Assembly (NCBI GenBank): GCA_944389975.1
Contig: CALXOH010000016.1
Span: 1 to 64,000, forward strand
Length of the DNA: 64,000 bases
Source of the DNA: an uncultured Spirochaetaceae bacterium
Lineage (GTDB): Bacteria > Spirochaetota > Spirochaetia > Sphaerochaetales > Sphaerochaetaceae
Reading direction: 5' to 3'
Shown: positions 1 through 64,000 of the stretch, piece after piece
Numbering within the stretch: the stretch's first letter is position 1
How the letters are laid out: the number at the start of each line of letters is the position of its first letter
The notes under the pieces: model-generated
Told to the model about the DNA's origin: nothing
The model's database searches: none
The model's input: the letters and a program-made list of their open reading frames with translations, nothing else
Made by a program: the position numbers and the translations under genes

Positions 1-2
1 TC

Positions 3-200
3 AACGGCAAAGTTGCAAAAGGCTCAAGATGGAGGAATGCCGATTTCAATGGCCTAAGTTGTCATAAGGTGTTTGAGATTGCCTTGGAAAATGGCATTCT
101 TTCAACGGATGAAGTTGTCAACCGACATGATGCCCCTTTTCTCTTACTCAACTGGTGTTTGTTCCTTTCCCGTCAACTTATTATATACAAGTGCCTGTGA
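3..200 (+). CDS. possible 3' end of an unrecognised gene (partial)
   Basis: An open frame enters from the left edge and stops with TGA at 198-200. Its first 45 codons look plausibly coding (for example KVFEIALENGILSTDEVV), but the last 20 lie antisense to the lipoprotein gene and read as low-complexity hydrophobic residues. I recognise no family. It may be the C-terminus of a gene mostly outside the window, or chance. No other gene candidate was seen in the first 143 bases. Confidence 0.2.
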   Translation, partial: NGKVAKGSRWRNADFNGLSCHKVFEIALENGILSTDEVVNRHDAPFLLLNWCLFLSRQLIIYKCL

Positions 201-584
201 TGATTCTTCCTTATCACTAATCGTGACATTGATTTGATTATCACTCAGTTTCTTATAATTGAATGAAATTGTAGTCTCCTCAAAGCTCTCGTTGTTCCTG
301 ACTGTTATCGAATACACTGAATCGGCGTTGCTCGTCTTCAAGATTTCAATGTAGAACTTGTCAAGCATGTCTTCCTTCATGGAGTGCCTCGTTCCATTCG
401 AGTCGTATGAAACTATATCGTTCCTGTATAGAACATAAAGTGCCGCATACGGTTCTTCTTGCTCTTGTGAAGCCATTTGGTCTGCATCATATTCCCAAGT
501 TCCAATGATGGCTCTCGGAACCCTGAGATCCTTTCCTGGATTTAAGCTGCAGGATGTGAATGCAAGAACAACAAGTGATATCAT
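144..584 (-). CDS. small predicted lipoprotein, function unknown
   Basis: The product of about 146 residues has a hydrophobic N-terminus ending in a lipobox-like LAFTSC, so it is probably exported and lipidated at Cys12. The mature part is acidic and looks beta-rich (GTWEYDADQM, then alternating strands), reminiscent of lipocalin-like single-domain lipoproteins, but I cannot name a family. The start is uncertain: the frame stays open upstream and encodes IDKRKFTFLL, a better signal-peptide n-region, yet no ATG, GTG or TTG occurs there in frame. An AAGGAG lies upstream of an in-frame ATT, and CTG is another option. Confidence 0.6.
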   Translation of the reverse strand: MISLVVLAFTSCSLNPGKDLRVPRAIIGTWEYDADQMASQEQEEPYAALYVLYRNDIVSYDSNGTRHSMKEDMLDKFYIEILKTSNADSVYSITVRNNESFEETTISFNYKKLSDNQINVTISDKEESSQALVYNKLTGKEQTPVE

Positions 585-634
585 CAGTAAAAATGTGAAC
601 TTCCTTTTATCAATTCTCTCCTTATTTCGTTTTG

Positions 635-668
635 AAAAAATGCATCCCCCACTCTTTTGTGAGGGATG
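635..668 (-). terminator. intrinsic terminator of ppdK
   Basis: On the minus strand a 10-bp stem (CATCCCTCAC/GTGGGGGATG, one T-G pair; arms 659-668 and 643-652) encloses a six-base loop and is followed by CATTTTTTC. It lies just past the ppdK stop codon. Confidence 0.8.
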
Positions 669-676
669 AAAATGCG

Positions 677-3379
677 TTATTTACCTTCCTTTATCGCTGC
701 CTGTGCAGCTGCAAGGCGTGCTATAGGAACGCGGAACGGGGAACATGAAACGTAATTGAGTTTTATGCTCTGGCAGAATTCGATCGTCTTCGGATCTCCT
801 CCGTGCTCTCCGCATATTCCGAGCTTGATATCAGGCCTTGTCTTTCTTCCAAGCTCGGTTGCGATCCTGACCATCTTCCCTACTCCATCCACATCGATTG
901 TTGCGAACGGGTCGTAGTCATAGAACTGCTTGTCAGGATCGTTTACGTAATGCGTCAAGAACGATGCTGCGTCGTCTCTGGAGAATCCACAAGTCATCTG
1001 CGTCAGATCGTTCGTGCCGAAGCTGAAGAACTCCGCTTCCTTTGCAATCTCATCTGCAGTGATGGCCGCCCTCGGTACCTCGATCATCGTTCCGATCTTG
1101 TAGTCGACTTTCATTCCAGTCTCTTCGAAGATCGTCTCGATCACCTTCTCAGCCCTTTCCTTGCAATAGTGGAACTCCTTCCAGATTCCCACAAGAGGAA
1201 TCATGATCTCAGGCTTTACGTTCATTCCAGACTTCTTGACGATTATCGCGGCCTCGATTATTGCCCTGACCTGCATCTCAAGAATCTCCGGATAGATTAT
1301 TGCAAGCCTGCACCCGCGGAAACCAAGCATCGGATTGAACTCGTGGAGGCTGTTGATCTTCTGGGCGATCTCCTCTGCCGAGATGCCAAGTTGGAGCGCC
1401 ATCTCGTGACGGCTTGTATGGTCGTTCGGAAGGAATTCATGAAGAGGCGGATCGAGCAACCTGATAGTCACCGGCAGCCCGTTGAGAGCTTTGAATATTC
1501 CGATGAAATCCTCCCTCTGCATCGGCAGCAGCTCGGAAAGCGCGTTCTGCCTTTCCCTGATGTTGTTCGCGAGGATCATCTTCCTCATCGCTATGATCCT
1601 GTTTCCTCCGAAGAACATGTGCTCTGTTCTGCAAAGCCCCACCCCTTCTGCTCCAAGCTGTACAGCCTGCATCGCATCGTGCGGGGTGTCTGCATTGGTC
1701 CTTACACCCATCGTCTTCAGCTCGTTCACGTAGCCCATGAACTTCTTGTAGTTCTGAAACAGCACCGATTCGCTCTCCCTCATCTTTCCGGAGAGCACCT
1801 GCATGATCTCAGAGTCGTTCACCGGGATCTTCTGGGCATAGACTGCTCCCGTAAAGCCATCGATTGCCATGTAATCCCCTTCGTTGAGGCGGACATCCCC
1901 GATCGTAAGGAACTTGTGTATCTCGTCTACTACGATCTCTCCGCATCCGGATACGCACGGGCATCCCATGCCTCGGGCAACGACCGCTGCATGGCTTGTC
2001 ATTCCGCCCCTGCAGGTCACTATACCCTTGCTGACTGCCATTCCCCCGATGTCTTCCGGGCTTGTTTCAACCCTGACCAAAAGAACATCCTTTCCTTCTT
2101 TTGCAGCTTCCTCTGCATCCTTTGCGTTGAACCTGATCTCGCCGCATGCACCTCCCGGGGAAGCGTTGAGCCCTTTCGTTGCAACCTTTAATCCAAGGTC
2201 CCTGATGACTTTGTTGTCAAGAACAGGGGCAAAGAGCTTGCTGAACTCATTCGCGGGCACCCTGGATACAGCCGTCTTCTTGTCTATAAGCCCTTCTTCG
2301 ACCATCTCGACCTGGCTTCTGAGCCAGCTGAAGATGGTTCTCTTGCCGCTCCTGGTCTGGAGCATGTAGAGCTTACCTTCCTGTATCGTGAACTCCAAGT
2401 CCTGCATGTCCTTGTAATGGGACTCGAGTATCTTCCTGATCCTCGAAAGCTCTTCATATGCCTCGGGGTTCACTTCCTTCATCGTCTCAAGCTTCTGCGG
2501 GGTTCTTATTCCTGCAACAACATCCTCGCCCTGTGCGTTCATCAGATACTCGCCGTAGAACCTGTTCTCTCCGCTTGCAGGGTCGCGTGTGAATGCAACT
2601 CCGGTTCCGCTCGTCTCCCCCATGTTTCCGAATACCATGGTTTGGACGTTTACCGCAGTGCCCAAGAGCCCTCTGATGTCGTTCATCACCCTGTATTTGA
2701 TCGCCCTTTCGTTGTTCCAGCTCTTGAATACGGCGTCGATCGTCTTGAAAAGCTGGTACTCGGGATCCGTCGGGAATTCCTCTCCCGTCGCTTTCTTGTA
2801 TATGATCTTGTATCGCTTGATGACTTCCTTGAGCATAGCAACATCGAGTTCGGTGTCGAAATGCTTTCCGTTCTCATCCTTTACGGACTGGAGCGCATAC
2901 TCGAACTTCGCATGCTCTATTCCCATTACCACGTCGCCGAACATCTGGATGAACCTTCTGTAGCTGTCCCATGCGAATCGTTCGTTCCCTGTCTTCTTGA
3001 TCAAGGCCTGGAGCGAGTCGGGATTCAAGCCAAGGTTGAGGACGGTGTCCATCATTCCAGGCATTGACTGGGCGGCCCCTGATCGTACGGATACCAACAG
3101 CGGTGACTCCTTGTCCCCCAGTTTTGCGTTCTGAAGTTTTTCAAGCCTGTGAAGGTTCTCGAGGACTTCATCCTTCATCCCTTCCGGGTAGGCCCCGTCG
3201 TGCTTGTCAAAGTAAGCGCATGCTTCCGTCGTGATCGTAAAACCGGGTGGAACGGGCAACCCGATGGATGTCATGTCCGCAAGATTGGCTCCCTTGCCTC
3301 CCAATAGTCCCTTCATGTCAGCTTTTCCCTCGGCTTTTCCGTCACCGAAGAAATAGACATACTTCTTTTTCTCTGCCAT
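677..3379 (-). CDS. ppdK: pyruvate, phosphate dikinase
   Basis: Interconverts pyruvate, ATP and phosphate with phosphoenolpyruvate, AMP and pyrophosphate, so it can run glycolysis with pyrophosphate or feed gluconeogenesis in the cytoplasm. At 900 residues it is full length. The N-terminal nucleotide-binding domain (GGKGANLADM near residue 27) is followed by the swivelling phosphohistidine domain with GGMTSHAAVVARG (phosphorylated His near residue 463). The C-terminal PEP-binding barrel carries GLCRTEHMFF and SFGTNDLTQ. An AAGGATTAGGAAA ribosome-binding region precedes the ATG. It is monocistronic, with its own terminator downstream and a candidate promoter plus palindrome upstream. The assignment is secure. 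Confidence 0.97.
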   Translation of the reverse strand: MAEKKKYVYFFGDGKAEGKADMKGLLGGKGANLADMTSIGLPVPPGFTITTEACAYFDKHDGAYPEGMKDEVLENLHRLEKLQNAKLGDKESPLLVSVRSGAAQSMPGMMDTVLNLGLNPDSLQALIKKTGNERFAWDSYRRFIQMFGDVVMGIEHAKFEYALQSVKDENGKHFDTELDVAMLKEVIKRYKIIYKKATGEEFPTDPEYQLFKTIDAVFKSWNNERAIKYRVMNDIRGLLGTAVNVQTMVFGNMGETSGTGVAFTRDPASGENRFYGEYLMNAQGEDVVAGIRTPQKLETMKEVNPEAYEELSRIRKILESHYKDMQDLEFTIQEGKLYMLQTRSGKRTIFSWLRSQVEMVEEGLIDKKTAVSRVPANEFSKLFAPVLDNKVIRDLGLKVATKGLNASPGGACGEIRFNAKDAEEAAKEGKDVLLVRVETSPEDIGGMAVSKGIVTCRGGMTSHAAVVARGMGCPCVSGCGEIVVDEIHKFLTIGDVRLNEGDYMAIDGFTGAVYAQKIPVNDSEIMQVLSGKMRESESVLFQNYKKFMGYVNELKTMGVRTNADTPHDAMQAVQLGAEGVGLCRTEHMFFGGNRIIAMRKMILANNIRERQNALSELLPMQREDFIGIFKALNGLPVTIRLLDPPLHEFLPNDHTSRHEMALQLGISAEEIAQKINSLHEFNPMLGFRGCRLAIIYPEILEMQVRAIIEAAIIVKKSGMNVKPEIMIPLVGIWKEFHYCKERAEKVIETIFEETGMKVDYKIGTMIEVPRAAITADEIAKEAEFFSFGTNDLTQMTCGFSRDDAASFLTHYVNDPDKQFYDYDPFATIDVDGVGKMVRIATELGRKTRPDIKLGICGEHGGDPKTIEFCQSIKLNYVSCSPFRVPIARLAAAQAAIKEGK

Positions 3380-3411
3380 TTTCCTAATCCTTAAAGATGT
3401 TTGATGGTTTC

Positions 3412-3451
3412 ATGTTAACACCCTTGGATGAGGTATGAAAGATTAATCTTT
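3412..3451 (-). promoter_or_regulatory. candidate ppdK promoter with a 14-bp palindrome
   Basis: Minus strand: TTTCAT (3440-3435), 17-bp spacer, TAACAT (3417-3412), about 30 bp before the ppdK ATG. A perfect palindrome AAAGATTAATCTTT (3438-3451) overlaps the -35 element, as an operator would. Both hexamers are only moderate matches to the consensus. Confidence 0.4.
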
Positions 3452-3471
3452 GGTGCATGATGTCCAATTAA

Positions 3472-3503
3472 TGAAAGAAAAACCGGAACAGTTTGCGTTC
3501 CGG
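3472..3503 (-). terminator. intrinsic terminator of the sigma factor gene
   Basis: Minus strand: 7-bp stem CCGGAAC/GTTCCGG (3503-3497 and 3489-3483) with a 7-base loop, followed by TTTTTCTTTC. It lies 25 bp after the stop codon of the sigma-factor gene. Confidence 0.85.
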
Positions 3504-3528
3504 CCTCGATGATCCGAATTTTCCATCC

Positions 3529-4401
3529 TCAGACTGCCTTCGTGTAGCACTCCAATCCGCGTGCCTCCCCTTCCTTTCTCAGGCGTTCAAGCGCACGTTT
3601 CTCTATCTGCCTGATCCTCTCTTTCGTGAGGCTGTAGCTGTCTCCGATCTCCTTGAGGCTCTTCGGCTTTTCGCCGTTGAGGCCGTAGCGCATCTGGAGT
3701 ATGTTCCTCTCTTTCTCGCTCAGGATCGAAAGAAGGTTCTCGACTTCGACTGAAAGGCTCTCGTTTACGATTTCATCCTCAGGCGTTCCGTTCGGATCTT
3801 CCAGAAATTCCTCGAGCGTAGTCTCGCTTTCGTTCCTGCCCTTTACCTTGCTGTCGAGGTTCACCGTATCCTGAGTGACCGTGATCAACTCTTTTACAAG
3901 CGCTTCCTCCAGCCCTACTTCCTCCGCGATCTCTTTCGCGCTCACTTCGTCAGAGCCTTTCTCATGGCTGAGTTTCTCCTTTGCCTTGCTTATCTGGATG
4001 AATTCATTCGTCCTGTTGAGCGGGAGGCGCACAAGTCTTCCCTTCTCACTCAGCGCTTTCAGAATCGACTGTCTGATCCACCATACTGCGTATGAGATGA
4101 AGTGGTAACCCTTATCAGGTTCGAACTTCTCCAAAGCAGTTATAAGTCCGATGTTCCCTTCGTTGATCAGGTCCGAAAGAGGCAAGCCCTGACCGCGGTA
4201 TTTCTTTGCAACCGAGACAACGAAACGGAGGTTTGAGTTTATGACTTTCTCGAAAGCCTTCCTGTCCCCTTCCTTGGCTTTTCTTGCAAGTTCATTCTCC
4301 TCTTCGTGGGATATCATGGGGATGTTGTTTATCTCTTTCAGATAGATCGAAAGGATCTCATCATCGCTTTCAAGGTATGTTGTGTTTGTGTTCTCCGGCA
4401 T
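3529..4401 (-). CDS. sigma-70 family RNA polymerase sigma factor (RpoD/RpoS-like)
   Basis: A 290-residue sigma factor that directs RNA polymerase to promoters. It has region 1.2 (DEILSIYLKEINNIPMIS), region 2 (DLINEGNIGLITALEKFEP, then YAVWWIRQSIL for -10 recognition and melting), region 3 and region 4 (SLKEIGDSYSLTKERIRQIE helix-turn-helix). It lacks the long N-terminal extension of a housekeeping sigma-70, so it resembles RpoS or a short SigA. Whether it is the main sigma or an alternative cannot be decided here. A strong AAGGAGG sits eight bases before the ATG. It is monocistronic, with an AT-rich upstream region and its own terminator. Confidence 0.93.
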   Translation of the reverse strand: MPENTNTTYLESDDEILSIYLKEINNIPMISHEEENELARKAKEGDRKAFEKVINSNLRFVVSVAKKYRGQGLPLSDLINEGNIGLITALEKFEPDKGYHFISYAVWWIRQSILKALSEKGRLVRLPLNRTNEFIQISKAKEKLSHEKGSDEVSAKEIAEEVGLEEALVKELITVTQDTVNLDSKVKGRNESETTLEEFLEDPNGTPEDEIVNESLSVEVENLLSILSEKERNILQMRYGLNGEKPKSLKEIGDSYSLTKERIRQIEKRALERLRKEGEARGLECYTKAV

Positions 4402-4475
4402 TTCGTTTGCCTCCTTAATTGTTCAAAGCAAATTGCGTGCCAAATATTGTAATTATTTATAAGAAAACAATTTAT

Positions 4476-4505
4476 AATATATTATCATCTTATGCGATGT
4501 GTAAA
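4476..4505 (-). promoter_or_regulatory. candidate promoter of the sigma factor gene
   Basis: Minus strand: TTTACA (4505-4500), 18-bp spacer, TATATT (4481-4476), inside a very AT-rich leader of about 150 bp. Other TA-rich hexamers nearby could serve as the -10. Confidence 0.35.
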
Positions 4506-4542
4506 TTTAGAGTCAAAAGGAAACACATCCCATATTTAATGC

Positions 4543-4564
4543 CCAAAAGGTGTCATTATGACAC
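4543..4564 (-). terminator. weak hairpin at the end of the 126-residue gene
   Basis: Palindrome GTGTCATTATGACAC (4550-4564) contains the stop codon of the upstream gene and on the minus strand is followed by CTTTTGGGC. The short stem and interrupted T-run make termination uncertain. Confidence 0.25.
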
Positions 4565-4936
4565 ATTGCTTTCCGTATTCTCATCTTTTGTTTCATTTTG
4601 ACACGGAAAGGCTATGTCGCTTTCGATCAGCATCGCACAGAACGATTCACCGGGCATCGAGGAGGAGAAAAGCGATTCGATCTCCTTGTATGTATCCATG
4701 ATCAGATCGGAGATCATATCCCCTTCCTGGAATGAGATGTATGTGTTGTTCTTCTGGGCGAAATAGCGCGAGAACTCGTATCGGAAATAGCGGACGAAGT
4801 CCAGATCGGTGACTGCGGAAAGGCCCAGGCGGAAGAGAAAAGCGGACGAAAGGAGATCAAAGCCGTGCTCGATCCTTCCTGACTTCATCTCGTCCAATCC
4901 CTTCTCATACATTTCCTTTGTCTTGGAAATTCCCAT
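4556..4936 (-). CDS. hypothetical protein, 126 residues
   Basis: A soluble, probably helical protein with no signal peptide or membrane segment. The N-terminal part (KEMYEKGLDEMKSGRIEHGFDLLSSAF) could be a single TPR-like helical pair. The middle is aromatic-rich (DLDFVRYFRYEFSRYF) and the tail is acidic. I recognise no family. The ATG follows GGAGGAG at good spacing, which supports it being real. It is divergent from groES. Confidence 0.65.
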   Translation of the reverse strand: MGISKTKEMYEKGLDEMKSGRIEHGFDLLSSAFLFRLGLSAVTDLDFVRYFRYEFSRYFAQKNNTYISFQEGDMISDLIMDTYKEIESLFSSSMPGESFCAMLIESDIAFPCQNETKDENTESNVS

Positions 4937-4999
4937 GTTTCTCCTCCGCTACACATAAGATAACAATAGTTTTTGAAAAGTTAAGGGGAAATTTCCATA

Positions 5000-5028
5000 T
5001 TGCCGATTTTCATTTGCGTTTGTATATT
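5000..5028 (+). promoter_or_regulatory. groES promoter
   Basis: TTGCCG (5000-5005), 17-bp spacer, TATATT (5023-5028), 35 bp before the groES ATG. No CIRCE inverted repeat (TTAGCACTC/GAGTGCTAA) is present, so HrcA control is not indicated. Confidence 0.65.
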
Positions 5029-5062
5029 ACATAGGGAAAACGTAAACAAGAGGTGATTTAAA

Positions 5063-5326
5063 ATGAAAATCATTCCATTGGGTGAAAGGGTTCTCGTAAA
5101 GAAGGCCAAGAGCGAAGAGAAGACGGAGGGTGGAATCTACATCCCTCAGGCTGCACAGGAGAAGACTCAGACTGCTACTGTGGTTGCCATCGGGGATAGC
5201 AAGGACATCAACGTCAAAGTCGGAGACAAGATCCTTCACGACAAATATGCAGGAACCGAGTTCAAGGACGAGGGGGAAGAGTACCTCATCCTTTCCTACA
5301 AGGACATTCTTGCAATCCTTGCATAA
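5063..5326 (+). CDS. groES: co-chaperonin GroES (Hsp10)
   Basis: Caps the GroEL ring during ATP-dependent protein folding in the cytoplasm. The 87-residue product has the family layout: MKIIPLGERVLVKKAK at the N-terminus, a mobile loop (EEKTEGGIYIPQAAQEK), the VGDKILHDKYAGTE strand and the terminal YLILSYKDILAIL. An AGAGGTGAT ribosome-binding site precedes the ATG. groEL is not adjacent, as in several spirochaetes. It is monocistronic, with its own promoter and terminator. Confidence 0.96.
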   Translation: MKIIPLGERVLVKKAKSEEKTEGGIYIPQAAQEKTQTATVVAIGDSKDINVKVGDKILHDKYAGTEFKDEGEEYLILSYKDILAILA

Positions 5327-5347
5327 GGATATTGTTTCCTCAAGTAG

Positions 5348-5377
5348 CCACCGGGGGCTGTCTTCCGGTGGTTTTTT
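5348..5377 (+). terminator. intrinsic terminator of groES
   Basis: Stem CCACCGG/CCGGTGG (5348-5354 and 5365-5371) followed directly by six T residues. It separates groES from the convergent helicase gene. Confidence 0.9.
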
Positions 5378-5379
5378 AG

Positions 5380-7440
5380 TCAATACAGGAAGTTCTCGAT
5401 CTTCCGGGGGATGTTCTCAACTGTAGTGTCATCGGGCATGTAGCACTTGGGTAGCGATCTGATGAGGAACTCCCCGTAGCTGCTTTTCCGGACTATCCTG
5501 CTGTCGAGGATCAGAACAACACCCTTGTCCTCCTCTTTTCTTATGAGCCTTCCGATCCCTTGCTTCAGTTTTATCGCAGCCTCCGGAACTGTTATCTTCA
5601 AGAACGGGTTCTCGTTCATCCTCTCAAGATAATCCGAACGGGCCTTCATTATCGGGGAGTCGGGAGGTGAGAACGGAAGCTTTGCTATTATAAGAAGCCT
5701 CAGCGTGTCCCCGGGGGCGTCGACGCCCTCCCAGAATGTGCTTGTGGCAAATAGGGATGAGTCCTTGTCTTTCTTGAATTCCCGGAATATCGCACTTCTC
5801 CCTTTCATCTCACCTTGCTTGAGTATCCGCATGTCAGGAAGCATTTTCCTCACCCTCTCTGTCACATCCTCAAGCATCTGCCATGATGTGAACAGCACCA
5901 GCGCTCCTCCCCCGCTTGCCTCAATCGCGCTCTTGATCAGGTTTGCTGCGTATTCGTTGTACCCTTTCTCGTTGTTCTTGTTGAATTGCAGCCCGTCTTG
6001 CGGAGCAAGAAGCATCAGGTTCCTCTCGTAATCAAACGGCGATGGCGCCTGGTATTCCAGTACGCCGTCCTCCTCCAGTCCTATCCTCTCCTCGAAAAGC
6101 TTGAAGTTTCCACCGAGCGAGATCGTAGCCGAGGAAAATAGTATCGAGTGGAGTTTCGAGTAGATCAGGGATGAGAGCGCCTTCCCCGGATTCATCGGGG
6201 AGATGTGGAATACAAAGCGCCCTCCCTCCTTTCTCATGTGGCATATCGATGCATCGTAGTCGTCGAATGTCGAGACGCGCGACAATGTCGATCCGCACTC
6301 TGCAATCCTCGTTGCGCACTTTTCAACTAGTTCGTACGCCCCTATCTTCTCTTCAGGTATCTCCTCCGGGTCGAATGGAATGAGCGATGCCATCGCACTC
6401 TCCACTATCTCATCGGAAAACTTCTTCGTGTGCTCGAAATAACTATGGAATTTCTCATGTAGTTCCCTCGTCATCAATATCTCTTTTACGCTCGGAAAGA
6501 GGGTTGTCGTGTATTCAGAGAATGATGCGATCTTCTTTTTCATCTCCAACAACCGGTGGATTGCACTTCCTACGAGCTCTTTTTCCTTTGCATATGGCGA
6601 GAGCTCCTCAAGCAATGAAAGCCCGCTTTTATCATCCCCTTTCTTCTTGAAAGTGAGGAAATCTATGTCGCCTCTTACGTCATCCGGGTCGAATGTCGAA
6701 GATAAAAGCTCCGTCGCTTCCCTCTCCAAATGGTGCGCTTCGTCAAGGATTGCAACTGAGAACGAAGGGAGTATCGAATCCTCGTCGTACCCGGCGTCGG
6801 TCTCCATCCTGTGTTTTCCGTCTATCAGGAACATGTGATGGTTCGTGACTATGAGATTCGCCTTCGAGAGGTTTTTCCGCGCTTTGAAGTAAAAACAGCT
6901 TTCTACGTACGGGCAGTGCCTGGAGATGCAGGTTTTTGGGTCGCTTCTGACTTCGCTGATGTATCTGTTTCTGCCTTTCAACTCCTCAAGCTCTCCGCTT
7001 TCGGTCTTTCCCGCCCAGTCAAGGATCTCTTCAAGCTCCTCATTCTGGCTTTTTATAAGAGAGTTCTCCTCCTCTTTTTCCATCAGTTTCCTGATGCATA
7101 GGTAGTTCGCCCTTCCGTGGAGTATTGCGCTTTCAAATGAAAAGCCCAAAGCCTTCTTCAACAACGGTATGTCCTTCTCATATAGCTGTTTGGATAGCGC
7201 TATCGTGCTTGTTGCAACTACAACCCGGTTTTTTTCATCGCTTTCGATGAGGTTTATCGCAGGTACAAGGTATGCAAACGACTTGCCAGTTCCCGTTCCC
7301 GCTTCGATCACAGAGGCCCTTCCTTCGCTGAACGCTTTCTCCGCAATGTTTGCAATTTCAAGCTGGCTTGATCGGAACGAGTAGTCGGCGATGTTTTTCT
7401 CCAAGGGCCCACCCGGGGAGAATATCTCGTCAAGCGTCAT
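5380..7440 (-). CDS. dinG: DinG/XPD-like ATP-dependent helicase
   Basis: A superfamily 2 helicase of 686 residues, expected to unwind DNA 5' to 3' and act in repair or R-loop removal. Visible motifs: Walker A AGTGTGKS (about 47-54), DEAH box in AILDEAHHLE (233-236), and helicase C-terminal motifs including TSTFWEGVDAPGD and the arginine-rich QGIGRLIRKEED. Cysteines at about 115, 171, 176 and 182 match the Fe-S cluster of the XPD/DinG family. Its start overlaps the end of the response-regulator gene by 11 bp, so it is the last gene of that operon. Confidence 0.9.
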   Translation of the reverse strand: MTLDEIFSPGGPLEKNIADYSFRSSQLEIANIAEKAFSEGRASVIEAGTGTGKSFAYLVPAINLIESDEKNRVVVATSTIALSKQLYEKDIPLLKKALGFSFESAILHGRANYLCIRKLMEKEEENSLIKSQNEELEEILDWAGKTESGELEELKGRNRYISEVRSDPKTCISRHCPYVESCFYFKARKNLSKANLIVTNHHMFLIDGKHRMETDAGYDEDSILPSFSVAILDEAHHLEREATELLSSTFDPDDVRGDIDFLTFKKKGDDKSGLSLLEELSPYAKEKELVGSAIHRLLEMKKKIASFSEYTTTLFPSVKEILMTRELHEKFHSYFEHTKKFSDEIVESAMASLIPFDPEEIPEEKIGAYELVEKCATRIAECGSTLSRVSTFDDYDASICHMRKEGGRFVFHISPMNPGKALSSLIYSKLHSILFSSATISLGGNFKLFEERIGLEEDGVLEYQAPSPFDYERNLMLLAPQDGLQFNKNNEKGYNEYAANLIKSAIEASGGGALVLFTSWQMLEDVTERVRKMLPDMRILKQGEMKGRSAIFREFKKDKDSSLFATSTFWEGVDAPGDTLRLLIIAKLPFSPPDSPIMKARSDYLERMNENPFLKITVPEAAIKLKQGIGRLIRKEEDKGVVLILDSRIVRKSSYGEFLIRSLPKCYMPDDTTVENIPRKIENFLY

Positions 7441-8791
7441 TGTCGACCTTCCATTCCGAAAGCTTTCTATGAAGGGTCTTCCTTCCGATCTTCAGACTCT
7501 CTGCAGCTTTGCTCTTGTTGCCACCCGAGTATGCGATCATCTCGAGAATAACTTTCTTCTCGGCATCCTCGAGCGTTGTAGGCAGGCTGATCGTCACGCT
7601 CTCCTCCCTTCCCTTTTCCATTATCTCGGGGTTGAGGTCCTCAAGCTCTATCGTATTCCCTTTTGCAAGGACCACGGAGCTTTCTATCGTGTTCTTAAGC
7701 TCCCTGATGTTCCCGGGCCATGAATATGCCATCAAAGCTTTCCTTGCCTGAGGGGAGAACCCTTTTATTGCCTTTCCATCCTCCTCGTTGAATTCCTTCA
7801 GAAACTCGATTGCAAGGAGTTCTATATCCTCTTTTCTCTCCCTCAACGGGGGCACTTTGATGTGGACTACGTTGAGTCTGTAGTACAAGTCTTCCCTGAA
7901 GTTACCTTTCTTCACTTCCTCTTCAAGGTTCCTGTTCGTGGCGGCTATTATCCTCACGTCGACTTCTATCGTCTTCTCACCGCCCACCCGTTCGAACTCC
8001 CTCTCCTGCAGGACGCGGAGGATCTTGACTTGCACGCTGTGGTCGATCTCCCCGATCTCGTCGAGGAATATCGTTCCACCGTTCGCCAGCTCGAAGCGAC
8101 CCTTCTTCTGGCTGGTTGCACCTGTGAACGCCCCTTTCTCGTGCCCGAAGAGTTCTGACTCGAGAAGCGTCGGGGAAAGGGATGCGCAGTGCACTTTCAC
8201 AAAAGGCTTGTCTTTCCTTGGCGAGAGTGCAACGAGTGCCGATGCAACAAGTTCCTTTCCGGTTCCGCTTTCACCTGTGATGAGAACGCTTGCCTTCGTT
8301 GGCGCAACCTGTTTTATAAGTCCCATCAACTCTTCGACTTTACCGCTTTTCCCTATGATCTTCTGGTACTTCTTCTCCCCTTTTAACTTGTCGATCTCCT
8401 CCGTGAGCCTTCTGTTCTGCTCCTTCAAGACGCTGTTTGCAATGCTCTTCCTGACTACGAGCAAAAGCTTCTCCAAGTCAACAGGCTTGGTGAAGAAATC
8501 GACAGCCCCGTCCCTCATCGTCTCGACTGCCGTTTCGATCGTCCCGTGCCCTGTGAGTACTATCACGGGAAGCGTAGGATAGGAAGATGCAATCCTTTTA
8601 ATAAGCTCATACCCGTCGAGAACGGGCATTCTGAGGTCAGTGATCACCAGATCGACGTTGTTCGAGTTTACTTCCTTCCACGCTTCAAGCCCGTCTTTGG
8701 CCGTTATCACGGTGTACCCCTCATCCTCGAATGCAAGCTTCAGCCCCGAGAGGATATTCACTTCATCATCTGCAACAAGTATCGTACTCAA
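7430..8791 (-). CDS. sigma-54-dependent response regulator (NtrC family)
   Basis: A two-component activator of 453 residues: receiver domain with phospho-acceptor Asp52 (LVITDLRMP), AAA+ domain with Walker A GESGTGKE (173-180) and the sigma-54 contact loop GAFTGA (220-225), and a C-terminal Fis-type helix-turn-helix (GGNKSKAAESLKIGRKTLHRKL). When phosphorylated it should activate promoters of RpoN polymerase. The gene overlaps the histidine-kinase gene by 4 bp, so the two almost certainly form a pair. Targets are unknown, and rpoN is not in this window. Confidence 0.94.
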   Translation of the reverse strand: MSTILVADDEVNILSGLKLAFEDEGYTVITAKDGLEAWKEVNSNNVDLVITDLRMPVLDGYELIKRIASSYPTLPVIVLTGHGTIETAVETMRDGAVDFFTKPVDLEKLLLVVRKSIANSVLKEQNRRLTEEIDKLKGEKKYQKIIGKSGKVEELMGLIKQVAPTKASVLITGESGTGKELVASALVALSPRKDKPFVKVHCASLSPTLLESELFGHEKGAFTGATSQKKGRFELANGGTIFLDEIGEIDHSVQVKILRVLQEREFERVGGEKTIEVDVRIIAATNRNLEEEVKKGNFREDLYYRLNVVHIKVPPLRERKEDIELLAIEFLKEFNEEDGKAIKGFSPQARKALMAYSWPGNIRELKNTIESSVVLAKGNTIELEDLNPEIMEKGREESVTISLPTTLEDAEKKVILEMIAYSGGNKSKAAESLKIGRKTLHRKLSEWKVDNDA

Positions 8792-9948
8792 CTTTCAATA
8801 CCCTTCCTCTGGCTGTTCGGGATCGGGAAAGAGAGTGTGAACGAAGTTCCTACGTTCTTCTCGCTTTCAAGGATTATCTCGCCCTGATGGACGTTCATTA
8901 TCTTCAAAACTGCAGTCAGCCCGAGCCCCGTGCCCCCTGCGCTTTTGGTAGTGAAGTAAGGTTCGAATACCTTCTTCCTCGTCTCCTCATCCATTCCGCT
9001 TCCGTTGTCCCTGACGATCAACTTCACGTAGTTCCCGTCCTCTTTGGTCTCGAACGAGAGAACTTTATCCTTCCTCTCCGAGAGCGCATATATCGAATTG
9101 TTGACTATGTTGAGGAGTGCGCGCCTTATGAGTTTCCTGTCCAGGAGAAGAGACGGGAGGAACTGGCCTTTCTTCACCTCTATTTTTATACCCTTCTCTT
9201 CCGCCTCTATGGAGATGAATGATACAAGTTCATCGACTATCTCGTTGATCCTGTCCATCTTGAGTTCGAATTCCATCGGTTTTACCGCAAAAAGGAAATC
9301 GACTGCAATCTCATTGAGCCTTTCCGTCTCTTCCTCGATTATGTCGATGAAAGAGGAAGCCTTCTCCATGTTCTTTCCCCCGGTGACCGCCTTTCGTAAA
9401 AGCGCGAGGTATATCTTCATTGCAGCAAGCGGGTTTTTGATATCGTGCGCAACCCCGGCAGCCATCGTAGTCATGCTTGCAAGCGCTTCGGAGTTCCTGA
9501 GCTTCATCTCTTTTTTCAAGGAGTCGGTGATGTCTTTGATGCGTACGTCAAGGTATTCGATCTCGTCGACCATGAATGGAAGAAACGAGACGCGTACAGT
9601 CTTGATCTCCCCCTCCCCGTAAGAGAAATCCTTGGGCTGAAAGCCATCCTTTCCAGATAGTACGCTCTCGATGAATGAAACGACATCCTTGTCTTTGATG
9701 ACGTCGGAAACGCTCTTTCCGTCGTAGCTTGAGAACCTGTTTGCAGGAACCATGTTCCTGAGGATCCTGTTTGCAACCTTCACCTTCCCGCTCTTCCGTT
9801 CGATCACGAGGTGCGCCGTATCATCCCTGTTGAATAGTTCGTCCAAGAGGTCGTAATCTTCGATCGCATTTTCCAAAATGTCGATCATCTGGTTCTTTTC
9901 AAGCCAGAAATCATCAGAAAGAAGTTTCTTGAGGATTCTCATCGACAT
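8788..9948 (-). CDS. cytoplasmic PAS-domain sensor histidine kinase (NtrB-like)
   Basis: A 386-residue kinase with no membrane segment. A PAS-like sensor lies at about residues 35-140, then the dimerisation helix with AHDIKNPLAAMK (phospho-His near 168), and a HATPase domain with N-box NIVNNSIYAL, G1 DNGSGMD and G2 GGTGLGL. It probably phosphorylates the NtrC-type regulator encoded immediately downstream. It overlaps the holB-like gene by 10 bp. The soluble architecture suggests an intracellular signal; which one cannot be read from the sequence. Confidence 0.93.
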   Translation of the reverse strand: MSMRILKKLLSDDFWLEKNQMIDILENAIEDYDLLDELFNRDDTAHLVIERKSGKVKVANRILRNMVPANRFSSYDGKSVSDVIKDKDVVSFIESVLSGKDGFQPKDFSYGEGEIKTVRVSFLPFMVDEIEYLDVRIKDITDSLKKEMKLRNSEALASMTTMAAGVAHDIKNPLAAMKIYLALLRKAVTGGKNMEKASSFIDIIEEETERLNEIAVDFLFAVKPMEFELKMDRINEIVDELVSFISIEAEEKGIKIEVKKGQFLPSLLLDRKLIRRALLNIVNNSIYALSERKDKVLSFETKEDGNYVKLIVRDNGSGMDEETRKKVFEPYFTTKSAGGTGLGLTAVLKIMNVHQGEIILESEKNVGTSFTLSFPIPNSQRKGIES

Positions 9949-11072
9949 GTGAGTGCCTCCCTTAATGCTCCGTCAAGAGCAACCCTAATGTTGGTTGAAT
10001 ATATGATATGGTCCATGTAAGAGGATGAGAAGGCATTGAGTATCTTGTTTCCCATCCAGTACTCGAATTTGCCATCCGACACCCTCTTTTTCAGCTCCTC
10101 GGTGAATATCGGCATGAAGTACCTGGCCTTCCCCTTGTCAAAAAATGAGAGTTTTTCGTTCATCGCCTTTGCATCAGGCATCTTCGCCTTCCCTATGCTT
10201 TCCAATAAAAACGCGGAAAGGGAGTAGAAGTTCTCCTTCTCCTCCGCTGTAAGCGCTGTATCCATATAGAACGCTGAGAGCGAGTCGTAGTTTTTTCTCG
10301 TCAGATAGCTCTCCTTCAGATAAGAGTTCAATTCCGCATTCGACAGGTTCGGGAAATAGTATTTCCTTACCCTGGAAAGTATCGTCTTCATCATCCTTTC
10401 GCTGTTTTTTGACAAAAGGATCGTGTAAAGACCCTCGGGCGGCTCCTCGAGGGTCTTCAACAGTGCGTTTCTCACGCTCTCCCCGAGATCCTCCAGGTTT
10501 TCTATCAGGAAGAACTTCAAAGAGCTGCTTTTCTCTGCATACGAGATTACAGACCTCGCCTCCTCCATCGTCAGCCCCGCTTTCTTCTTGCCCTTCGAGA
10601 TGAAATCCTCCGATGATGCGATATTGTAAATCCCGCCGGCGATCTGGATCGCATCATCCCCCTCTTTCTCGATCAGGGATCCCAGAAGTTCGTCCACGTC
10701 CGCAGCTTTGGCGTACAACACATCCTTCTGGTCCTTTCCATCCCGCTGGAACGCGCTGTGGTATTGCATCAGCAAGCGCCTGAGAGTGGAGATGAAAAAC
10801 CTCTTTCCCCTGTCGGTCTTCGTGGATGCGTAGTACTTGTACGATGCGTCGAGCATCATCTTCCCGTCGCTTTCAGGTGCGTATATTACATCCGGGTAAG
10901 GCTTTCTGATCTTGTCATACCCGGATGTCATCCCGTACACCAAATCGATTGCATTCTCAAAGAGAAAGGAATCATCCCCTCCTGCGAATAAAAGCGACTG
11001 AGGAAGTTTTGAGGACTCAAGATCGCTTAGTACTCTTTCCAAAGCATTTCCGATCACTGGATCTCCCTCCAT
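9939..11072 (-). CDS. holB: DNA polymerase III delta-prime-like subunit
   Basis: Resembles the clamp-loader delta-prime subunit. LPQSLLFAGG stands where the P-loop would be (GGDDSF, no GKT, so no ATP binding expected), and RNALLKTLEEPPEGLYTILLS is the signature sensor region of this family. At 377 residues it is slightly longer than usual, with an insertion around residues 80-150. The C-terminal third is weakly conserved, as is typical. It is embedded in the secA-dinG operon and overlaps cvpA by 19 bp. A DnaX/HolB-like paralogue remains possible. Confidence 0.82.
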   Translation of the reverse strand: MEGDPVIGNALERVLSDLESSKLPQSLLFAGGDDSFLFENAIDLVYGMTSGYDKIRKPYPDVIYAPESDGKMMLDASYKYYASTKTDRGKRFFISTLRRLLMQYHSAFQRDGKDQKDVLYAKAADVDELLGSLIEKEGDDAIQIAGGIYNIASSEDFISKGKKKAGLTMEEARSVISYAEKSSSLKFFLIENLEDLGESVRNALLKTLEEPPEGLYTILLSKNSERMMKTILSRVRKYYFPNLSNAELNSYLKESYLTRKNYDSLSAFYMDTALTAEEKENFYSLSAFLLESIGKAKMPDAKAMNEKLSFFDKGKARYFMPIFTEELKKRVSDGKFEYWMGNKILNAFSSSYMDHIIYSTNIRVALDGALREALTCR

Positions 11073-11536
11073 GTCTGGAGTGCTTCGTTGTAGAATGGCC
11101 GCACTATGTTGTTTACGATGAAGGATGAATCGAAGGCCCTCTTTACGCCCTCAAGTGCGCTTATGCTGTCCAGGATGGAGCATATGAGTCCTATTCCGAT
11201 CAAGGCAAGGGCAAGGGAAAACAGCGCTCCGAGCACTTTGTCGATAACGCCGAGCCCCGTATCCTTGAATGCGTTTGACACGCTTACGAGGACTATTCTG
11301 ACGACGATGTAAGTGCCTGTCATCAGCAGAAGAACCGCCGAAAGGGATGAGAGCATCGGAGAGAGCGTACTTTCTTTCGAGATGAGAAGAGCAAGGTCCT
11401 TGTTGAAAAAGCATACTGCAAGAAAGCCGAGTATGAGACCCGGAAGCCAGCTGATGCTTTTGATAAGCCCCCGTACCATTCCGACTATGAGGGAAAATAG
11501 AAGTATCAGAGAAAGTATCAAATCAAGTATGCTCAT
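11054..11536 (-). CDS. cvpA: CvpA family membrane protein
   Basis: A 160-residue protein with about four hydrophobic segments, starting MSILDLILSLILLFSLIVGM followed by VRGLIKSISW, the hallmark CvpA pattern. The family is linked to colicin V production and envelope homeostasis, with no settled biochemical activity. The ATG follows the thpR stop codon directly. A cvpA gene beside the sensor/regulator pair is an arrangement I also associate with treponemes. Confidence 0.82.
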   Translation of the reverse strand: MSILDLILSLILLFSLIVGMVRGLIKSISWLPGLILGFLAVCFFNKDLALLISKESTLSPMLSSLSAVLLLMTGTYIVVRIVLVSVSNAFKDTGLGVIDKVLGALFSLALALIGIGLICSILDSISALEGVKRAFDSSFIVNNIVRPFYNEALQTWREIQ

Positions 11537-12070
11537 TTAATCCTCCATGAAATCGCTGCTCTTTACGCTGTATAGGGATGTATACTTCATACCCCTTTCC
11601 GTGCGCTCTGAGAGCATCAGATCGATCGAATCGACTTCGGCAGGAAAGGGCTTGAAGGAAAAACCGGCCATCTCCGAAAGCGTCCTCCTTGAAAGCGTCA
11701 CGTGCGCTTTGAGTTTACGCCTCTCTAGATCCGGGAATATCTTATATAGCTTTTTCCCAAGCTCATCGTAGACCCTCTCAAGCCCGGTTGACTTCTCAAT
11801 GCCGGAAAACCACAAGTTCCCGTCGTTTCTTCTGAAAAAGCCGATGGAAGAGAATGTGAGTCTGAATGAATCGAACTTCAATTCATCCATTGCATCCTTT
11901 ATCCTCCACACATCGTTCCTGTCCCTTTCCCCGAGGAAGAAAAGGGTCATGTGGAGGTTCTCTGTCGGAGTGAAAGTCCCGTGGACAGCCTTGTCGTGTA
12001 TCGCGTCTCTCAGCTCGGCAAGCTTCAGTTTCACATCCATTGGAAAAAGGATTGCAATAAAAAGCCTCAT
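11537..12070 (-). CDS. thpR: RNA 2',3'-cyclic phosphodiesterase (LigT/ThpR)
   Basis: A 2H-family phosphoesterase of 177 residues that opens 2',3'-cyclic phosphates on RNA. Both catalytic HxT motifs are present: NLHMTLFFLGE (about residues 44-50) and KAHVTLSRR (about 125-130). The length fits the family (about 180). It lies 9 bp after secA and directly before cvpA in the same operon. Confidence 0.9.
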   Translation of the reverse strand: MRLFIAILFPMDVKLKLAELRDAIHDKAVHGTFTPTENLHMTLFFLGERDRNDVWRIKDAMDELKFDSFRLTFSSIGFFRRNDGNLWFSGIEKSTGLERVYDELGKKLYKIFPDLERRKLKAHVTLSRRTLSEMAGFSFKPFPAEVDSIDLMLSERTERGMKYTSLYSVKSSDFMED

Positions 12071-12079
12071 TTCGTTTCC

Positions 12080-14788
12080 CTATGCATTCCTGCCGCAGCA
12101 GTGCTTGTACTTCTTCCCGCTTCCGCATGGGCACGGGTCGTTCCTTCCGATCTTCGGTGTGCTTCTGACGACTTGGATGCTCTCCTTCCCGGAGGCCTTC
12201 TCCATGTTGATTCCTCCCGGGCTCTTGTGTTTCATCTCAAGTTTCCTCTCCTCTTCCCTCTCGCTGCGGCTTATGATCCGCACTGTCACTACGATCCTTG
12301 CAATCTGCTCCCCGATCTGCCCGAGCATCTCGTCAAACGCATCGCTTGCAGTGTTCTTGTACTCCACGAGCGGGTTCTTTTGGGCGTAGCTCATAAGGTG
12401 TGCCGATTCCTTGAGTTCCTCCAGCTGATCGAGGTGGTCTACCCATCGCCTGTCGATGTTTCTCAGGAATTCATATCGGATGAACGCGTTGAAGCGCTCC
12501 TTTGTAACTTTCTCCTCCTTCTCCCTTATGTTGTCAACGATCGCTTTGTAAACATCGTCTCCGGTGGTTTCCGGGTCAAGGTGGAAGAACGAAAGCTTTT
12601 TCTCCCTTGCGTTCGATCCCTCCTCCTTGTCAATCTCATCAAGGATATCCTTGACATTCGAAAGAACCCTTTCTGAGAGGTTCTCGTCCTGGAGGATCTT
12701 GTCCCTTTCGGAGTAGATGTAGTTCCTCTCTTCGTTGAGTACGTCGTCGTACTCCAGAAGGTGCTTTCTTATCTCGAAGTTCCTCGCTTCGACCTTTTCC
12801 TGTGCTTTTTCGATCGCTCCGTCAAGCATCTTGTGTTCGATCGCGCTGCCGTCATTAAGGCCGAGCCTTCCGATCATCTCCCGCAGGCCTTCCCGCGCGA
12901 AAAGGCGCATCAATGGATCTTCCAAAGAGACGTAGAATCGCGATGTACCCGGATCACCCTGACGTCCCGAACGCCCCCTGAGCTGGTTGTCGATCCTTCG
13001 TGATTCGTGCCTTTCGCTTCCGATGATGTAAAGCCCTCCGAGGGCTTTCACTTCATCACGCTCCTTCTCGTACTCCCCTCTCGTCTCCTCCAGTGCTTTT
13101 CTGAACTCCTCGAGCGTTGCGTTCGTCCCGCACCTCTTCCATGCAATGTGCTCCGGCGATCCCCCGAGCTTTATGTCGGTTCCACGGCCTGCCATGTTCG
13201 TCGCTATGGTCACGGCCCCTTTCCTTCCCGCTTCCCCGATTATGTAAGCTTCCCTCTCGTGGTTTTTCGCATTCAGTACTTCATGCCTTATCCCGTTCCG
13301 CCTCAACGCATTCGAGAGCACCTCCGATTTCTCGATCGAAACCGTACCTATGAGTATCGGCTGCCCGGTCTGGTGGATCTTTACGACGTCGTTTACGATT
13401 GCGTTGAATTTGCTCTTCTCGTCGTAGTAAACGAGGTCCTTGAGATCCTTTCTTATCACAGGTTTGTTAGTCGGGATCACGACGACATCGAGGTTGTATA
13501 TGCTCTTGAATTCAGTCGCTTCAGTGTCCGCGGTTCCCGTCATCCCCGAAAGCTTGTCATACATCCTGAAGAAATTCTGGAATGTTATCGTCGCATACGT
13601 CTTGCTCCGTCCGAGCACCCTCACGTTCTCTTTCGCTTCTATCGCCTGGTGAAGTCCGTCCGAGTACCTTCTCCCGTGGAGCACCCTTCCGGTGAACTCG
13701 TCTACGATCTCGACCTTGCCGTCCTTCACGAGGTAATCAACATCCCTCTTGAAAAGCCTATGGGCCCTCACAGCCTGCGTTACGTAATGCACGAGCTCGA
13801 AGTTCTCCCCGTCGTAGAGGCTGTAAGCCACACCCCCGTTTCCGTCATCGACACCTTTCAGCGCACCGATGTTCTTCAAGAGGTTCTCCATGTGTGTCAT
13901 CCCCTCTTTCGTGAACGTAACGGACTTTCCCTTCTCGTCGAGTTTGTAATCCCCCCTCTCGTCGAAGTTCATGGCAATGTTCCTGTCGAGCTTCTCCATC
14001 TCTGTCAGCTCGTAGTATGTTCCGGTCTTCGGATCCTTCTCGCACTCCTTCAAGAGCGGCACTATCTGGTTTGCAGCCCTGACTTCCCTCGTGTCATCCT
14101 CTCCAGGACCGGAGATTATCAGAGGTGTGCGCGCTTCATCGATGAGTATGCTGTCGATCTCGTCCACTATCGCATAGTGGTGCTTAGGGGAAAGCTTTTC
14201 CTTGTAGGAATACTTCATGTTGTCCCTGAGGTAGTCGAACCCGAACTCGTTGTTCGTTCCGTACGTTACATCCGCACTGTAAGCACTTCGCTTCCTCTCG
14301 GTATCCATATCGCTGGTGACGATTCCGACTGTCAGTCCGAGGTATTCGTACACCGGGCGCATCCACTCCGCGTCCCTTTTTGCAAGGTAGTCGTTTACGG
14401 TGACTATGTGGACTCCCTCACCTGAAAGGGCATTAAGATATGCAGCGGGAACGCAGGCGAGGGTCTTTCCCTCTCCGGTCTTTAATTCCATGATCTTTCC
14501 TTCATGGAGGGTTATCGCACCCATTATCTGCACATCGTAGTGCCTTTCGCCGAGAGTTCTGAATGCAGCTTCCCTTGCAAGGGCAAACGCTTTGGGAAGA
14601 AGTTCGTCGAGGCTCTTGCCATCCTTGACTTCTTTCTTCCACTCATCAGTCGTCTTTACAAAATCTTCCCGAGTCAGGCTTTTTGCCCATGACTCCTCGC
14701 TATTCACCTTCTCGACAATCGGCCTTAGGTGCCTCATGTCCTTGTCATGCTTTGTTCCGCCGAATAGGGCGCTAAGAAAATTCGCCAT
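12080..14788 (-). CDS. secA: preprotein translocase ATPase SecA
   Basis: Drives proteins through SecYEG. At 902 residues it is complete: Walker A TGEGKTLA (about 103-110), a DEAD-type motif ([15 protein letters not shown]), the preprotein cross-linking and scaffold regions, [13 protein letters not shown] in the second motor domain, and a C-terminal zinc motif [14 protein letters not shown] that binds SecB and ribosomes. It is probably the first gene of the operon running to dinG. No clear ribosome-binding site precedes the ATG, and a near-consensus promoter abuts it. Confidence 0.97.
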
Positions 14789-14816
14789 GTATATAGAATA
14801 ATGAAAAGAGGGTCAA
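14788..14816 (-). promoter_or_regulatory. near-consensus promoter abutting the secA start codon
   Basis: Minus strand: TTGACC (14816-14811), 17-bp spacer, TATACA (14793-14788). The last base of the -10 is the A of the secA ATG, so transcription from it would begin inside the reading frame. Confidence 0.45.
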
Positions 14817-14838
14817 GCGGCTACATCTTGAGAGGTTT

Positions 14839-15795
14839 TTAGAAGTACTCCCTGCTGTCTACTGCAACCCCGTCCTTCTTCAAAACGAAGTAGAGCATGG
14901 GGGTCGGGAAATAATCGGCGCTTCTTCCGATCGTAGCAATCACATCCCCCTTCTTGACTTCATCAGAGATCGTTACGCCGATCACTTCCAGGGAGTAGTA
15001 TGTACTCTCAAACCCGTCGTTATGCCTTATCGTGACATACCTGCCCTTCTTTCCCTCCTCATCTGTCCCCGCTTTTGTCACGACCCCGTCGTCTATCGCG
15101 ATCACCATCTCCCCGGGTGTTATCGGGTAGCCCGTGCCATCGAGTACAACCCCGTCGTAAGTCGAACCGAACGAATACATCGCATCTGGGGGTACGACGT
15201 TTTCAAGAGGGAATGCAAAACCTTTGGTCAAGGCACTCTCTTCCACCCTTTCCTCTTCGTTTTCTACTACACTTGTGTCTGCTTCATCTGATGAATCAAT
15301 CTTATTTGTATTCCCGGCTTCCAACGGAATGAAGACGTACTTTCCATCAACGCTATCCTCATCAAGTTCGTTCAAAAGGAGGATTATCTCCAATGGCGGA
15401 TGGTTTTCGATTCCTGCCAGGTACCCCGAGAGGCTTTCGATAGAATCAGCTTTGAAAAGCACTCCGTCGCTCGGGGGTATTATTATCTCGAGCCCCTTTT
15501 CAAGCCCGACGTTTCCGTTGATGCTCTCCAAAGTCGATTCTGCAATCTCGTTTTCATCTGCTATCGAGCTGTAGGTATCGCCCTCTTTGACGACATACCT
15601 TTCCTTCAAAAGGGGGTTCTCCCCGATTTCTTCGATCAGTTCCTCTTCGTTCTTGTCGGAAAATACAAGGTAGGAGATGAATGCCAAGGCAATTAGCAGC
15701 AGGATGAAAAGGGTCATCAGGTAAAACCTTCCCCCCCTTCTTCCCTCGCTTGATCTCTTTCCCGTATCCATGTCGTCGTATCGTCCCTTTCCCAT
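14839..15795 (-). CDS. LysM and degenerate LytM (M23-like) envelope protein
   Basis: A basic N-terminus and one membrane anchor (about residues 22-42) precede a LysM peptidoglycan-binding region (YVVKEGDTYSSIADENEI), an acidic linker and a C-terminal LytM-like domain (GEMVIAIDDGVVTKAG, GRYVTIRHNDGFESTYYSL, VKKGDVIATIGRS). The zinc ligands of M23 peptidases are absent: the usual HxH reads LYF (PMLYFVLKK) and the N-terminal H...D pair is not seen. It is therefore probably an EnvC/NlpD-like regulator rather than an enzyme. I chose the third-codon ATG (15795), spaced six bases from AGAGG; an ATG at 15801 is the alternative. Confidence 0.8.
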   Translation of the reverse strand: MGKGRYDDMDTGKRSSEGRRGGRFYLMTLFILLLIALAFISYLVFSDKNEEELIEEIGENPLLKERYVVKEGDTYSSIADENEIAESTLESINGNVGLEKGLEIIIPPSDGVLFKADSIESLSGYLAGIENHPPLEIILLLNELDEDSVDGKYVFIPLEAGNTNKIDSSDEADTSVVENEEERVEESALTKGFAFPLENVVPPDAMYSFGSTYDGVVLDGTGYPITPGEMVIAIDDGVVTKAGTDEEGKKGRYVTIRHNDGFESTYYSLEVIGVTISDEVKKGDVIATIGRSADYFPTPMLYFVLKKDGVAVDSREYF

Positions 15796-15804
15796 CTTCA
15801 TCCT

Positions 15805-15843
15805 CTTTGAGACGATTATAAGTTCTCAAAGGGAAGTTGGAAA
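15805..15843 (-). promoter_or_regulatory. promoter of the LytM gene with inverted repeat over the -10
   Basis: Minus strand: TTTCCA (15843-15838), 17-bp spacer, perfect TATAAT (15820-15815). An 8-bp perfect inverted repeat CTTTGAGA (15805-15812) / TCTCAAAG (15824-15831) brackets the -10, as an operator or stem would. Confidence 0.6.
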
Positions 15844-15886
15844 GGAGGGGAAATACCCCATTTTCATCACTTTTATGATATAAATA

Positions 15887-15915
15887 TTTCCATTACAATA
15901 AATTAAAACTATTGT
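15887..15915 (+). promoter_or_regulatory. candidate promoter of the PBP-pedestal-like gene
   Basis: TTTCCA (15887-15892), 17-bp spacer, TATTGT (15910-15915), about 14 bp before the first ATG. It shares the TTTCCA -35 with the divergent LytM promoter. The leader would be very short. Confidence 0.4.
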
Positions 15916-15928
15916 ATTTGGTTTTTCG

Positions 15929-16870
15929 ATGGAGTATACTTTACAAAGTATGTATAGAAAGAAAATAAGAAAGAATGGAAAATTCCTTTCATTCCTGCTT
16001 CTTTTCCTATCGGTTGTGATGTTTTCGCGTCTATTCGACCTGTACTTCTCGTCAAGTACCGAATGGTTGAGTTACAAGGATCCTGTCGTACCCGGCGACT
16101 ATTACAGGGGAAGCATACTCGACAGGAACGGCAATATACTGGCGTTCGACGTGCCTTCCTACGATATACTGATTTCCGATCCGGCATCACTTGACGACGC
16201 GCTCCTTTCCCATATACTCACTGCATATTCGGATGAAAGAACTCTTGAAGATGTTTCTTCAATGAGCGGAAGCTTGTCGATCCCGACTACCATGGATGGT
16301 AGCGCCGCCCGGGATTTCGGGAACATGATCAAAGAAAATTCGATCGATTCAATCTCCGTCACAAGATCCAAAAAGAGGCTTTATCCTGTCGCAGAGCACC
16401 AGAGGAACTATTTGGAGGGAATTGAAGAGAAGTACAATGACGTGCTTCTCCCTCCCCTTCTCTACAAGGAAGGTGAAGTTGCAGGCAAGGACATCACCCT
16501 AAGCCTCGACCAGGACTTGTTCATTGAAACAGATGCCGTGGTCTCGAAGTTCCAGGATCCGATGATCGTCGTTCTCACGGGTCGATCCGACGGGGGCATA
16601 AGAGCCTTCTCGTCGAATGTGGAAATCCCATCGAATTATGCTGAACTTTACTCATTTGCAACAGGCGGGGATGAACCATACGAGTTGAAAAACGAGGAAG
16701 TCATCAACGATCCAGGATCCGAGAGCTACACAAAAAGCGCCATTATCGGGGATTGGGTCGTCTACGTCAGGTATTTCCCGTCGTACGAACTGGTGGTCGC
16801 GTCAAGTGACAGGGATAGTGCCAGGAGAGCCCTTTCCCTCCTCGTTTCACTTCCTGACTTGGCCCTCTGA
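15929..16870 (+). CDS. class-B-PBP-like pedestal protein without transpeptidase domain
   Basis: The product is 313 residues: a basic N-terminus, one membrane anchor (about 18-37), then RGSILDRNGNILAFD (60-74), the signature of the dimerisation/pedestal domain of class B penicillin-binding proteins (FtsI, PBP2). GKDITLSLDQDLF and VLTGRSDGGIRAFSS correspond to the first strands of a transpeptidase domain, but the protein ends soon afterwards. No SxxK, SxN or KTG active-site motif is present, so it cannot cross-link peptidoglycan. It may serve as a SEDS-activating scaffold or be a relic. The start is uncertain: ATG 15929 has no ribosome-binding site, and ATG 15950 has GGAG 15 bases upstream. Its end overlaps the convergent flhF by 24 bp. 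Confidence 0.72.
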   Translation: MEYTLQSMYRKKIRKNGKFLSFLLLFLSVVMFSRLFDLYFSSSTEWLSYKDPVVPGDYYRGSILDRNGNILAFDVPSYDILISDPASLDDALLSHILTAYSDERTLEDVSSMSGSLSIPTTMDGSAARDFGNMIKENSIDSISVTRSKKRLYPVAEHQRNYLEGIEEKYNDVLLPPLLYKEGEVAGKDITLSLDQDLFIETDAVVSKFQDPMIVVLTGRSDGGIRAFSSNVEIPSNYAELYSFATGGDEPYELKNEEVINDPGSESYTKSAIIGDWVVYVRYFPSYELVVASSDRDSARRALSLLVSLPDLAL

Positions 16871-17944
16871 ACGCTTCATGTTCATCTCAAGCCCATTCAG
16901 GTACTCAAGTATCGTCGGGGTGGATGCAAACGCGATGTCTTCAGGCACCTTCTGTCCGTTCGTGACAAATAGCAGAGGAAGCTTCGTTTGATACGAGAAC
17001 GAAAGCACAGATCCGATCGACTCTGTTTCGTCAAGCTTCGTGGGAGTGACTGAATCGATATTGAACTCCTCATACCTTCTGTACTGGAGCATCAGATCCT
17101 CCACTTTCGTGCTGGATGAGACGACAAGGGAGAAGTGCGAATTCTCCCTGTCCATCGTCGAGAGCATTCCTCCGAGCTTCAGATTGAGTTCCGTGTCCCT
17201 GGGACTTAGTCCCATGGTATCGACTATCACGAGGTCAAAGTAGTGGTATTTCTCCATCATCAGCATGAATTCATCCTCACTCGAGACGTTCTCAATCGGG
17301 ATTGAGAGCGCTGATGAGAACTCCTTGGACTGTTCGAACGCACCTACCCGGTAGTAGTCGAGGGAGAGGATTGCGACGCGAAACCCCTCTTTCTTGTACA
17401 CAGATCCGATCTTGAACGAGGATGTGGTCTTTCCAGATCCGGTTGCCCCCAATAAGACAAGAAAGTGCTTCGGATGTATCTGCTCGTTCCTCTCTATCCT
17501 TACAAGCGACAACAGGCGCTTTGCGTAGTGCTCCGGTATGTTCAGGTCAGGAGTGAGCGAGGAAAGTATCTCTTTTTCAAGCTCCCCGGTTATCCCAAGT
17601 GCGTTTGAGATCCGGCGCCCTTTTTCGATTGCACTCTCGTCGAACTTCCCTCGGTATATCTCCGTGTCGAGCCGCTCTTTCAACGATATCGTGGTGGGAT
17701 CGGGGGTCTGGGCTTCCTTCTCGAACTCCTTGATGCTCTCTTCATCGCTTTTTTCGTTCTGTGCCCTTTCAGAGCGCTCCGGAAGGTACAGCGTCAGCTC
17801 GCAGCGGCTTTTCTTCTTCGAAAAAAGTCCGCCGCCTACGCTGTAGTCACGACGCGAGTGGATGCGTACGTTCTTCCCGTACTCGTTTTCCGCTTTCCTT
17901 TTTGCCTCCTCGTACGAAGAGGCTGTTATAGTTACGTATTTCAA
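16847..17944 (-). CDS. flhF: FlhF, SRP-type flagellar GTPase
   Basis: A 365-residue GTPase of the FtsY/Ffh/FlhF group that normally places flagella. The N-terminus ([20 protein letters not shown]) is the FlhF-type B domain. The GTPase has G1 GATGSGKTT (166-174), DYYRVGAFEQSKEF, G3 VDTMG, G4 TKLDE and the FlhF-style TNGQKVPEDIAFA. It begins with TTG overlapping the hslU stop, so it is the last gene of the xerC-hslV-hslU-flhF run. No other flagellar gene is visible in the window. Confidence 0.88.
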   Translation of the reverse strand: MKYVTITASSYEEAKRKAENEYGKNVRIHSRRDYSVGGGLFSKKKSRCELTLYLPERSERAQNEKSDEESIKEFEKEAQTPDPTTISLKERLDTEIYRGKFDESAIEKGRRISNALGITGELEKEILSSLTPDLNIPEHYAKRLLSLVRIERNEQIHPKHFLVLLGATGSGKTTSSFKIGSVYKKEGFRVAILSLDYYRVGAFEQSKEFSSALSIPIENVSSEDEFMLMMEKYHYFDLVIVDTMGLSPRDTELNLKLGGMLSTMDRENSHFSLVVSSSTKVEDLMLQYRRYEEFNIDSVTPTKLDETESIGSVLSFSYQTKLPLLFVTNGQKVPEDIAFASTPTILEYLNGLEMNMKRSEGQVRK

Positions 17945-19299
17945 AGAATGTACCTCGTGAGATCCTGATCTTCGATTATACCACCAAGTCTCTCATCGAC
18001 GAACTCCTTTGTAATAGTCACGGTCTCCCCTCTCTTCAAGTCGGCATTGAACGAGATGTCCTCAAGAAGCCTTTCCATCACCGTGTGAAGTCTGCGGGCA
18101 CCGATGTTGTCCGTTCTCTTGTTCGCTTCCTCTGCCAGCGCGCTGATCCTCTTGAGTGCATCGTCAGAGAACTCGAGTTTAACGTTTTCTGTCTCCAGAA
18201 GCGCCTTGTACTGCTTCACCATTGCGTTGCTGGGCTCCTGCAAAATCCTGTAGAAGTCATCCGCAGTCAGGTCTTTCAACTCAACGCGGAGGGGGAATCG
18301 CCCCTGGAGCTCCGGAATGAGGTCGGAAGGTTTTGACATGCTGAACGCACCTGCCGCGATGAAGAGGATGTTCGTAGTGTCGATCACGCCCCACTTCGTC
18401 GACACCTTCGTTCCCTCGACTATCGGGAGTATGTCGCGCTGAACCCCTTCGCGGGATACATCTTGTGTGTTGTGGCTTCCCTTGGAGCAGATCTTGTCGA
18501 TCTCATCGATGAAGATGATACCCATCTCCTCGGTTCTCTTTTTCGCTTCCTCGACGACGTTGTCGTTGTTTGTAAGCTTCTCAAGTTCCTCTTCTCGGAT
18601 TATCTCACGAGCCCTCTTGATCGTGACCTTCTTCCTCTGGTTCCTGTTCTGACCGAACATCGACCCGATGTTTGACATCATGTTGTTCAGTTCGTCGGCT
18701 TGCATCTCCTGGGACGGGAATACCCCGACTCCGCTGATCCTGAGCTGTGGCTTCTGCTCGATCTCGACTTCCTTGTCGTCGAAGACTCCCCTGCGGAGCA
18801 TGTCCTTGAACTTCTCCCTTGTCTTTTGCACGTCCTCTGAGATCTCATTCTTCCCTTTCTTGTCTGCTTCCGGAAGCAATAGATCAAGAAGCTTCTCTTC
18901 AACCTTGTGGTCTACTTCCCCTTCCCTCGTCTTGTAAAGCTCTTCCTTTACGAGGTTGAGGCTGGAAGCCATCAAATCCCTTACCATCGACTCGACATCC
19001 CTTCCGACGTACCCTACTTCGGTGTACTTCGTCGCTTCGACTTTTATAAACGGTGCCGATGCCAGGCGTGCGATACGGCGTGCAATCTCGGTTTTCCCGA
19101 CTCCCGTGGGGCCGATCATGATTATGTTCTTTGGAGTTACTTCGCTCTTTATATCCTCGGGGAGCGCCTTACGCCTCACGCGGTTCCTGATTGCAACTGC
19201 AATCATCTTCTTAGCTTCTTCCTGTCCGATTATATATTGATCGAGAGCTGCCACTATCTCCCGCGGCATCATATCGTCAAGCTTGCGTTTTTCCATCAA
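17941..19299 (-). CDS. hslU: HslU, ATPase subunit of the HslUV protease
   Basis: An AAA+ unfoldase of 452 residues that feeds substrates to HslV. It has [18 protein letters not shown] near the start, Walker [10 protein letters not shown], the pore motif GYVGRD, Walker B IIFIDEID, and a C-terminus ending RYIL that docks into HslV. The length is standard. Its start overlaps hslV by 23 bp. Confidence 0.97.
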
Positions 19300-19825
19300 T
19301 GACCTCCGTAATTATGTTGTGGTTTGTGTAGATGCAGATGTCAGCTGCGATCGAAACGCTCTTTTTTGCAATCTCCTCCGCATCCCATCCGACGTTCGAG
19401 TCAAGGTACGCCCTTGCCGCTGCCTCCGCGTAGTTTCCTCCGCTTCCGATCGCCATCACATCCCCTTCAGGCTCCAGGACGTCTCCGACTCCGCTGATCA
19501 TGAACATCTTCACTCCGTCTGATGCAAGCATCATCGCCTCCAAGTTCCTGAGCTGTTTGTCCATCCTCCACTGCTTTGCAAGTTCTACGGCAGCGCGTGT
19601 AAGATCGCCCGAGAATTCCTTGAGTTTCCCTTCAAAGAGCTCGAAGAGGGTGAATGCATCTGCCGTGGCACCAGCAAATCCGATAATCACCTTGCCGTCG
19701 TAAAGCCTTCTGACTTTCCTTGCATTTCCCTTGACAACAGTATTTCCCTGCGTGACCTGTCCATCCCCTGCGATGGCAACCATCCCGTTTTTCCTTACGG
19801 CACAAATCGTTGTTCCCTGCATCAT
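19277..19825 (-). CDS. hslV: HslV, peptidase subunit of the HslUV protease
   Basis: A proteasome-related threonine peptidase of 182 residues. The short leader MMQG is removed to expose the catalytic Thr in [28 protein letters not shown] and AIGSGGNYA are family signatures. Its ATG overlaps the xerC stop (ATGA), with AAAGGAA upstream. The order xerC-hslV-hslU is conserved in many bacteria. Confidence 0.97.
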
Positions 19826-20721
19826 TTCCTTTCCTCATGGGCATGAGGATGATTCTCCTCGTATACCCTTTCCAGCTTTTCAAGCGAAACGTGGGTGTAT
19901 ATCTGGGTCGTGGATATGCTCTCGTGCCCAAGTAGTTCCTGAACAAATCTTATGTCAGCGCCCCTGTCAAGCATGTGCGTAGCAAAGCTATGACGGAGCG
20001 TATGGGGTGAAAAGTCCTTCGTAAACCCGAGTTTCACTTTGTACTCATCAAAGATAATATGGCACGATGAAAGCGGCAACCTCGAACCCCGTGAACCGAT
20101 GAAAAGCGCCTTCTCCCCGCTTTTCCCTTTCATCTCCAGGTATTCGTTCCTTTTTTCTATGTAATCTTTGATCTCCCCGGCTGCGTTCCTCGTCAAAAAC
20201 AAAAACCGCTCCTTCCTGCCCTTTCCTTCGATCTTTATACGCCTCTCGCTCCATTCGATATCTGAAACGTCTACGGATATCGCTTCGCTGATGCGAGCTC
20301 CTGTCGTGTATAAGAATAGAAAGAGTATGTGGTCGCGTAATGCCAGGAACCCCTCTTCCCTGTACGATAAAAGCCTCCCCACCTCCTCTTTTGTAAGGAC
20401 TGAAGGAAGCTTTTTCTCGACTTTCCTCATCGAGATTGCTTCAAAAGGGTTCTCCTTCACTATCCTCTTCCTTTCAAGAAACGAAAAGAAGCGGCGCATC
20501 GTAGTTATCTTTCTTCTCACCGAACTCTCATCATACTCATTTGAAAGAACGCCTACGTACTTTCGGGCATCGTGGATCGTGAATGCCTTGATATCCAATT
20601 CCTCCGATTTGACGTATAAATCAAAATGGACAAGGTCGATGCTGTAGTTCTTGACTGTATTTTCGCTGAGGTTCCTCATTCCCCTCAAATATGAGATGAA
20701 GTCCTCGTATATGAATTCCAT
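19822..20721 (-). CDS. xerC: tyrosine recombinase XerC-like
   Basis: A 299-residue site-specific recombinase, expected to resolve chromosome dimers at dif together with XerD. The catalytic set is present: Arg in [21 protein letters not shown] (H-x-x-R), [14 protein letters not shown] with the nucleophile Tyr. The N-terminal SAM-like domain starts [19 protein letters not shown]. The XerC name rests on its place before hslVU. It lies 12 bp after the dprA-like gene; no topA or trmFO lies between them. Confidence 0.92.
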
Positions 20722-20733
20722 AAAACAAATATA

Positions 20734-21306
20734 TCACTTGATAAGCTTGTAGTGGAATCTGAAGGAATCTGTTCTGATGCATCCATTCCTGTCTTGGTAC
20801 GCAACTACTTCAGGAAATTCGAAGAGGTTTGAGAAGCTGTCGAACATCGGAATTCCAGAGTAAAGAAGGTTTTCACTTGCCTTGTTGAGTGCAACCCGGG
20901 AAAGCGCTGTCGGAATGTTGTTGTCAAGTGCGAATAGAAGTGCCTTCTCCAGTGGGGAGAAAAAGAGTGCCATGGAAGATGATGCGATCAAGAGTTCCCT
21001 TTTCAAGCATGAAGAGGGCTTTACAACACCTCCTCCTGTTAAAACTACAAGCTCTTTCAGCGGGTAGTTTTTGATATCACTGGTGAATGAATACAGCCTT
21101 CTGCCGGTCTCGTATAAAACATCGACCAGAACTTTCACCACCCGCTCATCTCCGTCTGTTGCAATGTCAAATCCCGAAAGGCTTGCCTCTATCGCGCTCA
21201 GTGCGATCGCCCGTTCCTTTTCCCTGTCGAAATACCTGTTTGATACAAAAGCGACAAGATCGCCCTTCAACTTCTCTCCTATGTATTCGTATCCGATTTT
21301 TTCCAT
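20734..21306 (-). CDS. divergent DprA-like Rossmann protein (tentative)
   Basis: A product of about 190 residues without an obvious family signature. Its blocks follow DprA order: LVAFVSNRYFD, SGFDIATDGD, YPLKELVVLTGGGVV, RELLIASSSMALFFSP, then ALDNNIPTALSRVALNKAS. Position supports this, because dprA precedes xerC-hslVU in many bacteria and lies in this area in treponemes. The DNA-binding residues of true DprA (GxAxGID, RNR) are not conserved, so function may be lost or changed. I chose the ATG at 21306 rather than TTG at 21321; neither has a clear ribosome-binding site. Confidence 0.5.
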   Translation of the reverse strand: MEKIGYEYIGEKLKGDLVAFVSNRYFDREKERAIALSAIEASLSGFDIATDGDERVVKVLVDVLYETGRRLYSFTSDIKNYPLKELVVLTGGGVVKPSSCLKRELLIASSSMALFFSPLEKALLFALDNNIPTALSRVALNKASENLLYSGIPMFDSFSNLFEFPEVVAYQDRNGCIRTDSFRFHYKLIK

Positions 21307-21362
21307 GACTATAGAGTGCAAAAAGGTCGGATGATGACGAATTTGCGATGTATACGTAATTC

Positions 21363-21391
21363 TTGCGTACTATTCGAATAAGCATTATACT
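21363..21391 (+). promoter_or_regulatory. promoter of the ATPase gene
   Basis: TTGCGT (21363-21368), 17-bp spacer, TATACT (21386-21391). A perfect 10-bp palindrome TATTCGAATA (21371-21380) lies inside the spacer. Confidence 0.65.
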
Positions 21392-21429
21392 TTATTCAGT
21401 CTTGATTTACTAAGTTTAAACTGAATAAA
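21391..21429 (+). repeat. 10-bp inverted repeat at the ATPase transcript start
   Basis: TTTATTCAGT (21391-21400) and ACTGAATAAA (21420-21429) are perfect inverted copies separated by 19 bases. The repeat spans the expected transcription start and ends next to the ribosome-binding site, so it could be an operator or a 5' leader hairpin. Confidence 0.7.
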
Positions 21430-21440
21430 AAGGAGAAATG

Positions 21441-22793
21441 ATGAAAGGACGGGAGAAAGAGAAGGAAATGTTACTCAAATTCCTGAATGGAAAGGATAAG
21501 GCCTGCCTTGTTTATGGCCTCAGAAGAATTGGAAAAAGCTACCTTATTCAAAATTCATTGGCTCTTTCCGGTCGGAAATTCCTCTATTACGAGTGTGTTG
21601 AGGCATCCCTTGAAACGAATCTACGCCTTTTCTGTTCCTCATTCGGCATCAGGCCTCTCCTCCCATATGCGACCTTTCTCGATGCATTCAGAGAACTTGG
21701 CCGGATCGCCGGGGAGATGGTGGTCGTAATCGATGAATACCAGAACCTCGGGCACAGGGAAAGCGATGCGGACATCGATTCGCTCATGCAGATTGCAATC
21801 GACCAGGCACCGGCTGGGATGAAGATCATAATATGCGGCTCATACGTGACTGCCATGAGAAAGCTTTTGGATGAGGAGAACCCTCTTTTCGGAAGATTCA
21901 ATCCGATAATCCATCTGGAGGCGATGGATTATCTGGACTCATCTCTTTTCTATCAGGATCTTGAAATCAGGGAAAAGATATCTTTCTATTCGGTATTCGG
22001 GGGAAACCCATACATCAACGATGCGCTTACCCCGGAAGAAGGGCTTGGGGCGAACATCATAAGCAACATTATCGAGCAGGACAGCATCGGTAGGAACTAC
22101 ATAGAAAACCAGCTTTTCAAGGAAATAAGGAAGCTTGAAGGAATAAACGACATTCTTTCCATTATCGCAAACGGCAAGAAAAGCTACAGCGACATACAAT
22201 CGAAACTCATCGGAAGATCTTCCAGTTACGCCGCAGATCGCCTTTCCGTCCTTGAGAAAATGGATGTCGTAAGAAAATCCTCGCCGATAAACGATCCGGA
22301 TAACAAGAAGAAGGCACGGTATGAGATTGCTGACAATCTCATCAGATTCTATTTTGCATATGTTTTCCCAAACAAGAGTGCCATCCAAGTCCTCGGAGGG
22401 GAGGCATTCTTTAATTCATACGTCGAAAAAAGCCTCGAAACGTTCATCTCTTATCGTTTCGAAGGAATTGCAAGGGAATATTTTTCAAAGCTTGCAAGGA
22501 AGGGAAAACTTCCTGAAATCAAAGACATAGGTGCTTACAATTACGATGATCCGGCAGGAAGGAGGAACGGAGTGTTTGACGTGGCATTGAAATTCGATGA
22601 TGGCTACGACATCTATGAGGTGAAGTTTCTCAAAAGCCCGATGGAGAAGCAGTTGATGGAGAAGGAGGTTTCAAAGATCTTATCAATCACATCTTTGAAA
22701 GTACGTAACGTAGGCTTGATTTCATCTTCCGGGTTTGGATCCGATTTCGATGGTACACATCTTATTAAAGGGGAAGATATTTACAATCCTTGA
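21441..22793 (+). CDS. archaeal-type AAA ATPase with DUF234-like C-terminus
   Basis: A 450-residue STAND/AAA-like ATPase: P-loop YGLRRIGKSYL (about 25-35), Walker B VVVIDEYQNL (about 94-103), sensor region IIICGSYVTAM, a winged-helix stretch (SIIANGKKSYSDIQSKLIG), and a C-terminal DUF234-type domain whose FDVALKFDDGYDIYEVKF resembles a PD-(D/E)xK nuclease core (D...ExK). The family is widespread, mobile and poorly understood. AAAAAGGAG favours the second ATG (21441) over that at 21438. It is the only plus-strand gene between xerD and the dprA-like gene, consistent with insertion, and ends 1 bp from xerD. Confidence 0.82.
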   Translation: MKGREKEKEMLLKFLNGKDKACLVYGLRRIGKSYLIQNSLALSGRKFLYYECVEASLETNLRLFCSSFGIRPLLPYATFLDAFRELGRIAGEMVVVIDEYQNLGHRESDADIDSLMQIAIDQAPAGMKIIICGSYVTAMRKLLDEENPLFGRFNPIIHLEAMDYLDSSLFYQDLEIREKISFYSVFGGNPYINDALTPEEGLGANIISNIIEQDSIGRNYIENQLFKEIRKLEGINDILSIIANGKKSYSDIQSKLIGRSSSYAADRLSVLEKMDVVRKSSPINDPDNKKKARYEIADNLIRFYFAYVFPNKSAIQVLGGEAFFNSYVEKSLETFISYRFEGIAREYFSKLARKGKLPEIKDIGAYNYDDPAGRRNGVFDVALKFDDGYDIYEVKFLKSPMEKQLMEKEVSKILSITSLKVRNVGLISSSGFGSDFDGTHLIKGEDIYNP

Positions 22794-22794
22794 T

Positions 22795-23685
22795 TCAGTC
22801 TTCGGAGAACTCGTCGAACGTCTTCAGTATTTCCTTCGTATCGAGATGGGTGTATATCTGGGTTGTCGCTATATCCTCGTGCCCCAGCATCTCCTGTACG
22901 CTTCTCAGGCTCGCTCCGTGTGCGATCATATGCGAGCCGAAGCTATGGCGGAATGTGTGTAGCGATCCCTTCTCCAGTAAATCATCCGATGCGATGTGGA
23001 AACGCACTTCGACAGCCTGCCGGGTAAGCCTCGTGCCGTTCTGCCCGAGAAAGAGCGCTTTCTCTTTCTTTCCTGAAAGGAGTATCGGACGGATTCTCTT
23101 GATGTAGTCTTCAAGAAGCAAAGAGGCTCTCTCCCCGATGAATACGACCCTCTCCTTACATCGCTTTCCCCTCACTTTTATCCGTTCTTCCCCGGGAAGG
23201 TATGAACTTAGATCCAATGAGCATAGCTCGCTGATCCTCATTCCGCTTGAGTACAAAAGCTCGAATATCGCAAGATCCCTCCGCGATAGAATGTCACTTT
23301 TCTTCTCGAGATTGTCGAAAAGGATCTCGATCTCCTCCTCTGTAAATGCAATTGGAAGGTGCAACTCCCTTTTGGGCGCTTCGATCAGTTTCGACGGGTC
23401 GTCCTTTCTCAGCCCTTCAATGAGGAGGAATTTATGGAAAGAGCGCAAAGTCGGCAAAATCCGCATAAGAGTGCGGTTCGTAATTCCCCCTTCCTTTCTC
23501 TTCCCGACGTACATGTCGATATCCTCGAAAGTCGATGTGAATGCATCTTTCCCGATTCTCTGTAGAAAGTCCAGGTAGAAGCCTATCTCCCTCGTATAGG
23601 CTTCCTGCGTTTTCTCCGATAGCCTTTCCCCGTACTCAAGGTACTCGGCATATCGTGATAGAATCTCACTTCTTCTCATCGTCAT
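22795..23685 (-). CDS. xerD: tyrosine recombinase XerD-like
   Basis: A second Xer recombinase, 296 residues, probably the partner of XerC at dif. Catalytic residues: [38 protein letters not shown]. It overlaps the end of ftsZ by 20 bp, tying its expression to the division operon, where FtsK would activate it. Assigning XerD rather than XerC rests on context and general similarity only. Confidence 0.88.
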
Positions 23686-24922
23686 CGGGTCGCGAATACC
23701 TCAGCACTGCGGGAATCGAGTAGTCATTGTTGTCCCTGTTCCTCTTTCCAAGCTGTGCCTGAAGATCCTGCCATCTGTTGACTGTTATGGTTGCAGGGTT
23801 AGAGGAATCCTGTTTCTTCTCCTTGACTTCCTCCTCCCTCTTCTCCTCTTCTTTCTTCTCTTCCTTCTTCAGCCAGTTCTGGCTTTCCTTCCTCTTTGAG
23901 AAGACGTCGACTTCCCTGTCAGTCTCGGCCTTGACTTCCTTTCTTTCGTCAAAGCCTGTTGCGATGACTGTGACTTTTATCCTCTCGCCCAAGTTCGGGT
24001 TGTACGACTGCCCTGCGATCACGAGTACATCCTCCGAGCAGTGCTCCGTAATGATCTCGACTACATCCTGGTATTCCTGGATCGTGAGGCTGTCCCCGCC
24101 TGCAAGGTTTACAAGGACGTTTTTCGCCCCTACTATACTTGCGTTCTCCAAGAGCGGGTTGCTTACTGCAAGGCGTGCAGCTTCCTTGGCCCTGTCTTCG
24201 CCCTCTCCGAACCCAAGCCCGATGAGCGCATCACCCTTGCCCTTCATGACGGTCTTTACGTCGGCAAAGTCAATGTTGATCTCTCCCGGTTCAGTGATCA
24301 GATCGGATATCCCCTGCACGGATTGTAACAGCGCGCTGTCAGCTATGATGAAAGCCTGCTTGATCGGAGTATTGTTGTCGACTATGCTCAAAAGGTGCTG
24401 GTTCGGAATGAGTATGAGGGTGTCAACCTGTTTTCTGAGTTTCTCTATCCCCGCTTCGGCAAGAAGAAGCTTCTTCTTCCCTTCGAACGCAAAAGGCGTG
24501 GTCACTACAGCGACGGTGAGCGCCCCTATGCTCTTTGCAATCTCTGCAACAACGCTCACAGCTCCCGTTCCGGTTCCGCCTCCCATGCCTGCAGTGATGA
24601 AAACCATGTCGGCGTTCTCCAAAGCCGCCCTTATCTCATCCTTCGACTCCAAAGCCGCTTTCTCCCCGACTTCGGGCATTCCACCAGCCCCAAGGCCTCC
24701 GGTGAGTTCCTTCCCGATTGCTATACGCGTTTCGGCGTTCGATCTCTGAAGAGCCTGCACGTCAGTGTTGAGCGCAATGAACGAGACTTTGTTCAGACCT
24801 GCTGCGATCATCCTGTTCACCGCGTTTCCGCCGCCGCCACCCACTCCGACTACTTTTATGATAGTAGGTGCTGTCTGCTCCGCCCCTATCGTATCCTCTA
24901 TGTCAAAAATATCGTAATCCAT
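23666..24922 (-). CDS. ftsZ: cell division protein FtsZ
   Basis: The tubulin-like GTPase that forms the division ring, 418 residues. GTP-binding [11 protein letters not shown] and GGGTGTGAV, catalytic-loop DFADVKTVM, then a highly charged Lys/Glu linker and a C-terminal peptide ([12 protein letters not shown]) that contacts FtsA. The start is the ATG at 24922 with GGAGG five bases upstream; the upstream in-frame TTG is less likely. It follows ftsA by 16 bp. Confidence 0.97.
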
Positions 24923-24938
24923 ACACACCTCCAAAAAT

Positions 24939-26171
24939 CTAGAATAGCTTACCGAAAAGCCCTTTCATTTTCTGACCGAATCCGCCCTTCTCCTTTCTTG
25001 AAACCACGGCAGGGCTCAATTCCCTCAGCCTCTTCGCCTCGAGCCTCACAAGTCCCAGTACAGTCGAGTACTTCGGGTTGATATATTGCCTGTCAAGACC
25101 GCTGATCGCAACTGGAAAACCAATCCGGGCAGGTATTCTGAATATCTCGCAGCATAGCTCCGTGACTCCGGATAATAGCGATCCTCCGCCGACTAGAACT
25201 ATTCCCGCACCGAACGGCCCTGATATCCCGTTCTTCTCCAACTCCCCTTCAAGAAGGGAGAAGATCTCGGCCATCCTCGGTTCGATCACCTTCGCCAGTT
25301 CCTTCCTCGGAAACCTGAATGCCTGCTTTCCTCCGACTGCGGGGGTTATCATCATCTCATCCTCGCTCACGCTTGGAGTGTGGCACGATCCGTTTTCGAT
25401 CTTTATCGACTCCGCCGCAACCTTCGGAAGCTGAAGCATGTAGGCAATGTCGCTTGTGACTATATCCCCGCCCATGGAAATCCCGCCGACGTACACCGGG
25501 CTTCCCTGGCTGTAACATATCATCGTAGTCGTACCGGAGCCGATGTTGATTACTATAGCTCCCATCTCCTTCTCTTCCGATGTAAGCACCACTTCGCTAT
25601 CTGCAAGCACGTCAAGACATAGGCGCTGTACTTGGAGACCCGCCTTCTGTACGCACTTTCTTTCATTCTGGCAGATCGAGGAGGATGCAGTGACCAGCAG
25701 TACCCTCGTGTCGAGCCTGTGTCCGATCATATCTATCGGGTCTTTTATCCCGGAACGGGAATCGACCTGGAAGTCCTGCACGAGGGTGTGGATTATCTCC
25801 TTGTCCTGCGGAATGTCGTGCGCACGGGCGATCTCGATCGACTTACGTATGTCGTCGTTCTTGATCTCCTGGTCACGGTTTGTGATTCCCACCGCCCCGC
25901 TTGACTGTATCCCCTCTATGTGCTCCCCGCCTATTCCAAGGATTACGGAGGTTACTTCGCTTCCGCTTTGGAGCTCTGCGTCCGTCACTACGCTGTTTAT
26001 CGCCTTCAATGTCTGTTCGATGTTTACTATGCTTCCGTTCTTGACACCTTCGCTGCTCCGCTCGGAGACAGCCTCGATCATCAGTTCCCCTTCCTTTGTA
26101 AACGATCCGATAACCGCCCTTATGCTCGTCGTACCAATGTCCAGTCCGAGTAAAGTCTTGTCACTTGCCAT
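24939..26171 (-). CDS. ftsA: cell division protein FtsA
   Basis: An actin-fold ATPase that anchors FtsZ to the membrane. It has [16 protein letters not shown] at the N-terminus, [10 protein letters not shown] and [11 protein letters not shown] nucleotide motifs, and the C-terminal amphipathic helix [12 protein letters not shown] that binds the membrane. About 410 residues, normal length. The ATG overlaps the stop of the upstream ftsQ-position gene (TGATG). Confidence 0.96.
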
Positions 26172-26707
26172 CACACACCATCCATCTTCATCAGGATTTT
26201 ACCATCATTATAGAAATATTCCCTTTCTGCAGGAAAGGAAAGTAGATCGCCGTCGCTTTCCACCTTTTCCAAAAGGGAGGAGAATGTTTTGCCATCGACC
26301 GGGGAAAGAAGATTCAGATAAGAATTTCTCCCCGGAAGGTATATCCTCAGAAATCCCATCTTCCCGTCAACTCCGCCCGAGTAGCGCGCTATGCTTTTCT
26401 CATCGATCGATGTAAGAAGCGTTGAGATTTCATCCAATATCTCCGGCGATCCGAAACGGAGCGCGTAGTCGTACATGCCTTTTGATATGAACAAAAGCGG
26501 CACGTCGCCTGATGCCCGAAGCAGCTCGATGCCCCCAAGCTCCCCGTTTTCATCAAAACCCCTTTCGCCGTCGGTGAAGATCATCTTGGATTCCGTCCTT
26601 TCAAAGGAAACGTTTGAATCCTCGAAATCGAACGTGAAATACAGGGAAAGAACAGCGAGGAACATGATTGTCAGAACTGAGAATGCGACTATGCTTTCCT
26701 GCCTCAT
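26171..26707 (-). CDS. membrane-anchored protein in the ftsQ position
   Basis: 178 residues with a single N-terminal membrane helix (SIVAFSVLTIMFLAVLSLYF) and a periplasmic domain. The place between ftsW and ftsA is that of ftsQ/divIB, and the size and topology fit a shortened FtsQ, but I see no firm POTRA signature. The start is the ATG at 26707, overlapping the ftsW stop (ATGA); a longer frame to 26755 lies inside ftsW and is unlikely. Confidence 0.6.
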   Translation of the reverse strand: MRQESIVAFSVLTIMFLAVLSLYFTFDFEDSNVSFERTESKMIFTDGERGFDENGELGGIELLRASGDVPLLFISKGMYDYALRFGSPEILDEISTLLTSIDEKSIARYSGGVDGKMGFLRIYLPGRNSYLNLLSPVDGKTFSSLLEKVESDGDLLSFPAEREYFYNDGKILMKMDGV

Positions 26708-27858
26708 TTCCCGCTCCTTCCCGTTATGTGCGTAAATCGATACAAGAATGCACACTCGAGTATCGTTATGTAGAATTCAAAGCCGTTTGCTGAGAAGAAA
26801 GGCATGCTAATGCCGCTTGACGGGAACAAGCCCAGCGTTACGAAACAAGACAAGATGGCTTTGAAAAGAATTACAAATGTAAAGCCATAGCTCGCGATCA
26901 TCACGAACTCATCGCCCGACTCGAGCGCTCTGTTGCTCGTTCTCATGCCAAGGATGAAGAGGAACATGAAAAGCAGGAATATGAGCAAGGCCCCGAGTAT
27001 CCCCAACTCCTCGATGATGTTTGCAGAGACGTAATCACCCTCTACCCCGTCAATAAGTGAAAGCTTGTAGTACCCGTTGCCAAAACCTTTTCCCAGGAAT
27101 CCACCTTCCCTGACTGCATTCAAGGAATTGATTATCCTCTCTGCATCAGCGCTGTTGCCGTCAAGGAACATCAAACGGTTGAAAACGCTCTCGAGTGCCG
27201 ATGGGATCAAGAGGAAGAGGAACGCAAATATCGTTATCGTGAATAACGAGTAGAAAAGGATGAACCTGAAGCCGAAATGCGACAACTTGAATAGCACTAC
27301 GAGCGTTAGAAAGTACAAGATCGCATAAGTGTACTTCCCTGAAAGCACCATCAGGAATATCGATATCGTTCCCGCGAGTGTTATCAGAAGGTACCACCAT
27401 CCCCTTCTCTCCCTGTTCCTGATCTTCGGGAATGCCGTCGCGACGATCCAGACTGTAGTGAAGATCAAGATATCGCTTGCATTAAGCCTCTCAAATAGCG
27501 GAGCCACCTCTTTCCCGTTTATGGCGATGTAGCTCTCGACAAGCATCAGCAAAAGCGATATCGGGTAGAAAACGTATGCGCACTTCTCAAGTCTCTTGCG
27601 TTTTGTAAAGAAGACAAGCACCCCCGTGATTAGTGCAAGTGCACCGAATGTGACCATCTCCAGAAGGTAGTAGTAGTGCTGAAGACCTTTTGATATCGCT
27701 ACGTCGTAACTTGAACTGTATGAAACAAGGAGGCCCGTCCCGGAAAGGAAAAGTGTGACGACGACAAGGGTAAACGGGGCAAGCGAACCAGATAGCTCGT
27801 CCCTGTTGACATCCCTTAGTGTAAAGTCGTCATAGTTCATTTCCTCTCTTTCGATCAT
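26704..27858 (-). CDS. ftsW: divergent SEDS glycosyltransferase FtsW
   Basis: A polytopic (about ten helices) SEDS protein of 384 residues, the family that polymerises septal glycan strands from lipid II. The C-terminal core is recognisable: GGFLGKGFGNGYYKLSL, then GDYVSANIIEELG containing the catalytic Asp, and LGLFPSSGISMPF. The loop that usually reads GxxRWI...QPSE is degraded (NGKEVAPLFERLNASD). No ftsI gene lies upstream; ftsL is only 24 bp away. An ATG at 27840, after AAAGAGAGG, is an alternative start. Confidence 0.85.
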   Translation of the reverse strand: MIEREEMNYDDFTLRDVNRDELSGSLAPFTLVVVTLFLSGTGLLVSYSSSYDVAISKGLQHYYYLLEMVTFGALALITGVLVFFTKRKRLEKCAYVFYPISLLLMLVESYIAINGKEVAPLFERLNASDILIFTTVWIVATAFPKIRNRERRGWWYLLITLAGTISIFLMVLSGKYTYAILYFLTLVVLFKLSHFGFRFILFYSLFTITIFAFLFLLIPSALESVFNRLMFLDGNSADAERIINSLNAVREGGFLGKGFGNGYYKLSLIDGVEGDYVSANIIEELGILGALLIFLLFMFLFILGMRTSNRALESGDEFVMIASYGFTFVILFKAILSCFVTLGLFPSSGISMPFFSANGFEFYITILECAFLYRFTHITGRSGK

Positions 27859-27882
27859 CTGAAGGCCATCCCGGATATACTC

Positions 27883-28128
27883 CTATCTTATTGAAATTGA
27901 ATATGTGCTGTCTATTCCAGCTTTGAGCGTCTTGCTCTCCATGATTCTTTCCTCTTCCGCAAGGCGGAGGATGCTTTCCTTTTGGTTCTGACTTGCAATT
28001 TCCAAAGATCTGTTTACCCCGATCTGCCAAAGAGGCACCAGGGCGGCGAGGAACAAAAGCATTATGGATAGAACTACCAATGCCTTGTACTCGATTGAGA
28101 TGTTTCTCTTCTTTTCGCTTGTATTCAT
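27883..28128 (-). CDS. FtsL-like division protein
   Basis: An 81-residue bitopic protein: a short cytoplasmic N-terminus, one helix (ALVVLSIMLLFLAALVPLWQ) and a short heptad-like tail (LEIASQNQKESILRLAEEERI). The size, topology and place between rsmH and ftsW match FtsL, whose sequence is poorly conserved. It should help recruit and activate the septal synthase. Confidence 0.65.
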   Translation of the reverse strand: MNTSEKKRNISIEYKALVVLSIMLLFLAALVPLWQIGVNRSLEIASQNQKESILRLAEEERIMESKTLKAGIDSTYSISIR

Positions 28129-28141
28129 CTTTCTCTCCTAA

Positions 28142-29029
28142 TCACTTTATCTTTCGTGCGATCCTGAGTTTCGCACTTCTCGAGGGTGGGTTCTCATCCT
28201 CTTCCTCTTTTGAAGGGACTATCGGTTTCTTCGTAAGAATCTCTATGTCCCCCGCTTCGCTTGAACGTTCCTTCAGCGTCCATTTGGCAATCCTGTCTTC
28301 CAAGCTATGGAACGTTATAACTCCGAGCATCCCGCCCTTCTTCAATACCCTTACTGCATCAAGTAGAGCCGGCTTTATCCTGTCCAGTTCGCCGTTCACT
28401 GCAATTCTGAGCGCCTGGAACGTACGGGTTGCAGGGTTGATCCTGCCGTGCCTGTAGTTCTCCGGAACCGCATGGTAAACGATGTCCTCCAGCTCCTTGG
28501 CACTCTCGATCTCCTTCCCGCTTCTATAGGCGACGATCCTGTCCGCGATCCTCCTGGAGTACCGCTCCTCCCCGAAGTTGTAGAGAATCGAGGCCAAAGA
28601 CTCCTTGTCGTAGTTGTTCACTATGTAACGGGCATCGAATGAAGAAGTGGTGTCGAGCCTCATGTCGAGTGCTTCATCCTTCATGAATGAAAAACCCCTT
28701 CCGCTCTCCACGTAGTGGTATGTCGAGATTCCAAGGTCGAAAAGGACCAGGTCGGCACTCTCCCCTTCCCTCTTTTCCAAGTAATCGTCGAACCAGGTAT
28801 TTACCGGAGTGAACCGATCCTTGTATTTTTCAAGTCTTTTTATCGCCTTTTCCTGTATTCCACTGTCCCTATCCAGTCCTATGACAGATAGCTTCGGGTA
28901 CTTTTCCAAGAATAGCGATGTGTGTCCGCCTTCCCCCGTGGTTGCGTCGATCATCGTTCCATCCTCATTCGGAGGAACGAGATTTTCCAGCACCTCGCGG
29001 TACATGACCGGGTAGTGTACGATTTCCAT
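28142..29029 (-). CDS. rsmH: 16S rRNA (cytosine-1402-N4)-methyltransferase RsmH
   Basis: Methylates C1402 in the ribosomal decoding centre. HYPVMYREVLENL, DATTGEGGHTS (SAM-binding), FDLGIS, GRGFSF and ALRIAVNGEL are all RsmH landmarks; length is about 295 residues. The ATG at 29029 follows GGAGAGGTGAGG; an upstream GTG (29035) overlaps the mraZ stop. Confidence 0.95.
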   Translation of the reverse strand: MEIVHYPVMYREVLENLVPPNEDGTMIDATTGEGGHTSLFLEKYPKLSVIGLDRDSGIQEKAIKRLEKYKDRFTPVNTWFDDYLEKREGESADLVLFDLGISTYHYVESGRGFSFMKDEALDMRLDTTSSFDARYIVNNYDKESLASILYNFGEERYSRRIADRIVAYRSGKEIESAKELEDIVYHAVPENYRHGRINPATRTFQALRIAVNGELDRIKPALLDAVRVLKKGGMLGVITFHSLEDRIAKWTLKERSSEAGDIEILTKKPIVPSKEEEDENPPSRSAKLRIARKIK

Positions 29030-29031
29030 CC

Positions 29032-29490
29032 TCACCTCTCCATTAACCTTGATGCAAGATCAGAGAGGCTTTCCTTCTCCTCTTCCCTTTCCATCATCTC
29101 GTCATAAAGGGAAGCGTTCCATACCTCTATTGCGTTCCCTACCCCTACTATCTTTATCTGGGTTTTGTTCCCAAGCTCATATCTCTCCCTCATCCTGGGC
29201 GGTATGTTGATCCTTCCGGCACTGTCCAGATCCAGCTCGATCGCCGGGGATATCAAGCGCCTTACAAGGTTGCGTTTTCCTTCGCTGAACATCGCGTCAT
29301 CGGAGGAAAACACAGCTTGAGAAAACCGATCTTCGAAGTATGCGGGAGTCATCATCATGATGTGGTTCTCATCAAATCCCGGGAGGACGTAAAGGCTTTT
29401 GGAGTCTATTGCCTGACGCATTCGAGACGGAAGGATAAACCTTCCCTTGTCATCTACTGTTGAATCATATACGCCAGTCAAAAGCTTCAT
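29032..29490 (-). CDS. mraZ: transcriptional regulator MraZ
   Basis: First gene of the division cluster and in other bacteria its own repressor. The product of about 152 residues has two SpoVT/AbrB-like repeats, GVYDSTVDDKGRFILPSRMR and ELDLDSAGRINIPPRMRERY, each with the DxxGR signature. The start is set at MKLLTG (29490) by comparison with the family; a longer frame to 29520 exists. Direct and inverted TGGGAA motifs lie just upstream. Confidence 0.94.
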   Translation of the reverse strand: MKLLTGVYDSTVDDKGRFILPSRMRQAIDSKSLYVLPGFDENHIMMMTPAYFEDRFSQAVFSSDDAMFSEGKRNLVRRLISPAIELDLDSAGRINIPPRMRERYELGNKTQIKIVGVGNAIEVWNASLYDEMMEREEEKESLSDLASRLMER

Positions 29491-29503
29491 AACACACCAT
29501 TTT

Positions 29504-29553
29504 ATGGGAATTCCCACCACTTCATTACACTTAGACTATACTAAATGGGAATT
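29504..29553 (-). promoter_or_regulatory. candidate MraZ operator and promoter of the division cluster
   Basis: ATGGGAATT occurs at 29504-29512 and again at 29545-29553; the first copy forms the palindrome TGGGAATTCCCA (29505-29516). A TATAGT on the minus strand lies between them. In E. coli MraZ binds repeated TGGG motifs upstream of its own gene, so these are plausible sites. Confidence 0.45.
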
Positions 29554-29662
29554 AAGAGCAAGAAAAATAAAATATTCTTTTCCGTTTTTTCAAAAGAAGG
29601 CTATAAAATAGAGACTCTTAACCAAAGGTTTTGCTTTTGATATCCTTTCCACGGAGGGCGTC

Positions 29663-30655
29663 ATGTCGGACAAATACTATGATTCCTGGGGAAACGAATA
29701 CGTAAAGGTAGCCTCTGGCGGCGGACTGGTGGGATTGTTGTTCTTCATTGCCATTGTCTGGGCAGTAGTAAAATATGTTTCGTCCATATCGGAGGTGATT
29801 GCAACCGCGATTCTTGCCGTCGCAGCGATCGGGTCGTTGGTATTGTCCATCATCTGCATCGTCAGGCACCTTCGAGTATATGGCTATTTTTCTTCCGCAT
29901 TCATCATATTCCTGGTGTGCCTTCTTATTCAGATTTTCGAGTGGGATGGTTTTGGAAATGCATTGTTGATATGTTTCATTTCCCTGTTCGCATTTGCAAC
30001 TGCAAATGGAATGAAAAAGGCGATGATCGCTTGTTTTGTTCTTTGGCTTTTATGCGGATTCGGATCGGATACGATGGAGAACGTCAACATCACATCAAGG
30101 ATTCTCCAAGTGATGATTCCCGTTTACATGCTTCATCTGATCATGAATGAGAAAGGCAGGAAGCTCATTCCATTTCTTTTCGTAGTCTCTCTTCTTCTTT
30201 TTTCATATCCATACATTGCATCTCAAATCCTTTACGGCAAGAACATGTTCAGCCTTCCTGAAATCCTTTACGATCAACCGGCACTCTTTGCAATACTTCT
30301 TTTCATCTTCGGATATCTATTGAAACGCCCCGCCCTGGCTTTGTATCCGATACTTGTGTTGGTACTTTTGAGTGCACTATTGGAGATATTGCTCTCAGCC
30401 CGCATGATAACAAGCGGATACGGTTCGATCTTTCTTCCGTGCTTTTCCGACATATTCACGCTTTTGGGAGCAATTCCGCTTCAATTCATCCAAGATACTC
30501 TTTCTTCCTTGGTCGACTCCCAGCTTATCTATATAAGGGAGGGAAAGTACTTACTTCAATCTGATTTCTCGCTTGAGTTCTTCATCTTTGTCCTTGCATC
30601 CAGAGGTACTTACATCCGATACAGGAATAATCCGAAATACTTTTACGTCGAATGA
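29663..30655 (+). CDS. polytopic membrane protein, function unknown
   Basis: 330 residues with roughly nine hydrophobic helices separated by short loops. The N-terminus is MSDKYYDSWGNEYVKVASGG and the C-terminus is cytoplasmic-looking (YIRYRNNPKYFYVE). I recognise no transporter or enzyme motif. A good GGAGG lies before the ATG. It is monocistronic and divergent from mraZ. Its AT-rich coding sequence differs from the division genes and hints at accessory status. Confidence 0.7.
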   Translation: MSDKYYDSWGNEYVKVASGGGLVGLLFFIAIVWAVVKYVSSISEVIATAILAVAAIGSLVLSIICIVRHLRVYGYFSSAFIIFLVCLLIQIFEWDGFGNALLICFISLFAFATANGMKKAMIACFVLWLLCGFGSDTMENVNITSRILQVMIPVYMLHLIMNEKGRKLIPFLFVVSLLLFSYPYIASQILYGKNMFSLPEILYDQPALFAILLFIFGYLLKRPALALYPILVLVLLSALLEILLSARMITSGYGSIFLPCFSDIFTLLGAIPLQFIQDTLSSLVDSQLIYIREGKYLLQSDFSLEFFIFVLASRGTYIRYRNNPKYFYVE

Positions 30656-30698
30656 ATTTTCCGCATTCCACAATGTGTTTTTGATCGCAACATGAAAT

Positions 30699-30722
30699 GA
30701 AAAAAGGGCGGATGATCCGCCC
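30699..30722 (-). terminator. intrinsic terminator of the GH57 branching-enzyme gene
   Basis: Minus strand: GGGCGGA/TCCGCCC stem (30722-30716, 30712-30706) with a 3-base loop followed by TTTTTTCATTTC, just past the GH57 stop codon. Confidence 0.85.
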
Positions 30723-30727
30723 ATGCT

Positions 30728-32314
30728 TCACTTCATCGGATTGAAGATGTTGTAATCGATATCAGGGAATATCGCATTTCTCCGTTCAGCTTTTATAAGC
30801 CATTCGGTGTTGACCGTATTCTTGCACATCGCTGAATAAACTACGTTGAACGATCCCAGATGATTTCTAAGTCGCTTCTCAGCGTATGTGACGCTCGTTT
30901 GATCGTGCATGATGTACGGCCAGTCCGAACTCATCGCCAGGAGAACTTCCCTCGATGCCTGGTTTAAAAACCTTCCCTTCAGCGATCCCTGGCTCGGGAA
31001 GCGCTGGGTAAGCTCCTCCATCCTCTCTATCGCCTGATGGATGTGCCTGTAGATCCAGATGTTCTTGTCATCAAGCCAAACGTCGGAGTATCCGCCTTGT
31101 CCCCAAGAGGAGTCGTTGATGTACAAGCTCTCAGTTCCGATCCTGCCGTCGTTGAGGTTCCCCGAAGGGGTCGTAAGCCTGATCGATGGCTCGAGTGACG
31201 AGCGGATCAAAAAGAGGCGCAGGAATTCAATTCCTTCATACCAGCGATGTCCGAAGAGCTCTTGGTCGAAGCAAAGGTTGAATACCGGGTTGTCGACGTC
31301 AAGCCCCGAGATCATCAGGCCGGCACGCTTTATGTGATAGATGAAGTTGTCTACGTGAAGGGAGACTTTCTTCATCGCCTTCTCGACTTCGTATTCCTTC
31401 TTGTCGTTCTCTTTTCCAGTTATCGCGAAGTACTTGAACCCTGTGAACACCCTCACCTCGGGTTCGTGTATGTACTTTCTTATGTAGTTCATCGGGAGGT
31501 CGTATCCGATATCCCTGTAGAACTCCCTGTAGTCCCCGTCGCATGGATAACCCGAGCGGTCCGACCAGACGAGGCTCGTGATGTTCCAGTCGCGCGGAAA
31601 CGCGACAAGTCCGCTTGGAAGCTTTACCGGACGGTATCCTCCGTACTTGCTCTTCTCCCTTGCAGATACCACTGAGTGGCTTGCTATCTGGCACCATTTG
31701 ATCCCGTAGGATGAAAGGACGCTGTCGAGTCCCGGATAATATCCGCACTCGGGTAGCCAGAATCCATCGGGCTTGTAGCCGAAGATCTTCTCAAACGTCT
31801 CTATGCCTACGATCACTTGCGATCTGATGGCTGTCGGAAATTCCCTGTACAGGGGAAGGTATGCGTGGGTTGCTGCAGTCGTGAATAGTTCAAGATGCCC
31901 TTCTTTCCTGAGCTTCTTGACCACATCGATTATGCTCTCCCCGTTCTCTTCGAAATACTTCAGGTTCTCCCTGAGGTCCTTGAGGTATTTCTGGGCAAGG
32001 GCCCGGGTAGTCCTTCCCTGGAGCCTTCTGACTTCGTTCTCTCCGAGTTCGATGTGGAGGTCCATGTAGTTTATGAACCTCTTTTTCAGCATATCGTCTT
32101 CAAGCATCGTGAGAAGCGTCGGGGAGAAACAAATCGAGAGTTTATATCTGACGTTCTCCTTTGAAAGCTTTTCAAGCATCCTCAACAAAGGGATGTAGGA
32201 TTCATTGAGGCTTTCAAAGAACCAGTCCTCTTCCAGGAATCTTGGATACTCGAGATGCCTTACGTAGGGAAGGTGTGCATGTAGAATAAGATTAATGTTG
32301 TTCACGCTTTCCAT
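30728..32314 (-). CDS. GH57 1,4-alpha-glucan branching enzyme (DUF1957 type)
   Basis: A 528-residue glycoside hydrolase 57 protein, most like the prokaryotic glycogen-branching enzymes. The first motif LILHAHLPYVRH, the nucleophile motif DGFWLPECGYYP (Glu near 189) and the acid motif FDQELFGHRWYEG (Asp near 350) are all intact. It should create alpha-1,6 branches in glycogen-like polymer in the cytoplasm. It overlaps the DUF4912 gene by 13 bp. Confidence 0.88.
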   Translation of the reverse strand: MESVNNINLILHAHLPYVRHLEYPRFLEEDWFFESLNESYIPLLRMLEKLSKENVRYKLSICFSPTLLTMLEDDMLKKRFINYMDLHIELGENEVRRLQGRTTRALAQKYLKDLRENLKYFEENGESIIDVVKKLRKEGHLELFTTAATHAYLPLYREFPTAIRSQVIVGIETFEKIFGYKPDGFWLPECGYYPGLDSVLSSYGIKWCQIASHSVVSAREKSKYGGYRPVKLPSGLVAFPRDWNITSLVWSDRSGYPCDGDYREFYRDIGYDLPMNYIRKYIHEPEVRVFTGFKYFAITGKENDKKEYEVEKAMKKVSLHVDNFIYHIKRAGLMISGLDVDNPVFNLCFDQELFGHRWYEGIEFLRLFLIRSSLEPSIRLTTPSGNLNDGRIGTESLYINDSSWGQGGYSDVWLDDKNIWIYRHIHQAIERMEELTQRFPSQGSLKGRFLNQASREVLLAMSSDWPYIMHDQTSVTYAEKRLRNHLGSFNVVYSAMCKNTVNTEWLIKAERRNAIFPDIDYNIFNPMK

Positions 32315-33015
32315 CTTTCCGTCACTCCCTTCTCATACACTGAAAGTATCTCGTCAATAAGCGGCGTCTCCTCAACTTCCCCGTCCTTGTTCGCTATCTG
32401 CGACAGGTAGATCTTGAAGAGGTTGTCGTTCTTGTAAATCTCTTCGGGATTGTCGAGGTAATACGAATCGATCAGGTTAAGCGTGGAAGAGTGCGCAAGT
32501 TCAAGGCTTTTTCCATCCTGCTCCGTAGTCAGAGAGACGGTGCACGTTCCCTTTTTCGAACTTAGTGAAACGTTCCATTCCGTATCTTCTATTGAAATGG
32601 GGATCGAAAAAACACTCTTCTCGTCGTTGTTCTCGATTCTGATCGTCAGGAAAAGCCCGCACCCGCTCTCTTCGAGCTTTTTGCGGTCGCTCTTGCTTAT
32701 CGCCCAGTACGCATAAGCCCAGTAAGGGTTCTTGTACAACAGATGTATCTCCGTATTCGGATAGCTCTCGGGAAGATCTACGACCCCCGGCAGTTTTTGA
32801 ATATCTTTGTCTATTTCCCTGTAGTCGGTAAGGCCGTATAGAAAGCGCCTGTTTACAGACGAATCCCTCGCCTGTTCCTCGTCTTCCTCGAAGTATTCAC
32901 GTAGAGCGGCAACAAGTCCATCCCTGTCCAATGCATCGAAGCCAACAACGCCTTCCTCTTCGGCAATATTCCTTAGTTCTTGAGTGGATAGAGAATCAAC
33001 TTTAACCAATATCAT
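32302..33015 (-). CDS. DUF4912 domain protein
   Basis: 237 residues, soluble. An N-terminal SAP/Rho-N-like helix pair (LSTQELRNIAEEEGVVGFDALDRDGLVAAL) precedes a DUF4912 domain recognised by LPESYPNTEIHLLYKNPYWAYAYW. The biochemical function is unknown. The family often neighbours GH57 enzymes, as here where it is cotranscribed with the branching enzyme, which suggests a carbohydrate-related role such as substrate binding. Confidence 0.8.
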   Translation of the reverse strand: MILVKVDSLSTQELRNIAEEEGVVGFDALDRDGLVAALREYFEEDEEQARDSSVNRRFLYGLTDYREIDKDIQKLPGVVDLPESYPNTEIHLLYKNPYWAYAYWAISKSDRKKLEESGCGLFLTIRIENNDEKSVFSIPISIEDTEWNVSLSSKKGTCTVSLTTEQDGKSLELAHSSTLNLIDSYYLDNPEEIYKNDNLFKIYLSQIANKDGEVEETPLIDEILSVYEKGVTERWKA

Positions 33016-33093
33016 CTAATAACGCCCTTTGCTTATTTGAAAGTACTAAATTTATCTTATTTTAGTCAAGGTTTGTTCATTCTTCGTGCTAAT

Positions 33094-35388
33094 ATGATTG
33101 CTATGGACAATAACAATCGAAGTACTTCACGCTTGGTGGTGCACGGGCATTTTCATCAGCCCCCCAGGGAAAACCCATCCACAGGCGTCGTTTCCAAGGA
33201 CAACTCTGTCTCACCTTTTTCCAACTGGAATGAGAAGATATACCAAAGCTGTTACAAATCAAATGCGTTCTCACGCTACCTATCCCCGTCAGGGCGGATA
33301 GTGTCGATCAGCAACAATTACAAATACATTTCATTCAACTTCTCCCCCACCCTCCTTTTCTGGCTGAAGAAGAATCACCCTGAATTCATGGAATACCTGA
33401 AGGAGGGGGATGAATTTTCCAAAAAGAACCTCGGACATGGGAATGCGATCGCAGAGAGCTTGAGCCACACGATACTTCCCTTGGACAAGCTGGATGATGC
33501 CAAGTGCGATATCGAATGGGGAATGGAGTACTTCCACTCGGTATTCGGCAGGGACAGCGAAGGGTTCTGGCTTCCCGACACGGCGATCAACAGGCCTTTG
33601 ATAGACTATCTGGCATCCATGGGAATAAAGTACGTGATCCTCTCGCCAAGGCAGGTTGAGAAGATCGTGGATGAAGATGGCAAACTCGTTCCCGATATCC
33701 GCACGAGCGAAGTGTATTACGTGGAAGGAGAGAAAGAGAGGCTTGCCGCATTCTTCTACAACGACAAACTCTCGGAGGACGTGGGTTACCACGGACTACT
33801 GAAAAGTGCCGATGCGCTTTATGAAAGGATAGCAAAGGAAGCTGAGAGCGAAACTCTGGTGCAGATATGCACCGACGGGGAGGCGTTCGGGCACCTCGAA
33901 CCGTACGCCGACATGGCGCTTTCAGCCCTCATACGGAAAGTAAACTCCTCGGGAACGGTCTCTTTCACCAACTACTCATCGTACCTGGATAACTTCAAGA
34001 TCACGAAAAGGGCGATCCTTTCGTACAAGGAAGGGGGGAAGAGCAATCCGTACTCATCGTTCCACATAGTGAAGAAGGACGAAGAAAAATCCCGTTTTCC
34101 TTGGAAAGAGAACTACAGAAGCGCCCTGAACAACCTCAGCAAAGGTGTTGATGAGATATTTGACGACGAGGTGAAGAGGATCTTCGACTCGAAACTTTCG
34201 AAGGGAGAACTGCTTTCCCTCTCTTCTTCGCTCATCACGGGGAAGATGAACGCAGAGGAGTTCCTGGATCACCTGCACTTCCTATATCAATTCCCGAAAG
34301 ATGACGATACGGAAATTCTCCGCCTGATCGAAGCGAAGGTGAACATGCACCACGCATTCACTTCCGCTTCTTTCTCAAGCGTGGTTCTGGACAGCCTGGA
34401 GACAAGGCTTTCCTTGAAATCTGCAACTTACGTAATCTCATCTCTTTCAAGGTACCAGAAGAGGGATCTGCTCCTGCCGTTCTTCGAGGATCTGAGAAAG
34501 GCGAAAAGCGAACGGACTGACGGGATGCAGATAGCTGAGAGCGAAATGCGATCGCTCTCGGGTGAAGTCGAAGCCGTGATATTCTTCTACTTCAACAAGT
34601 TGTTTGCAACCGCCGCGGAGGGCGAGACGAGGTATGGAAGGTATGTAAAAATCGGAGAAGACTTTACAAAGAACAAGAATTCGATTCTGGTTCTCAAGGA
34701 TCTTCTGACCTTGGAAGTCTTCACATTCAGAATACTCTCCTCATCAGGTTTCCAGATCGGAATGAGCTTGTACCTTACAGAGGAGTCGTCATTCAGCCAG
34801 ATTGAAAGGCACAAGAGGGTAACATACGACGACGTGCCCCCGCTCATCCTCGACTATGCCGCAAAGTGGATAGACAACACGATGAACCAAGTGACATACA
34901 ACGAACTCAGTTCGATGAGTAGGTCGCTGATGCACTACTCCCTCATCGTCCGTAACAGCCACTACATGCCGATGGAGACGGAGTTGTTGGAAAACCTGGG
35001 AATTGCGATAAAGATCGTCAAGTCGTTTTTGGTCATGTCCCGGATGAGTTTGAAAGAGGATGACGAGATGATCAAGATCGGCGTGATCCTGGACTTCATA
35101 AACAAGAACGGAAGGAAATCCGAGCGTGGAATGATCGAGCACGTGCTATCCGACAAGACGAGGATGATCGCAAGGGAGATCGCACAAACTGGATTGGATG
35201 ACACAAGGGCGAAGATCGTTCTATCGATACTCGACCTGGCACGAAAGCATGGCTTTGAGCCCGAGACGACCGAGCTTCAGGACATTGCATACCACTACAT
35301 GACTGGAAAGAAGAAAGGATTAAGCGACAAAAAGCTTGAGGAGAAGCTATACGCCGAGCTGAACTTCGAGAAGCGACTTGGCATGTGA
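33094..35388 (+). CDS. GH57 family protein with DUF3536, substituted nucleophile
   Basis: About 764 residues: an N-terminal GH57 barrel with LVVHGHFHQPPREN (motif 1) and CTDGEAFGHLEPYAD (acid region, Asp near 261), followed by a long helical DUF3536 region. At the nucleophile motif the protein reads GFWLPDTAINRP, with Asp (near 162) where the family has Glu. It probably acts on alpha-glucans with the divergent branching enzyme, but the Asp may weaken or abolish activity. The start is uncertain: ATG 33094 or 33103, or TTG 33037; none has a good ribosome-binding site. Its end overlaps recN by 42 bp. Confidence 0.82.
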   Translation: MIAMDNNNRSTSRLVVHGHFHQPPRENPSTGVVSKDNSVSPFSNWNEKIYQSCYKSNAFSRYLSPSGRIVSISNNYKYISFNFSPTLLFWLKKNHPEFMEYLKEGDEFSKKNLGHGNAIAESLSHTILPLDKLDDAKCDIEWGMEYFHSVFGRDSEGFWLPDTAINRPLIDYLASMGIKYVILSPRQVEKIVDEDGKLVPDIRTSEVYYVEGEKERLAAFFYNDKLSEDVGYHGLLKSADALYERIAKEAESETLVQICTDGEAFGHLEPYADMALSALIRKVNSSGTVSFTNYSSYLDNFKITKRAILSYKEGGKSNPYSSFHIVKKDEEKSRFPWKENYRSALNNLSKGVDEIFDDEVKRIFDSKLSKGELLSLSSSLITGKMNAEEFLDHLHFLYQFPKDDDTEILRLIEAKVNMHHAFTSASFSSVVLDSLETRLSLKSATYVISSLSRYQKRDLLLPFFEDLRKAKSERTDGMQIAESEMRSLSGEVEAVIFFYFNKLFATAAEGETRYGRYVKIGEDFTKNKNSILVLKDLLTLEVFTFRILSSSGFQIGMSLYLTEESSFSQIERHKRVTYDDVPPLILDYAAKWIDNTMNQVTYNELSSMSRSLMHYSLIVRNSHYMPMETELLENLGIAIKIVKSFLVMSRMSLKEDDEMIKIGVILDFINKNGRKSERGMIEHVLSDKTRMIAREIAQTGLDDTRAKIVLSILDLARKHGFEPETTELQDIAYHYMTGKKKGLSDKKLEEKLYAELNFEKRLGM

Positions 35389-36999
35389 AAGTGCCAGTTC
35401 GCTCTTCTCGCCGCTTAACAGGCGCGCAATCTCTTCAACCCTTTCCTCCCCTTTTATCTTTCTTATCCGGGTGACCGTCCTCTCCTTCTCCTTTTTCTTT
35501 TCAACGAGGAAGTGGGAAGTTCCGCGCGATGCGATCTGCGCCAGGTGCGTGATCGCAAAAACCTGCCTTTTCCCCGCTATCTCGGACAAGAGCGAACCGA
35601 CGTCGCTGGCTGTCTTTCCGCCCACTCCCGAGTCGACTTCGTCGAATATCATCGTATCGACATCCTCCGAGTCGATGAATGACGCTTTGATGCTGAGCAT
35701 TATCCTCGATAGCTCTCCCCCTGACGCTGCCTTCGACAAGGGAAGCATTTTTTCTCCGTGGTTTGCCTTCAAAAGAAACGAGATCTTGTCTTTCCCGTCC
35801 GGGGAGAATTCCTTCTCCTCTATTTCGACTTTGAACTCCGCGTCAGCCATTCCAAGCCGCTTCAGGTACCCTGTTGTCTTTTTTGAAAGGACTTTCGCTC
35901 TCTCCACTCTCTTCTTCGTCAGCTCCTCGGATACCTTTGATAGTTTTTCCCTTGCTTTCGAAACTTCCCTTTCAAGCTCTCCGACTTTTTCCTCGAAAGA
36001 CTCCTCCTCCCCGAGTATGAGCTTCAACTCATCCCTTTTTCCCATCGCTTTTTCAATCGAGCCGCCGTATTTCTTCCTGATTCGCTGAAGCTGGGATAAG
36101 CGTTCGTTCATCTCCTCAACTTCCCTTTCGTCGAACTCGAATTCCCCCAGCCTTTCCTTTATCGACTCGTTCACATCCTCCAGATCGATCGATATCGATT
36201 CGATCCGCGATATGAATTCCGATGCGTCCGGGTATTTCCTTTCAGCTTTCTTGAGGTATCCCGATGCGCTTTCGATGTAGCCCGATGCCCCGGAGATCGC
36301 CTCTTTCGCTCCGCTGAGGTTTTCCACTATGTATTCGGATGAGGAGATCACTTTGAGTTTTTCCTCCAACTCTTCATCCTCGCCCTCCCTGAGGTTCGCC
36401 CTCTCTAGTTCGGAAAGCAGGTATTCGTTGTAATCCCTTTCCTCCCTTCCCTTCTCGCGTTTTTCAATCAGATCCTCAAGTTCGCTCTTTTTCCCCTTGT
36501 ACGTATGATAGCATTCGAAAACCTCATCCCTGAGTTCCTTGCACTTTCCTGTCGAGTCGAGCATCATCAGCTCATTCTTCTCGTCCAACAATTTCTGATA
36601 AGAGTGCTGGCTGGATATGTCGATCAAAAGTGATCCGATCTCTTCAAGCTCCTTCAAGCTTGCGACGCTTCCGTTTATGTATCCGCTTCCCCTGCCGTTT
36701 TCCTTTATCTTCCGCCTTATTACAAGGCTGTCGTCGCCGGATGTTGAAAACCCATGCTCGTCAAGGTATTTCAGAACGCGCTTCGGCAAAGAGGAAAACA
36801 ACAGCGTTACAGTGCTTTCATCCTTACCTTCCCTTATTGCGCTTTTATCCCCCTTCTTCCCGAGCGCAAGTTCCAAAGCACCGAGGAGGATCGACTTTCC
36901 ACTTCCCGTTTCGCCCGTGATGACTGAAAAATTCCCATCGAACTCCAGATCCAGCGAGTCGATGAGCGCGTAGTTCTCGACAGTGATTTTTTCAAGCAT
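35347..36999 (-). CDS. recN: DNA repair protein RecN
   Basis: An SMC-like ATPase for double-strand-break repair, 550 residues. Walker A GETGSGKS near residue 30, long central coiled coil (about 150-360), the signature KAASGGELSRIMLSIK and Walker B TMIFDEVDSGVGGKTA. It overlaps the nadK stop by 8 bp and is the last gene of a DegT-like, nadK, recN operon; nadK-recN adjacency is common. Confidence 0.96.
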   Translation of the reverse strand: MLEKITVENYALIDSLDLEFDGNFSVITGETGSGKSILLGALELALGKKGDKSAIREGKDESTVTLLFSSLPKRVLKYLDEHGFSTSGDDSLVIRRKIKENGRGSGYINGSVASLKELEEIGSLLIDISSQHSYQKLLDEKNELMMLDSTGKCKELRDEVFECYHTYKGKKSELEDLIEKREKGREERDYNEYLLSELERANLREGEDEELEEKLKVISSSEYIVENLSGAKEAISGASGYIESASGYLKKAERKYPDASEFISRIESISIDLEDVNESIKERLGEFEFDEREVEEMNERLSQLQRIRKKYGGSIEKAMGKRDELKLILGEEESFEEKVGELEREVSKAREKLSKVSEELTKKRVERAKVLSKKTTGYLKRLGMADAEFKVEIEEKEFSPDGKDKISFLLKANHGEKMLPLSKAASGGELSRIMLSIKASFIDSEDVDTMIFDEVDSGVGGKTASDVGSLLSEIAGKRQVFAITHLAQIASRGTSHFLVEKKKEKERTVTRIRKIKGEERVEEIARLLSGEKSELALSHAKSLLEVQLGV

Positions 37000-37843
37000 G
37001 GAGTTCCCCCAACCAATTGAGTTTGTCTCTGATGACTTCCATATAGTTACGCTTGTTGCTGGAGACCAGAAGCGTCTTGCTTCTTGACTTCTCTATCTCA
37101 ACAACATCCCCTTCCTCGAGTTTCTCGCTAACCTGCCCGTCGACTGTAAGCACCAGGTCTGTCCTCTGCCCTTCCATCACTTGGATTTTCACATGGCTTG
37201 CGCTGTCTGTGACAAGCGGCCTGTTTGAAAGCGTGAACGGACAGATCGGTGTGATTATGAATGCGGAAAGCTCCGAGGAGAGTATCGGGCCACCTGCGGC
37301 GAGGCTGTATCCGGTGGAACCCGTGGGTGTTGCGACTATGAGGCCGTCGGCTTTGAAAATCCCTGCCCGGGTCTTGTCCAGGAATAGTTCGAGTTTTACT
37401 ACTTTGCTCGTGCCGCTTGAACTGATCGCAGCTTCGTTCAATGCATAGGAAGAGAATATCCTCCTGCCCTTTCTTTCGATTGCCACGCGCAGCATGAGGC
37501 GCCTTGAGATGACGCTTTTTCCATCCATCAGGTTCTCAAGCTCTTCCCTCCACTCGTCTTTCGATATCTCTGTTATGTAGCCGAACGTGCCGAGGTTCAC
37601 AGGGAGTATCAAGCGCCCGAGTTCGTGCACTTTCCGGGCAACTGAGAGCACCGTGCCATCACCTCCCAAGGAGATCACGAGGTCAGTCTCGTATGGAATC
37701 TCCATACCAGCCGAGGACTGGTATGTCATGATCGTCTTGTTTCTTATTCCTCTCTCCCCGAGGAATGTTTCTATCTCTCCTGCAAGTCTTTCGGATTCGC
37801 TTTTCAGCCCGTTTGCAACTATTGTCACGTGGGATAGTTTCAC
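36992..37843 (-). CDS. nadK: NAD kinase
   Basis: Phosphorylates NAD to NADP. The 283-residue product has the diagnostic LGGDGTVLSVAR, NLGTFGYITE and the substrate loop TPTGSTGYSLAAGGPI. It lies 1 bp after the DegT-like gene and overlaps recN. Confidence 0.96.
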   Translation of the reverse strand: MKLSHVTIVANGLKSESERLAGEIETFLGERGIRNKTIMTYQSSAGMEIPYETDLVISLGGDGTVLSVARKVHELGRLILPVNLGTFGYITEISKDEWREELENLMDGKSVISRRLMLRVAIERKGRRIFSSYALNEAAISSSGTSKVVKLELFLDKTRAGIFKADGLIVATPTGSTGYSLAAGGPILSSELSAFIITPICPFTLSNRPLVTDSASHVKIQVMEGQRTDLVLTVDGQVSEKLEEGDVVEIEKSRSKTLLVSSNKRNYMEVIRDKLNWLGELHA

Positions 37844-37844
37844 A

Positions 37845-38879
37845 TCAGCCCCCTATGTGCCTGATCACTTTTTCTATCGTATCGATCTCCGATCGCTTGA
37901 GCATCGGATAAAGTGGGAATACGAGACACCTTGAGAGCGCTGCGTTCCCGTTCGGAAAGAGTTCGAATTCGTTTCTGTATTTGTATCCGACCGCATTCGA
38001 AAACCCTTCCTCGATCTCCACTCCGTTGTCCTTTGCAAATTTCTTCGCATCATCGATCCTGCCGTCGATGATCAAAGGAAATGCATAGCCGTTCGTCTTG
38101 TACGAAGAGCTTTTGGGAAGGAACGGCTTTGCCTCGGACTTCTGAAGCGACGACTGGTATGCCCTCGCTATCTCCCTTCTGATCTCCATCGTCTCTTCCA
38201 GTTTTAATAGCTGCATGTTTCCAAGGGATGCATTCAGATCGGGCATGTCCGTGTATCTACCGGTCTTTCCCGCTTCCTTTTTCAACGCGTCCACAAAAGC
38301 CTCCTTCCCGGAGAATGCACCGGATCCTCCTGCACTACTGATCAAAGAGCGCTCTTCGAAGGAAGTGATCACTACATCCCCCACATCCCCTGCCCTGATG
38401 CCGTCTTCGTAGTACGAATCCATCGACTCGGAAATGTCTTCGATCACGGGAACCCCCAGGGAGGCGAAAACATCCTTTGACTCGGGAATGAAACCCATCG
38501 GCTCGAAGAGGTATACGGCTTTCAAACCTTCACTCTTCACCTCCTCCAAAGCTTCTTCGCTTATCGGGCTCGTCTTCGATGAGTCGAGGATCCTTACATC
38601 CAGTCCGAATGAAGAGAGCACCTGGCACACGACATTCGGTGTGAATATCGAAAGGGCTACTACATCCCCGCTTGATAGCGAGAGCGCGCGGAGCGTGAAT
38701 GCGATCGCATCGGGATAAGTTCTCAACACTATCCCGTCTTTCTTCCCGATGTGGGCTGAATAATTCCGTACGAACTCCTTTTTCCTCTCCCCCGGTCCGA
38801 TCTTCTCATCTACCATGGTTTGAAGCACTGCATCCATGTCCCTTCTGATAAGCGTGGGTTTGGTGAATCTGATTGCCAT
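37845..38879 (-). CDS. DegT/DnrJ-like aminotransferase-fold protein lacking the PLP lysine
   Basis: About 344 residues with the fold-type-I layout of sugar aminotransferases: PVIEDISESMDS (the Asp that holds the PLP ring), GDVVITSF, AGGSGAF, and LNASLGNMQLLKLEETMEIRREIARAYQ. Where family members have Lys in SFxxxKxL...GG, this protein reads SFEERSLISSAGG, so no Schiff base is expected. It may be a binding or dehydratase-like derivative. I start at ATG 38879 (MAIRFTKP), matching family N-termini, not the longer frame to 38897. It is first in the nadK-recN operon. Confidence 0.78.
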   Translation of the reverse strand: MAIRFTKPTLIRRDMDAVLQTMVDEKIGPGERKKEFVRNYSAHIGKKDGIVLRTYPDAIAFTLRALSLSSGDVVALSIFTPNVVCQVLSSFGLDVRILDSSKTSPISEEALEEVKSEGLKAVYLFEPMGFIPESKDVFASLGVPVIEDISESMDSYYEDGIRAGDVGDVVITSFEERSLISSAGGSGAFSGKEAFVDALKKEAGKTGRYTDMPDLNASLGNMQLLKLEETMEIRREIARAYQSSLQKSEAKPFLPKSSSYKTNGYAFPLIIDGRIDDAKKFAKDNGVEIEEGFSNAVGYKYRNEFELFPNGNAALSRCLVFPLYPMLKRSEIDTIEKVIRHIGG

Positions 38880-38946
38880 AGCGTGATGATAGCACAAAAG
38901 GGCTTGAACGTTGACAATCCTTTTGGCAAGGGATTAATTTATCTTC

Positions 38947-40275
38947 ATGTTGAAAAGAAAAAATCTTCCTGAAGTTGGGAAAGTCGAACTGAAGACGCTC
39001 TTCGCCCTCCGTCCCGGCCTTCTCATACTTTTTTCGATAATACTTGTTTTGATAATCCTTTCTTTTCTGTTGTTTTTCCTTCCCGGGATAATCAAAGGGG
39101 GGCGCTATGTATCGTTCTCATCCCCCATGTCCTCTGTCGGTGTTTTCATCGATGGGAAATACACCGGATCAAACAACGGTTCGTACTATTTCGTTCCCTC
39201 GGGCGTACACAGCGTGAAGTACGTCAAGGATGGAATTACACTCAAGGAGGGCACGATCGAAGTCGACCACCCGATCTTCCTCACCCTGTTCCGTCGCCCT
39301 GTCATGAACGTCGATATAACAAGCGACGTGGAAAACAAAGAGCTGAAGGACAAGGTAGTCTCTACATTCATCTCCGAGCTTTCCAATGCATCGAGGATAC
39401 TTGAGTATGACTCGAGGTTCCCCTACCGCCCGATCTTTGAAGAGAGGGCACGTGACTTCGCCTCCCTGTCGATCGAAGACACCGGAGGGCTATGGGACCT
39501 TGCTTCTTCCTTCATCACTTCAAAGGAGATGCTTGAAGACTACAAGGGAAGCGTTCTTTACCTACGTGAAAACGGATTTGACGTAAACGACTATTCGGAT
39601 GAGATTGAATTATTATTCTCATCCGATGGCGCTGTAGTCGGAATCGAGGATGAATCAAACATTCCATCATTTTCGGAAGAAGATGGGTATTTGCAAATTC
39701 CTGCCGGGGAGTACGTAATCGGTAGGAAAGTCGATCTCTCTTACCCTGACGTAATAGAGGAAAGCGTGGTGAAAGCCATTGGCGGATGCCGCATTTCAAC
39801 GCGCCTTGTCACAGAAAGCGATTATGCACTCTTTCTAAGGGACAACCCGTTCTGGGGAAGGGATAACAAGAGCACTTTGATCGAGAAAAACCTTGTCGAC
39901 GAACACTATCTTGACGGCGTTGTAATCTCCCCGGCATTCCATTCCCAGCGCCCGATAAGGAACATCAGTTACAATGCGGCAAAGGCGTACGTCGAATACA
40001 TCTCGGGAAAAGAGGGATGTGAGTATTACATTCCTACGGAAGGAGAGCTTGAGGTTTCGGGCATTTCGGGAAATAGCGGGCTATGGGAGTTCTCCTCAAC
40101 TCCGTTTGTTCCCCTCTCAAGGTACCTTGGCATCGACACGTCGCGCCATGCTGATTTGCTTTCTTCGGTGGATGTTGTTGTCAAAGGGGGGAAAGATGGC
40201 GAAAATACTACCCTTGGAGTCGTGCCCAGGAACATGACAAGCGAGTACATCGGACTCAGGATTGCTAAAAGATGA
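38947..40275 (+). CDS. membrane-anchored PEGA and SUMF1-like protein
   Basis: 442 residues: one membrane helix (about 27-50), a PEGA-like domain (SVGVFIDGKYTGSNNGSYYFVPSG), a connector, and a C-terminal formylglycine-enzyme-like (SUMF1) domain (RPIRNISYNAAKAYVEYISG, YIPTEGELEVSG, GLWEFSSTPF, IGLRIAKR). The active-site cysteines of true FGE are absent from the C-terminus, so it is likely a binding module in the periplasm or at the cell surface. It overlaps smpB by 4 bp. Confidence 0.78.
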   Translation: MLKRKNLPEVGKVELKTLFALRPGLLILFSIILVLIILSFLLFFLPGIIKGGRYVSFSSPMSSVGVFIDGKYTGSNNGSYYFVPSGVHSVKYVKDGITLKEGTIEVDHPIFLTLFRRPVMNVDITSDVENKELKDKVVSTFISELSNASRILEYDSRFPYRPIFEERARDFASLSIEDTGGLWDLASSFITSKEMLEDYKGSVLYLRENGFDVNDYSDEIELLFSSDGAVVGIEDESNIPSFSEEDGYLQIPAGEYVIGRKVDLSYPDVIEESVVKAIGGCRISTRLVTESDYALFLRDNPFWGRDNKSTLIEKNLVDEHYLDGVVISPAFHSQRPIRNISYNAAKAYVEYISGKEGCEYYIPTEGELEVSGISGNSGLWEFSSTPFVPLSRYLGIDTSRHADLLSSVDVVVKGGKDGENTTLGVVPRNMTSEYIGLRIAKR

Positions 40276-40739
40276 GCGAAAATAAAGATAGAAAAGAGAT
40301 ACAGAGAAATAGAAAGGCGTTCTTCAACTATGAGATGATCGAAGAACTTGAGTGCGGGATCGAACTCATGGGCACCGAAGTCAAAAGCGTACGGGAGGGG
40401 AAGTGCTCGTTCTCAGACAGCTACGTAATCGTCAAGAACGGCGAGTTGATGCTCGTAGGATTTTTGATCCAGCCATATTCACACGGCAATATATTCAACC
40501 ACAAGACTGACAGGACCAGGCGCCTTCTTGCGCATAAGGAAGAGATCAGGAAGTTTGAGCGGAAAGTAAACGAGAAAGGGCTGACGATAGTACCAATCTC
40601 GATCTACCTGAAGAAGAACAAGGTAAAGATGGAGATAGCGCTTGCAAGGGGAAAGAACGTCCGCGACAAGAAGGATGCGATAAAAGAAAGGGACCTTCAA
40701 AGGGAAGCCAGGCGCACAGTCAGGGAGATGGATTACTGA
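40272..40739 (+). CDS. smpB: SsrA-binding protein SmpB
   Basis: Partner of tmRNA in rescuing stalled ribosomes. 155 residues with AFFNYEMIEELECGIELMGTEVKSVREGKCSF, GNIFNHKTDRTRRLLAHKEEI and the basic C-terminal tail. The ATGA overlap couples it to the PEGA/SUMF1 gene. The tmRNA gene lies about 600 bp downstream on the opposite strand. Confidence 0.97.
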   Translation: MSENKDRKEIQRNRKAFFNYEMIEELECGIELMGTEVKSVREGKCSFSDSYVIVKNGELMLVGFLIQPYSHGNIFNHKTDRTRRLLAHKEEIRKFERKVNEKGLTIVPISIYLKKNKVKMEIALARGKNVRDKKDAIKERDLQREARRTVREMDY

Positions 40740-41299
40740 CCGAATATCGAGTACGGGCCTTTGGTGATCAGCGTATTCAAGAACGACGCGATGAATACAA
40801 GATCGTCCTGGCAATCCTTCCTCACCCAGTCCTCTATGACCCTTATCGCACCACCTGAGATGTAGATGTATGCCAAGTCGAGGTAACGCTTATCAACGTT
40901 CTGGTTGGACCAAAGCGTACTGACCATCGGGAATATCTCACCGAGGATTCTGGCGACAAACTCCCTGTCCCCGTTTTTCGAGAAAAAGAGCTTTACGATC
41001 TCTTTGTTGTTCTTCACTACCGTGAGAAGCTTTTCAAGGAAGCCTTCGATCGAGTTGACGTAGCTCTGGTCAAGCGATTGGTAGAACTCGTTCTTCACAA
41101 GCGATCCGAAGTTCTCTTCAATCTCCCCCAGAAGTGCCTCAACCGAACCGTAATGGGTGTAGAAAGTATTTCTGTTGATCTTTGCTTCGATGCATAAACG
41201 AGAGATTGTTATCTTCTCGATAGGCATTTCCTTCATCAATTTCAAAAAGCTTACGTAAAGTTGCTCTTTGGTGCTCTTAACCCTTTTATCCACTTTCAT
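40733..41299 (-). CDS. TetR/AcrR-family transcriptional regulator
   Basis: 188 residues. The N-terminal helix-turn-helix reads MPIEKITISRLCIEAKINRNTFYTHYGSVEALL, close to the TetR consensus; the C-terminal domain is all-helical with no recognisable ligand pocket. It begins at ATG 41299; the longer frame to 41389 runs into the tmRNA and is not real. It lies 46 bp downstream of the tmRNA, after a strong hairpin, and overlaps smpB convergently by 7 bp. The target is unknown. Confidence 0.85.
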   Translation of the reverse strand: MKVDKRVKSTKEQLYVSFLKLMKEMPIEKITISRLCIEAKINRNTFYTHYGSVEALLGEIEENFGSLVKNEFYQSLDQSYVNSIEGFLEKLLTVVKNNKEIVKLFFSKNGDREFVARILGEIFPMVSTLWSNQNVDKRYLDLAYIYISGGAIRVIEDWVRKDCQDDLVFIASFLNTLITKGPYSIFGQ

Positions 41300-41306
41300 A
41301 CCCTTT

Positions 41307-41342
41307 GGAAAAGCCAAGGAGAGGAATTTCCTTCCTCTCCTT
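41307..41342 (-). terminator. terminator hairpin of the tmRNA gene
   Basis: Perfect 11-bp stem AAGGAGAGGAA/TTCCTCTCCTT (41316-41326 and 41332-41342, loop of 5), starting 4 bp after the mature tmRNA 3' end. The T-run after it (GGCTTTTCC on the minus strand) is imperfect, so some read-through into the TetR gene is possible. Confidence 0.65.
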
Positions 41343-41345
41343 TGA

Positions 41346-41712
41346 TGGAGGTGGGGAGAGTCGAACTCCCGTCCTAACAGTCCATCCATGAACGTCTACG
41401 GAACATAGGCATCTGTCTCTTTTTCACTTCCGTCAAGGTCAAATGCCAACGGCAACGAAAGCAAGCGCCCTAAAGCGTCCCCCGATCAAAGACGCCCTGA
41501 TCGAGGCAAGTCCCAGTTTTTGATGGCTAATTCAAGTTAGGAACCGCACCTGAAGTCGCCATGCAACCGTAATCAGGCTGCAAGTGCAAGATTGTCGTCG
41601 AGAACGATCTCTTCTTCTTTCTTTGCAGTTAATTTGTTTTGCCGGTTTTACAAGTCAGCTCTTGGCCCGCAGTCCATAGCCTGGCAAAGCTAGTCGAAAC
41701 CGAAACACCCCC
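41346..41712 (-). ncRNA. ssrA: transfer-messenger RNA (tmRNA)
   Basis: Both ends are recognised. The 5' end is GGGGGTG followed by TTTCGGTTTCGACTAGC, and the 3' end is GTTCGACTCTCCCCACCTCC plus discriminator A; the two ends pair as a 7-bp acceptor stem (one G-U). CCA is not encoded (TCA follows). The mature length is about 367 nt. The resume codon GCA (41626-41624) opens a tag of 17 codons, AKKEEEIVLDDNLALAA, ending at TGA 41575-41573; ALAA is the usual protease signal. Confidence 0.96.
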
Positions 41713-41727
41713 TGTTCCGGTACTCTG

Positions 41728-41756
41728 AATTTACTTTCTACGAAAGGTTTTGTAAA
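41728..41756 (-). promoter_or_regulatory. promoter of the tmRNA gene
   Basis: Minus strand: TTTACA (41756-41751), 17-bp spacer, TAAATT (41733-41728). The transcript would start a few bases before the mature 5' end at 41712, which RNase P would trim. Confidence 0.55.
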
Positions 41757-41811
41757 GGGTAAACATTCAAATTGGCTTTTTTTTCATGTTGTAAGCGTGA
41801 ATCAGATCGTA

Positions 41812-42573
41812 CTATACGCGAGAGCCAACCCACTTTGAGAGAGAAGTGAAAAACGCTCCGAGGTCATCGAACTTCAGCACCGCGTAATCGTCAAGGTATG
41901 TCTTGTCCCTGTTAACTATCACGATATCCTTTCCTTCCCTCACCGACAGGTACGGTAGTGTTGCAGCGGGATTGACCACCAGCGATGTTCCGAGCACAAG
42001 CACAAGGTCTGCATACGAGAACGCGCTTTCCGCCCTCGATAGTATCGATGAGTTTAAATTCTCCCCGTAGAATACGATGTCCGGCTTCACCACCCCTTCA
42101 CAGTTCCTGCACTTCGGAACGTTTCCTTTCTCAACTTCATTCGCCATGTACTTGTAGTCATAGTATGCGTGACAGTTCGTGCAAAACCCCCTTTCGAGCG
42201 TGCCATGGAGCGGATAGACGTTCTTCGAGCCTGCCCTTTCGTGTAGAAAGTCGACGTTCTGGGTGAATATACCTTCCGAGAGCTTACCGAGCCTTTCCAA
42301 ATCTGCAAGCGTCTTATGGATGATGTTGGGCTTGAACGAATCCATCCTGAACCAGTAATCCTTCGCCCAGGAATAGAAGACATCGGGATGAAGGTTGAAG
42401 AAGTTGATGCTTACGATCGTCTCCACATCAAGCTTTCCGTATGACTTTGAGTATAGTCCGTCTGAGCTTCTGAAATCGGGGATTCCCGAGAGCGTCGATA
42501 CCCCTGCCCCCGTGAGTGCAACTACGCGCCTCGACTTTTCCAGGAGTTTGATAAATTCGTCAAATGCGTTCAT
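41812..42573 (-). CDS. Sir2-type NAD-dependent protein deacylase
   Basis: A sirtuin of 253 residues that removes acyl groups from lysine using NAD. It has VALTGAGVSTLSGIPDFRS, the catalytic region FTQNVDFLHERAG and VYPLHGTLE (active-site His), a four-cysteine zinc site (CTNC...CRNC) and VLGTSLVVNPA. It is the last gene of folD-miaB-sir2 and overlaps miaB by 4 bp. Confidence 0.95.
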   Translation of the reverse strand: MNAFDEFIKLLEKSRRVVALTGAGVSTLSGIPDFRSSDGLYSKSYGKLDVETIVSINFFNLHPDVFYSWAKDYWFRMDSFKPNIIHKTLADLERLGKLSEGIFTQNVDFLHERAGSKNVYPLHGTLERGFCTNCHAYYDYKYMANEVEKGNVPKCRNCEGVVKPDIVFYGENLNSSILSRAESAFSYADLVLVLGTSLVVNPAATLPYLSVREGKDIVIVNRDKTYLDDYAVLKFDDLGAFFTSLSKWVGSRV

Positions 42574-43850
42574 ACTTCCCTTCCCCGGAACGTGTTTCCT
42601 TTCAACTCGTTCACGTATAGCTCGACGACATCTCCTTCTTTATGCTCCTTCAAAGGAATGAACGATGTCATGTAGTTGTGCTCATCGCGGGAAAGAAGCA
42701 TATTCCCATCATCCCGGCTTTTTCCCAAGACGATCGCTTTTGTCTTGAATGGAAGAAGTGCTGATTTCATCCTCTTTGCCCTCTCAAGCTGTTTTTCGAT
42801 CAAGTATTCAAGCCTCCTCGTCTTCTCCTCAAGCGGGATCTGGCCGTCCATTGAGTATGCTTTCGTACCCTCGCGCGGATTGAAGTAGTACATGAAGGCT
42901 TCGACTGTAGGCATCTTATCCATCACTTCGATAGTCTCCAGGAACTCACTTTCACTCTCCGTGGGAAAGCCGACCATGACATCGGTTGAGAACGTAACGC
43001 CCTCGATTCCCTCTTTTATCCTTTCGACCAACTCCAGAAAGTCCTCTTTCGAATACTTTCTGTTCATCAACTTTAAAACCCTCGTCGATCCGGACTGCAT
43101 CGGAAGGTGTATGTGCCTTGCAATCTTTTTCTCTTTCCCGATTACCGAGATCAAGCGGGAAGAGAAATCCTTGGGGTGCGGACTTTCAAAACGTACGAAT
43201 TCAATTTCACCAAGCTTTCCATCTAGCGCTTCCAACAGCTCTGGAAATCCGACATTCCCGTCCTTGTAGCTGTTCACGTTCTGCCCGAGGAGGGTTATCT
43301 CCTTCACTTTGCTCTTCCCGAGCCTCTTTATTTCGCGTACTACATCGTCCAACGGACGGCTTACTTCCCTTCCCCTCACGTACGGCACGATGCAGTAGGA
43401 GCAGAAGTTATTGCATCCGTTCATTATCGGAACATAGGAGGAGAACTCCCCTTCCTTGAAGTAGCTTGGAAGGAACGAATACTTCTCCTTTTCAACTTCC
43501 CTCTCCTCTCCGTTTATGATGAAAGGAATCTCTTCCTTTCCAGTGTTTCCTATTATGTAGTCGATGTAGGGTGCTTTTTCCTTGAGTTCATCCTTGATGC
43601 GCGATGCCATGCACCCTGTGAGGATGATTTTGGTCTTTCCGTTTTTCTTCTTGACTGTCGAAAAATACCCCAATCGTCCGAATACCCTGCTTTCTGCGGA
43701 TGCGCGTACGGAGCATGTGTTTATTATCACGTAGTCGGCGTCGTTCTCATCTTCAGTCTTTTCGACGTTCAACCCTTTCAGAATCACTTCCATCGCGTTG
43801 CTCTCTGCAACATTCATCTGGCATCCGTATGTTTCTATATAGTATTTCAA
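42570..43850 (-). CDS. miaB: tRNA-2-methylthio-N6-dimethylallyladenosine synthase MiaB
   Basis: A radical-SAM methylthiotransferase acting on A37 of tRNA. 426 residues: N-terminal UPF0004 domain with Cys in ETYGCQMN, NTCSVR and TGCMASR; radical-SAM CSYCIVPYVRG; and a C-terminal TRAM domain (KEGDVVELYVNELKGNTFRG). It overlaps folD and sir2 by 4 bp each. Confidence 0.95.
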   Translation of the reverse strand: MKYYIETYGCQMNVAESNAMEVILKGLNVEKTEDENDADYVIINTCSVRASAESRVFGRLGYFSTVKKKNGKTKIILTGCMASRIKDELKEKAPYIDYIIGNTGKEEIPFIINGEEREVEKEKYSFLPSYFKEGEFSSYVPIMNGCNNFCSYCIVPYVRGREVSRPLDDVVREIKRLGKSKVKEITLLGQNVNSYKDGNVGFPELLEALDGKLGEIEFVRFESPHPKDFSSRLISVIGKEKKIARHIHLPMQSGSTRVLKLMNRKYSKEDFLELVERIKEGIEGVTFSTDVMVGFPTESESEFLETIEVMDKMPTVEAFMYYFNPREGTKAYSMDGQIPLEEKTRRLEYLIEKQLERAKRMKSALLPFKTKAIVLGKSRDDGNMLLSRDEHNYMTSFIPLKEHKEGDVVELYVNELKGNTFRGREV

Positions 43851-44728
43851 ATGCGCTCTCCTTTCCTTTTCAGCGCTGCCCTGATCGTGTTCTCCATGAG
43901 CATTGCAACCGTCATCACGCCAACTCCACCCGGAACCGGCGACAACTTGACATCACGATCTCTAAAGCTTTCCATGTCCACGTCCCCCACCACTTTGTAG
44001 CCCTTCTTTTTCGACTCGTCCTTCACTCTCGTTATTCCGACGTCGATTATCGTACACCCGTTTTTGACCATATCGGATGTCAGAAATCCCGGAGAGCCGA
44101 CAGCAACCACTACGATGTCGGCACTTGCCGTGTACTTTTTTATATCCCTCGTCTTCGAGTGGCAAAGCGTGACCGTTCCGTCAGCACCCTTTTCAGACAT
44201 CAATATCGATAGCGGACGGCCTACTATGTTGCTTCGACCGATGATCACTACATCCTGCCCTTTTATAGGTATTTCGTAGTACTCGAGCATTCTCATGATC
44301 CCTTTCGGTGTGCATGGCACGTTATCGTGGTAGCCTGCAAGCAAACGCCCCATGCTTAAAGGCGAAAAGCCATCCACATCCTTTTCCGCGCTGATTTTCT
44401 CCAGCACGTACTCTTCGGAAATTCCCGCGGGAAGAGGAAGCTGTACCAGAATACCATCCACGTCATCATCCTCGTTCAAGCTTTCGATTAAATTCAACAA
44501 CTCATCCTCCGAAGTATCCTCAGGAAGGAAGTGGTCGACGTGTTTTATTCCGACTTCATCAGCAAGCTTTCCCTTGCTCTTGACGTATGTAAGGCTTGCC
44601 CCGTCAGATCCAACGATTATTATCGCAAGCTCCGGGCGCCTTGAATAAGCCTGGTAAAATTTTTCAGATTCCTTTTTCAAGTCTGTAACGACATCATTCC
44701 GAACTTTTTTTCCATCGAGCAGAAACAT
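43847..44728 (-). CDS. folD: bifunctional methylene-THF dehydrogenase/cyclohydrolase FolD
   Basis: Interconverts methylene-, methenyl- and formyl-tetrahydrofolate. Catalytic region SLTYVKSKGKLADEVGI, GILVQLPLP, KDVDGFSPLSMGRL, NAD(P)-binding IIGRSNIVGRPLSILM and PVPGGVGVMTVAML. I start at MFLLDGKK (44728) to match family N-termini; a frame to 44770 would add 14 residues. It is first in the folD-miaB-sir2 operon. Confidence 0.95.
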   Translation of the reverse strand: MFLLDGKKVRNDVVTDLKKESEKFYQAYSRRPELAIIIVGSDGASLTYVKSKGKLADEVGIKHVDHFLPEDTSEDELLNLIESLNEDDDVDGILVQLPLPAGISEEYVLEKISAEKDVDGFSPLSMGRLLAGYHDNVPCTPKGIMRMLEYYEIPIKGQDVVIIGRSNIVGRPLSILMSEKGADGTVTLCHSKTRDIKKYTASADIVVVAVGSPGFLTSDMVKNGCTIIDVGITRVKDESKKKGYKVVGDVDMESFRDRDVKLSPVPGGVGVMTVAMLMENTIRAALKRKGERI

Positions 44729-44830
44729 ACCAGTAGTATTCAAGATTTCCGATCTTTCCTCAATCTCCATGCAATAATTACATACCCTTACTTCCTTTCA
44801 TTTTCCCAATTTCGTATACTTTGCACTGTG

Positions 44831-45415
44831 ATGAAAAAACGAATCAAACAGATAATCATGATCCTCTTGATCGCTATTATGCCTTTTATGCTCTATGCAA
44901 GGCCGTATTACGACAGCGGATCACAGATATTCACCATCAACGCTGGTGCGACGATCCCCATGTCCGCAACTTGGTTTGACGGACGGGGTACGGAGTACTG
45001 GTTCTCAGGCACGCATCAGTCGGTAGGTGCCTACGCATCTCTTTCGTACGAAGTCTTCATGAATTCGTACTTCGCAATAGGCGGACAGCTTGGATTCATG
45101 TTTGACTATTCGAATGCAGGAAAGATTTTCACCAACGTTCCGGTACTCTTGAAAGCGTCAGTATTCCCGCTTCAAGGAAAGTGGGAGCTTCCGATCTCCA
45201 TCGGAGTCGGAGGGGCGTACATGAGCTACCAAGAGGGAGGAAAGTTCACTTTCATGGCGACTTTTGAAATCGGTTTGAGATATTACATCACAGACGAATG
45301 GGGCGTCGGAGTGCACACAGGCATCCAAGTGCTTCCGGAGTTCTATATCAAAGACATCAACAGCGGAATGTTCACGTACCTACCTGTGACGCTCTCCGCT
45401 GCATACAGGCACTAA
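44831..45415 (+). CDS. predicted outer-membrane beta-barrel protein
   Basis: 194 residues with a signal peptide (KKRIKQIIMILLIAIMPFMLYA) and alternating strands rich in Gly, Tyr and Phe (FAIGGQLGFMFDYS, FEIGLRYYITDEWGVGVHTG), ending YLPVTLSAAYRH, a terminal aromatic/His strand as in outer-membrane barrels. It resembles small treponemal barrel proteins in form only. The ATG has no ribosome-binding site; an in-frame GTG lies at 44828. A lipoprotein gene follows 12 bp later. Confidence 0.7.
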   Translation: MKKRIKQIIMILLIAIMPFMLYARPYYDSGSQIFTINAGATIPMSATWFDGRGTEYWFSGTHQSVGAYASLSYEVFMNSYFAIGGQLGFMFDYSNAGKIFTNVPVLLKASVFPLQGKWELPISIGVGGAYMSYQEGGKFTFMATFEIGLRYYITDEWGVGVHTGIQVLPEFYIKDINSGMFTYLPVTLSAAYRH

Positions 45416-45427
45416 GGAGGAGTAAAG

Positions 45428-46588
45428 ATGAAGAAGATTACTCTACTTTTATTGGTTTTCATCGCACTCTTCTCCGCGTGCAACTCTGATCAGAACATCA
45501 GTATATTCGAGGATGTGATGACGGACGTACCCCAGGATGAAGCGAACAACAGAAGAGTCATGGGAAGGTATAATGACCAACTCGTGATTACAAACATCCA
45601 GGGAATTTCGATCGACGGGGAGACCAAGTACCAGAAGAACCACATCGAAGGTTATTTTGTAATTGGAAACAATGCCTATTTCATTGGTGACAATACCTAC
45701 TACTCCATCGATCTTTCTTCTGTTGAGCCAACTCCAGTGAAAGTGGATGATATAGCTCAAGAACTTGGGATTGGCATCGATTTTGACAGGATCTATGACA
45801 TTAGGTATTTTGAAAAGAGCGAAGACGAAAACGTCATCGGTAGTTACTCTGTATTGGGTGTAAGCGGAGAAGGCCTTGATAGAAGATACGTTGCCGCCGC
45901 TGTATATCTTGGTGGCAATGGAAATATTGATCATGTATATGCCCAAAGTATTCCAGTAAACCAGTATGTCATAAGGGGAGGCATATACCTTGCTGTTCCA
46001 CGCATCATAGGACCTGACGGTGCATACTCATATTACGAGCCCTCGACTGACAGAACTGACGAGGATGACTACCCGTTCTATTACAAGACAAACGACATAA
46101 GAATTCCAACTTCGTCAGGAACTGATGTGATCAGGTTCACAGTCAACGGAAGCGGTAAAGCTGTCGAGACCTATTTCGACGGCGTTGCGGTCGGAGTAGA
46201 CGGAAGCATATACAAATACTATAACGGGTCTTTCTCAAGGCTGAATGAAAGTTCCAGTACGAACACCAACATCGGAGAGTCGTACTCCGAAAGCATCCAG
46301 ATGATGTTCCCGATGACTAAGTACGATGGCGTAATATATGGCCTGAACCAGTATAGCACGCGTAGGTATTTCAGCTACGATACTGCTAGCGGAGGAAATG
46401 AGATCTCAATCCATTCCATCAGCAGCTACTCGCACTACGACTGCCTCGGCCTTTACTACTATGGAAAGAGCGGAAGCGGGGAGAATGAGATTACTTGGTT
46501 CTACTTCCCAACCGGCGGGCACAGCATGAGGTATTTGAACGTCAATACCGGTTCAGTGCAGTACAACAAACCTACAATAAACGACTAA
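45428..46588 (+). CDS. predicted lipoprotein, 386 residues
   Basis: A signal peptide and lipobox LFSAC (Cys18) predict a lipidated envelope protein. The mature region is rich in Tyr, Ser and short repeated strands (YYSIDLSS, YKYYNGSFS, IYGLNQYSTRRYFSYD), suggestive of a beta-propeller, but I cannot assign a family. AAGGAGGAG precedes the ATG. It probably shares a transcript with the barrel protein upstream. Confidence 0.75.
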   Translation: MKKITLLLLVFIALFSACNSDQNISIFEDVMTDVPQDEANNRRVMGRYNDQLVITNIQGISIDGETKYQKNHIEGYFVIGNNAYFIGDNTYYSIDLSSVEPTPVKVDDIAQELGIGIDFDRIYDIRYFEKSEDENVIGSYSVLGVSGEGLDRRYVAAAVYLGGNGNIDHVYAQSIPVNQYVIRGGIYLAVPRIIGPDGAYSYYEPSTDRTDEDDYPFYYKTNDIRIPTSSGTDVIRFTVNGSGKAVETYFDGVAVGVDGSIYKYYNGSFSRLNESSSTNTNIGESYSESIQMMFPMTKYDGVIYGLNQYSTRRYFSYDTASGGNEISIHSISSYSHYDCLGLYYYGKSGSGENEITWFYFPTGGHSMRYLNVNTGSVQYNKPTIND

Positions 46589-46593
46589 TTTCA

Positions 46594-46611
46594 AGCGGGA
46601 GCAATCCCGCT
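46594..46611 (+). terminator. hairpin between the lipoprotein and MFS genes
   Basis: Stem AGCGGGA/TCCCGCT with a GCAA tetraloop, 6 bp after the lipoprotein stop and 8 bp before the MFS ATG. It is followed by ATTTATT, a weak U-run. It could be a terminator, or could hide the GGGAG ribosome-binding sequence of the next gene. Confidence 0.5.
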
Positions 46612-46618
46612 ATTTATT

Positions 46619-47797
46619 ATGAGCACTCTTATTCTACTACTTGTAATCTATGCATCATTCATCTCACTCGGCCTTCCCGATTCGATGCTCGGAACTGCGT
46701 GGCCGCTGATGCATTTGGATATTAACGCATCTGTAAACACAGCCGGGATAGTCTCAACGCTCGTTTCAATCGGAACGGTCATCTCGAGCATCCTTTATTC
46801 AAAATATCTTTCGAGGGCGAGGACTGAAGTAATCACACTCTTTTCGATTGTTGCAACTGCACTGGCTCTTCTCTTTTTTTCGTTCTCCGGGAGTCTCTTG
46901 GGGTTGTTGCCGGTTGCAATCGTCCTCGGAATCGGCGCAGGTGCCGTCGATGCATCCCTGAACAACTACGTTGCAATACACTACAAAAGCAACGTCATGG
47001 GCTTTCTACACGCGTTCTGGGGGATAGGCACGCTCATTTCCCCATTCCTTTTCGGCTATCTATTCTCCATCGGGATATCCTGGCGTGAAGGCTACTTCTC
47101 GCTTTCGTTCGTACAACTCTCAATCGCTTTGATAGTCTTATCAAGCTTCCCTCTTTGGAAGAAGGAGGAAAAGCGGTTCAAGCTCGAGCATAGGGAAATC
47201 GAAACAGACGACCTCGGCATGAAATATACGATAACAGAGCTCTTCAAGACCAAAGGAGTCATCCCTGCAGTCCTTTCCTTCTTTACATACTCTGCAGTCG
47301 AACAGACAGCGATGCTCTGGGCCCCTACTTTCCTTGTATGGGCAAACGGAATGAATGAAAGTGATGCTGCGACTGCAGGAGGGATGATCTTTCTGGGAAT
47401 TACAGTCGGAAGGATCCTTACTGGGCTTTTGTCAGAAAAGGCAGGCTCTTCACGTCTTATCTCAATCGGGCACGTTTTGATACTTTTTGGTATCCTTTCC
47501 CTGATTATCCTCCCAAAGGAATACATCCCAATCTATTTCATAGTATTTGGAATCGGCCTCGGCCCGATCTACCCAATGATGGTACATCAGACTCCGGAGA
47601 TATTCGGACTTTCCCGTTCATCCCAGGTTCTGGGACTGGAGATGGCATTGAGTTACATAAGCGTTGCAACGATGCCAAACCTCTTCGGATATCTGGCAAG
47701 GCTAACATCATTCTCCACGCTTCCCTTCTTCCTCATTGCATTCCTTTTTTTGAATATCGTGACGATCCAGTTGAAAAAGAGAGCATCATACGCTTAG
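46619..47797 (+). CDS. major facilitator superfamily transporter
   Basis: A 12-helix transporter of 392 residues. GLPDSMLGTAWPLMH in helix 1 and GLGPIYPMMVHQTPEIFG in the C-terminal half resemble the YfkF/FucP-like sugar and drug MFS groups; the substrate is unknown. The only purine-rich ribosome-binding candidate lies within the hairpin just upstream. Its end overlaps the convergent membrane-protein gene by 12 bp. Confidence 0.85.
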   Translation: MSTLILLLVIYASFISLGLPDSMLGTAWPLMHLDINASVNTAGIVSTLVSIGTVISSILYSKYLSRARTEVITLFSIVATALALLFFSFSGSLLGLLPVAIVLGIGAGAVDASLNNYVAIHYKSNVMGFLHAFWGIGTLISPFLFGYLFSIGISWREGYFSLSFVQLSIALIVLSSFPLWKKEEKRFKLEHREIETDDLGMKYTITELFKTKGVIPAVLSFFTYSAVEQTAMLWAPTFLVWANGMNESDAATAGGMIFLGITVGRILTGLLSEKAGSSRLISIGHVLILFGILSLIILPKEYIPIYFIVFGIGLGPIYPMMVHQTPEIFGLSRSSQVLGLEMALSYISVATMPNLFGYLARLTSFSTLPFFLIAFLFLNIVTIQLKKRASYA

Positions 47798-48604
47798 AAA
47801 AAGATACATCTTGTACCAAATGATGTATCCTATCGTGCATCCGATGAGGAAGAAGAATGAAAGAATGCCTCGTATATGCAAAGAGATGAAGGAAGACCAG
47901 CTATTGCCTACGCCAGAAAAGAACGGAAAGAAGAACTTCACTGTCAGTAGTATCACAGCAACAATTGCTATCACTCCGGGCCAAAGCCCGAAGGCTGTAA
48001 AGATCATATAGGAAACCCATACGCCGAGTGCAATTACTGCGAGCGACATGATGATTGCAAATACATTCGAAAATAGATCTGTTGAAAGAAAGAGCACAAA
48101 AAGGCAGAGTGCGGTGCTAACGGCAGCTTGCCACTTGAGTATGGGAATGATGAAGTACATGAGCTTTCTCTCCCTTCTTTCCTTATTCGCCCTATACATG
48201 TCGAGCACTGTCTTCCGTTCCTTTGAAATCAGAATTCCCAAAATCAATGAAGAGATTGAGAGAACGTAAAGAAGCATTTTTGAATTAGCAATTCTAATAC
48301 TCATTAGAAGTTTAATTGGATTTAAAGCAATGAATAAAAAGACAAGAGTATCCAAAGTCAGCACAGGAATCATATGCTCGATTCCGTCGAACGAATTGTA
48401 TCCCATTCGTCTGATGAAAACCATCCAGCTTAGTACAAATATGGTGAGGTCGAAAAGGATGACAGAGATTGTCGATAAAATTGGAGATGCTGACACACCT
48501 GAAAGAACAAGCAAGAAGAAAAGTAGAAGAAAATATGCGCCGGACAAGACGGCAAAAGCAGTATCCTTTTTGTACTTTTCAAGAAAAGTTTCCATCTGTT
48601 TCAC
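47786..48604 (-). CDS. polytopic membrane protein of a four-gene unknown operon
   Basis: 272 residues with about eight hydrophobic helices and one basic cytoplasmic loop (KERKTVLDMYRANKERRERK). I see no transporter or enzyme signature. It starts with GTG overlapping the stop of the 330-residue gene (GTGA), so the two are translationally coupled. It is last in the operon that begins at 50045. Confidence 0.65.
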   Translation of the reverse strand: MKQMETFLEKYKKDTAFAVLSGAYFLLLFFLLVLSGVSASPILSTISVILFDLTIFVLSWMVFIRRMGYNSFDGIEHMIPVLTLDTLVFLFIALNPIKLLMSIRIANSKMLLYVLSISSLILGILISKERKTVLDMYRANKERRERKLMYFIIPILKWQAAVSTALCLFVLFLSTDLFSNVFAIIMSLAVIALGVWVSYMIFTAFGLWPGVIAIVAVILLTVKFFFPFFSGVGNSWSSFISLHIRGILSFFFLIGCTIGYIIWYKMYLFLSV

Positions 48605-49593
48605 TTTCCTTTCGCAACGTTCTTATTCATCGCATTGTAAACTTTCGAAAGCTTAACAAGCGCATTGATCAATTTTTCATCAATTCCGCTCTCATACGTC
48701 GCTGCTATGGTTTCAAGTTCAGCCACATATATCTTGTGACACTCCTTCAAAGGAACGGTAAGCTCATATAGTTCGTTTGAAAGTGCCAATGCTTTTTCCT
48801 TCTCGTTTGCCAGTGCCTTGATATCCTTTACACGCTGGGCAACCTCTTCTGAGTATCTTGCTTCCTTGTCGGCTTTTTCCGTAATAAGCTGGCCTACTGC
48901 TGTCAATGCACCGACTGCGATAATGCCAGCTCCTCCTACCCCACCTAACCTGTTACCGCTTTCGATAAGGGAAAGCCCAAGACTTGAATCATTACCTTGG
49001 TCTGAATGTAGTTCTTGCCAAAGATTATCCGAATTTATTTCAAGTGAATAAGTTCCGACATCCTTGTCCCTTTTGAGTTTAACATCATATTTACTCAATT
49101 TGTTTGAAAAACAATTGATGATTACGCTGATGCACTCCATCTCCTTCGTGGCAAGGGCTCTGAAATCAAGGCGTACATCCCTCATCCTTTTCAGATGGAA
49201 GTTGATGGACTTGAGTTGTGATCTCAAATCGAAGTATAGTGAATCAACTTTGGTGAACCTTTCCTGATTAGGCGTTTCAAAAAAAGAGTTGACTGCATCC
49301 AAAATTCCAATCCCTGTTTCTTTTCTTTTCTTCTTGTAGTACCGGGCATACTTGAGTTTCTTGAAAAGAACATCGAATTCATTGCAGGAATCGATGACTT
49401 CTTTATAGAAATAATCCATCAGGCTTTCATATGACTCGAATTCAGAATTATTTGATTTCCCCAGGCAATAATCCAAAGTATATTTTGTTTTGTTTTCATT
49501 CAGACGCTTGAATCTTATCCTTCGAAAGATCAAGTAGATTAGTGATGCAATGGCAAATGGAATGACGAAAGAAAAGAGTAATTCAGGATGCAT
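48601..49593 (-). CDS. membrane-anchored coiled-coil protein, function unknown
   Basis: 330 residues: an N-terminal membrane helix (LLFSFVIPFAIASLIYLIF), a basic helical middle, a glycine/alanine-rich hydrophobic segment (GGVGGAGIIAVGALTAVGQ, about 210-228) and a charged C-terminal coiled coil (ITEKADKEARYSEEVAQ onward). The hydrophobic-then-charged layout recalls the 96-residue protein of the same operon. It begins 6 bp after the 51-residue gene. No family recognised. Confidence 0.65.
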   Translation of the reverse strand: MHPELLFSFVIPFAIASLIYLIFRRIRFKRLNENKTKYTLDYCLGKSNNSEFESYESLMDYFYKEVIDSCNEFDVLFKKLKYARYYKKKRKETGIGILDAVNSFFETPNQERFTKVDSLYFDLRSQLKSINFHLKRMRDVRLDFRALATKEMECISVIINCFSNKLSKYDVKLKRDKDVGTYSLEINSDNLWQELHSDQGNDSSLGLSLIESGNRLGGVGGAGIIAVGALTAVGQLITEKADKEARYSEEVAQRVKDIKALANEKEKALALSNELYELTVPLKECHKIYVAELETIAATYESGIDEKLINALVKLSKVYNAMNKNVAKGK

Positions 49594-49599
49594 ATGTGC

Positions 49600-49755
49600 C
49601 TATCGGTGCTTCTTGCTTTTCCTCATTTCGATCGAGTTGCGTGAAGTCGTTGAAATTGCATCAAGAACTTTCATTATCACATCAGGGTTTTCCTTCAACT
49701 GAGGAGATGAGACGACGTGATCGACTACTTTTGAAACATCATCCATGCTCTTCAT
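49600..49755 (-). CDS. 51-residue small protein of the unknown operon
   Basis: A short gene that starts MKSMDDVSKVVDHVVSSP and ends RNSIEMRKSKKHR. It is predicted helical, acidic at the start and basic at the end. Its ATG overlaps the stop of the 96-residue gene by one base (TGATG), and its stop lies 6 bp before the 330-residue gene, spacing that strongly supports real coupled translation. No family recognised. Confidence 0.6.
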   Translation of the reverse strand: MKSMDDVSKVVDHVVSSPQLKENPDVIMKVLDAISTTSRNSIEMRKSKKHR

Positions 49756-50045
49756 CACTTCATCGTGCACGTGTCCTCTTCTTTCTTTGAGAGTTCGTAG
49801 TCGGAAGATATTCGTTTGATTTCAATCTTCGCGTACGCTTCCGCTTCTCTGCTCCGGGCCATCGAATCTGCAACAGAAGAAATTGTATTTCCGATAATCC
49901 CGGTGACGGCGACTGTAGCATCGACAGCATGCCTTCCTAGGTCGACAACCGAATCCAGTGCGCTTCCCTTATATACATCAACTTCCTGAGATTTTTGTTC
50001 CTTAACAGGTACAAGATCCGATGTATTGTTTTTAGATTTTCTCAT
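49755..50045 (-). CDS. 96-residue protein with central small-residue helix
   Basis: A charged N-terminus (MRKSKNNTSDLVPVKEQ), a weakly hydrophobic small-residue segment (HAVDATVAVTGIIGNTISSV, about 42-61) and a charged helical tail (ARSREAEAYAKIEIKRI). It could be membrane-associated through the middle segment. It is the first gene of the four-gene operon; the upstream region lacks a clear ribosome-binding site or promoter. Function unknown. Confidence 0.55.
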   Translation of the reverse strand: MRKSKNNTSDLVPVKEQKSQEVDVYKGSALDSVVDLGRHAVDATVAVTGIIGNTISSVADSMARSREAEAYAKIEIKRISSDYELSKKEEDTCTMK

Positions 50046-50093
50046 ATGTACAAAATACTACAGAGAAATGGATCATGAAAGACAATGAATGCC

Positions 50094-50708
50094 TCAGGAA
50101 AGAATTTCCTTCAGGATTCTCTTTACATCCTCGTCATCGTAAAGCTTATCGATCTCCTCATCCGTCAGTCCGATGAACTCATGCATCGTATAATGAATCC
50201 ACTTCGAATCTTCAGGCTTGTATATATCGTGCCTTCTTGAGTAGTAATCGGGCTGGATCGGAAGTTTCTCATCCTTCTTATAGTGGTAGATCTTGTAGTC
50301 GTAAACTGCTACTTTGATGTTTTCCCTCTTAAGGCCCACGTCAGTAAGGGAATTGACAAGCTCATTTACAGTCATCCCCGTATCGAATATGTCATCAACT
50401 ACCAGAACTTTGGAGTTCTTGTCTAGGCTTTCCGGGCTTACTGTCCACCCGTCGATGTCGACGTGGTTAGAGTGCTCCCTTACAGAGCCGTAGCTTCTTG
50501 CAACAACAGCAGCGTACAAAAGCGATTTCCCGATCTTCTTTCCTACAATCTTGTAGTACTCGCTTATAACGTTCGCCATGTACGCGCCCCCGCGGAGGGA
50601 GTCGTAGATGATATCCGGAAAGAACCCATCCTCCTTGTACATCTTCTCGGCAAGTTTCAAAGACGCATCTCGAATCATCTCCTGGGTAATGAAGTCCTTC
50701 TCGATCAT
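50094..50708 (-). CDS. hypoxanthine/guanine-type phosphoribosyltransferase
   Basis: 204 residues of type I phosphoribosyltransferase fold: PDIIYDSLRGGAYMANVISEYY and the PRPP-binding motif VLVVDDIFDTGMT. It should convert a purine base and PRPP to the nucleotide (salvage). Start ATG 50708 with AAGGAGATGAT upstream; a longer frame to 50777 overlaps map and is unlikely. It lies 11 bp after map in the same run. Confidence 0.82.
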   Translation of the reverse strand: MIEKDFITQEMIRDASLKLAEKMYKEDGFFPDIIYDSLRGGAYMANVISEYYKIVGKKIGKSLLYAAVVARSYGSVREHSNHVDIDGWTVSPESLDKNSKVLVVDDIFDTGMTVNELVNSLTDVGLKRENIKVAVYDYKIYHYKKDEKLPIQPDYYSRRHDIYKPEDSKWIHYTMHEFIGLTDEEIDKLYDDEDVKRILKEILS

Positions 50709-50719
50709 ATCATCTCCTT

Positions 50720-51469
50720 TTACGTAAGTATTTCTATTCCGGAATTTGTAAGCGCCACAGTGTGTTCCCAGTGGCATGCGGGCTTTCCATCAGCTGTCTT
50801 CACTGTCCAGCCGTCATCAAGCTCCTTGATCTTATGCGTCCCCATGTTGATCATCGGTTCGATGCAGAAAACCATCCCTTTTTTCAGCTTCGAGTTCGTG
50901 TTCTGTGGAGAGACGTAGTTGTAGATCAACGGATCCTCATGCATTTCAAACCCGACACCGTGTCCGCAATACTCCCTGACAATCCCATACCCGAACTGAT
51001 TGATGTAGCTTTCGATCGCATATGCAATGTCGTGTAGTCTTGCGCCGCTCTCCCCCGCCTTCTCAATTCCTATGTAGAGGGCTTTCTCGGTCCTGACATT
51101 CAATAGGTGGACATCCTCCGAGACATTCCCTATCTCATACGTATGAGTGCTGTCGCTTATAAACCCGTTCTTCTCCAAAGTTATATCTACGGATACAAGA
51201 TCCCCTTCCTTGAGGATTATCTTTTTGGAAGGGATGCCGTGAATTACTGTGTCGTTTACGCTCACGCACGTCGCTGCCGGGTAGTCGTAGTATCCGAGGC
51301 ACGGGGCACCGCACTTGTGCTTCTTCATATATTCGAACGCGATCTTGTCCACTTCGAATGTGGACATTCCCGCCATTATCCTCCCGGATAGCTCGACAAA
51401 GAGTTCCTTCAGATATTTTCCGGATTCCCTTATTCCTTCTATCTCTTTTTCATTCTTGAGCTGAATCAT
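50720..51469 (-). CDS. map: methionine aminopeptidase type I
   Basis: Removes the initiator methionine from nascent proteins. 249 residues with NDTVIHGIPSKK (His), DLVSVDITLE and DSTHTYEIG (metal Asp), GHGVGFEMHEDP and CIEPMINMG (metal Glu) in the expected order. It overlaps the end of nusB by 20 bp. Confidence 0.95.
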   Translation of the reverse strand: MIQLKNEKEIEGIRESGKYLKELFVELSGRIMAGMSTFEVDKIAFEYMKKHKCGAPCLGYYDYPAATCVSVNDTVIHGIPSKKIILKEGDLVSVDITLEKNGFISDSTHTYEIGNVSEDVHLLNVRTEKALYIGIEKAGESGARLHDIAYAIESYINQFGYGIVREYCGHGVGFEMHEDPLIYNYVSPQNTNSKLKKGMVFCIEPMINMGTHKIKELDDGWTVKTADGKPACHWEHTVALTNSGIEILT

Positions 51470-51905
51470 CTTTCCTGTCCTTGACGAACTTGTCCAGAAT
51501 ACCGTTTATGAACTTGTACGAAACATCGTTCGAGAGCACCTGGGAAAGCTTCACCCCCTGATCGATGACGACTGCAGATGGAATCTCCTTCTGATAGAGA
51601 AGTTGGAAAAACGAGATTCTGAGAATATTCCGGTCGACTATCGAAATCTTCTCAAGAGGCCTGTTTATCGAGTAAGAGGAGATTATTGAATCGATCTCTT
51701 TCCTGTTTTCCAAGGTTCCTCTCACGAGAAGCCTTGCATAAGACTTCTCGACCTCCTCGAGTCTCATCATCTCCTCTTCCGTCATTCCAGGGAACGTCGA
51801 ATAGTCGTTGTATGAATCAAGTTCGCCATTGAAATCGAGGCTGTACAATGTCGATACAGCAATCTCCCGGGCTTTCGACCGGGATGAATAATCGTGTTTC
51901 ATCAA
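51450..51905 (-). CDS. nusB: transcription antitermination factor NusB
   Basis: A small helical protein of 151 residues that binds boxA RNA with NusE during rRNA transcription. SRSKAREIAVSTLYSLDF at the N-terminus and IPSAVVIDQGVKLSQVLS...FINGILDKFV at the C-terminus are family signatures. It overlaps the foldase gene by 4 bp. Confidence 0.93.
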   Translation of the reverse strand: MMKHDYSSRSKAREIAVSTLYSLDFNGELDSYNDYSTFPGMTEEEMMRLEEVEKSYARLLVRGTLENRKEIDSIISSYSINRPLEKISIVDRNILRISFFQLLYQKEIPSAVVIDQGVKLSQVLSNDVSYKFINGILDKFVKDRKDDSAQE

Positions 51906-52969
51906 TACGTCCTTATCCTTGCCTGGTTCCTGAGGTCGACTATGATCTCATCGAGCGCTTTCTGAACAGCTTCCTGCTGCTTCTGGCTTTGGAGTATGTT
52001 TCTGATGTACTCGCGTACAGTTACCGTGGTTTCAGGGTTCAATGTGTCATCGATCGATAGAAGATTTCCATCGGTGTGGACAGTGACTTTCACGATATGG
52101 TAGCCGACGTTGCTTTCAAGCATAGGTGAAACCTGTCCCGGTTGCATCGCCATAACCTGGTTGAAGAACTCGTCGCCGAATCCGGCCCTCGCCTGATCGT
52201 TGTCGATCCTCAGCCATCCGATATCCCCTGCGATGTTCTTGCTTCCATCGTCTTGGCTGTACTTTGGAACAGCTTCCTCGAACGTCATCTCACCTGCTTT
52301 GATCTTGTTCGCAACATCGATTAGCAAAGCGGCGTTCTCCTCGTCTGCGCTTACCCTGGCGCTTTCATCTTCCTCAGTCGAGTGCGGAATGAAGATATGC
52401 GCAAGCTTAACGCTCTCAGGGGAGTAGAAATTCTGCCTGTTCTTCCTGTAGAAATCCATTATCTCGGAGTCAGTGACGGTAAGATCGATGTTCTGAAGCT
52501 CATCCCCTTTCTGAGTCATGAGGTACATCTGGACAAGCATCTGCTCTTTCAGTGCATTCTTGTATTCATCGAATGTAACGCCCGTCTGCTGCTGGATCAA
52601 ACTCTGGAACTGTTCGTCTGTAAGCGGAGTCGGAAGGTTTCTGTTCGCTTCTGCCTTGATCGCATCAAGCTGCTGCTGGACCTGCATGTCGTTTACTACA
52701 ACTCCATCCCTCTCAGCCCCTTGCAAAAACACTTCATCGTTGATCATGATATCCAAGACCTGGACTCGGGATAAATTCATCCCCGCCCTTCTGTAGTTCT
52801 CGACCTCCCGATCGACTTCCTCGTTCGTTATCGCGTGATTTCTGATCAAGTTGACTGTCGCTGCAGGTGAAGAGATTATTGTGGTAGACCCGTTTGCTGC
52901 GCTTAATGCAACCGTCAACGAGAGAAGAGCAAGCATTACCAAGCATTTTTTAGTAATTTTGCCAAACAT
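51902..52969 (-). CDS. PpiC/SurA-like peptidyl-prolyl isomerase foldase
   Basis: 355 residues with a signal peptide (KKCLVMLALLSLTVALSAANG), an N-terminal SurA-like helical chaperone region (ITNEEVDREVENYRRAGM) and a parvulin domain (ESVKLAHIFIPHS, GDIGWLRIDNDQARAGFGDEFF, VGYHIVKVTVH). It probably helps outer-membrane proteins fold in the periplasm. Start ATG 52969 with GGAGG at good spacing, not the longer frame to 53011. Confidence 0.88.
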   Translation of the reverse strand: MFGKITKKCLVMLALLSLTVALSAANGSTTIISSPAATVNLIRNHAITNEEVDREVENYRRAGMNLSRVQVLDIMINDEVFLQGAERDGVVVNDMQVQQQLDAIKAEANRNLPTPLTDEQFQSLIQQQTGVTFDEYKNALKEQMLVQMYLMTQKGDELQNIDLTVTDSEIMDFYRKNRQNFYSPESVKLAHIFIPHSTEEDESARVSADEENAALLIDVANKIKAGEMTFEEAVPKYSQDDGSKNIAGDIGWLRIDNDQARAGFGDEFFNQVMAMQPGQVSPMLESNVGYHIVKVTVHTDGNLLSIDDTLNPETTVTVREYIRNILQSQKQQEAVQKALDEIIVDLRNQARIRTY

Positions 52970-53072
52970 ATTACCTCCGTATTCCAAACTTTCCCCAAAT
53001 TTACTATTCATCAGGATAAATGTTTCTCATTGGAAATACATCCCAAAAGAAGAAAAATCCGGAGAAAAAGGG

Positions 53073-53106
53073 AAAAATATAGGCCGGTAGAGCGAATCCA
53101 CCGGCC
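53073..53106 (-). terminator. terminator after secG
   Basis: Minus strand: GGCCGGT/ACCGGCC stem (53106-53100 and 53088-53082, 11-base loop) followed by TATATTTTTCCC, 17 bp after the secG stop. It ends the gap-pgk-tpiA-secG transcript before the foldase gene. Confidence 0.8.
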
Positions 53107-53122
53107 GTTATGGCAGAAAGAC

Positions 53123-53485
53123 TCAGTTATTTCCTTCCGTCACCACATCAGTTCCCTGAGTGCCCGCATCACTTTGAGCACCCTGGCTTTCAAGCCATGT
53201 GGATCCGGCTTCAGTCTGCGTAGCTTCCAAAGCTTCCAGCACGTGCCCGCCTGAAGATCTTCCGGAAAGGGAGACCAAAAGGGCGAGAACCATGAATATT
53301 ATGGCAAGTACCGTAGTAGCCTTGTGAAGGAAACTGACGGTATTGCTTCCGAATGCAGATTCGGAAGATCCACCGAAAATGCCACCAAGCCCTACGCTGT
53401 CATCGCTCTGGATGGCGACCAGGAAGACAAGCAGGAGGGATACGATAATGAAGACAACAAGAAGGATTATGCTGAAAATTCCCAT
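53123..53485 (-). CDS. secG: preprotein translocase subunit SecG
   Basis: 120 residues with two membrane helices (SIILLVVFIIVSLLLVFLVAI and VLAIIFMVLALLVSL) and the conserved loop GLGGIFGGSSESAFGSNT between them. It joins SecYE and works with SecA, encoded elsewhere in the window. The C-terminal tail is Gln/Thr/Gly-rich. It follows tpiA by 18 bp, a common neighbour pair. Confidence 0.93.
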   Translation of the reverse strand: MGIFSIILLVVFIIVSLLLVFLVAIQSDDSVGLGGIFGGSSESAFGSNTVSFLHKATTVLAIIFMVLALLVSLSGRSSGGHVLEALEATQTEAGSTWLESQGAQSDAGTQGTDVVTEGNN

Positions 53486-53503
53486 CTTACACTTACTCCG
53501 AAA

Positions 53504-54262
53504 TTACTTGTCGAAGGTAATGATCGGCAGGAAGAGATCAACTGAGAGGGATGCACCTCCTACGAGTGCTCCATCGATGTTCTCCTTTGCCATCAATGCC
53601 TTGACATTGTTAGCCTTAACGGAACCACCATACTGTATAATCAGGTTTTCTGCAATATCGTTATTGTAAAGATCCTTCACAGTATCGCGGATGAATGCAT
53701 GTGCGCTGTCTGCATCCTCAGGTGTCGCAGTCTTACCAGTTCCGATCGCCCATACAGGTTCGTATGCAATCGTGATGTGGCTCATCTGGTCAGCGGAAAC
53801 ATCCTTCAAGCCGACTTTGATCTGGCGTGAAAGAACTTCCTCGAGTTTTCCAGCCTCCCTCTCCTCGAGAGTCTCACCAACGCAGAGGACTACATCCATT
53901 CCCTCCTGGATTGCAAGAAGAACCTTGCTGTTGATGAACTCATCGCTTTCAGCGTAGTAAGACCTTCTCTCGCTGTGTCCGAGGATGACCGTGTTCACTC
54001 CGAGGTCTTTGAGCATTGCAGGTGCAACTTCTCCCGTGTAAGCGCCGCTTGTGTGATTTGCCATGTTCTGGGCAGCTACGATGATCGATGAGCCCTTGAG
54101 AGCCTCAACTACTGCAGGAATCGTTACGAAAGGTGGAGCTACCATCACCTTGACGTCTGCCTTGGCATCCTCAACTGCCTTCCTGAGTTCAGCTGCATAT
54201 TTTGCACCCTCTGACGGGGTCATGTTCATTTTCCAGTTTCCAGCGATATATGGTGTTCTCAT
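53504..54262 (-). CDS. tpiA: triosephosphate isomerase
   Basis: Interconverts dihydroxyacetone phosphate and glyceraldehyde 3-phosphate. 252 residues with YIAGNWKMNM (catalytic Lys), ILGHSERR (His), AYEPVWAIGTGKTATPE (Glu and the flexible loop) and YGGSVKANN. The ATG at 54262 lies 1 bp after the pgk stop; the longer frame upstream is an artefact. Confidence 0.97.
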   Translation of the reverse strand: MRTPYIAGNWKMNMTPSEGAKYAAELRKAVEDAKADVKVMVAPPFVTIPAVVEALKGSSIIVAAQNMANHTSGAYTGEVAPAMLKDLGVNTVILGHSERRSYYAESDEFINSKVLLAIQEGMDVVLCVGETLEEREAGKLEEVLSRQIKVGLKDVSADQMSHITIAYEPVWAIGTGKTATPEDADSAHAFIRDTVKDLYNNDIAENLIIQYGGSVKANNVKALMAKENIDGALVGGASLSVDLFLPIITFDK

Positions 54263-54263
54263 T

Positions 54264-55442
54264 TTATTTCTCCAATGCCTTGATGCCGGGAAGGGTCTTT
54301 CCTTCGAGGAATTCAAGCGATGCACCACCTCCAGTGGAGACGTGCGAGATCTTGTCGGCAAGGCCGAACTTGTTGATTGCAGCGACGCTGTCGCCACCGC
54401 CTACTACGCTTACAGCGTCAGAGTCGGCAAGTGCTTTTGCGACCATCTCCGTGCCCTTTGCAAACTGTGCAAACTCAAATACCCCCATCGGGCCGTTCCA
54501 TACGACGTTCTTTGCGTCCTTGAGCGCATCAGTGATGAGTTTTACAGTCTTGGGTCCGATATCCATTCCCATGAGGTCATCCGGGATGTCAACCGAATCG
54601 ACGGCAACAGGCTCCGCAGTCTCAGCAAACTCCTTTGCAGCGACGTGGTCAACAGGGAGGATGACTTCTACGTTCTTCTCCTTTGCTTTTTCAAGGAATG
54701 AAGAAGCTGTCTCGAGGAAATCATCTTCGACAAGGGATTTGCCGATCTTGTGTCCCTGAACCTTTAAAAACGTGTATGCCATTCCGCCACCGATGACGAT
54801 CTTGTCACATGTCTTTGCGAGGGACTCGAGGACTGTGATCTTGCTGGATACTTTGCTTCCTCCGATTATAGCGACAAACGGATGCTCCGGATTCTCCAAG
54901 AGAGGAGCCATGTACTTGACTTCCTTCTCGATTAAGAAACCTGCGTAGGAAGGAAGGTAGTGCGATACGCCCTCCGTGGATGCGTGCGCCCTGTGTGCTG
55001 TTCCGAACGCGTCGTTCACGTATACGTCACCATAAGATGCGAGCGCTTTTGCATACTCCGGATCGTTCTTCTCCTCTTCCTTGTAGAAGCGGACGTTCTC
55101 AAGCATCAGTACTTCACCCGGCTTGAGTGCCTTGACCATGTCCTCCACTTCCTTTCCGAGTACGTCCGGAGCAAGAAGCACAGGCCTTCCGAGAAGCTTT
55201 TCGAACTCGTTCTTTACGGGAAGAAGCGAGAACTCAGGCTTCTTCTCTCCCTTTGGGCGACCGAAGTGAGTCATGATTACAAGGCTTGCACCCTCTGAAA
55301 GAATGTAGTTGATGGTCGGAAGAGCAGCCTTGATCCTCGTAGGATCAGTGACAACGCCGTTCTTGACCGGGCAGTTGAAATCAACGCGGATCAAAACCCT
55401 CTTGCCTTTCAAGTCAGCTTCCTTGACTGTATGTAGTTCCAT
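54264..55442 (-). CDS. pgk: phosphoglycerate kinase
   Basis: Transfers phosphate from 1,3-bisphosphoglycerate to ADP. 392 residues with [24 protein letters not shown], the GGSKVSSKI hinge region and the C-terminal [13 protein letters not shown]. It is encoded between gap and tpiA, forming a glycolytic operon. Confidence 0.97.
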
Positions 55443-55454
55443 CGATTTTCTCCT

Positions 55455-55507
55455 ATAGAAAGAAGGCCTGCCGTAAAGCAGGCCCGTGGATCCGGAAATC
55501 CCGGATC
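55455..55507 (-). promoter_or_regulatory. two hairpins between gap and pgk (possible attenuator)
   Basis: Minus strand: ATCCGG/CCGGAT stem just past the gap stop, then GGCCTGC/GCAGGCC (55484-55478 and 55471-55465) followed by TTCTTTCTAT. The weak U-run suggests partial termination or mRNA processing, giving more gap than pgk transcript. Confidence 0.5.
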
Positions 55508-55514
55508 AGAAATT

Positions 55515-56611
<1,097 letters not shown>

Positions 56612-56656
56612 TTAACAAGATAAGCACTAAACCGCGGATTGGAAAGTTTAATTTGC

Positions 56657-57097
56657 TTAAAGCCCTTCCCCTCTCTTTTCCCGAAGGATCTTCTCCTGCA
56701 GCAAAAGCATCTCCTCTGATGAGAAATCATTGCTCTTGTGATCCATTCCCGAAAGGTGCAGGAGCCCGTGTAAAAGAAGCCTTTCCAATTCCTCATCATC
56801 AGGCACTTCGAATTCCCTGGCGTTTCTCCTCATGCTTTCCAAGCTTATGAAAACGTCCCCCAATTCCTTCTCCCCTTCGGGATTTGGAAACTCATCCCCG
56901 TCCGAAAGCGCGAACGTGAGGATGTCCGTGGGCTCGTCCTTCTCCCTATATTCCCTATTTAGTTCTTCAATCTCTTCGTCGCTGACGAATGTCACTGAGA
57001 AATTTCCATCAAGATTGATTCGTTTGATGAAATAATCGAGGCTTTTCCCGATCTTCTCCCCGTCGATTTCGAAACCGTTGGTTTCAAGCGTATACAT
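56657..57097 (-). CDS. ybeY: endoribonuclease YbeY
   Basis: A metal-dependent RNase involved in 16S rRNA 3' maturation and ribosome quality control. 146 residues with the zinc motif LLHGLLHLSGMDH (H-x3-H-x5-H) and REKDEPTDILTF. Last gene of phoH-pgpH-ybeY, an order common in many bacteria. Confidence 0.94.
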   Translation of the reverse strand: MYTLETNGFEIDGEKIGKSLDYFIKRINLDGNFSVTFVSDEEIEELNREYREKDEPTDILTFALSDGDEFPNPEGEKELGDVFISLESMRRNAREFEVPDDEELERLLLHGLLHLSGMDHKSNDFSSEEMLLLQEKILREKRGEGL

Positions 57098-57106
57098 ACT
57101 TTATCC

Positions 57107-59305
57107 TCACTTGTCGTATTCGATCCTCTGGTGGTCCCTTCCCATCAGGAACTTTATGAACGTCTCTTTTATCTTGAATAGATCGTTCAGCGTCAGCCTG
57201 CTGTCAGAGAGCTGCCCATAGTTTATCTTGCTGATGACTATGTTCATGATCAATCGATCGTACTTCTGCGGGTTCGGGTTCTTCAGCGTCCTTGAGGCTG
57301 CCTCCACGCAGTCGGCGAGCATCACGATACCTGACTCCGGGGTCTGCGGGATGTTTCCGTTGTACCTGAAATCCTCCTCGTGCACCGTGATTCCAGAGCC
57401 TTGCGCGTTCTTCTTCGCTTCATTGTAGAAGTACGAGATTATGTCGTTTCCATGGTGTTCGCTTATGATGTCCAGGACTTCCTGTGGAAGCCCTATCTCC
57501 CTACCCTTCTCGACGCCGAGTTTCACATGGCTTTTTATGACTGCAGCCGAGAGGTTGTTCGTAAGCATGTCGTGGGCGTTCTTTCCGTTCTGGTTTTCAA
57601 TGAAATACTCAGGGTGTTCCGCCTTCCCTATGTCGTGGTATAGCGCGCCGACACGGGCAAGTTCTGCGTTCACACCAACTTCCTTTGCTGCAAGGTATGC
57701 CATCTCCGAGACGTTCCTGGTGTGGTTGAACGTGCCTTGTGCGACTTGATTCAATCTATTCAACGTCGGTGAGTCGTCCGATGAGAGCTCGTGGAGACGG
57801 AAGACGGTCGGGATGTTGAAAAGACGCTCAAGTATCGGAAGAAGGATCGAAACGATCACGTATGTCAAAAGAACGTTCGAAACGACGACTAGTACCGCAT
57901 GCACCATCACCTGGTATGTGTATTCGGATAGAAAGCCGAACGCAACTGTGACCAAGGCGGAGAAAAGGGACGAATAGAAGGCTTGGTATATGGTGTCGAT
58001 CCTCGTAGTTCCGAAGCGGATGAACATTATCGAAGCTTCGATGATCATCAGAAAGTAGAAGAAGCTGTACTTCGTACTCGTGGGGAATACCACCGAAAAG
58101 CCTGCAAATACAAAGCCTACAGTGAACCCTATCCTTCTTTTGCTTGTCATCAAAGCAAACAGAACCGGAACAAGGATGAACGGAAGCATCGGGTCTACCG
58201 GGATATCCAGATCAAGAACCGGAATCGAAGTGAGCATGAATAAAGAGCCCAGTTCGGTAAGTACCAGTCCCGAGAGGAATATCAAGAGGTACAGGGGTGT
58301 GCGGAATTTGTAAGGTATGAAGAAGATGAGGAATATGATCGTGAAGGCGAGGATAGTCGAGAGAAAGAGTGCGTTTGCAACCATCTCGACAGGGTTTATC
58401 TCCGCCCTTTTCATGTTTATCTCATCTATGATCCTCAACTCGCGCTCTGTGATCACCGTATCCTTTGCTATCAGTAGATCGCCCTGACTCACCCTCACGA
58501 GGTCTGTTCCCGCATCTATCGCCGCTTTCGACTTGGCTCGCTCGGTCTCAGTCTGGTTGAATCTGATGTTTGCCTTTACGAATAAAGTTGCAAGGTCTGA
58601 TGCGATCATCCCATCTGAAATCGACAAATCGCCATAGCTGGACGCATCCGAGAGTACTTTCCCCGGGACGTCGCTCTCTCTGAATAGTTTGTTCGTGGAG
58701 ACCTCGACCATATTACCTTTTCCCTGGCCGTCGTTGATCTCCCTGTTTATCTTGTCGTATCCAAGCGAGTTGACCAGGGCGATGTCAGATGAGCTGAATA
58801 CACCACCACGCAAGAGGTTGACAACCTCCTCCCGAGCAATCCGGAGTATCAAGGGAAGGTTCGGGTTCTCCTTTTCGCTCTCAATTCTCCTTGTTACGTT
58901 CGAAATGTCATCCAAAAAACCCTCGATGACTTTGAGCGCAGCATCGCTTCCACCCATTTCCAAGGCATCCATGTAGTCGCTGAAAAGATTCAGCGTTCTC
59001 ATCGTGGATATGACATCGAATGTGAATATCGGCTTTACAGCCAGGGATGCACGTCGCTGCATCTCCCTCGTGCCGACTTCATCCAGGAACGACAGCGTAA
59101 CGGGGGAATAGACATCCTCGTCAGCAAGCTCACCCGCCTGATAATCCTTTGAGAGCACAACCTGCCTGAGGCTTGAATCGGGAAGTGCAGTCGGAATGTA
59201 TACAGCTATCATGATCGCAACGACGGAAAGGAACCAGAACGCGATCTTTGCATTCTTTGAAAAATAGGAGGAAACCTCCCTAATCTGGTCGCCCAGCATC
59301 CTCAT
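57107..59305 (-). CDS. pgpH: 7TM-HD phosphohydrolase, PgpH (c-di-AMP phosphodiesterase) type
   Basis: 732 residues: an N-terminal helix, an extracytoplasmic domain (about 45-305), seven membrane helices (about 308-490) and a cytoplasmic HD domain with FNHTRNVSEMAYLAA and GALYHDIGKAEHPEYF (HD at 557-558). Family members hydrolyse cyclic di-AMP. It overlaps phoH by 26 bp. No di-adenylate cyclase gene is in this window, so the substrate is by analogy. Confidence 0.9.
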   Translation of the reverse strand: MRMLGDQIREVSSYFSKNAKIAFWFLSVVAIMIAVYIPTALPDSSLRQVVLSKDYQAGELADEDVYSPVTLSFLDEVGTREMQRRASLAVKPIFTFDVISTMRTLNLFSDYMDALEMGGSDAALKVIEGFLDDISNVTRRIESEKENPNLPLILRIAREEVVNLLRGGVFSSSDIALVNSLGYDKINREINDGQGKGNMVEVSTNKLFRESDVPGKVLSDASSYGDLSISDGMIASDLATLFVKANIRFNQTETERAKSKAAIDAGTDLVRVSQGDLLIAKDTVITERELRIIDEINMKRAEINPVEMVANALFLSTILAFTIIFLIFFIPYKFRTPLYLLIFLSGLVLTELGSLFMLTSIPVLDLDIPVDPMLPFILVPVLFALMTSKRRIGFTVGFVFAGFSVVFPTSTKYSFFYFLMIIEASIMFIRFGTTRIDTIYQAFYSSLFSALVTVAFGFLSEYTYQVMVHAVLVVVSNVLLTYVIVSILLPILERLFNIPTVFRLHELSSDDSPTLNRLNQVAQGTFNHTRNVSEMAYLAAKEVGVNAELARVGALYHDIGKAEHPEYFIENQNGKNAHDMLTNNLSAAVIKSHVKLGVEKGREIGLPQEVLDIISEHHGNDIISYFYNEAKKNAQGSGITVHEEDFRYNGNIPQTPESGIVMLADCVEAASRTLKNPNPQKYDRLIMNIVISKINYGQLSDSRLTLNDLFKIKETFIKFLMGRDHQRIEYDK

Positions 59306-60296
59306 CCCTCCCGTATGCTCTTATGATATCCCTTATTATACGGCTTCTGACAGCGTCTTCGGAGTCGAACTTCACAACTTTTATCCCTTCGATGTTCTCC
59401 AAGAGCCCTATTGCGTGCAAAAGCCCCGAATCGTGCTTTCTTGGCAGATCGATCTGGCTCGGATCCCCCGTAACGATCATCTCCGAACCCTCCCCAAGCC
59501 TTGTGAGGAACATCTTCATCTGCGCCCGTGTCGCATTCTGCGCTTCATCGAGTATTACTACTGCAGAATTAAGCGATCTGCCGCGCATGTATGCAAGCGG
59601 GGAAATTTCGATCGCCCCCGAGTCCTCAAGCCTCCTCAAAGTTTCAAAAGTGAGCATTGTCTCCATCGCATCGTACAAAGGACGCATGTAAGGGTTCAGT
59701 TTCTGCGAAAGATCCCCGGGAAGAAAGCCAAGGGATTCCCCTGCTTCCACAACGGGCCTTGAGAGTATCACCTTCCTTTTCCTGCCGGAAAGGAGCTCTG
59801 AGAGTGCGTGTGCAATCGCGATAAACGTCTTTCCAGTCCCCGCAGGTCCGATTGAGAATACGATCTGGCTCTCTTCAAGGGCCTTCATGTACTCTTTCTG
59901 CCGGATTGTTTTCGCGCTGATCCGCTTTTCCCGTACAAGTATCGATACGTCTTCGCTCCTAGTGCTGGAGAGCACCTGTTGATACTCCATGAATATCTGG
60001 CTTTCCGTGATCTCGTCTTCCTTCTTTGCAAGTTCCTCGAGGCGTTTGAAAAGGGAAGGTAAGAGATCCCCCTCCCCTTCGGAGAAGACGACGTTGCCCC
60101 TCACTGTCATGTCCGAGCCCAGAAGCATCTCGAGGTACGAGAGGTTCGAATCGTTCGCCCCAAGCACCTTCTCTTCTGATTCCTGGGAAGAGAATGCGTA
60201 TGATGAAACCAAATAGTACTCCTCAATTGATTTGATGATATTCCTAATGCCGATCGTTTGCAACGCACTTAGAAGTCGCTCTCTCCCCTTTGCCAT
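59280..60296 (-). CDS. phoH: PhoH family ATPase
   Basis: 338 residues with an N-terminal KH-like part and a PhoH ATPase domain: Walker A SIGPAGTGKTF (about 149-158), RPVVEAGESLGFLPGD, Walker B VVILDEAQNAT and VTGDPSQIDLP. The family is thought to act on RNA and often pairs with YbeY, as here. It overlaps the lptD-like stop by 28 bp. Confidence 0.93.
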   Translation of the reverse strand: MAKGRERLLSALQTIGIRNIIKSIEEYYLVSSYAFSSQESEEKVLGANDSNLSYLEMLLGSDMTVRGNVVFSEGEGDLLPSLFKRLEELAKKEDEITESQIFMEYQQVLSSTRSEDVSILVREKRISAKTIRQKEYMKALEESQIVFSIGPAGTGKTFIAIAHALSELLSGRKRKVILSRPVVEAGESLGFLPGDLSQKLNPYMRPLYDAMETMLTFETLRRLEDSGAIEISPLAYMRGRSLNSAVVILDEAQNATRAQMKMFLTRLGEGSEMIVTGDPSQIDLPRKHDSGLLHAIGLLENIEGIKVVKFDSEDAVRSRIIRDIIRAYGRDEDAGRPD

Positions 60297-63200
60297 ACTC
60301 CGGAGCCGTTATCTTCCCACGCCTGGTCGACCTTCAAGTCGGGGAACGTCTTCCAGCTTAAGTAGACGGCAAACTCGGGCACGAAGCGGTACCTTCCGTT
60401 TGAAAGAAGCACGGATGCCGTGTACTTGACGTGCAAATCCCAGTCGGCCATGTAATGCACGAACTCGATCGATACGGATTCCATATTGAAGTTCGTCTGC
60501 CTGTTTCCCCCTCCGATGATGTCAAACGACTGCCAGAGGTCATTGAGCATCTCCATCAGGAACGCCCCGTCCACTTCCGAACCGTAATCCATGAAGTTGT
60601 TGTTCACAGAACGGAATGCGAACTTCAGATCCATGAACTCCGCAATGGAGAATGTGATGTCAGGTTCGAATATGAAGTACGACGAGGAGATGTTCTTCAC
60701 ATCGAAGTGCAACTCCAGGTTGAGTCCTAGGGAGATGTAGATCCTCCCTTTCCAGAACTGGAAGACCTGGTTCTCCATATCGAATTTCAGATCGACGCTC
60801 CTCAAGGCCAGTTCGTTTGCAGATCCGTCGAATGAGACCGAGATGTCGGTCATCGGAAGGGTAAGTATCCCCGTGATCTCGTTGAAATAGAAACTGCTCG
60901 ACTCATCCTCGCTGTAGCTCTCGTAGTCAAGACGACCCGTGAGCGCCCACTTCTTGTCGCTCGTCCTCACTCCGATCTGGCCCGAGATATCCAAAGGGCG
61001 TATCCAATCGGAAGATGTGAGAAGTTCGGACGTGTCGTACTCGAGCCTCCAGTTTGTAGTGAAGTAAGTGGAGTCGTATGCTATCGAGAGCGCTGCAAGG
61101 TCCGTCTCAAGCTTCCGTGTCGAATCGTTTTCCTCCATCCTGTATGACAGCGCAAGGGCAAACCCTTCGTATCTGTAGCTTAAAGATGGCTGTAGGGAGC
61201 CAACCAGCGGAAAGAGCGTGTAAGAGATACTTGGGGTGAATGTACCGGCTTCAGTCTGGAAAGCCTTGGTAAGCCCTATCGAATGCACAAGAACGCTCTC
61301 TTCGTTGAAATCGAGTTTGGATTCAGAAACTTCCCGCGTTCCGTTCTCGTATAGATCGGACCACGTGTAAAGCCTGTTTGTAAGCTTGTACTCAAGACCG
61401 ATGTACGGGATTTTCAGATCAAGTGCGTTCGTGAACCTGAACACCTTGTCTTCCGATCTGTAGTTCTCATCCCATTCGCTCTGGTAATCGAAATAAGGTG
61501 TCACTGTATCTGACAGCTGCAGATAACTACCTGCATTAAGCAGGAATTCGAGATTGAATTCGCTTTCGCTCGAGAAGTACCCCCCGTCGTTCTTCTCGTG
61601 GGTGTAGTCGTATTGGTTCTCCAGGCTCTCATCGAAGTTGTAACGCATCGAAGCCGTGTACTCTTCAATGGTCTCAGCCCCCCTCGGCCTTATATCGCTT
61701 TGGAACAACGGGTATAGAAGTGGATCTGAAAGCAGATACCTGTCCTGTTCACTTGTCTTCTCCTCTACTACATCAGCCTTCTTCTTCGTCATCTCTTCGT
61801 CAAAGAGCGCACCTGAGAGTGAGAGGTCGATCACAGGAAGCAACAGCTCTTCGACCAGGTATCGCTTGTCGTTTGAGGACCACGAATGCCTGCTCTGGTA
61901 GCGAAGAGTCGAGAGCGAGAGGTCATCAAGGTATTTCGTCTGGTACTTTCCGGGAAGGTCATACGATATCGAAATCTCCCTGCTGTACGATGAAAGGGTC
62001 GAGTTGTACGTATCGGGGAATGTAGTGCGCTGACCGAAGAGTGGATCGATCGAGAAAGTCGTAAGCCTGTTTCCAAGGTCGTTCATGACCGCTGGATCGG
62101 AATAGAACGGCATTTCGATGTCGATATCCAATCCGAAATCGCTGTAGGAGAACGTGTTCTCCCCGTAGTATCTCCATGGACTGGGGATGTTTGTATCGTT
62201 GCTGCGGGTGTATCCGAATCCCGCGAGGCTTTCGATCCCGAGTTTCCCGTCGAGGAAATTGAGGGCAAGGTCGATGCCGAGGTGGACGCCGAGGGCAGAG
62301 TATGCATCGGCCATCATCGCGATGTGGCTGTCCGTGTCAAACGCCCACTTCTGGAGCCCCTCGGGCTCTTCCTGGGAGTAGAAAGCCCCGTTCGGAACCA
62401 AGGTAGACCTATCCACGTCTGAGTTGTCGAAGATTGCAAGAAACGAAGAGTCCTCGCTGCTTTGGATCCTGTCCGTATGGCCGAGAAATTCGAAGGTGGT
62501 ATTCAGAAACGCACCCTTTTCGGATGTAAAACCAAAGGCGGGGTTGCCGTTTATCACGGAGCCGGGATAGAAGAACGCAGGAAAGTAGAATACGGGGACA
62601 CGCCCGATCTTGAGTATCGCGTTCTCTATGAGCATATCCGATCCGGGGAGCATCATTATGTCCGTCGCCTGGATCGCCGAAAGAGGATTCTTCTCCCTTG
62701 ATGCGATGTATCCGTCCTCGTAGATCACGCTTCCGTTGTCGAGGAATGTGAGTTTCTCGCCAACGGAGTATACTGTGATCGGAGTTGACGAAGAGTCGAG
62801 TGTCTTCTCACTCGATGTAGATGCCCTCTCCACGTTCAGCTCCCCTTTCTCCCAGTAGAACGTGACTATGTCTGCGTTGATCGTATTATCCCCGTCGAGG
62901 AACGTTACGTTTCCGATAGCACTCAACAGCTTCCTGTTGCTGTCTATTATCACAGTGTCGGATGAAAGCGTGCTGTCGTTGTTCTTGAATGAGAAACGCA
63001 GGGAGACGTTGCCCCTCAAGGTAGTTATCCCACCTGATGAGTAAAAGCTGTCGGTTGAAAGTATTTCAACTGTATAGCTATCGGAGAGGTTCTCTTCCCT
63101 CGCTTCGTAGTGCTCCAGATTCTCACTTTCATACAATCTCGTACGGATTGCATCATCAGAGAGACTCGTGTCGATCCCCCTCAAGGCCGCCATGTCCAAC

Positions 63201-63301
63201 AGCTCTTCGTGACTGGCATCGAAAATATCGTACGCAGTCAATGCAAAGAGCATAGTGCAAATAAAAGACATGACGATCAAGAGGAATAGTTTCTTCAGCA
63301 C
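60269..63301 (-). CDS. lptD: LptD/OstA-like outer-membrane assembly protein
   Basis: 1010 residues with a signal peptide (KKLFLLIVMSFICTMLFA), an OstA/LptA-like beta-jellyroll (GGITTLRGNVSLRF, SDTVIIDSNRKLLSAIGNV, about 85-175), the conserved IGRVPVFYFPAFFYPG and a long C-terminal beta-barrel. It should insert LPS or a related glycolipid into the outer leaflet; treponemes have such a protein even without typical LPS. It starts with GTG, 1 bp after the uvrA stop. Confidence 0.85.
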   Translation of the reverse strand: MLKKLFLLIVMSFICTMLFALTAYDIFDASHEELLDMAALRGIDTSLSDDAIRTRLYESENLEHYEAREENLSDSYTVEILSTDSFYSSGGITTLRGNVSLRFSFKNNDSTLSSDTVIIDSNRKLLSAIGNVTFLDGDNTINADIVTFYWEKGELNVERASTSSEKTLDSSSTPITVYSVGEKLTFLDNGSVIYEDGYIASREKNPLSAIQATDIMMLPGSDMLIENAILKIGRVPVFYFPAFFYPGSVINGNPAFGFTSEKGAFLNTTFEFLGHTDRIQSSEDSSFLAIFDNSDVDRSTLVPNGAFYSQEEPEGLQKWAFDTDSHIAMMADAYSALGVHLGIDLALNFLDGKLGIESLAGFGYTRSNDTNIPSPWRYYGENTFSYSDFGLDIDIEMPFYSDPAVMNDLGNRLTTFSIDPLFGQRTTFPDTYNSTLSSYSREISISYDLPGKYQTKYLDDLSLSTLRYQSRHSWSSNDKRYLVEELLLPVIDLSLSGALFDEEMTKKKADVVEEKTSEQDRYLLSDPLLYPLFQSDIRPRGAETIEEYTASMRYNFDESLENQYDYTHEKNDGGYFSSESEFNLEFLLNAGSYLQLSDTVTPYFDYQSEWDENYRSEDKVFRFTNALDLKIPYIGLEYKLTNRLYTWSDLYENGTREVSESKLDFNEESVLVHSIGLTKAFQTEAGTFTPSISYTLFPLVGSLQPSLSYRYEGFALALSYRMEENDSTRKLETDLAALSIAYDSTYFTTNWRLEYDTSELLTSSDWIRPLDISGQIGVRTSDKKWALTGRLDYESYSEDESSSFYFNEITGILTLPMTDISVSFDGSANELALRSVDLKFDMENQVFQFWKGRIYISLGLNLELHFDVKNISSSYFIFEPDITFSIAEFMDLKFAFRSVNNNFMDYGSEVDGAFLMEMLNDLWQSFDIIGGGNRQTNFNMESVSIEFVHYMADWDLHVKYTASVLLSNGRYRFVPEFAVYLSWKTFPDLKVDQAWEDNGSGVWQRGESDF

Positions 63302-63302
63302 T

Positions 63303-64000
63303 TCACGACTCCAGGTAGCGTTTGAGGAACATGCCTGTATAACTTTCCTTCACATGAGAAACTTCCTCAGGCGTTCCTGTCGCAACTACAGTGCCGCCCT
63401 CGTCCCCGCCTTCGGGCCCGAGGTCTATTATATAGTCGGCTGACTTGATCACATCGAGGTTGTGCTCTATGAGTATAACAGTATTCCCTTGGTCCACCAA
63501 ACGATTCAGCACCTCCAAAAGTTTCTTTACATCCACGAAGTGCAATCCGGTAGTCGGCTCATCGAGTATGTAGAGGGTATTGCCCGTACTGACGCGCGAA
63601 AGCTCAAGGGCAAGCTTGACCCTCTGCGCCTCCCCTCCCGAGAGGGTCAACGCGCTCTGCCCGAGCCTGATGTAGTCGAGTCCCACATCCATCAGCGTGT
63701 CGAGTTTCCTTTTTATCTTCGGAATCGAAGAGAAGAACTCGGATGCTTCCCTCACTGTCATTTCCAGCACGTCGGAGATGTTTTTCCCTTTGAACGTAAC
63801 TTCCAGAGTCTCCTTGTTGTACCTTTTTCCCTTGCATACGTCGCACTTGACAAATACATCGGGCAGGAAGTGCATCTCGATCTTCATCTCCCCGTCCCCC
63901 TGGCAGTTCTCGCATCGTCCCCCCGGAACGTTGAACGAGAAGCGCCCCGGCGTATACCCACGAGCCTTCGATTCGTTCAGCGAAGCAAAAAGCTCTCGGA
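63303..64000 (-). CDS. uvrA: excinuclease ABC subunit A, C-terminal part (partial)
   Basis: The 3' end of uvrA; the 5' part lies beyond the window. The visible residues contain a zinc finger ([30 protein letters not shown]), the ABC signature [15 protein letters not shown], Walker [13 protein letters not shown] and the H-loop [18 protein letters not shown]. It recognises DNA damage in nucleotide-excision repair and is followed 1 bp later by lptD. Confidence 0.96.

What the first reader, a model, noticed from the sequence alone, without database searches (positions are those of the whole stretch)
47786..50045. Four-gene operon of unknown membrane and coiled-coil proteins
Genes of 96, 51, 330 and 272 codons are linked by TGATG, 6-bp and GTGA junctions, which indicates coordinated translation. 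None matches a family I know. Two of them share a small-residue hydrophobic segment followed by a charged helix, and the last is a polytopic membrane protein. The block is AT-richer than its neighbours. It could be an undescribed membrane complex, for example an envelope-stress or phage-defence module.
Basis: partly seen in the sequence, partly recalled or inferred. Interest (0 to 1): 0.6.

Follow-up and report, generated by a model that had tools for sequence, protein, structure and literature searches.

The report
Foreign-looking four-gene membrane operon of orphans
Four tightly packed genes for unknown membrane and helical proteins have been dropped neatly behind a housekeeping operon in one bacterium; no relative was found anywhere searched, so they look like a foreign accessory module whose job, perhaps keeping out phages, is still a guess.

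Summary
On the minus strand, genes of 96, 51, 330 and 272 codons are joined by TGATG, a 6-bp gap and GTGA. The two long ones are the lowest-GC ORFs of 52 in the window (0.40 against a mean of 0.486). No Pfam, NCBIfam, PADLOC, PHROG or PDB family matches. No credible homologue was found in about 140 same-family genomes or larger class and phylum samples, nor in GTDB contigs, viral contigs, phages or plasmids.

New here: the block is an insertion. In the nearest relative (G067) the two flanking genes, a phosphoribosyltransferase and an MFS transporter, overlap tail to tail with nothing between. The same spot holds other genes in other congeners, including once a DUF234 ATPase that PADLOC lists as a defence candidate. 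The four genes therefore form a probably laterally acquired accessory module appended to the tpi-secG-PPI-nusB-MAP-PRT operon.

Best guess: a one-TM coiled-coil protein, an 8-TM partner and small peripheral proteins form an inner-membrane complex serving mobile-element conflict. The acquisition is well supported; the function is not. Genes 1 and 2 may be halves of one frameshifted gene. Interest is modest.

The parts
49755..50045 (-). g1: 96-aa protein, charged N-terminus, small-residue hydrophobic stretch (residues 41-59), charged helix; probably cytoplasmic/peripheral
   Evidence: KD19 peak 1.27, below a usual TM threshold; no family, no homologue
49600..49755 (-). g2: 51-aa protein, ATG overlaps g1 stop (TGATG); may be the 3' part of a frameshifted g1
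48601..49593 (-). g3: 330-aa protein, N-terminal TM helix, then helical/coiled-coil cytosolic part, second Gly-rich hydrophobic segment, long charged helix
   Evidence: (low-confidence model); no family or homologue
49525..49581 (-). g3 residues 5-23: predicted TM anchor followed by RRIRFKR (cytoplasmic side by positive-inside rule)
   Evidence: KD19 2.51
48883..48939 (-). g3 residues 219-237: glycine-rich hydrophobic segment VGGAGIIAVGALTAVGQLI
   Evidence: KD19 1.83; region aligns with g1 residues 24-84 at score 53, 6/1000 shuffles
49869..49925 (-). g1 residues 41-59: matching small-residue hydrophobic segment VDATVAVTGIIGNTISSVA
47786..48604 (-). g4: 272-aa polytopic membrane protein, about 8 TM helices with a charged central loop (129-148), GTG start in GTGA overlap; its 3' end overlaps the MFS gene by 12 bp
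47798..50093 (.). inserted block between the MFS gene and the phosphoribosyltransferase gene, absent from the nearest relative
50094..50777 (-). flanking phosphoribosyltransferase gene (PRT), last core gene of the tpi-secG-PPI-nusB-MAP-PRT operon, 48 bp upstream of g1 on the same strand
46619..47797 (+). flanking convergent MFS transporter gene (present next to PRT in G067)

Best explanation
A laterally acquired four-gene accessory module inserted between two convergent genes. Shown: a compact gene string, low GC, an empty site in the nearest relative, and no homologues found. Inferred: with no terminator-like and no promoter-like site found between PRT and g1, it is transcribed by read-through from the housekeeping operon, and its products are made together by coupled translation. 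Inferred from sequence: g3 is anchored in the inner membrane by its N-terminal helix, with a cytosolic coiled-coil body whose second, glycine-rich segment packs against or dips into the membrane. g4 is its 8-TM partner. g1 (with g2) is a peripheral subunit using a similar glycine-rich segment. Most likely function, and the least certain step: a constitutively present membrane complex acting against or for mobile elements (phage entry block, superinfection exclusion or abortive membrane damage).
For: Junctions; GC outlier; empty site in G067 and variable gene content at the site in other congeners; no g3 or g4 homologue in about 140 same-family genomes including 47 congeners, nor g1 in a class sample; no promoter- or terminator-like site between PRT and g1 on the minus strand; TM and segment analysis; a PDC-S27 (DUF234 ATPase) candidate defence gene at the same site in one congener.
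Against: No defence family match; neighbours are housekeeping; no integrase, tRNA or clear target duplication at the ends; only one of ten congener sites read at length holds a defence candidate; structure models too poor to test the complex (pLDDT 41 and 54).
Confidence: 0.3

Rival explanations
1. Decaying cargo of a mobile element: the operon came in by transfer but is not under useful selection; g1/g2 is one gene broken by a frameshift and the block will be lost.
For: g1 and g2 frames are both open across the junction for about 20 codons, and the joined product reads as one helical protein; foreign composition and absence elsewhere; no mobility genes at the ends.
Against: The other reading frames are intact, including a 330-codon one; g4 has a good SD and the GTGA coupling.
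Confidence: 0.25
2. Envelope or housekeeping-type membrane complex (transport, stress sensing, cell-wall work) peculiar to this species, not related to phages.
For: A polytopic partner plus a membrane-anchored coiled-coil protein is a common layout; position at the end of a housekeeping operon implies constitutive expression. Other genes at this site in congeners are mostly metabolic or transport.
Against: Absent from all congeners tested and from the rest of the family, so not needed by the lineage; no match to any known transporter, sensor or wall family.
Confidence: 0.25
3. Toxin-immunity module: the glycine-rich segments of g1/g3 insert in membranes and damage them, and the polytopic g4 protects the producer.
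For: Two proteins with a glycine-rich hydrophobic segment next to charged helices, encoded beside a polytopic protein; glycine-zipper membrane toxins exist (TelE, PMC10434224, title and abstract listed).
Against: No delivery domain and no family match; g3 is itself membrane-anchored by its N-terminus.
Confidence: 0.1
4. An old vertical operon lost by all relatives, with no lateral origin.
For: No element ends or target duplication were found.
Against: It would need loss in all congeners and other genera tested, plus an exact deletion down to overlapping stops in G067; GC is about 3 sd below the window mean.
Confidence: 0.07

Closest known systems
Kiwa and Zorya (membrane-based anti-phage systems)
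   Same: General layout only: a membrane component coupled to a helical/cytosolic one encoded in a compact accessory operon (from general knowledge; Zorya ZorA/ZorB complex in PMC11890865, abstract start read).
   Different: No PADLOC model of any system matches; g3 has one N-terminal TM rather than ZorA's several (ZorA from memory); no recognisable ATPase or nuclease partner.
Laterally acquired ORFan islands in bacterial genomes
   Same: AT-rich, no homologues, clean insertion between conserved genes, absent from relatives.
   Different: Four closely coupled genes with a coherent membrane theme rather than isolated small ORFs.
Glycine-zipper membrane toxins such as TelE (PMC10434224)
   Same: Glycine-rich hydrophobic segment.
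   Different: No LXG or other delivery domain and no immunity family match; resemblance is by eye only.

Membership tests
Kiwa / Zorya / any system in PADLOC 2.0.0 | Match of at least one component to the system's profile HMM | tested here: not met
   0 families for all four proteins at E up to 5
Kiwa / Zorya / any system in PADLOC 2.0.0 | Located in a defence island | tested here: not met
   Flanks are PRT, MAP, nusB, PPI, secG, tpi and MFS, lipoprotein, OMP, folD; the nearest credible PADLOC candidate among the window ORFs tested is about 25 kb away
Kiwa / Zorya / any system in PADLOC 2.0.0 | Protects cells from phage | not testable with these tools
   Needs a phage challenge
Laterally acquired ORFan island | Empty site in a close relative | tested here: met
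   G067: PRT and MFS adjacent, stops overlapping
Laterally acquired ORFan island | Composition differs from neighbours | tested here: met
   Lowest two GC and GC3 values of 52 ORFs
Laterally acquired ORFan island | No detectable homologues | tested here: met
   most weak matches were read and judged chance
Laterally acquired ORFan island | Mobility gene, att site or target duplication at the ends | tested here: not met
   none seen; not obligatory for the kind
phrog_1754 / phrog_6010 (phage proteins of unknown function) | Significant profile match | tested here: not met
   E 0.0035 for the g3 C-terminus and 0.066 for joined g1+g2; 4 of 10 local shuffles reach E 0.017-0.019 with other families
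Glycine-zipper toxin with polytopic immunity protein | Toxic to cells lacking the immunity gene | not testable with these tools
   Needs an expression test

The most novel reading that the evidence does not exclude
The four proteins are the first seen members of a new membrane-complex system, possibly anti-phage, spread between unrelated bacteria and here inserted behind a constitutive housekeeping operon.
Probability: 0.12. Interest if true: 0.65.

Novelty: new member of a known kind. Interest (0 to 1): 0.3.

Why it matters
If it is a working module, it would add a protein complex with no known relatives and show that defence-type cargo can ride on housekeeping operons outside defence islands, where neighbourhood-based searches miss it. 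If it is only passing ORFan cargo, it matters little beyond documenting a variable insertion site in this genus.

Tried and rejected
Profile scans of whole proteins and of segments: nothing above noise. The PHROG near-hits were rejected with a shuffle control, and a search of 120 genomes with phrog_1754 gave only two unrelated-looking proteins.

Weak genome matches: L004 and L035 fall in frames broken by stops; L037 matches an unrelated or broken frame; L036 looks like a GGDEF-type protein by eye; the L051 match lies at the start of a DNA polymerase I gene; L053 is in a repetitive lipoprotein-like ORF. L052 was fetched but not read. The g4 matches (L057-L063) are short or lie in long ORFs of other sizes, and L065-L067 were not read further; I take both sets as chance, given E-values of 1e-4 to 0.01 per genome over about 400 genomes.

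The repeat search at the ends found only chance-like short repeats. No Rfam RNA in 43000-55000.

I considered a programmed frameshift joining g1 and g2: I saw no clear slippery site by eye, but it is not excluded.

Full report
WHAT IS THERE. Four minus-strand genes lie at 47786-50045: g1 (96 aa), g2 (51 aa), g3 (330 aa) and g4 (272 aa). The spacing is g1-g2 overlap by 1 bp (TGATG), g2-g3 gap of 6 bp, g3-g4 overlap of 4 bp (GTGA). Random sequence of the same dinucleotide make-up does not give such ORFs (longest of 500 simulations 198 codons). Codon scores favour the annotated frames for g1-g3 and are neutral for g4.

THE PROTEINS. g3 has a strong N-terminal TM segment (residues 5-23) followed by a cluster of basic residues, so its body should be cytosolic. 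That body is helical in the (poor) model, and a second, glycine-rich hydrophobic segment (219-237) is followed by a long charged helix. g1 carries a weaker segment of the same type, and the two regions align with a score reached by 6 of 1000 shuffles (16 of 1000 with local-composition shuffles), so their kinship is possible but not shown. g4 has about eight hydrophobic segments with a highly charged central loop. The 330- and 272-aa models have pLDDT 41 and 54 and were not used for fold searches.

NO RELATIVES. Pfam, NCBIfam, PADLOC and PHROGs give nothing credible for the four proteins, and PDB sequences nothing for g3. A shuffle control shows that the best PHROG near-hits are close to the noise. 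Same-family genomes (139, the window's own among them, with 47 congeners) lack g3 and g4 (the one E 8e-4 match to g4 is in a frame with stops). Larger phylum and class samples lack g3, g1 and g4 apart from weak matches that look like chance. Scans of GTDB contigs (g3, g1), viral contigs, phages and plasmids are negative. The contig scans need near-exact 8-residue stretches, so distant homologues could be missed.

WHERE IT SITS. Upstream on the same strand is a compact housekeeping operon: tpi, secG, a peptidyl-prolyl isomerase-like gene, nusB, methionine aminopeptidase and a phosphoribosyltransferase (PRT). PRT is a Pfam match; tpi, secG, nusB, MAP and PPI are names I gave by reading the translations. 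Downstream, convergent, is an MFS transporter. In the nearest relative G067 (L038) the same genes are present in the same order, but PRT and MFS overlap tail to tail, with no room for the four genes. The block 47798-50093 is therefore an insertion here, or, much less likely, an exact deletion there. The PRT-to-lipoprotein interval is variable across the genus: nothing, an Na+/H+ antiporter, GtrA plus unknown genes, or a DUF234 ATPase that PADLOC lists as candidate PDC-S27; sugar-use genes flank PRT in others. The two long genes have the lowest GC of all 52 ORFs in the window. There is no integrase, tRNA or clear repeat at the ends.

HOW IT MOST LIKELY WORKS. Shown: gene structure, empty site and foreign composition. 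Inferred: with no promoter- or terminator-like site found between PRT and g1, the module is expressed by read-through from the housekeeping operon. The membrane theme suggests a complex of g3 (anchor and coiled coil), g4 (channel or scaffold) and g1/g2 (peripheral). A role in conflict between the host and mobile elements is the most plausible use for a laterally spread membrane module absent from relatives, but nothing here tests it. I give that whole chain 0.3, decaying cargo 0.25, another envelope role 0.25, toxin-immunity 0.1.

G1 AND G2. g2's frame is open upstream of its start back to a stop about 20 codons away, overlapping the end of g1, so one indel would join them into a single protein of about 149 residues. 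Whether the split is real, an assembly indel or decay cannot be told without reads or homologues.

COMPARISON. It is not a member of any PADLOC system. In anatomy it resembles membrane-based defence systems such as Kiwa or Zorya only loosely, and that resemblance comes from general knowledge. As a kind, it is a laterally acquired ORFan island, with features met as listed. The organism's name was not given by the tools.

Noticed in passing
window 21438-22793 (+): Low-GC (0.444) 451-aa ATPase_2/DUF234 protein matching PADLOC candidate PDC-S27 (E 7.9e-28), between minus-strand genes; possibly another lateral insert.
   Followed up: partly
L043:8948-10342 (G054): A DUF234 ATPase of the same PDC-S27 family (E 1e-37) sits directly next to PRT, at the same insertion spot as the four-gene operon; local GC 0.35.
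   Followed up: partly
window 29663-30655 (+): 330-aa ORF with low GC (0.431) and no Pfam or PADLOC match.
   Followed up: no
window 40272-40739 (+) and 41346-41712 (-): smpB and the tmRNA gene (tag AKKEEEIVLDDNLALAA) lie within 1 kb of each other, with a 442-aa ORF without a Pfam match (38947-40275) ending next to smpB.
   Followed up: no
window 44828-46588 (+): Outer-membrane-protein-like gene plus fast-evolving lipoprotein gene, next to folD in most congeners read; the lipoprotein has no Pfam match beyond a weak lipid-attachment site.
   Followed up: partly
window 50720-50777: PRT and MAP ORFs overlap by 58 bp; the PRT start may be further downstream, as many relatives align only from residue 20-25.
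   Followed up: no
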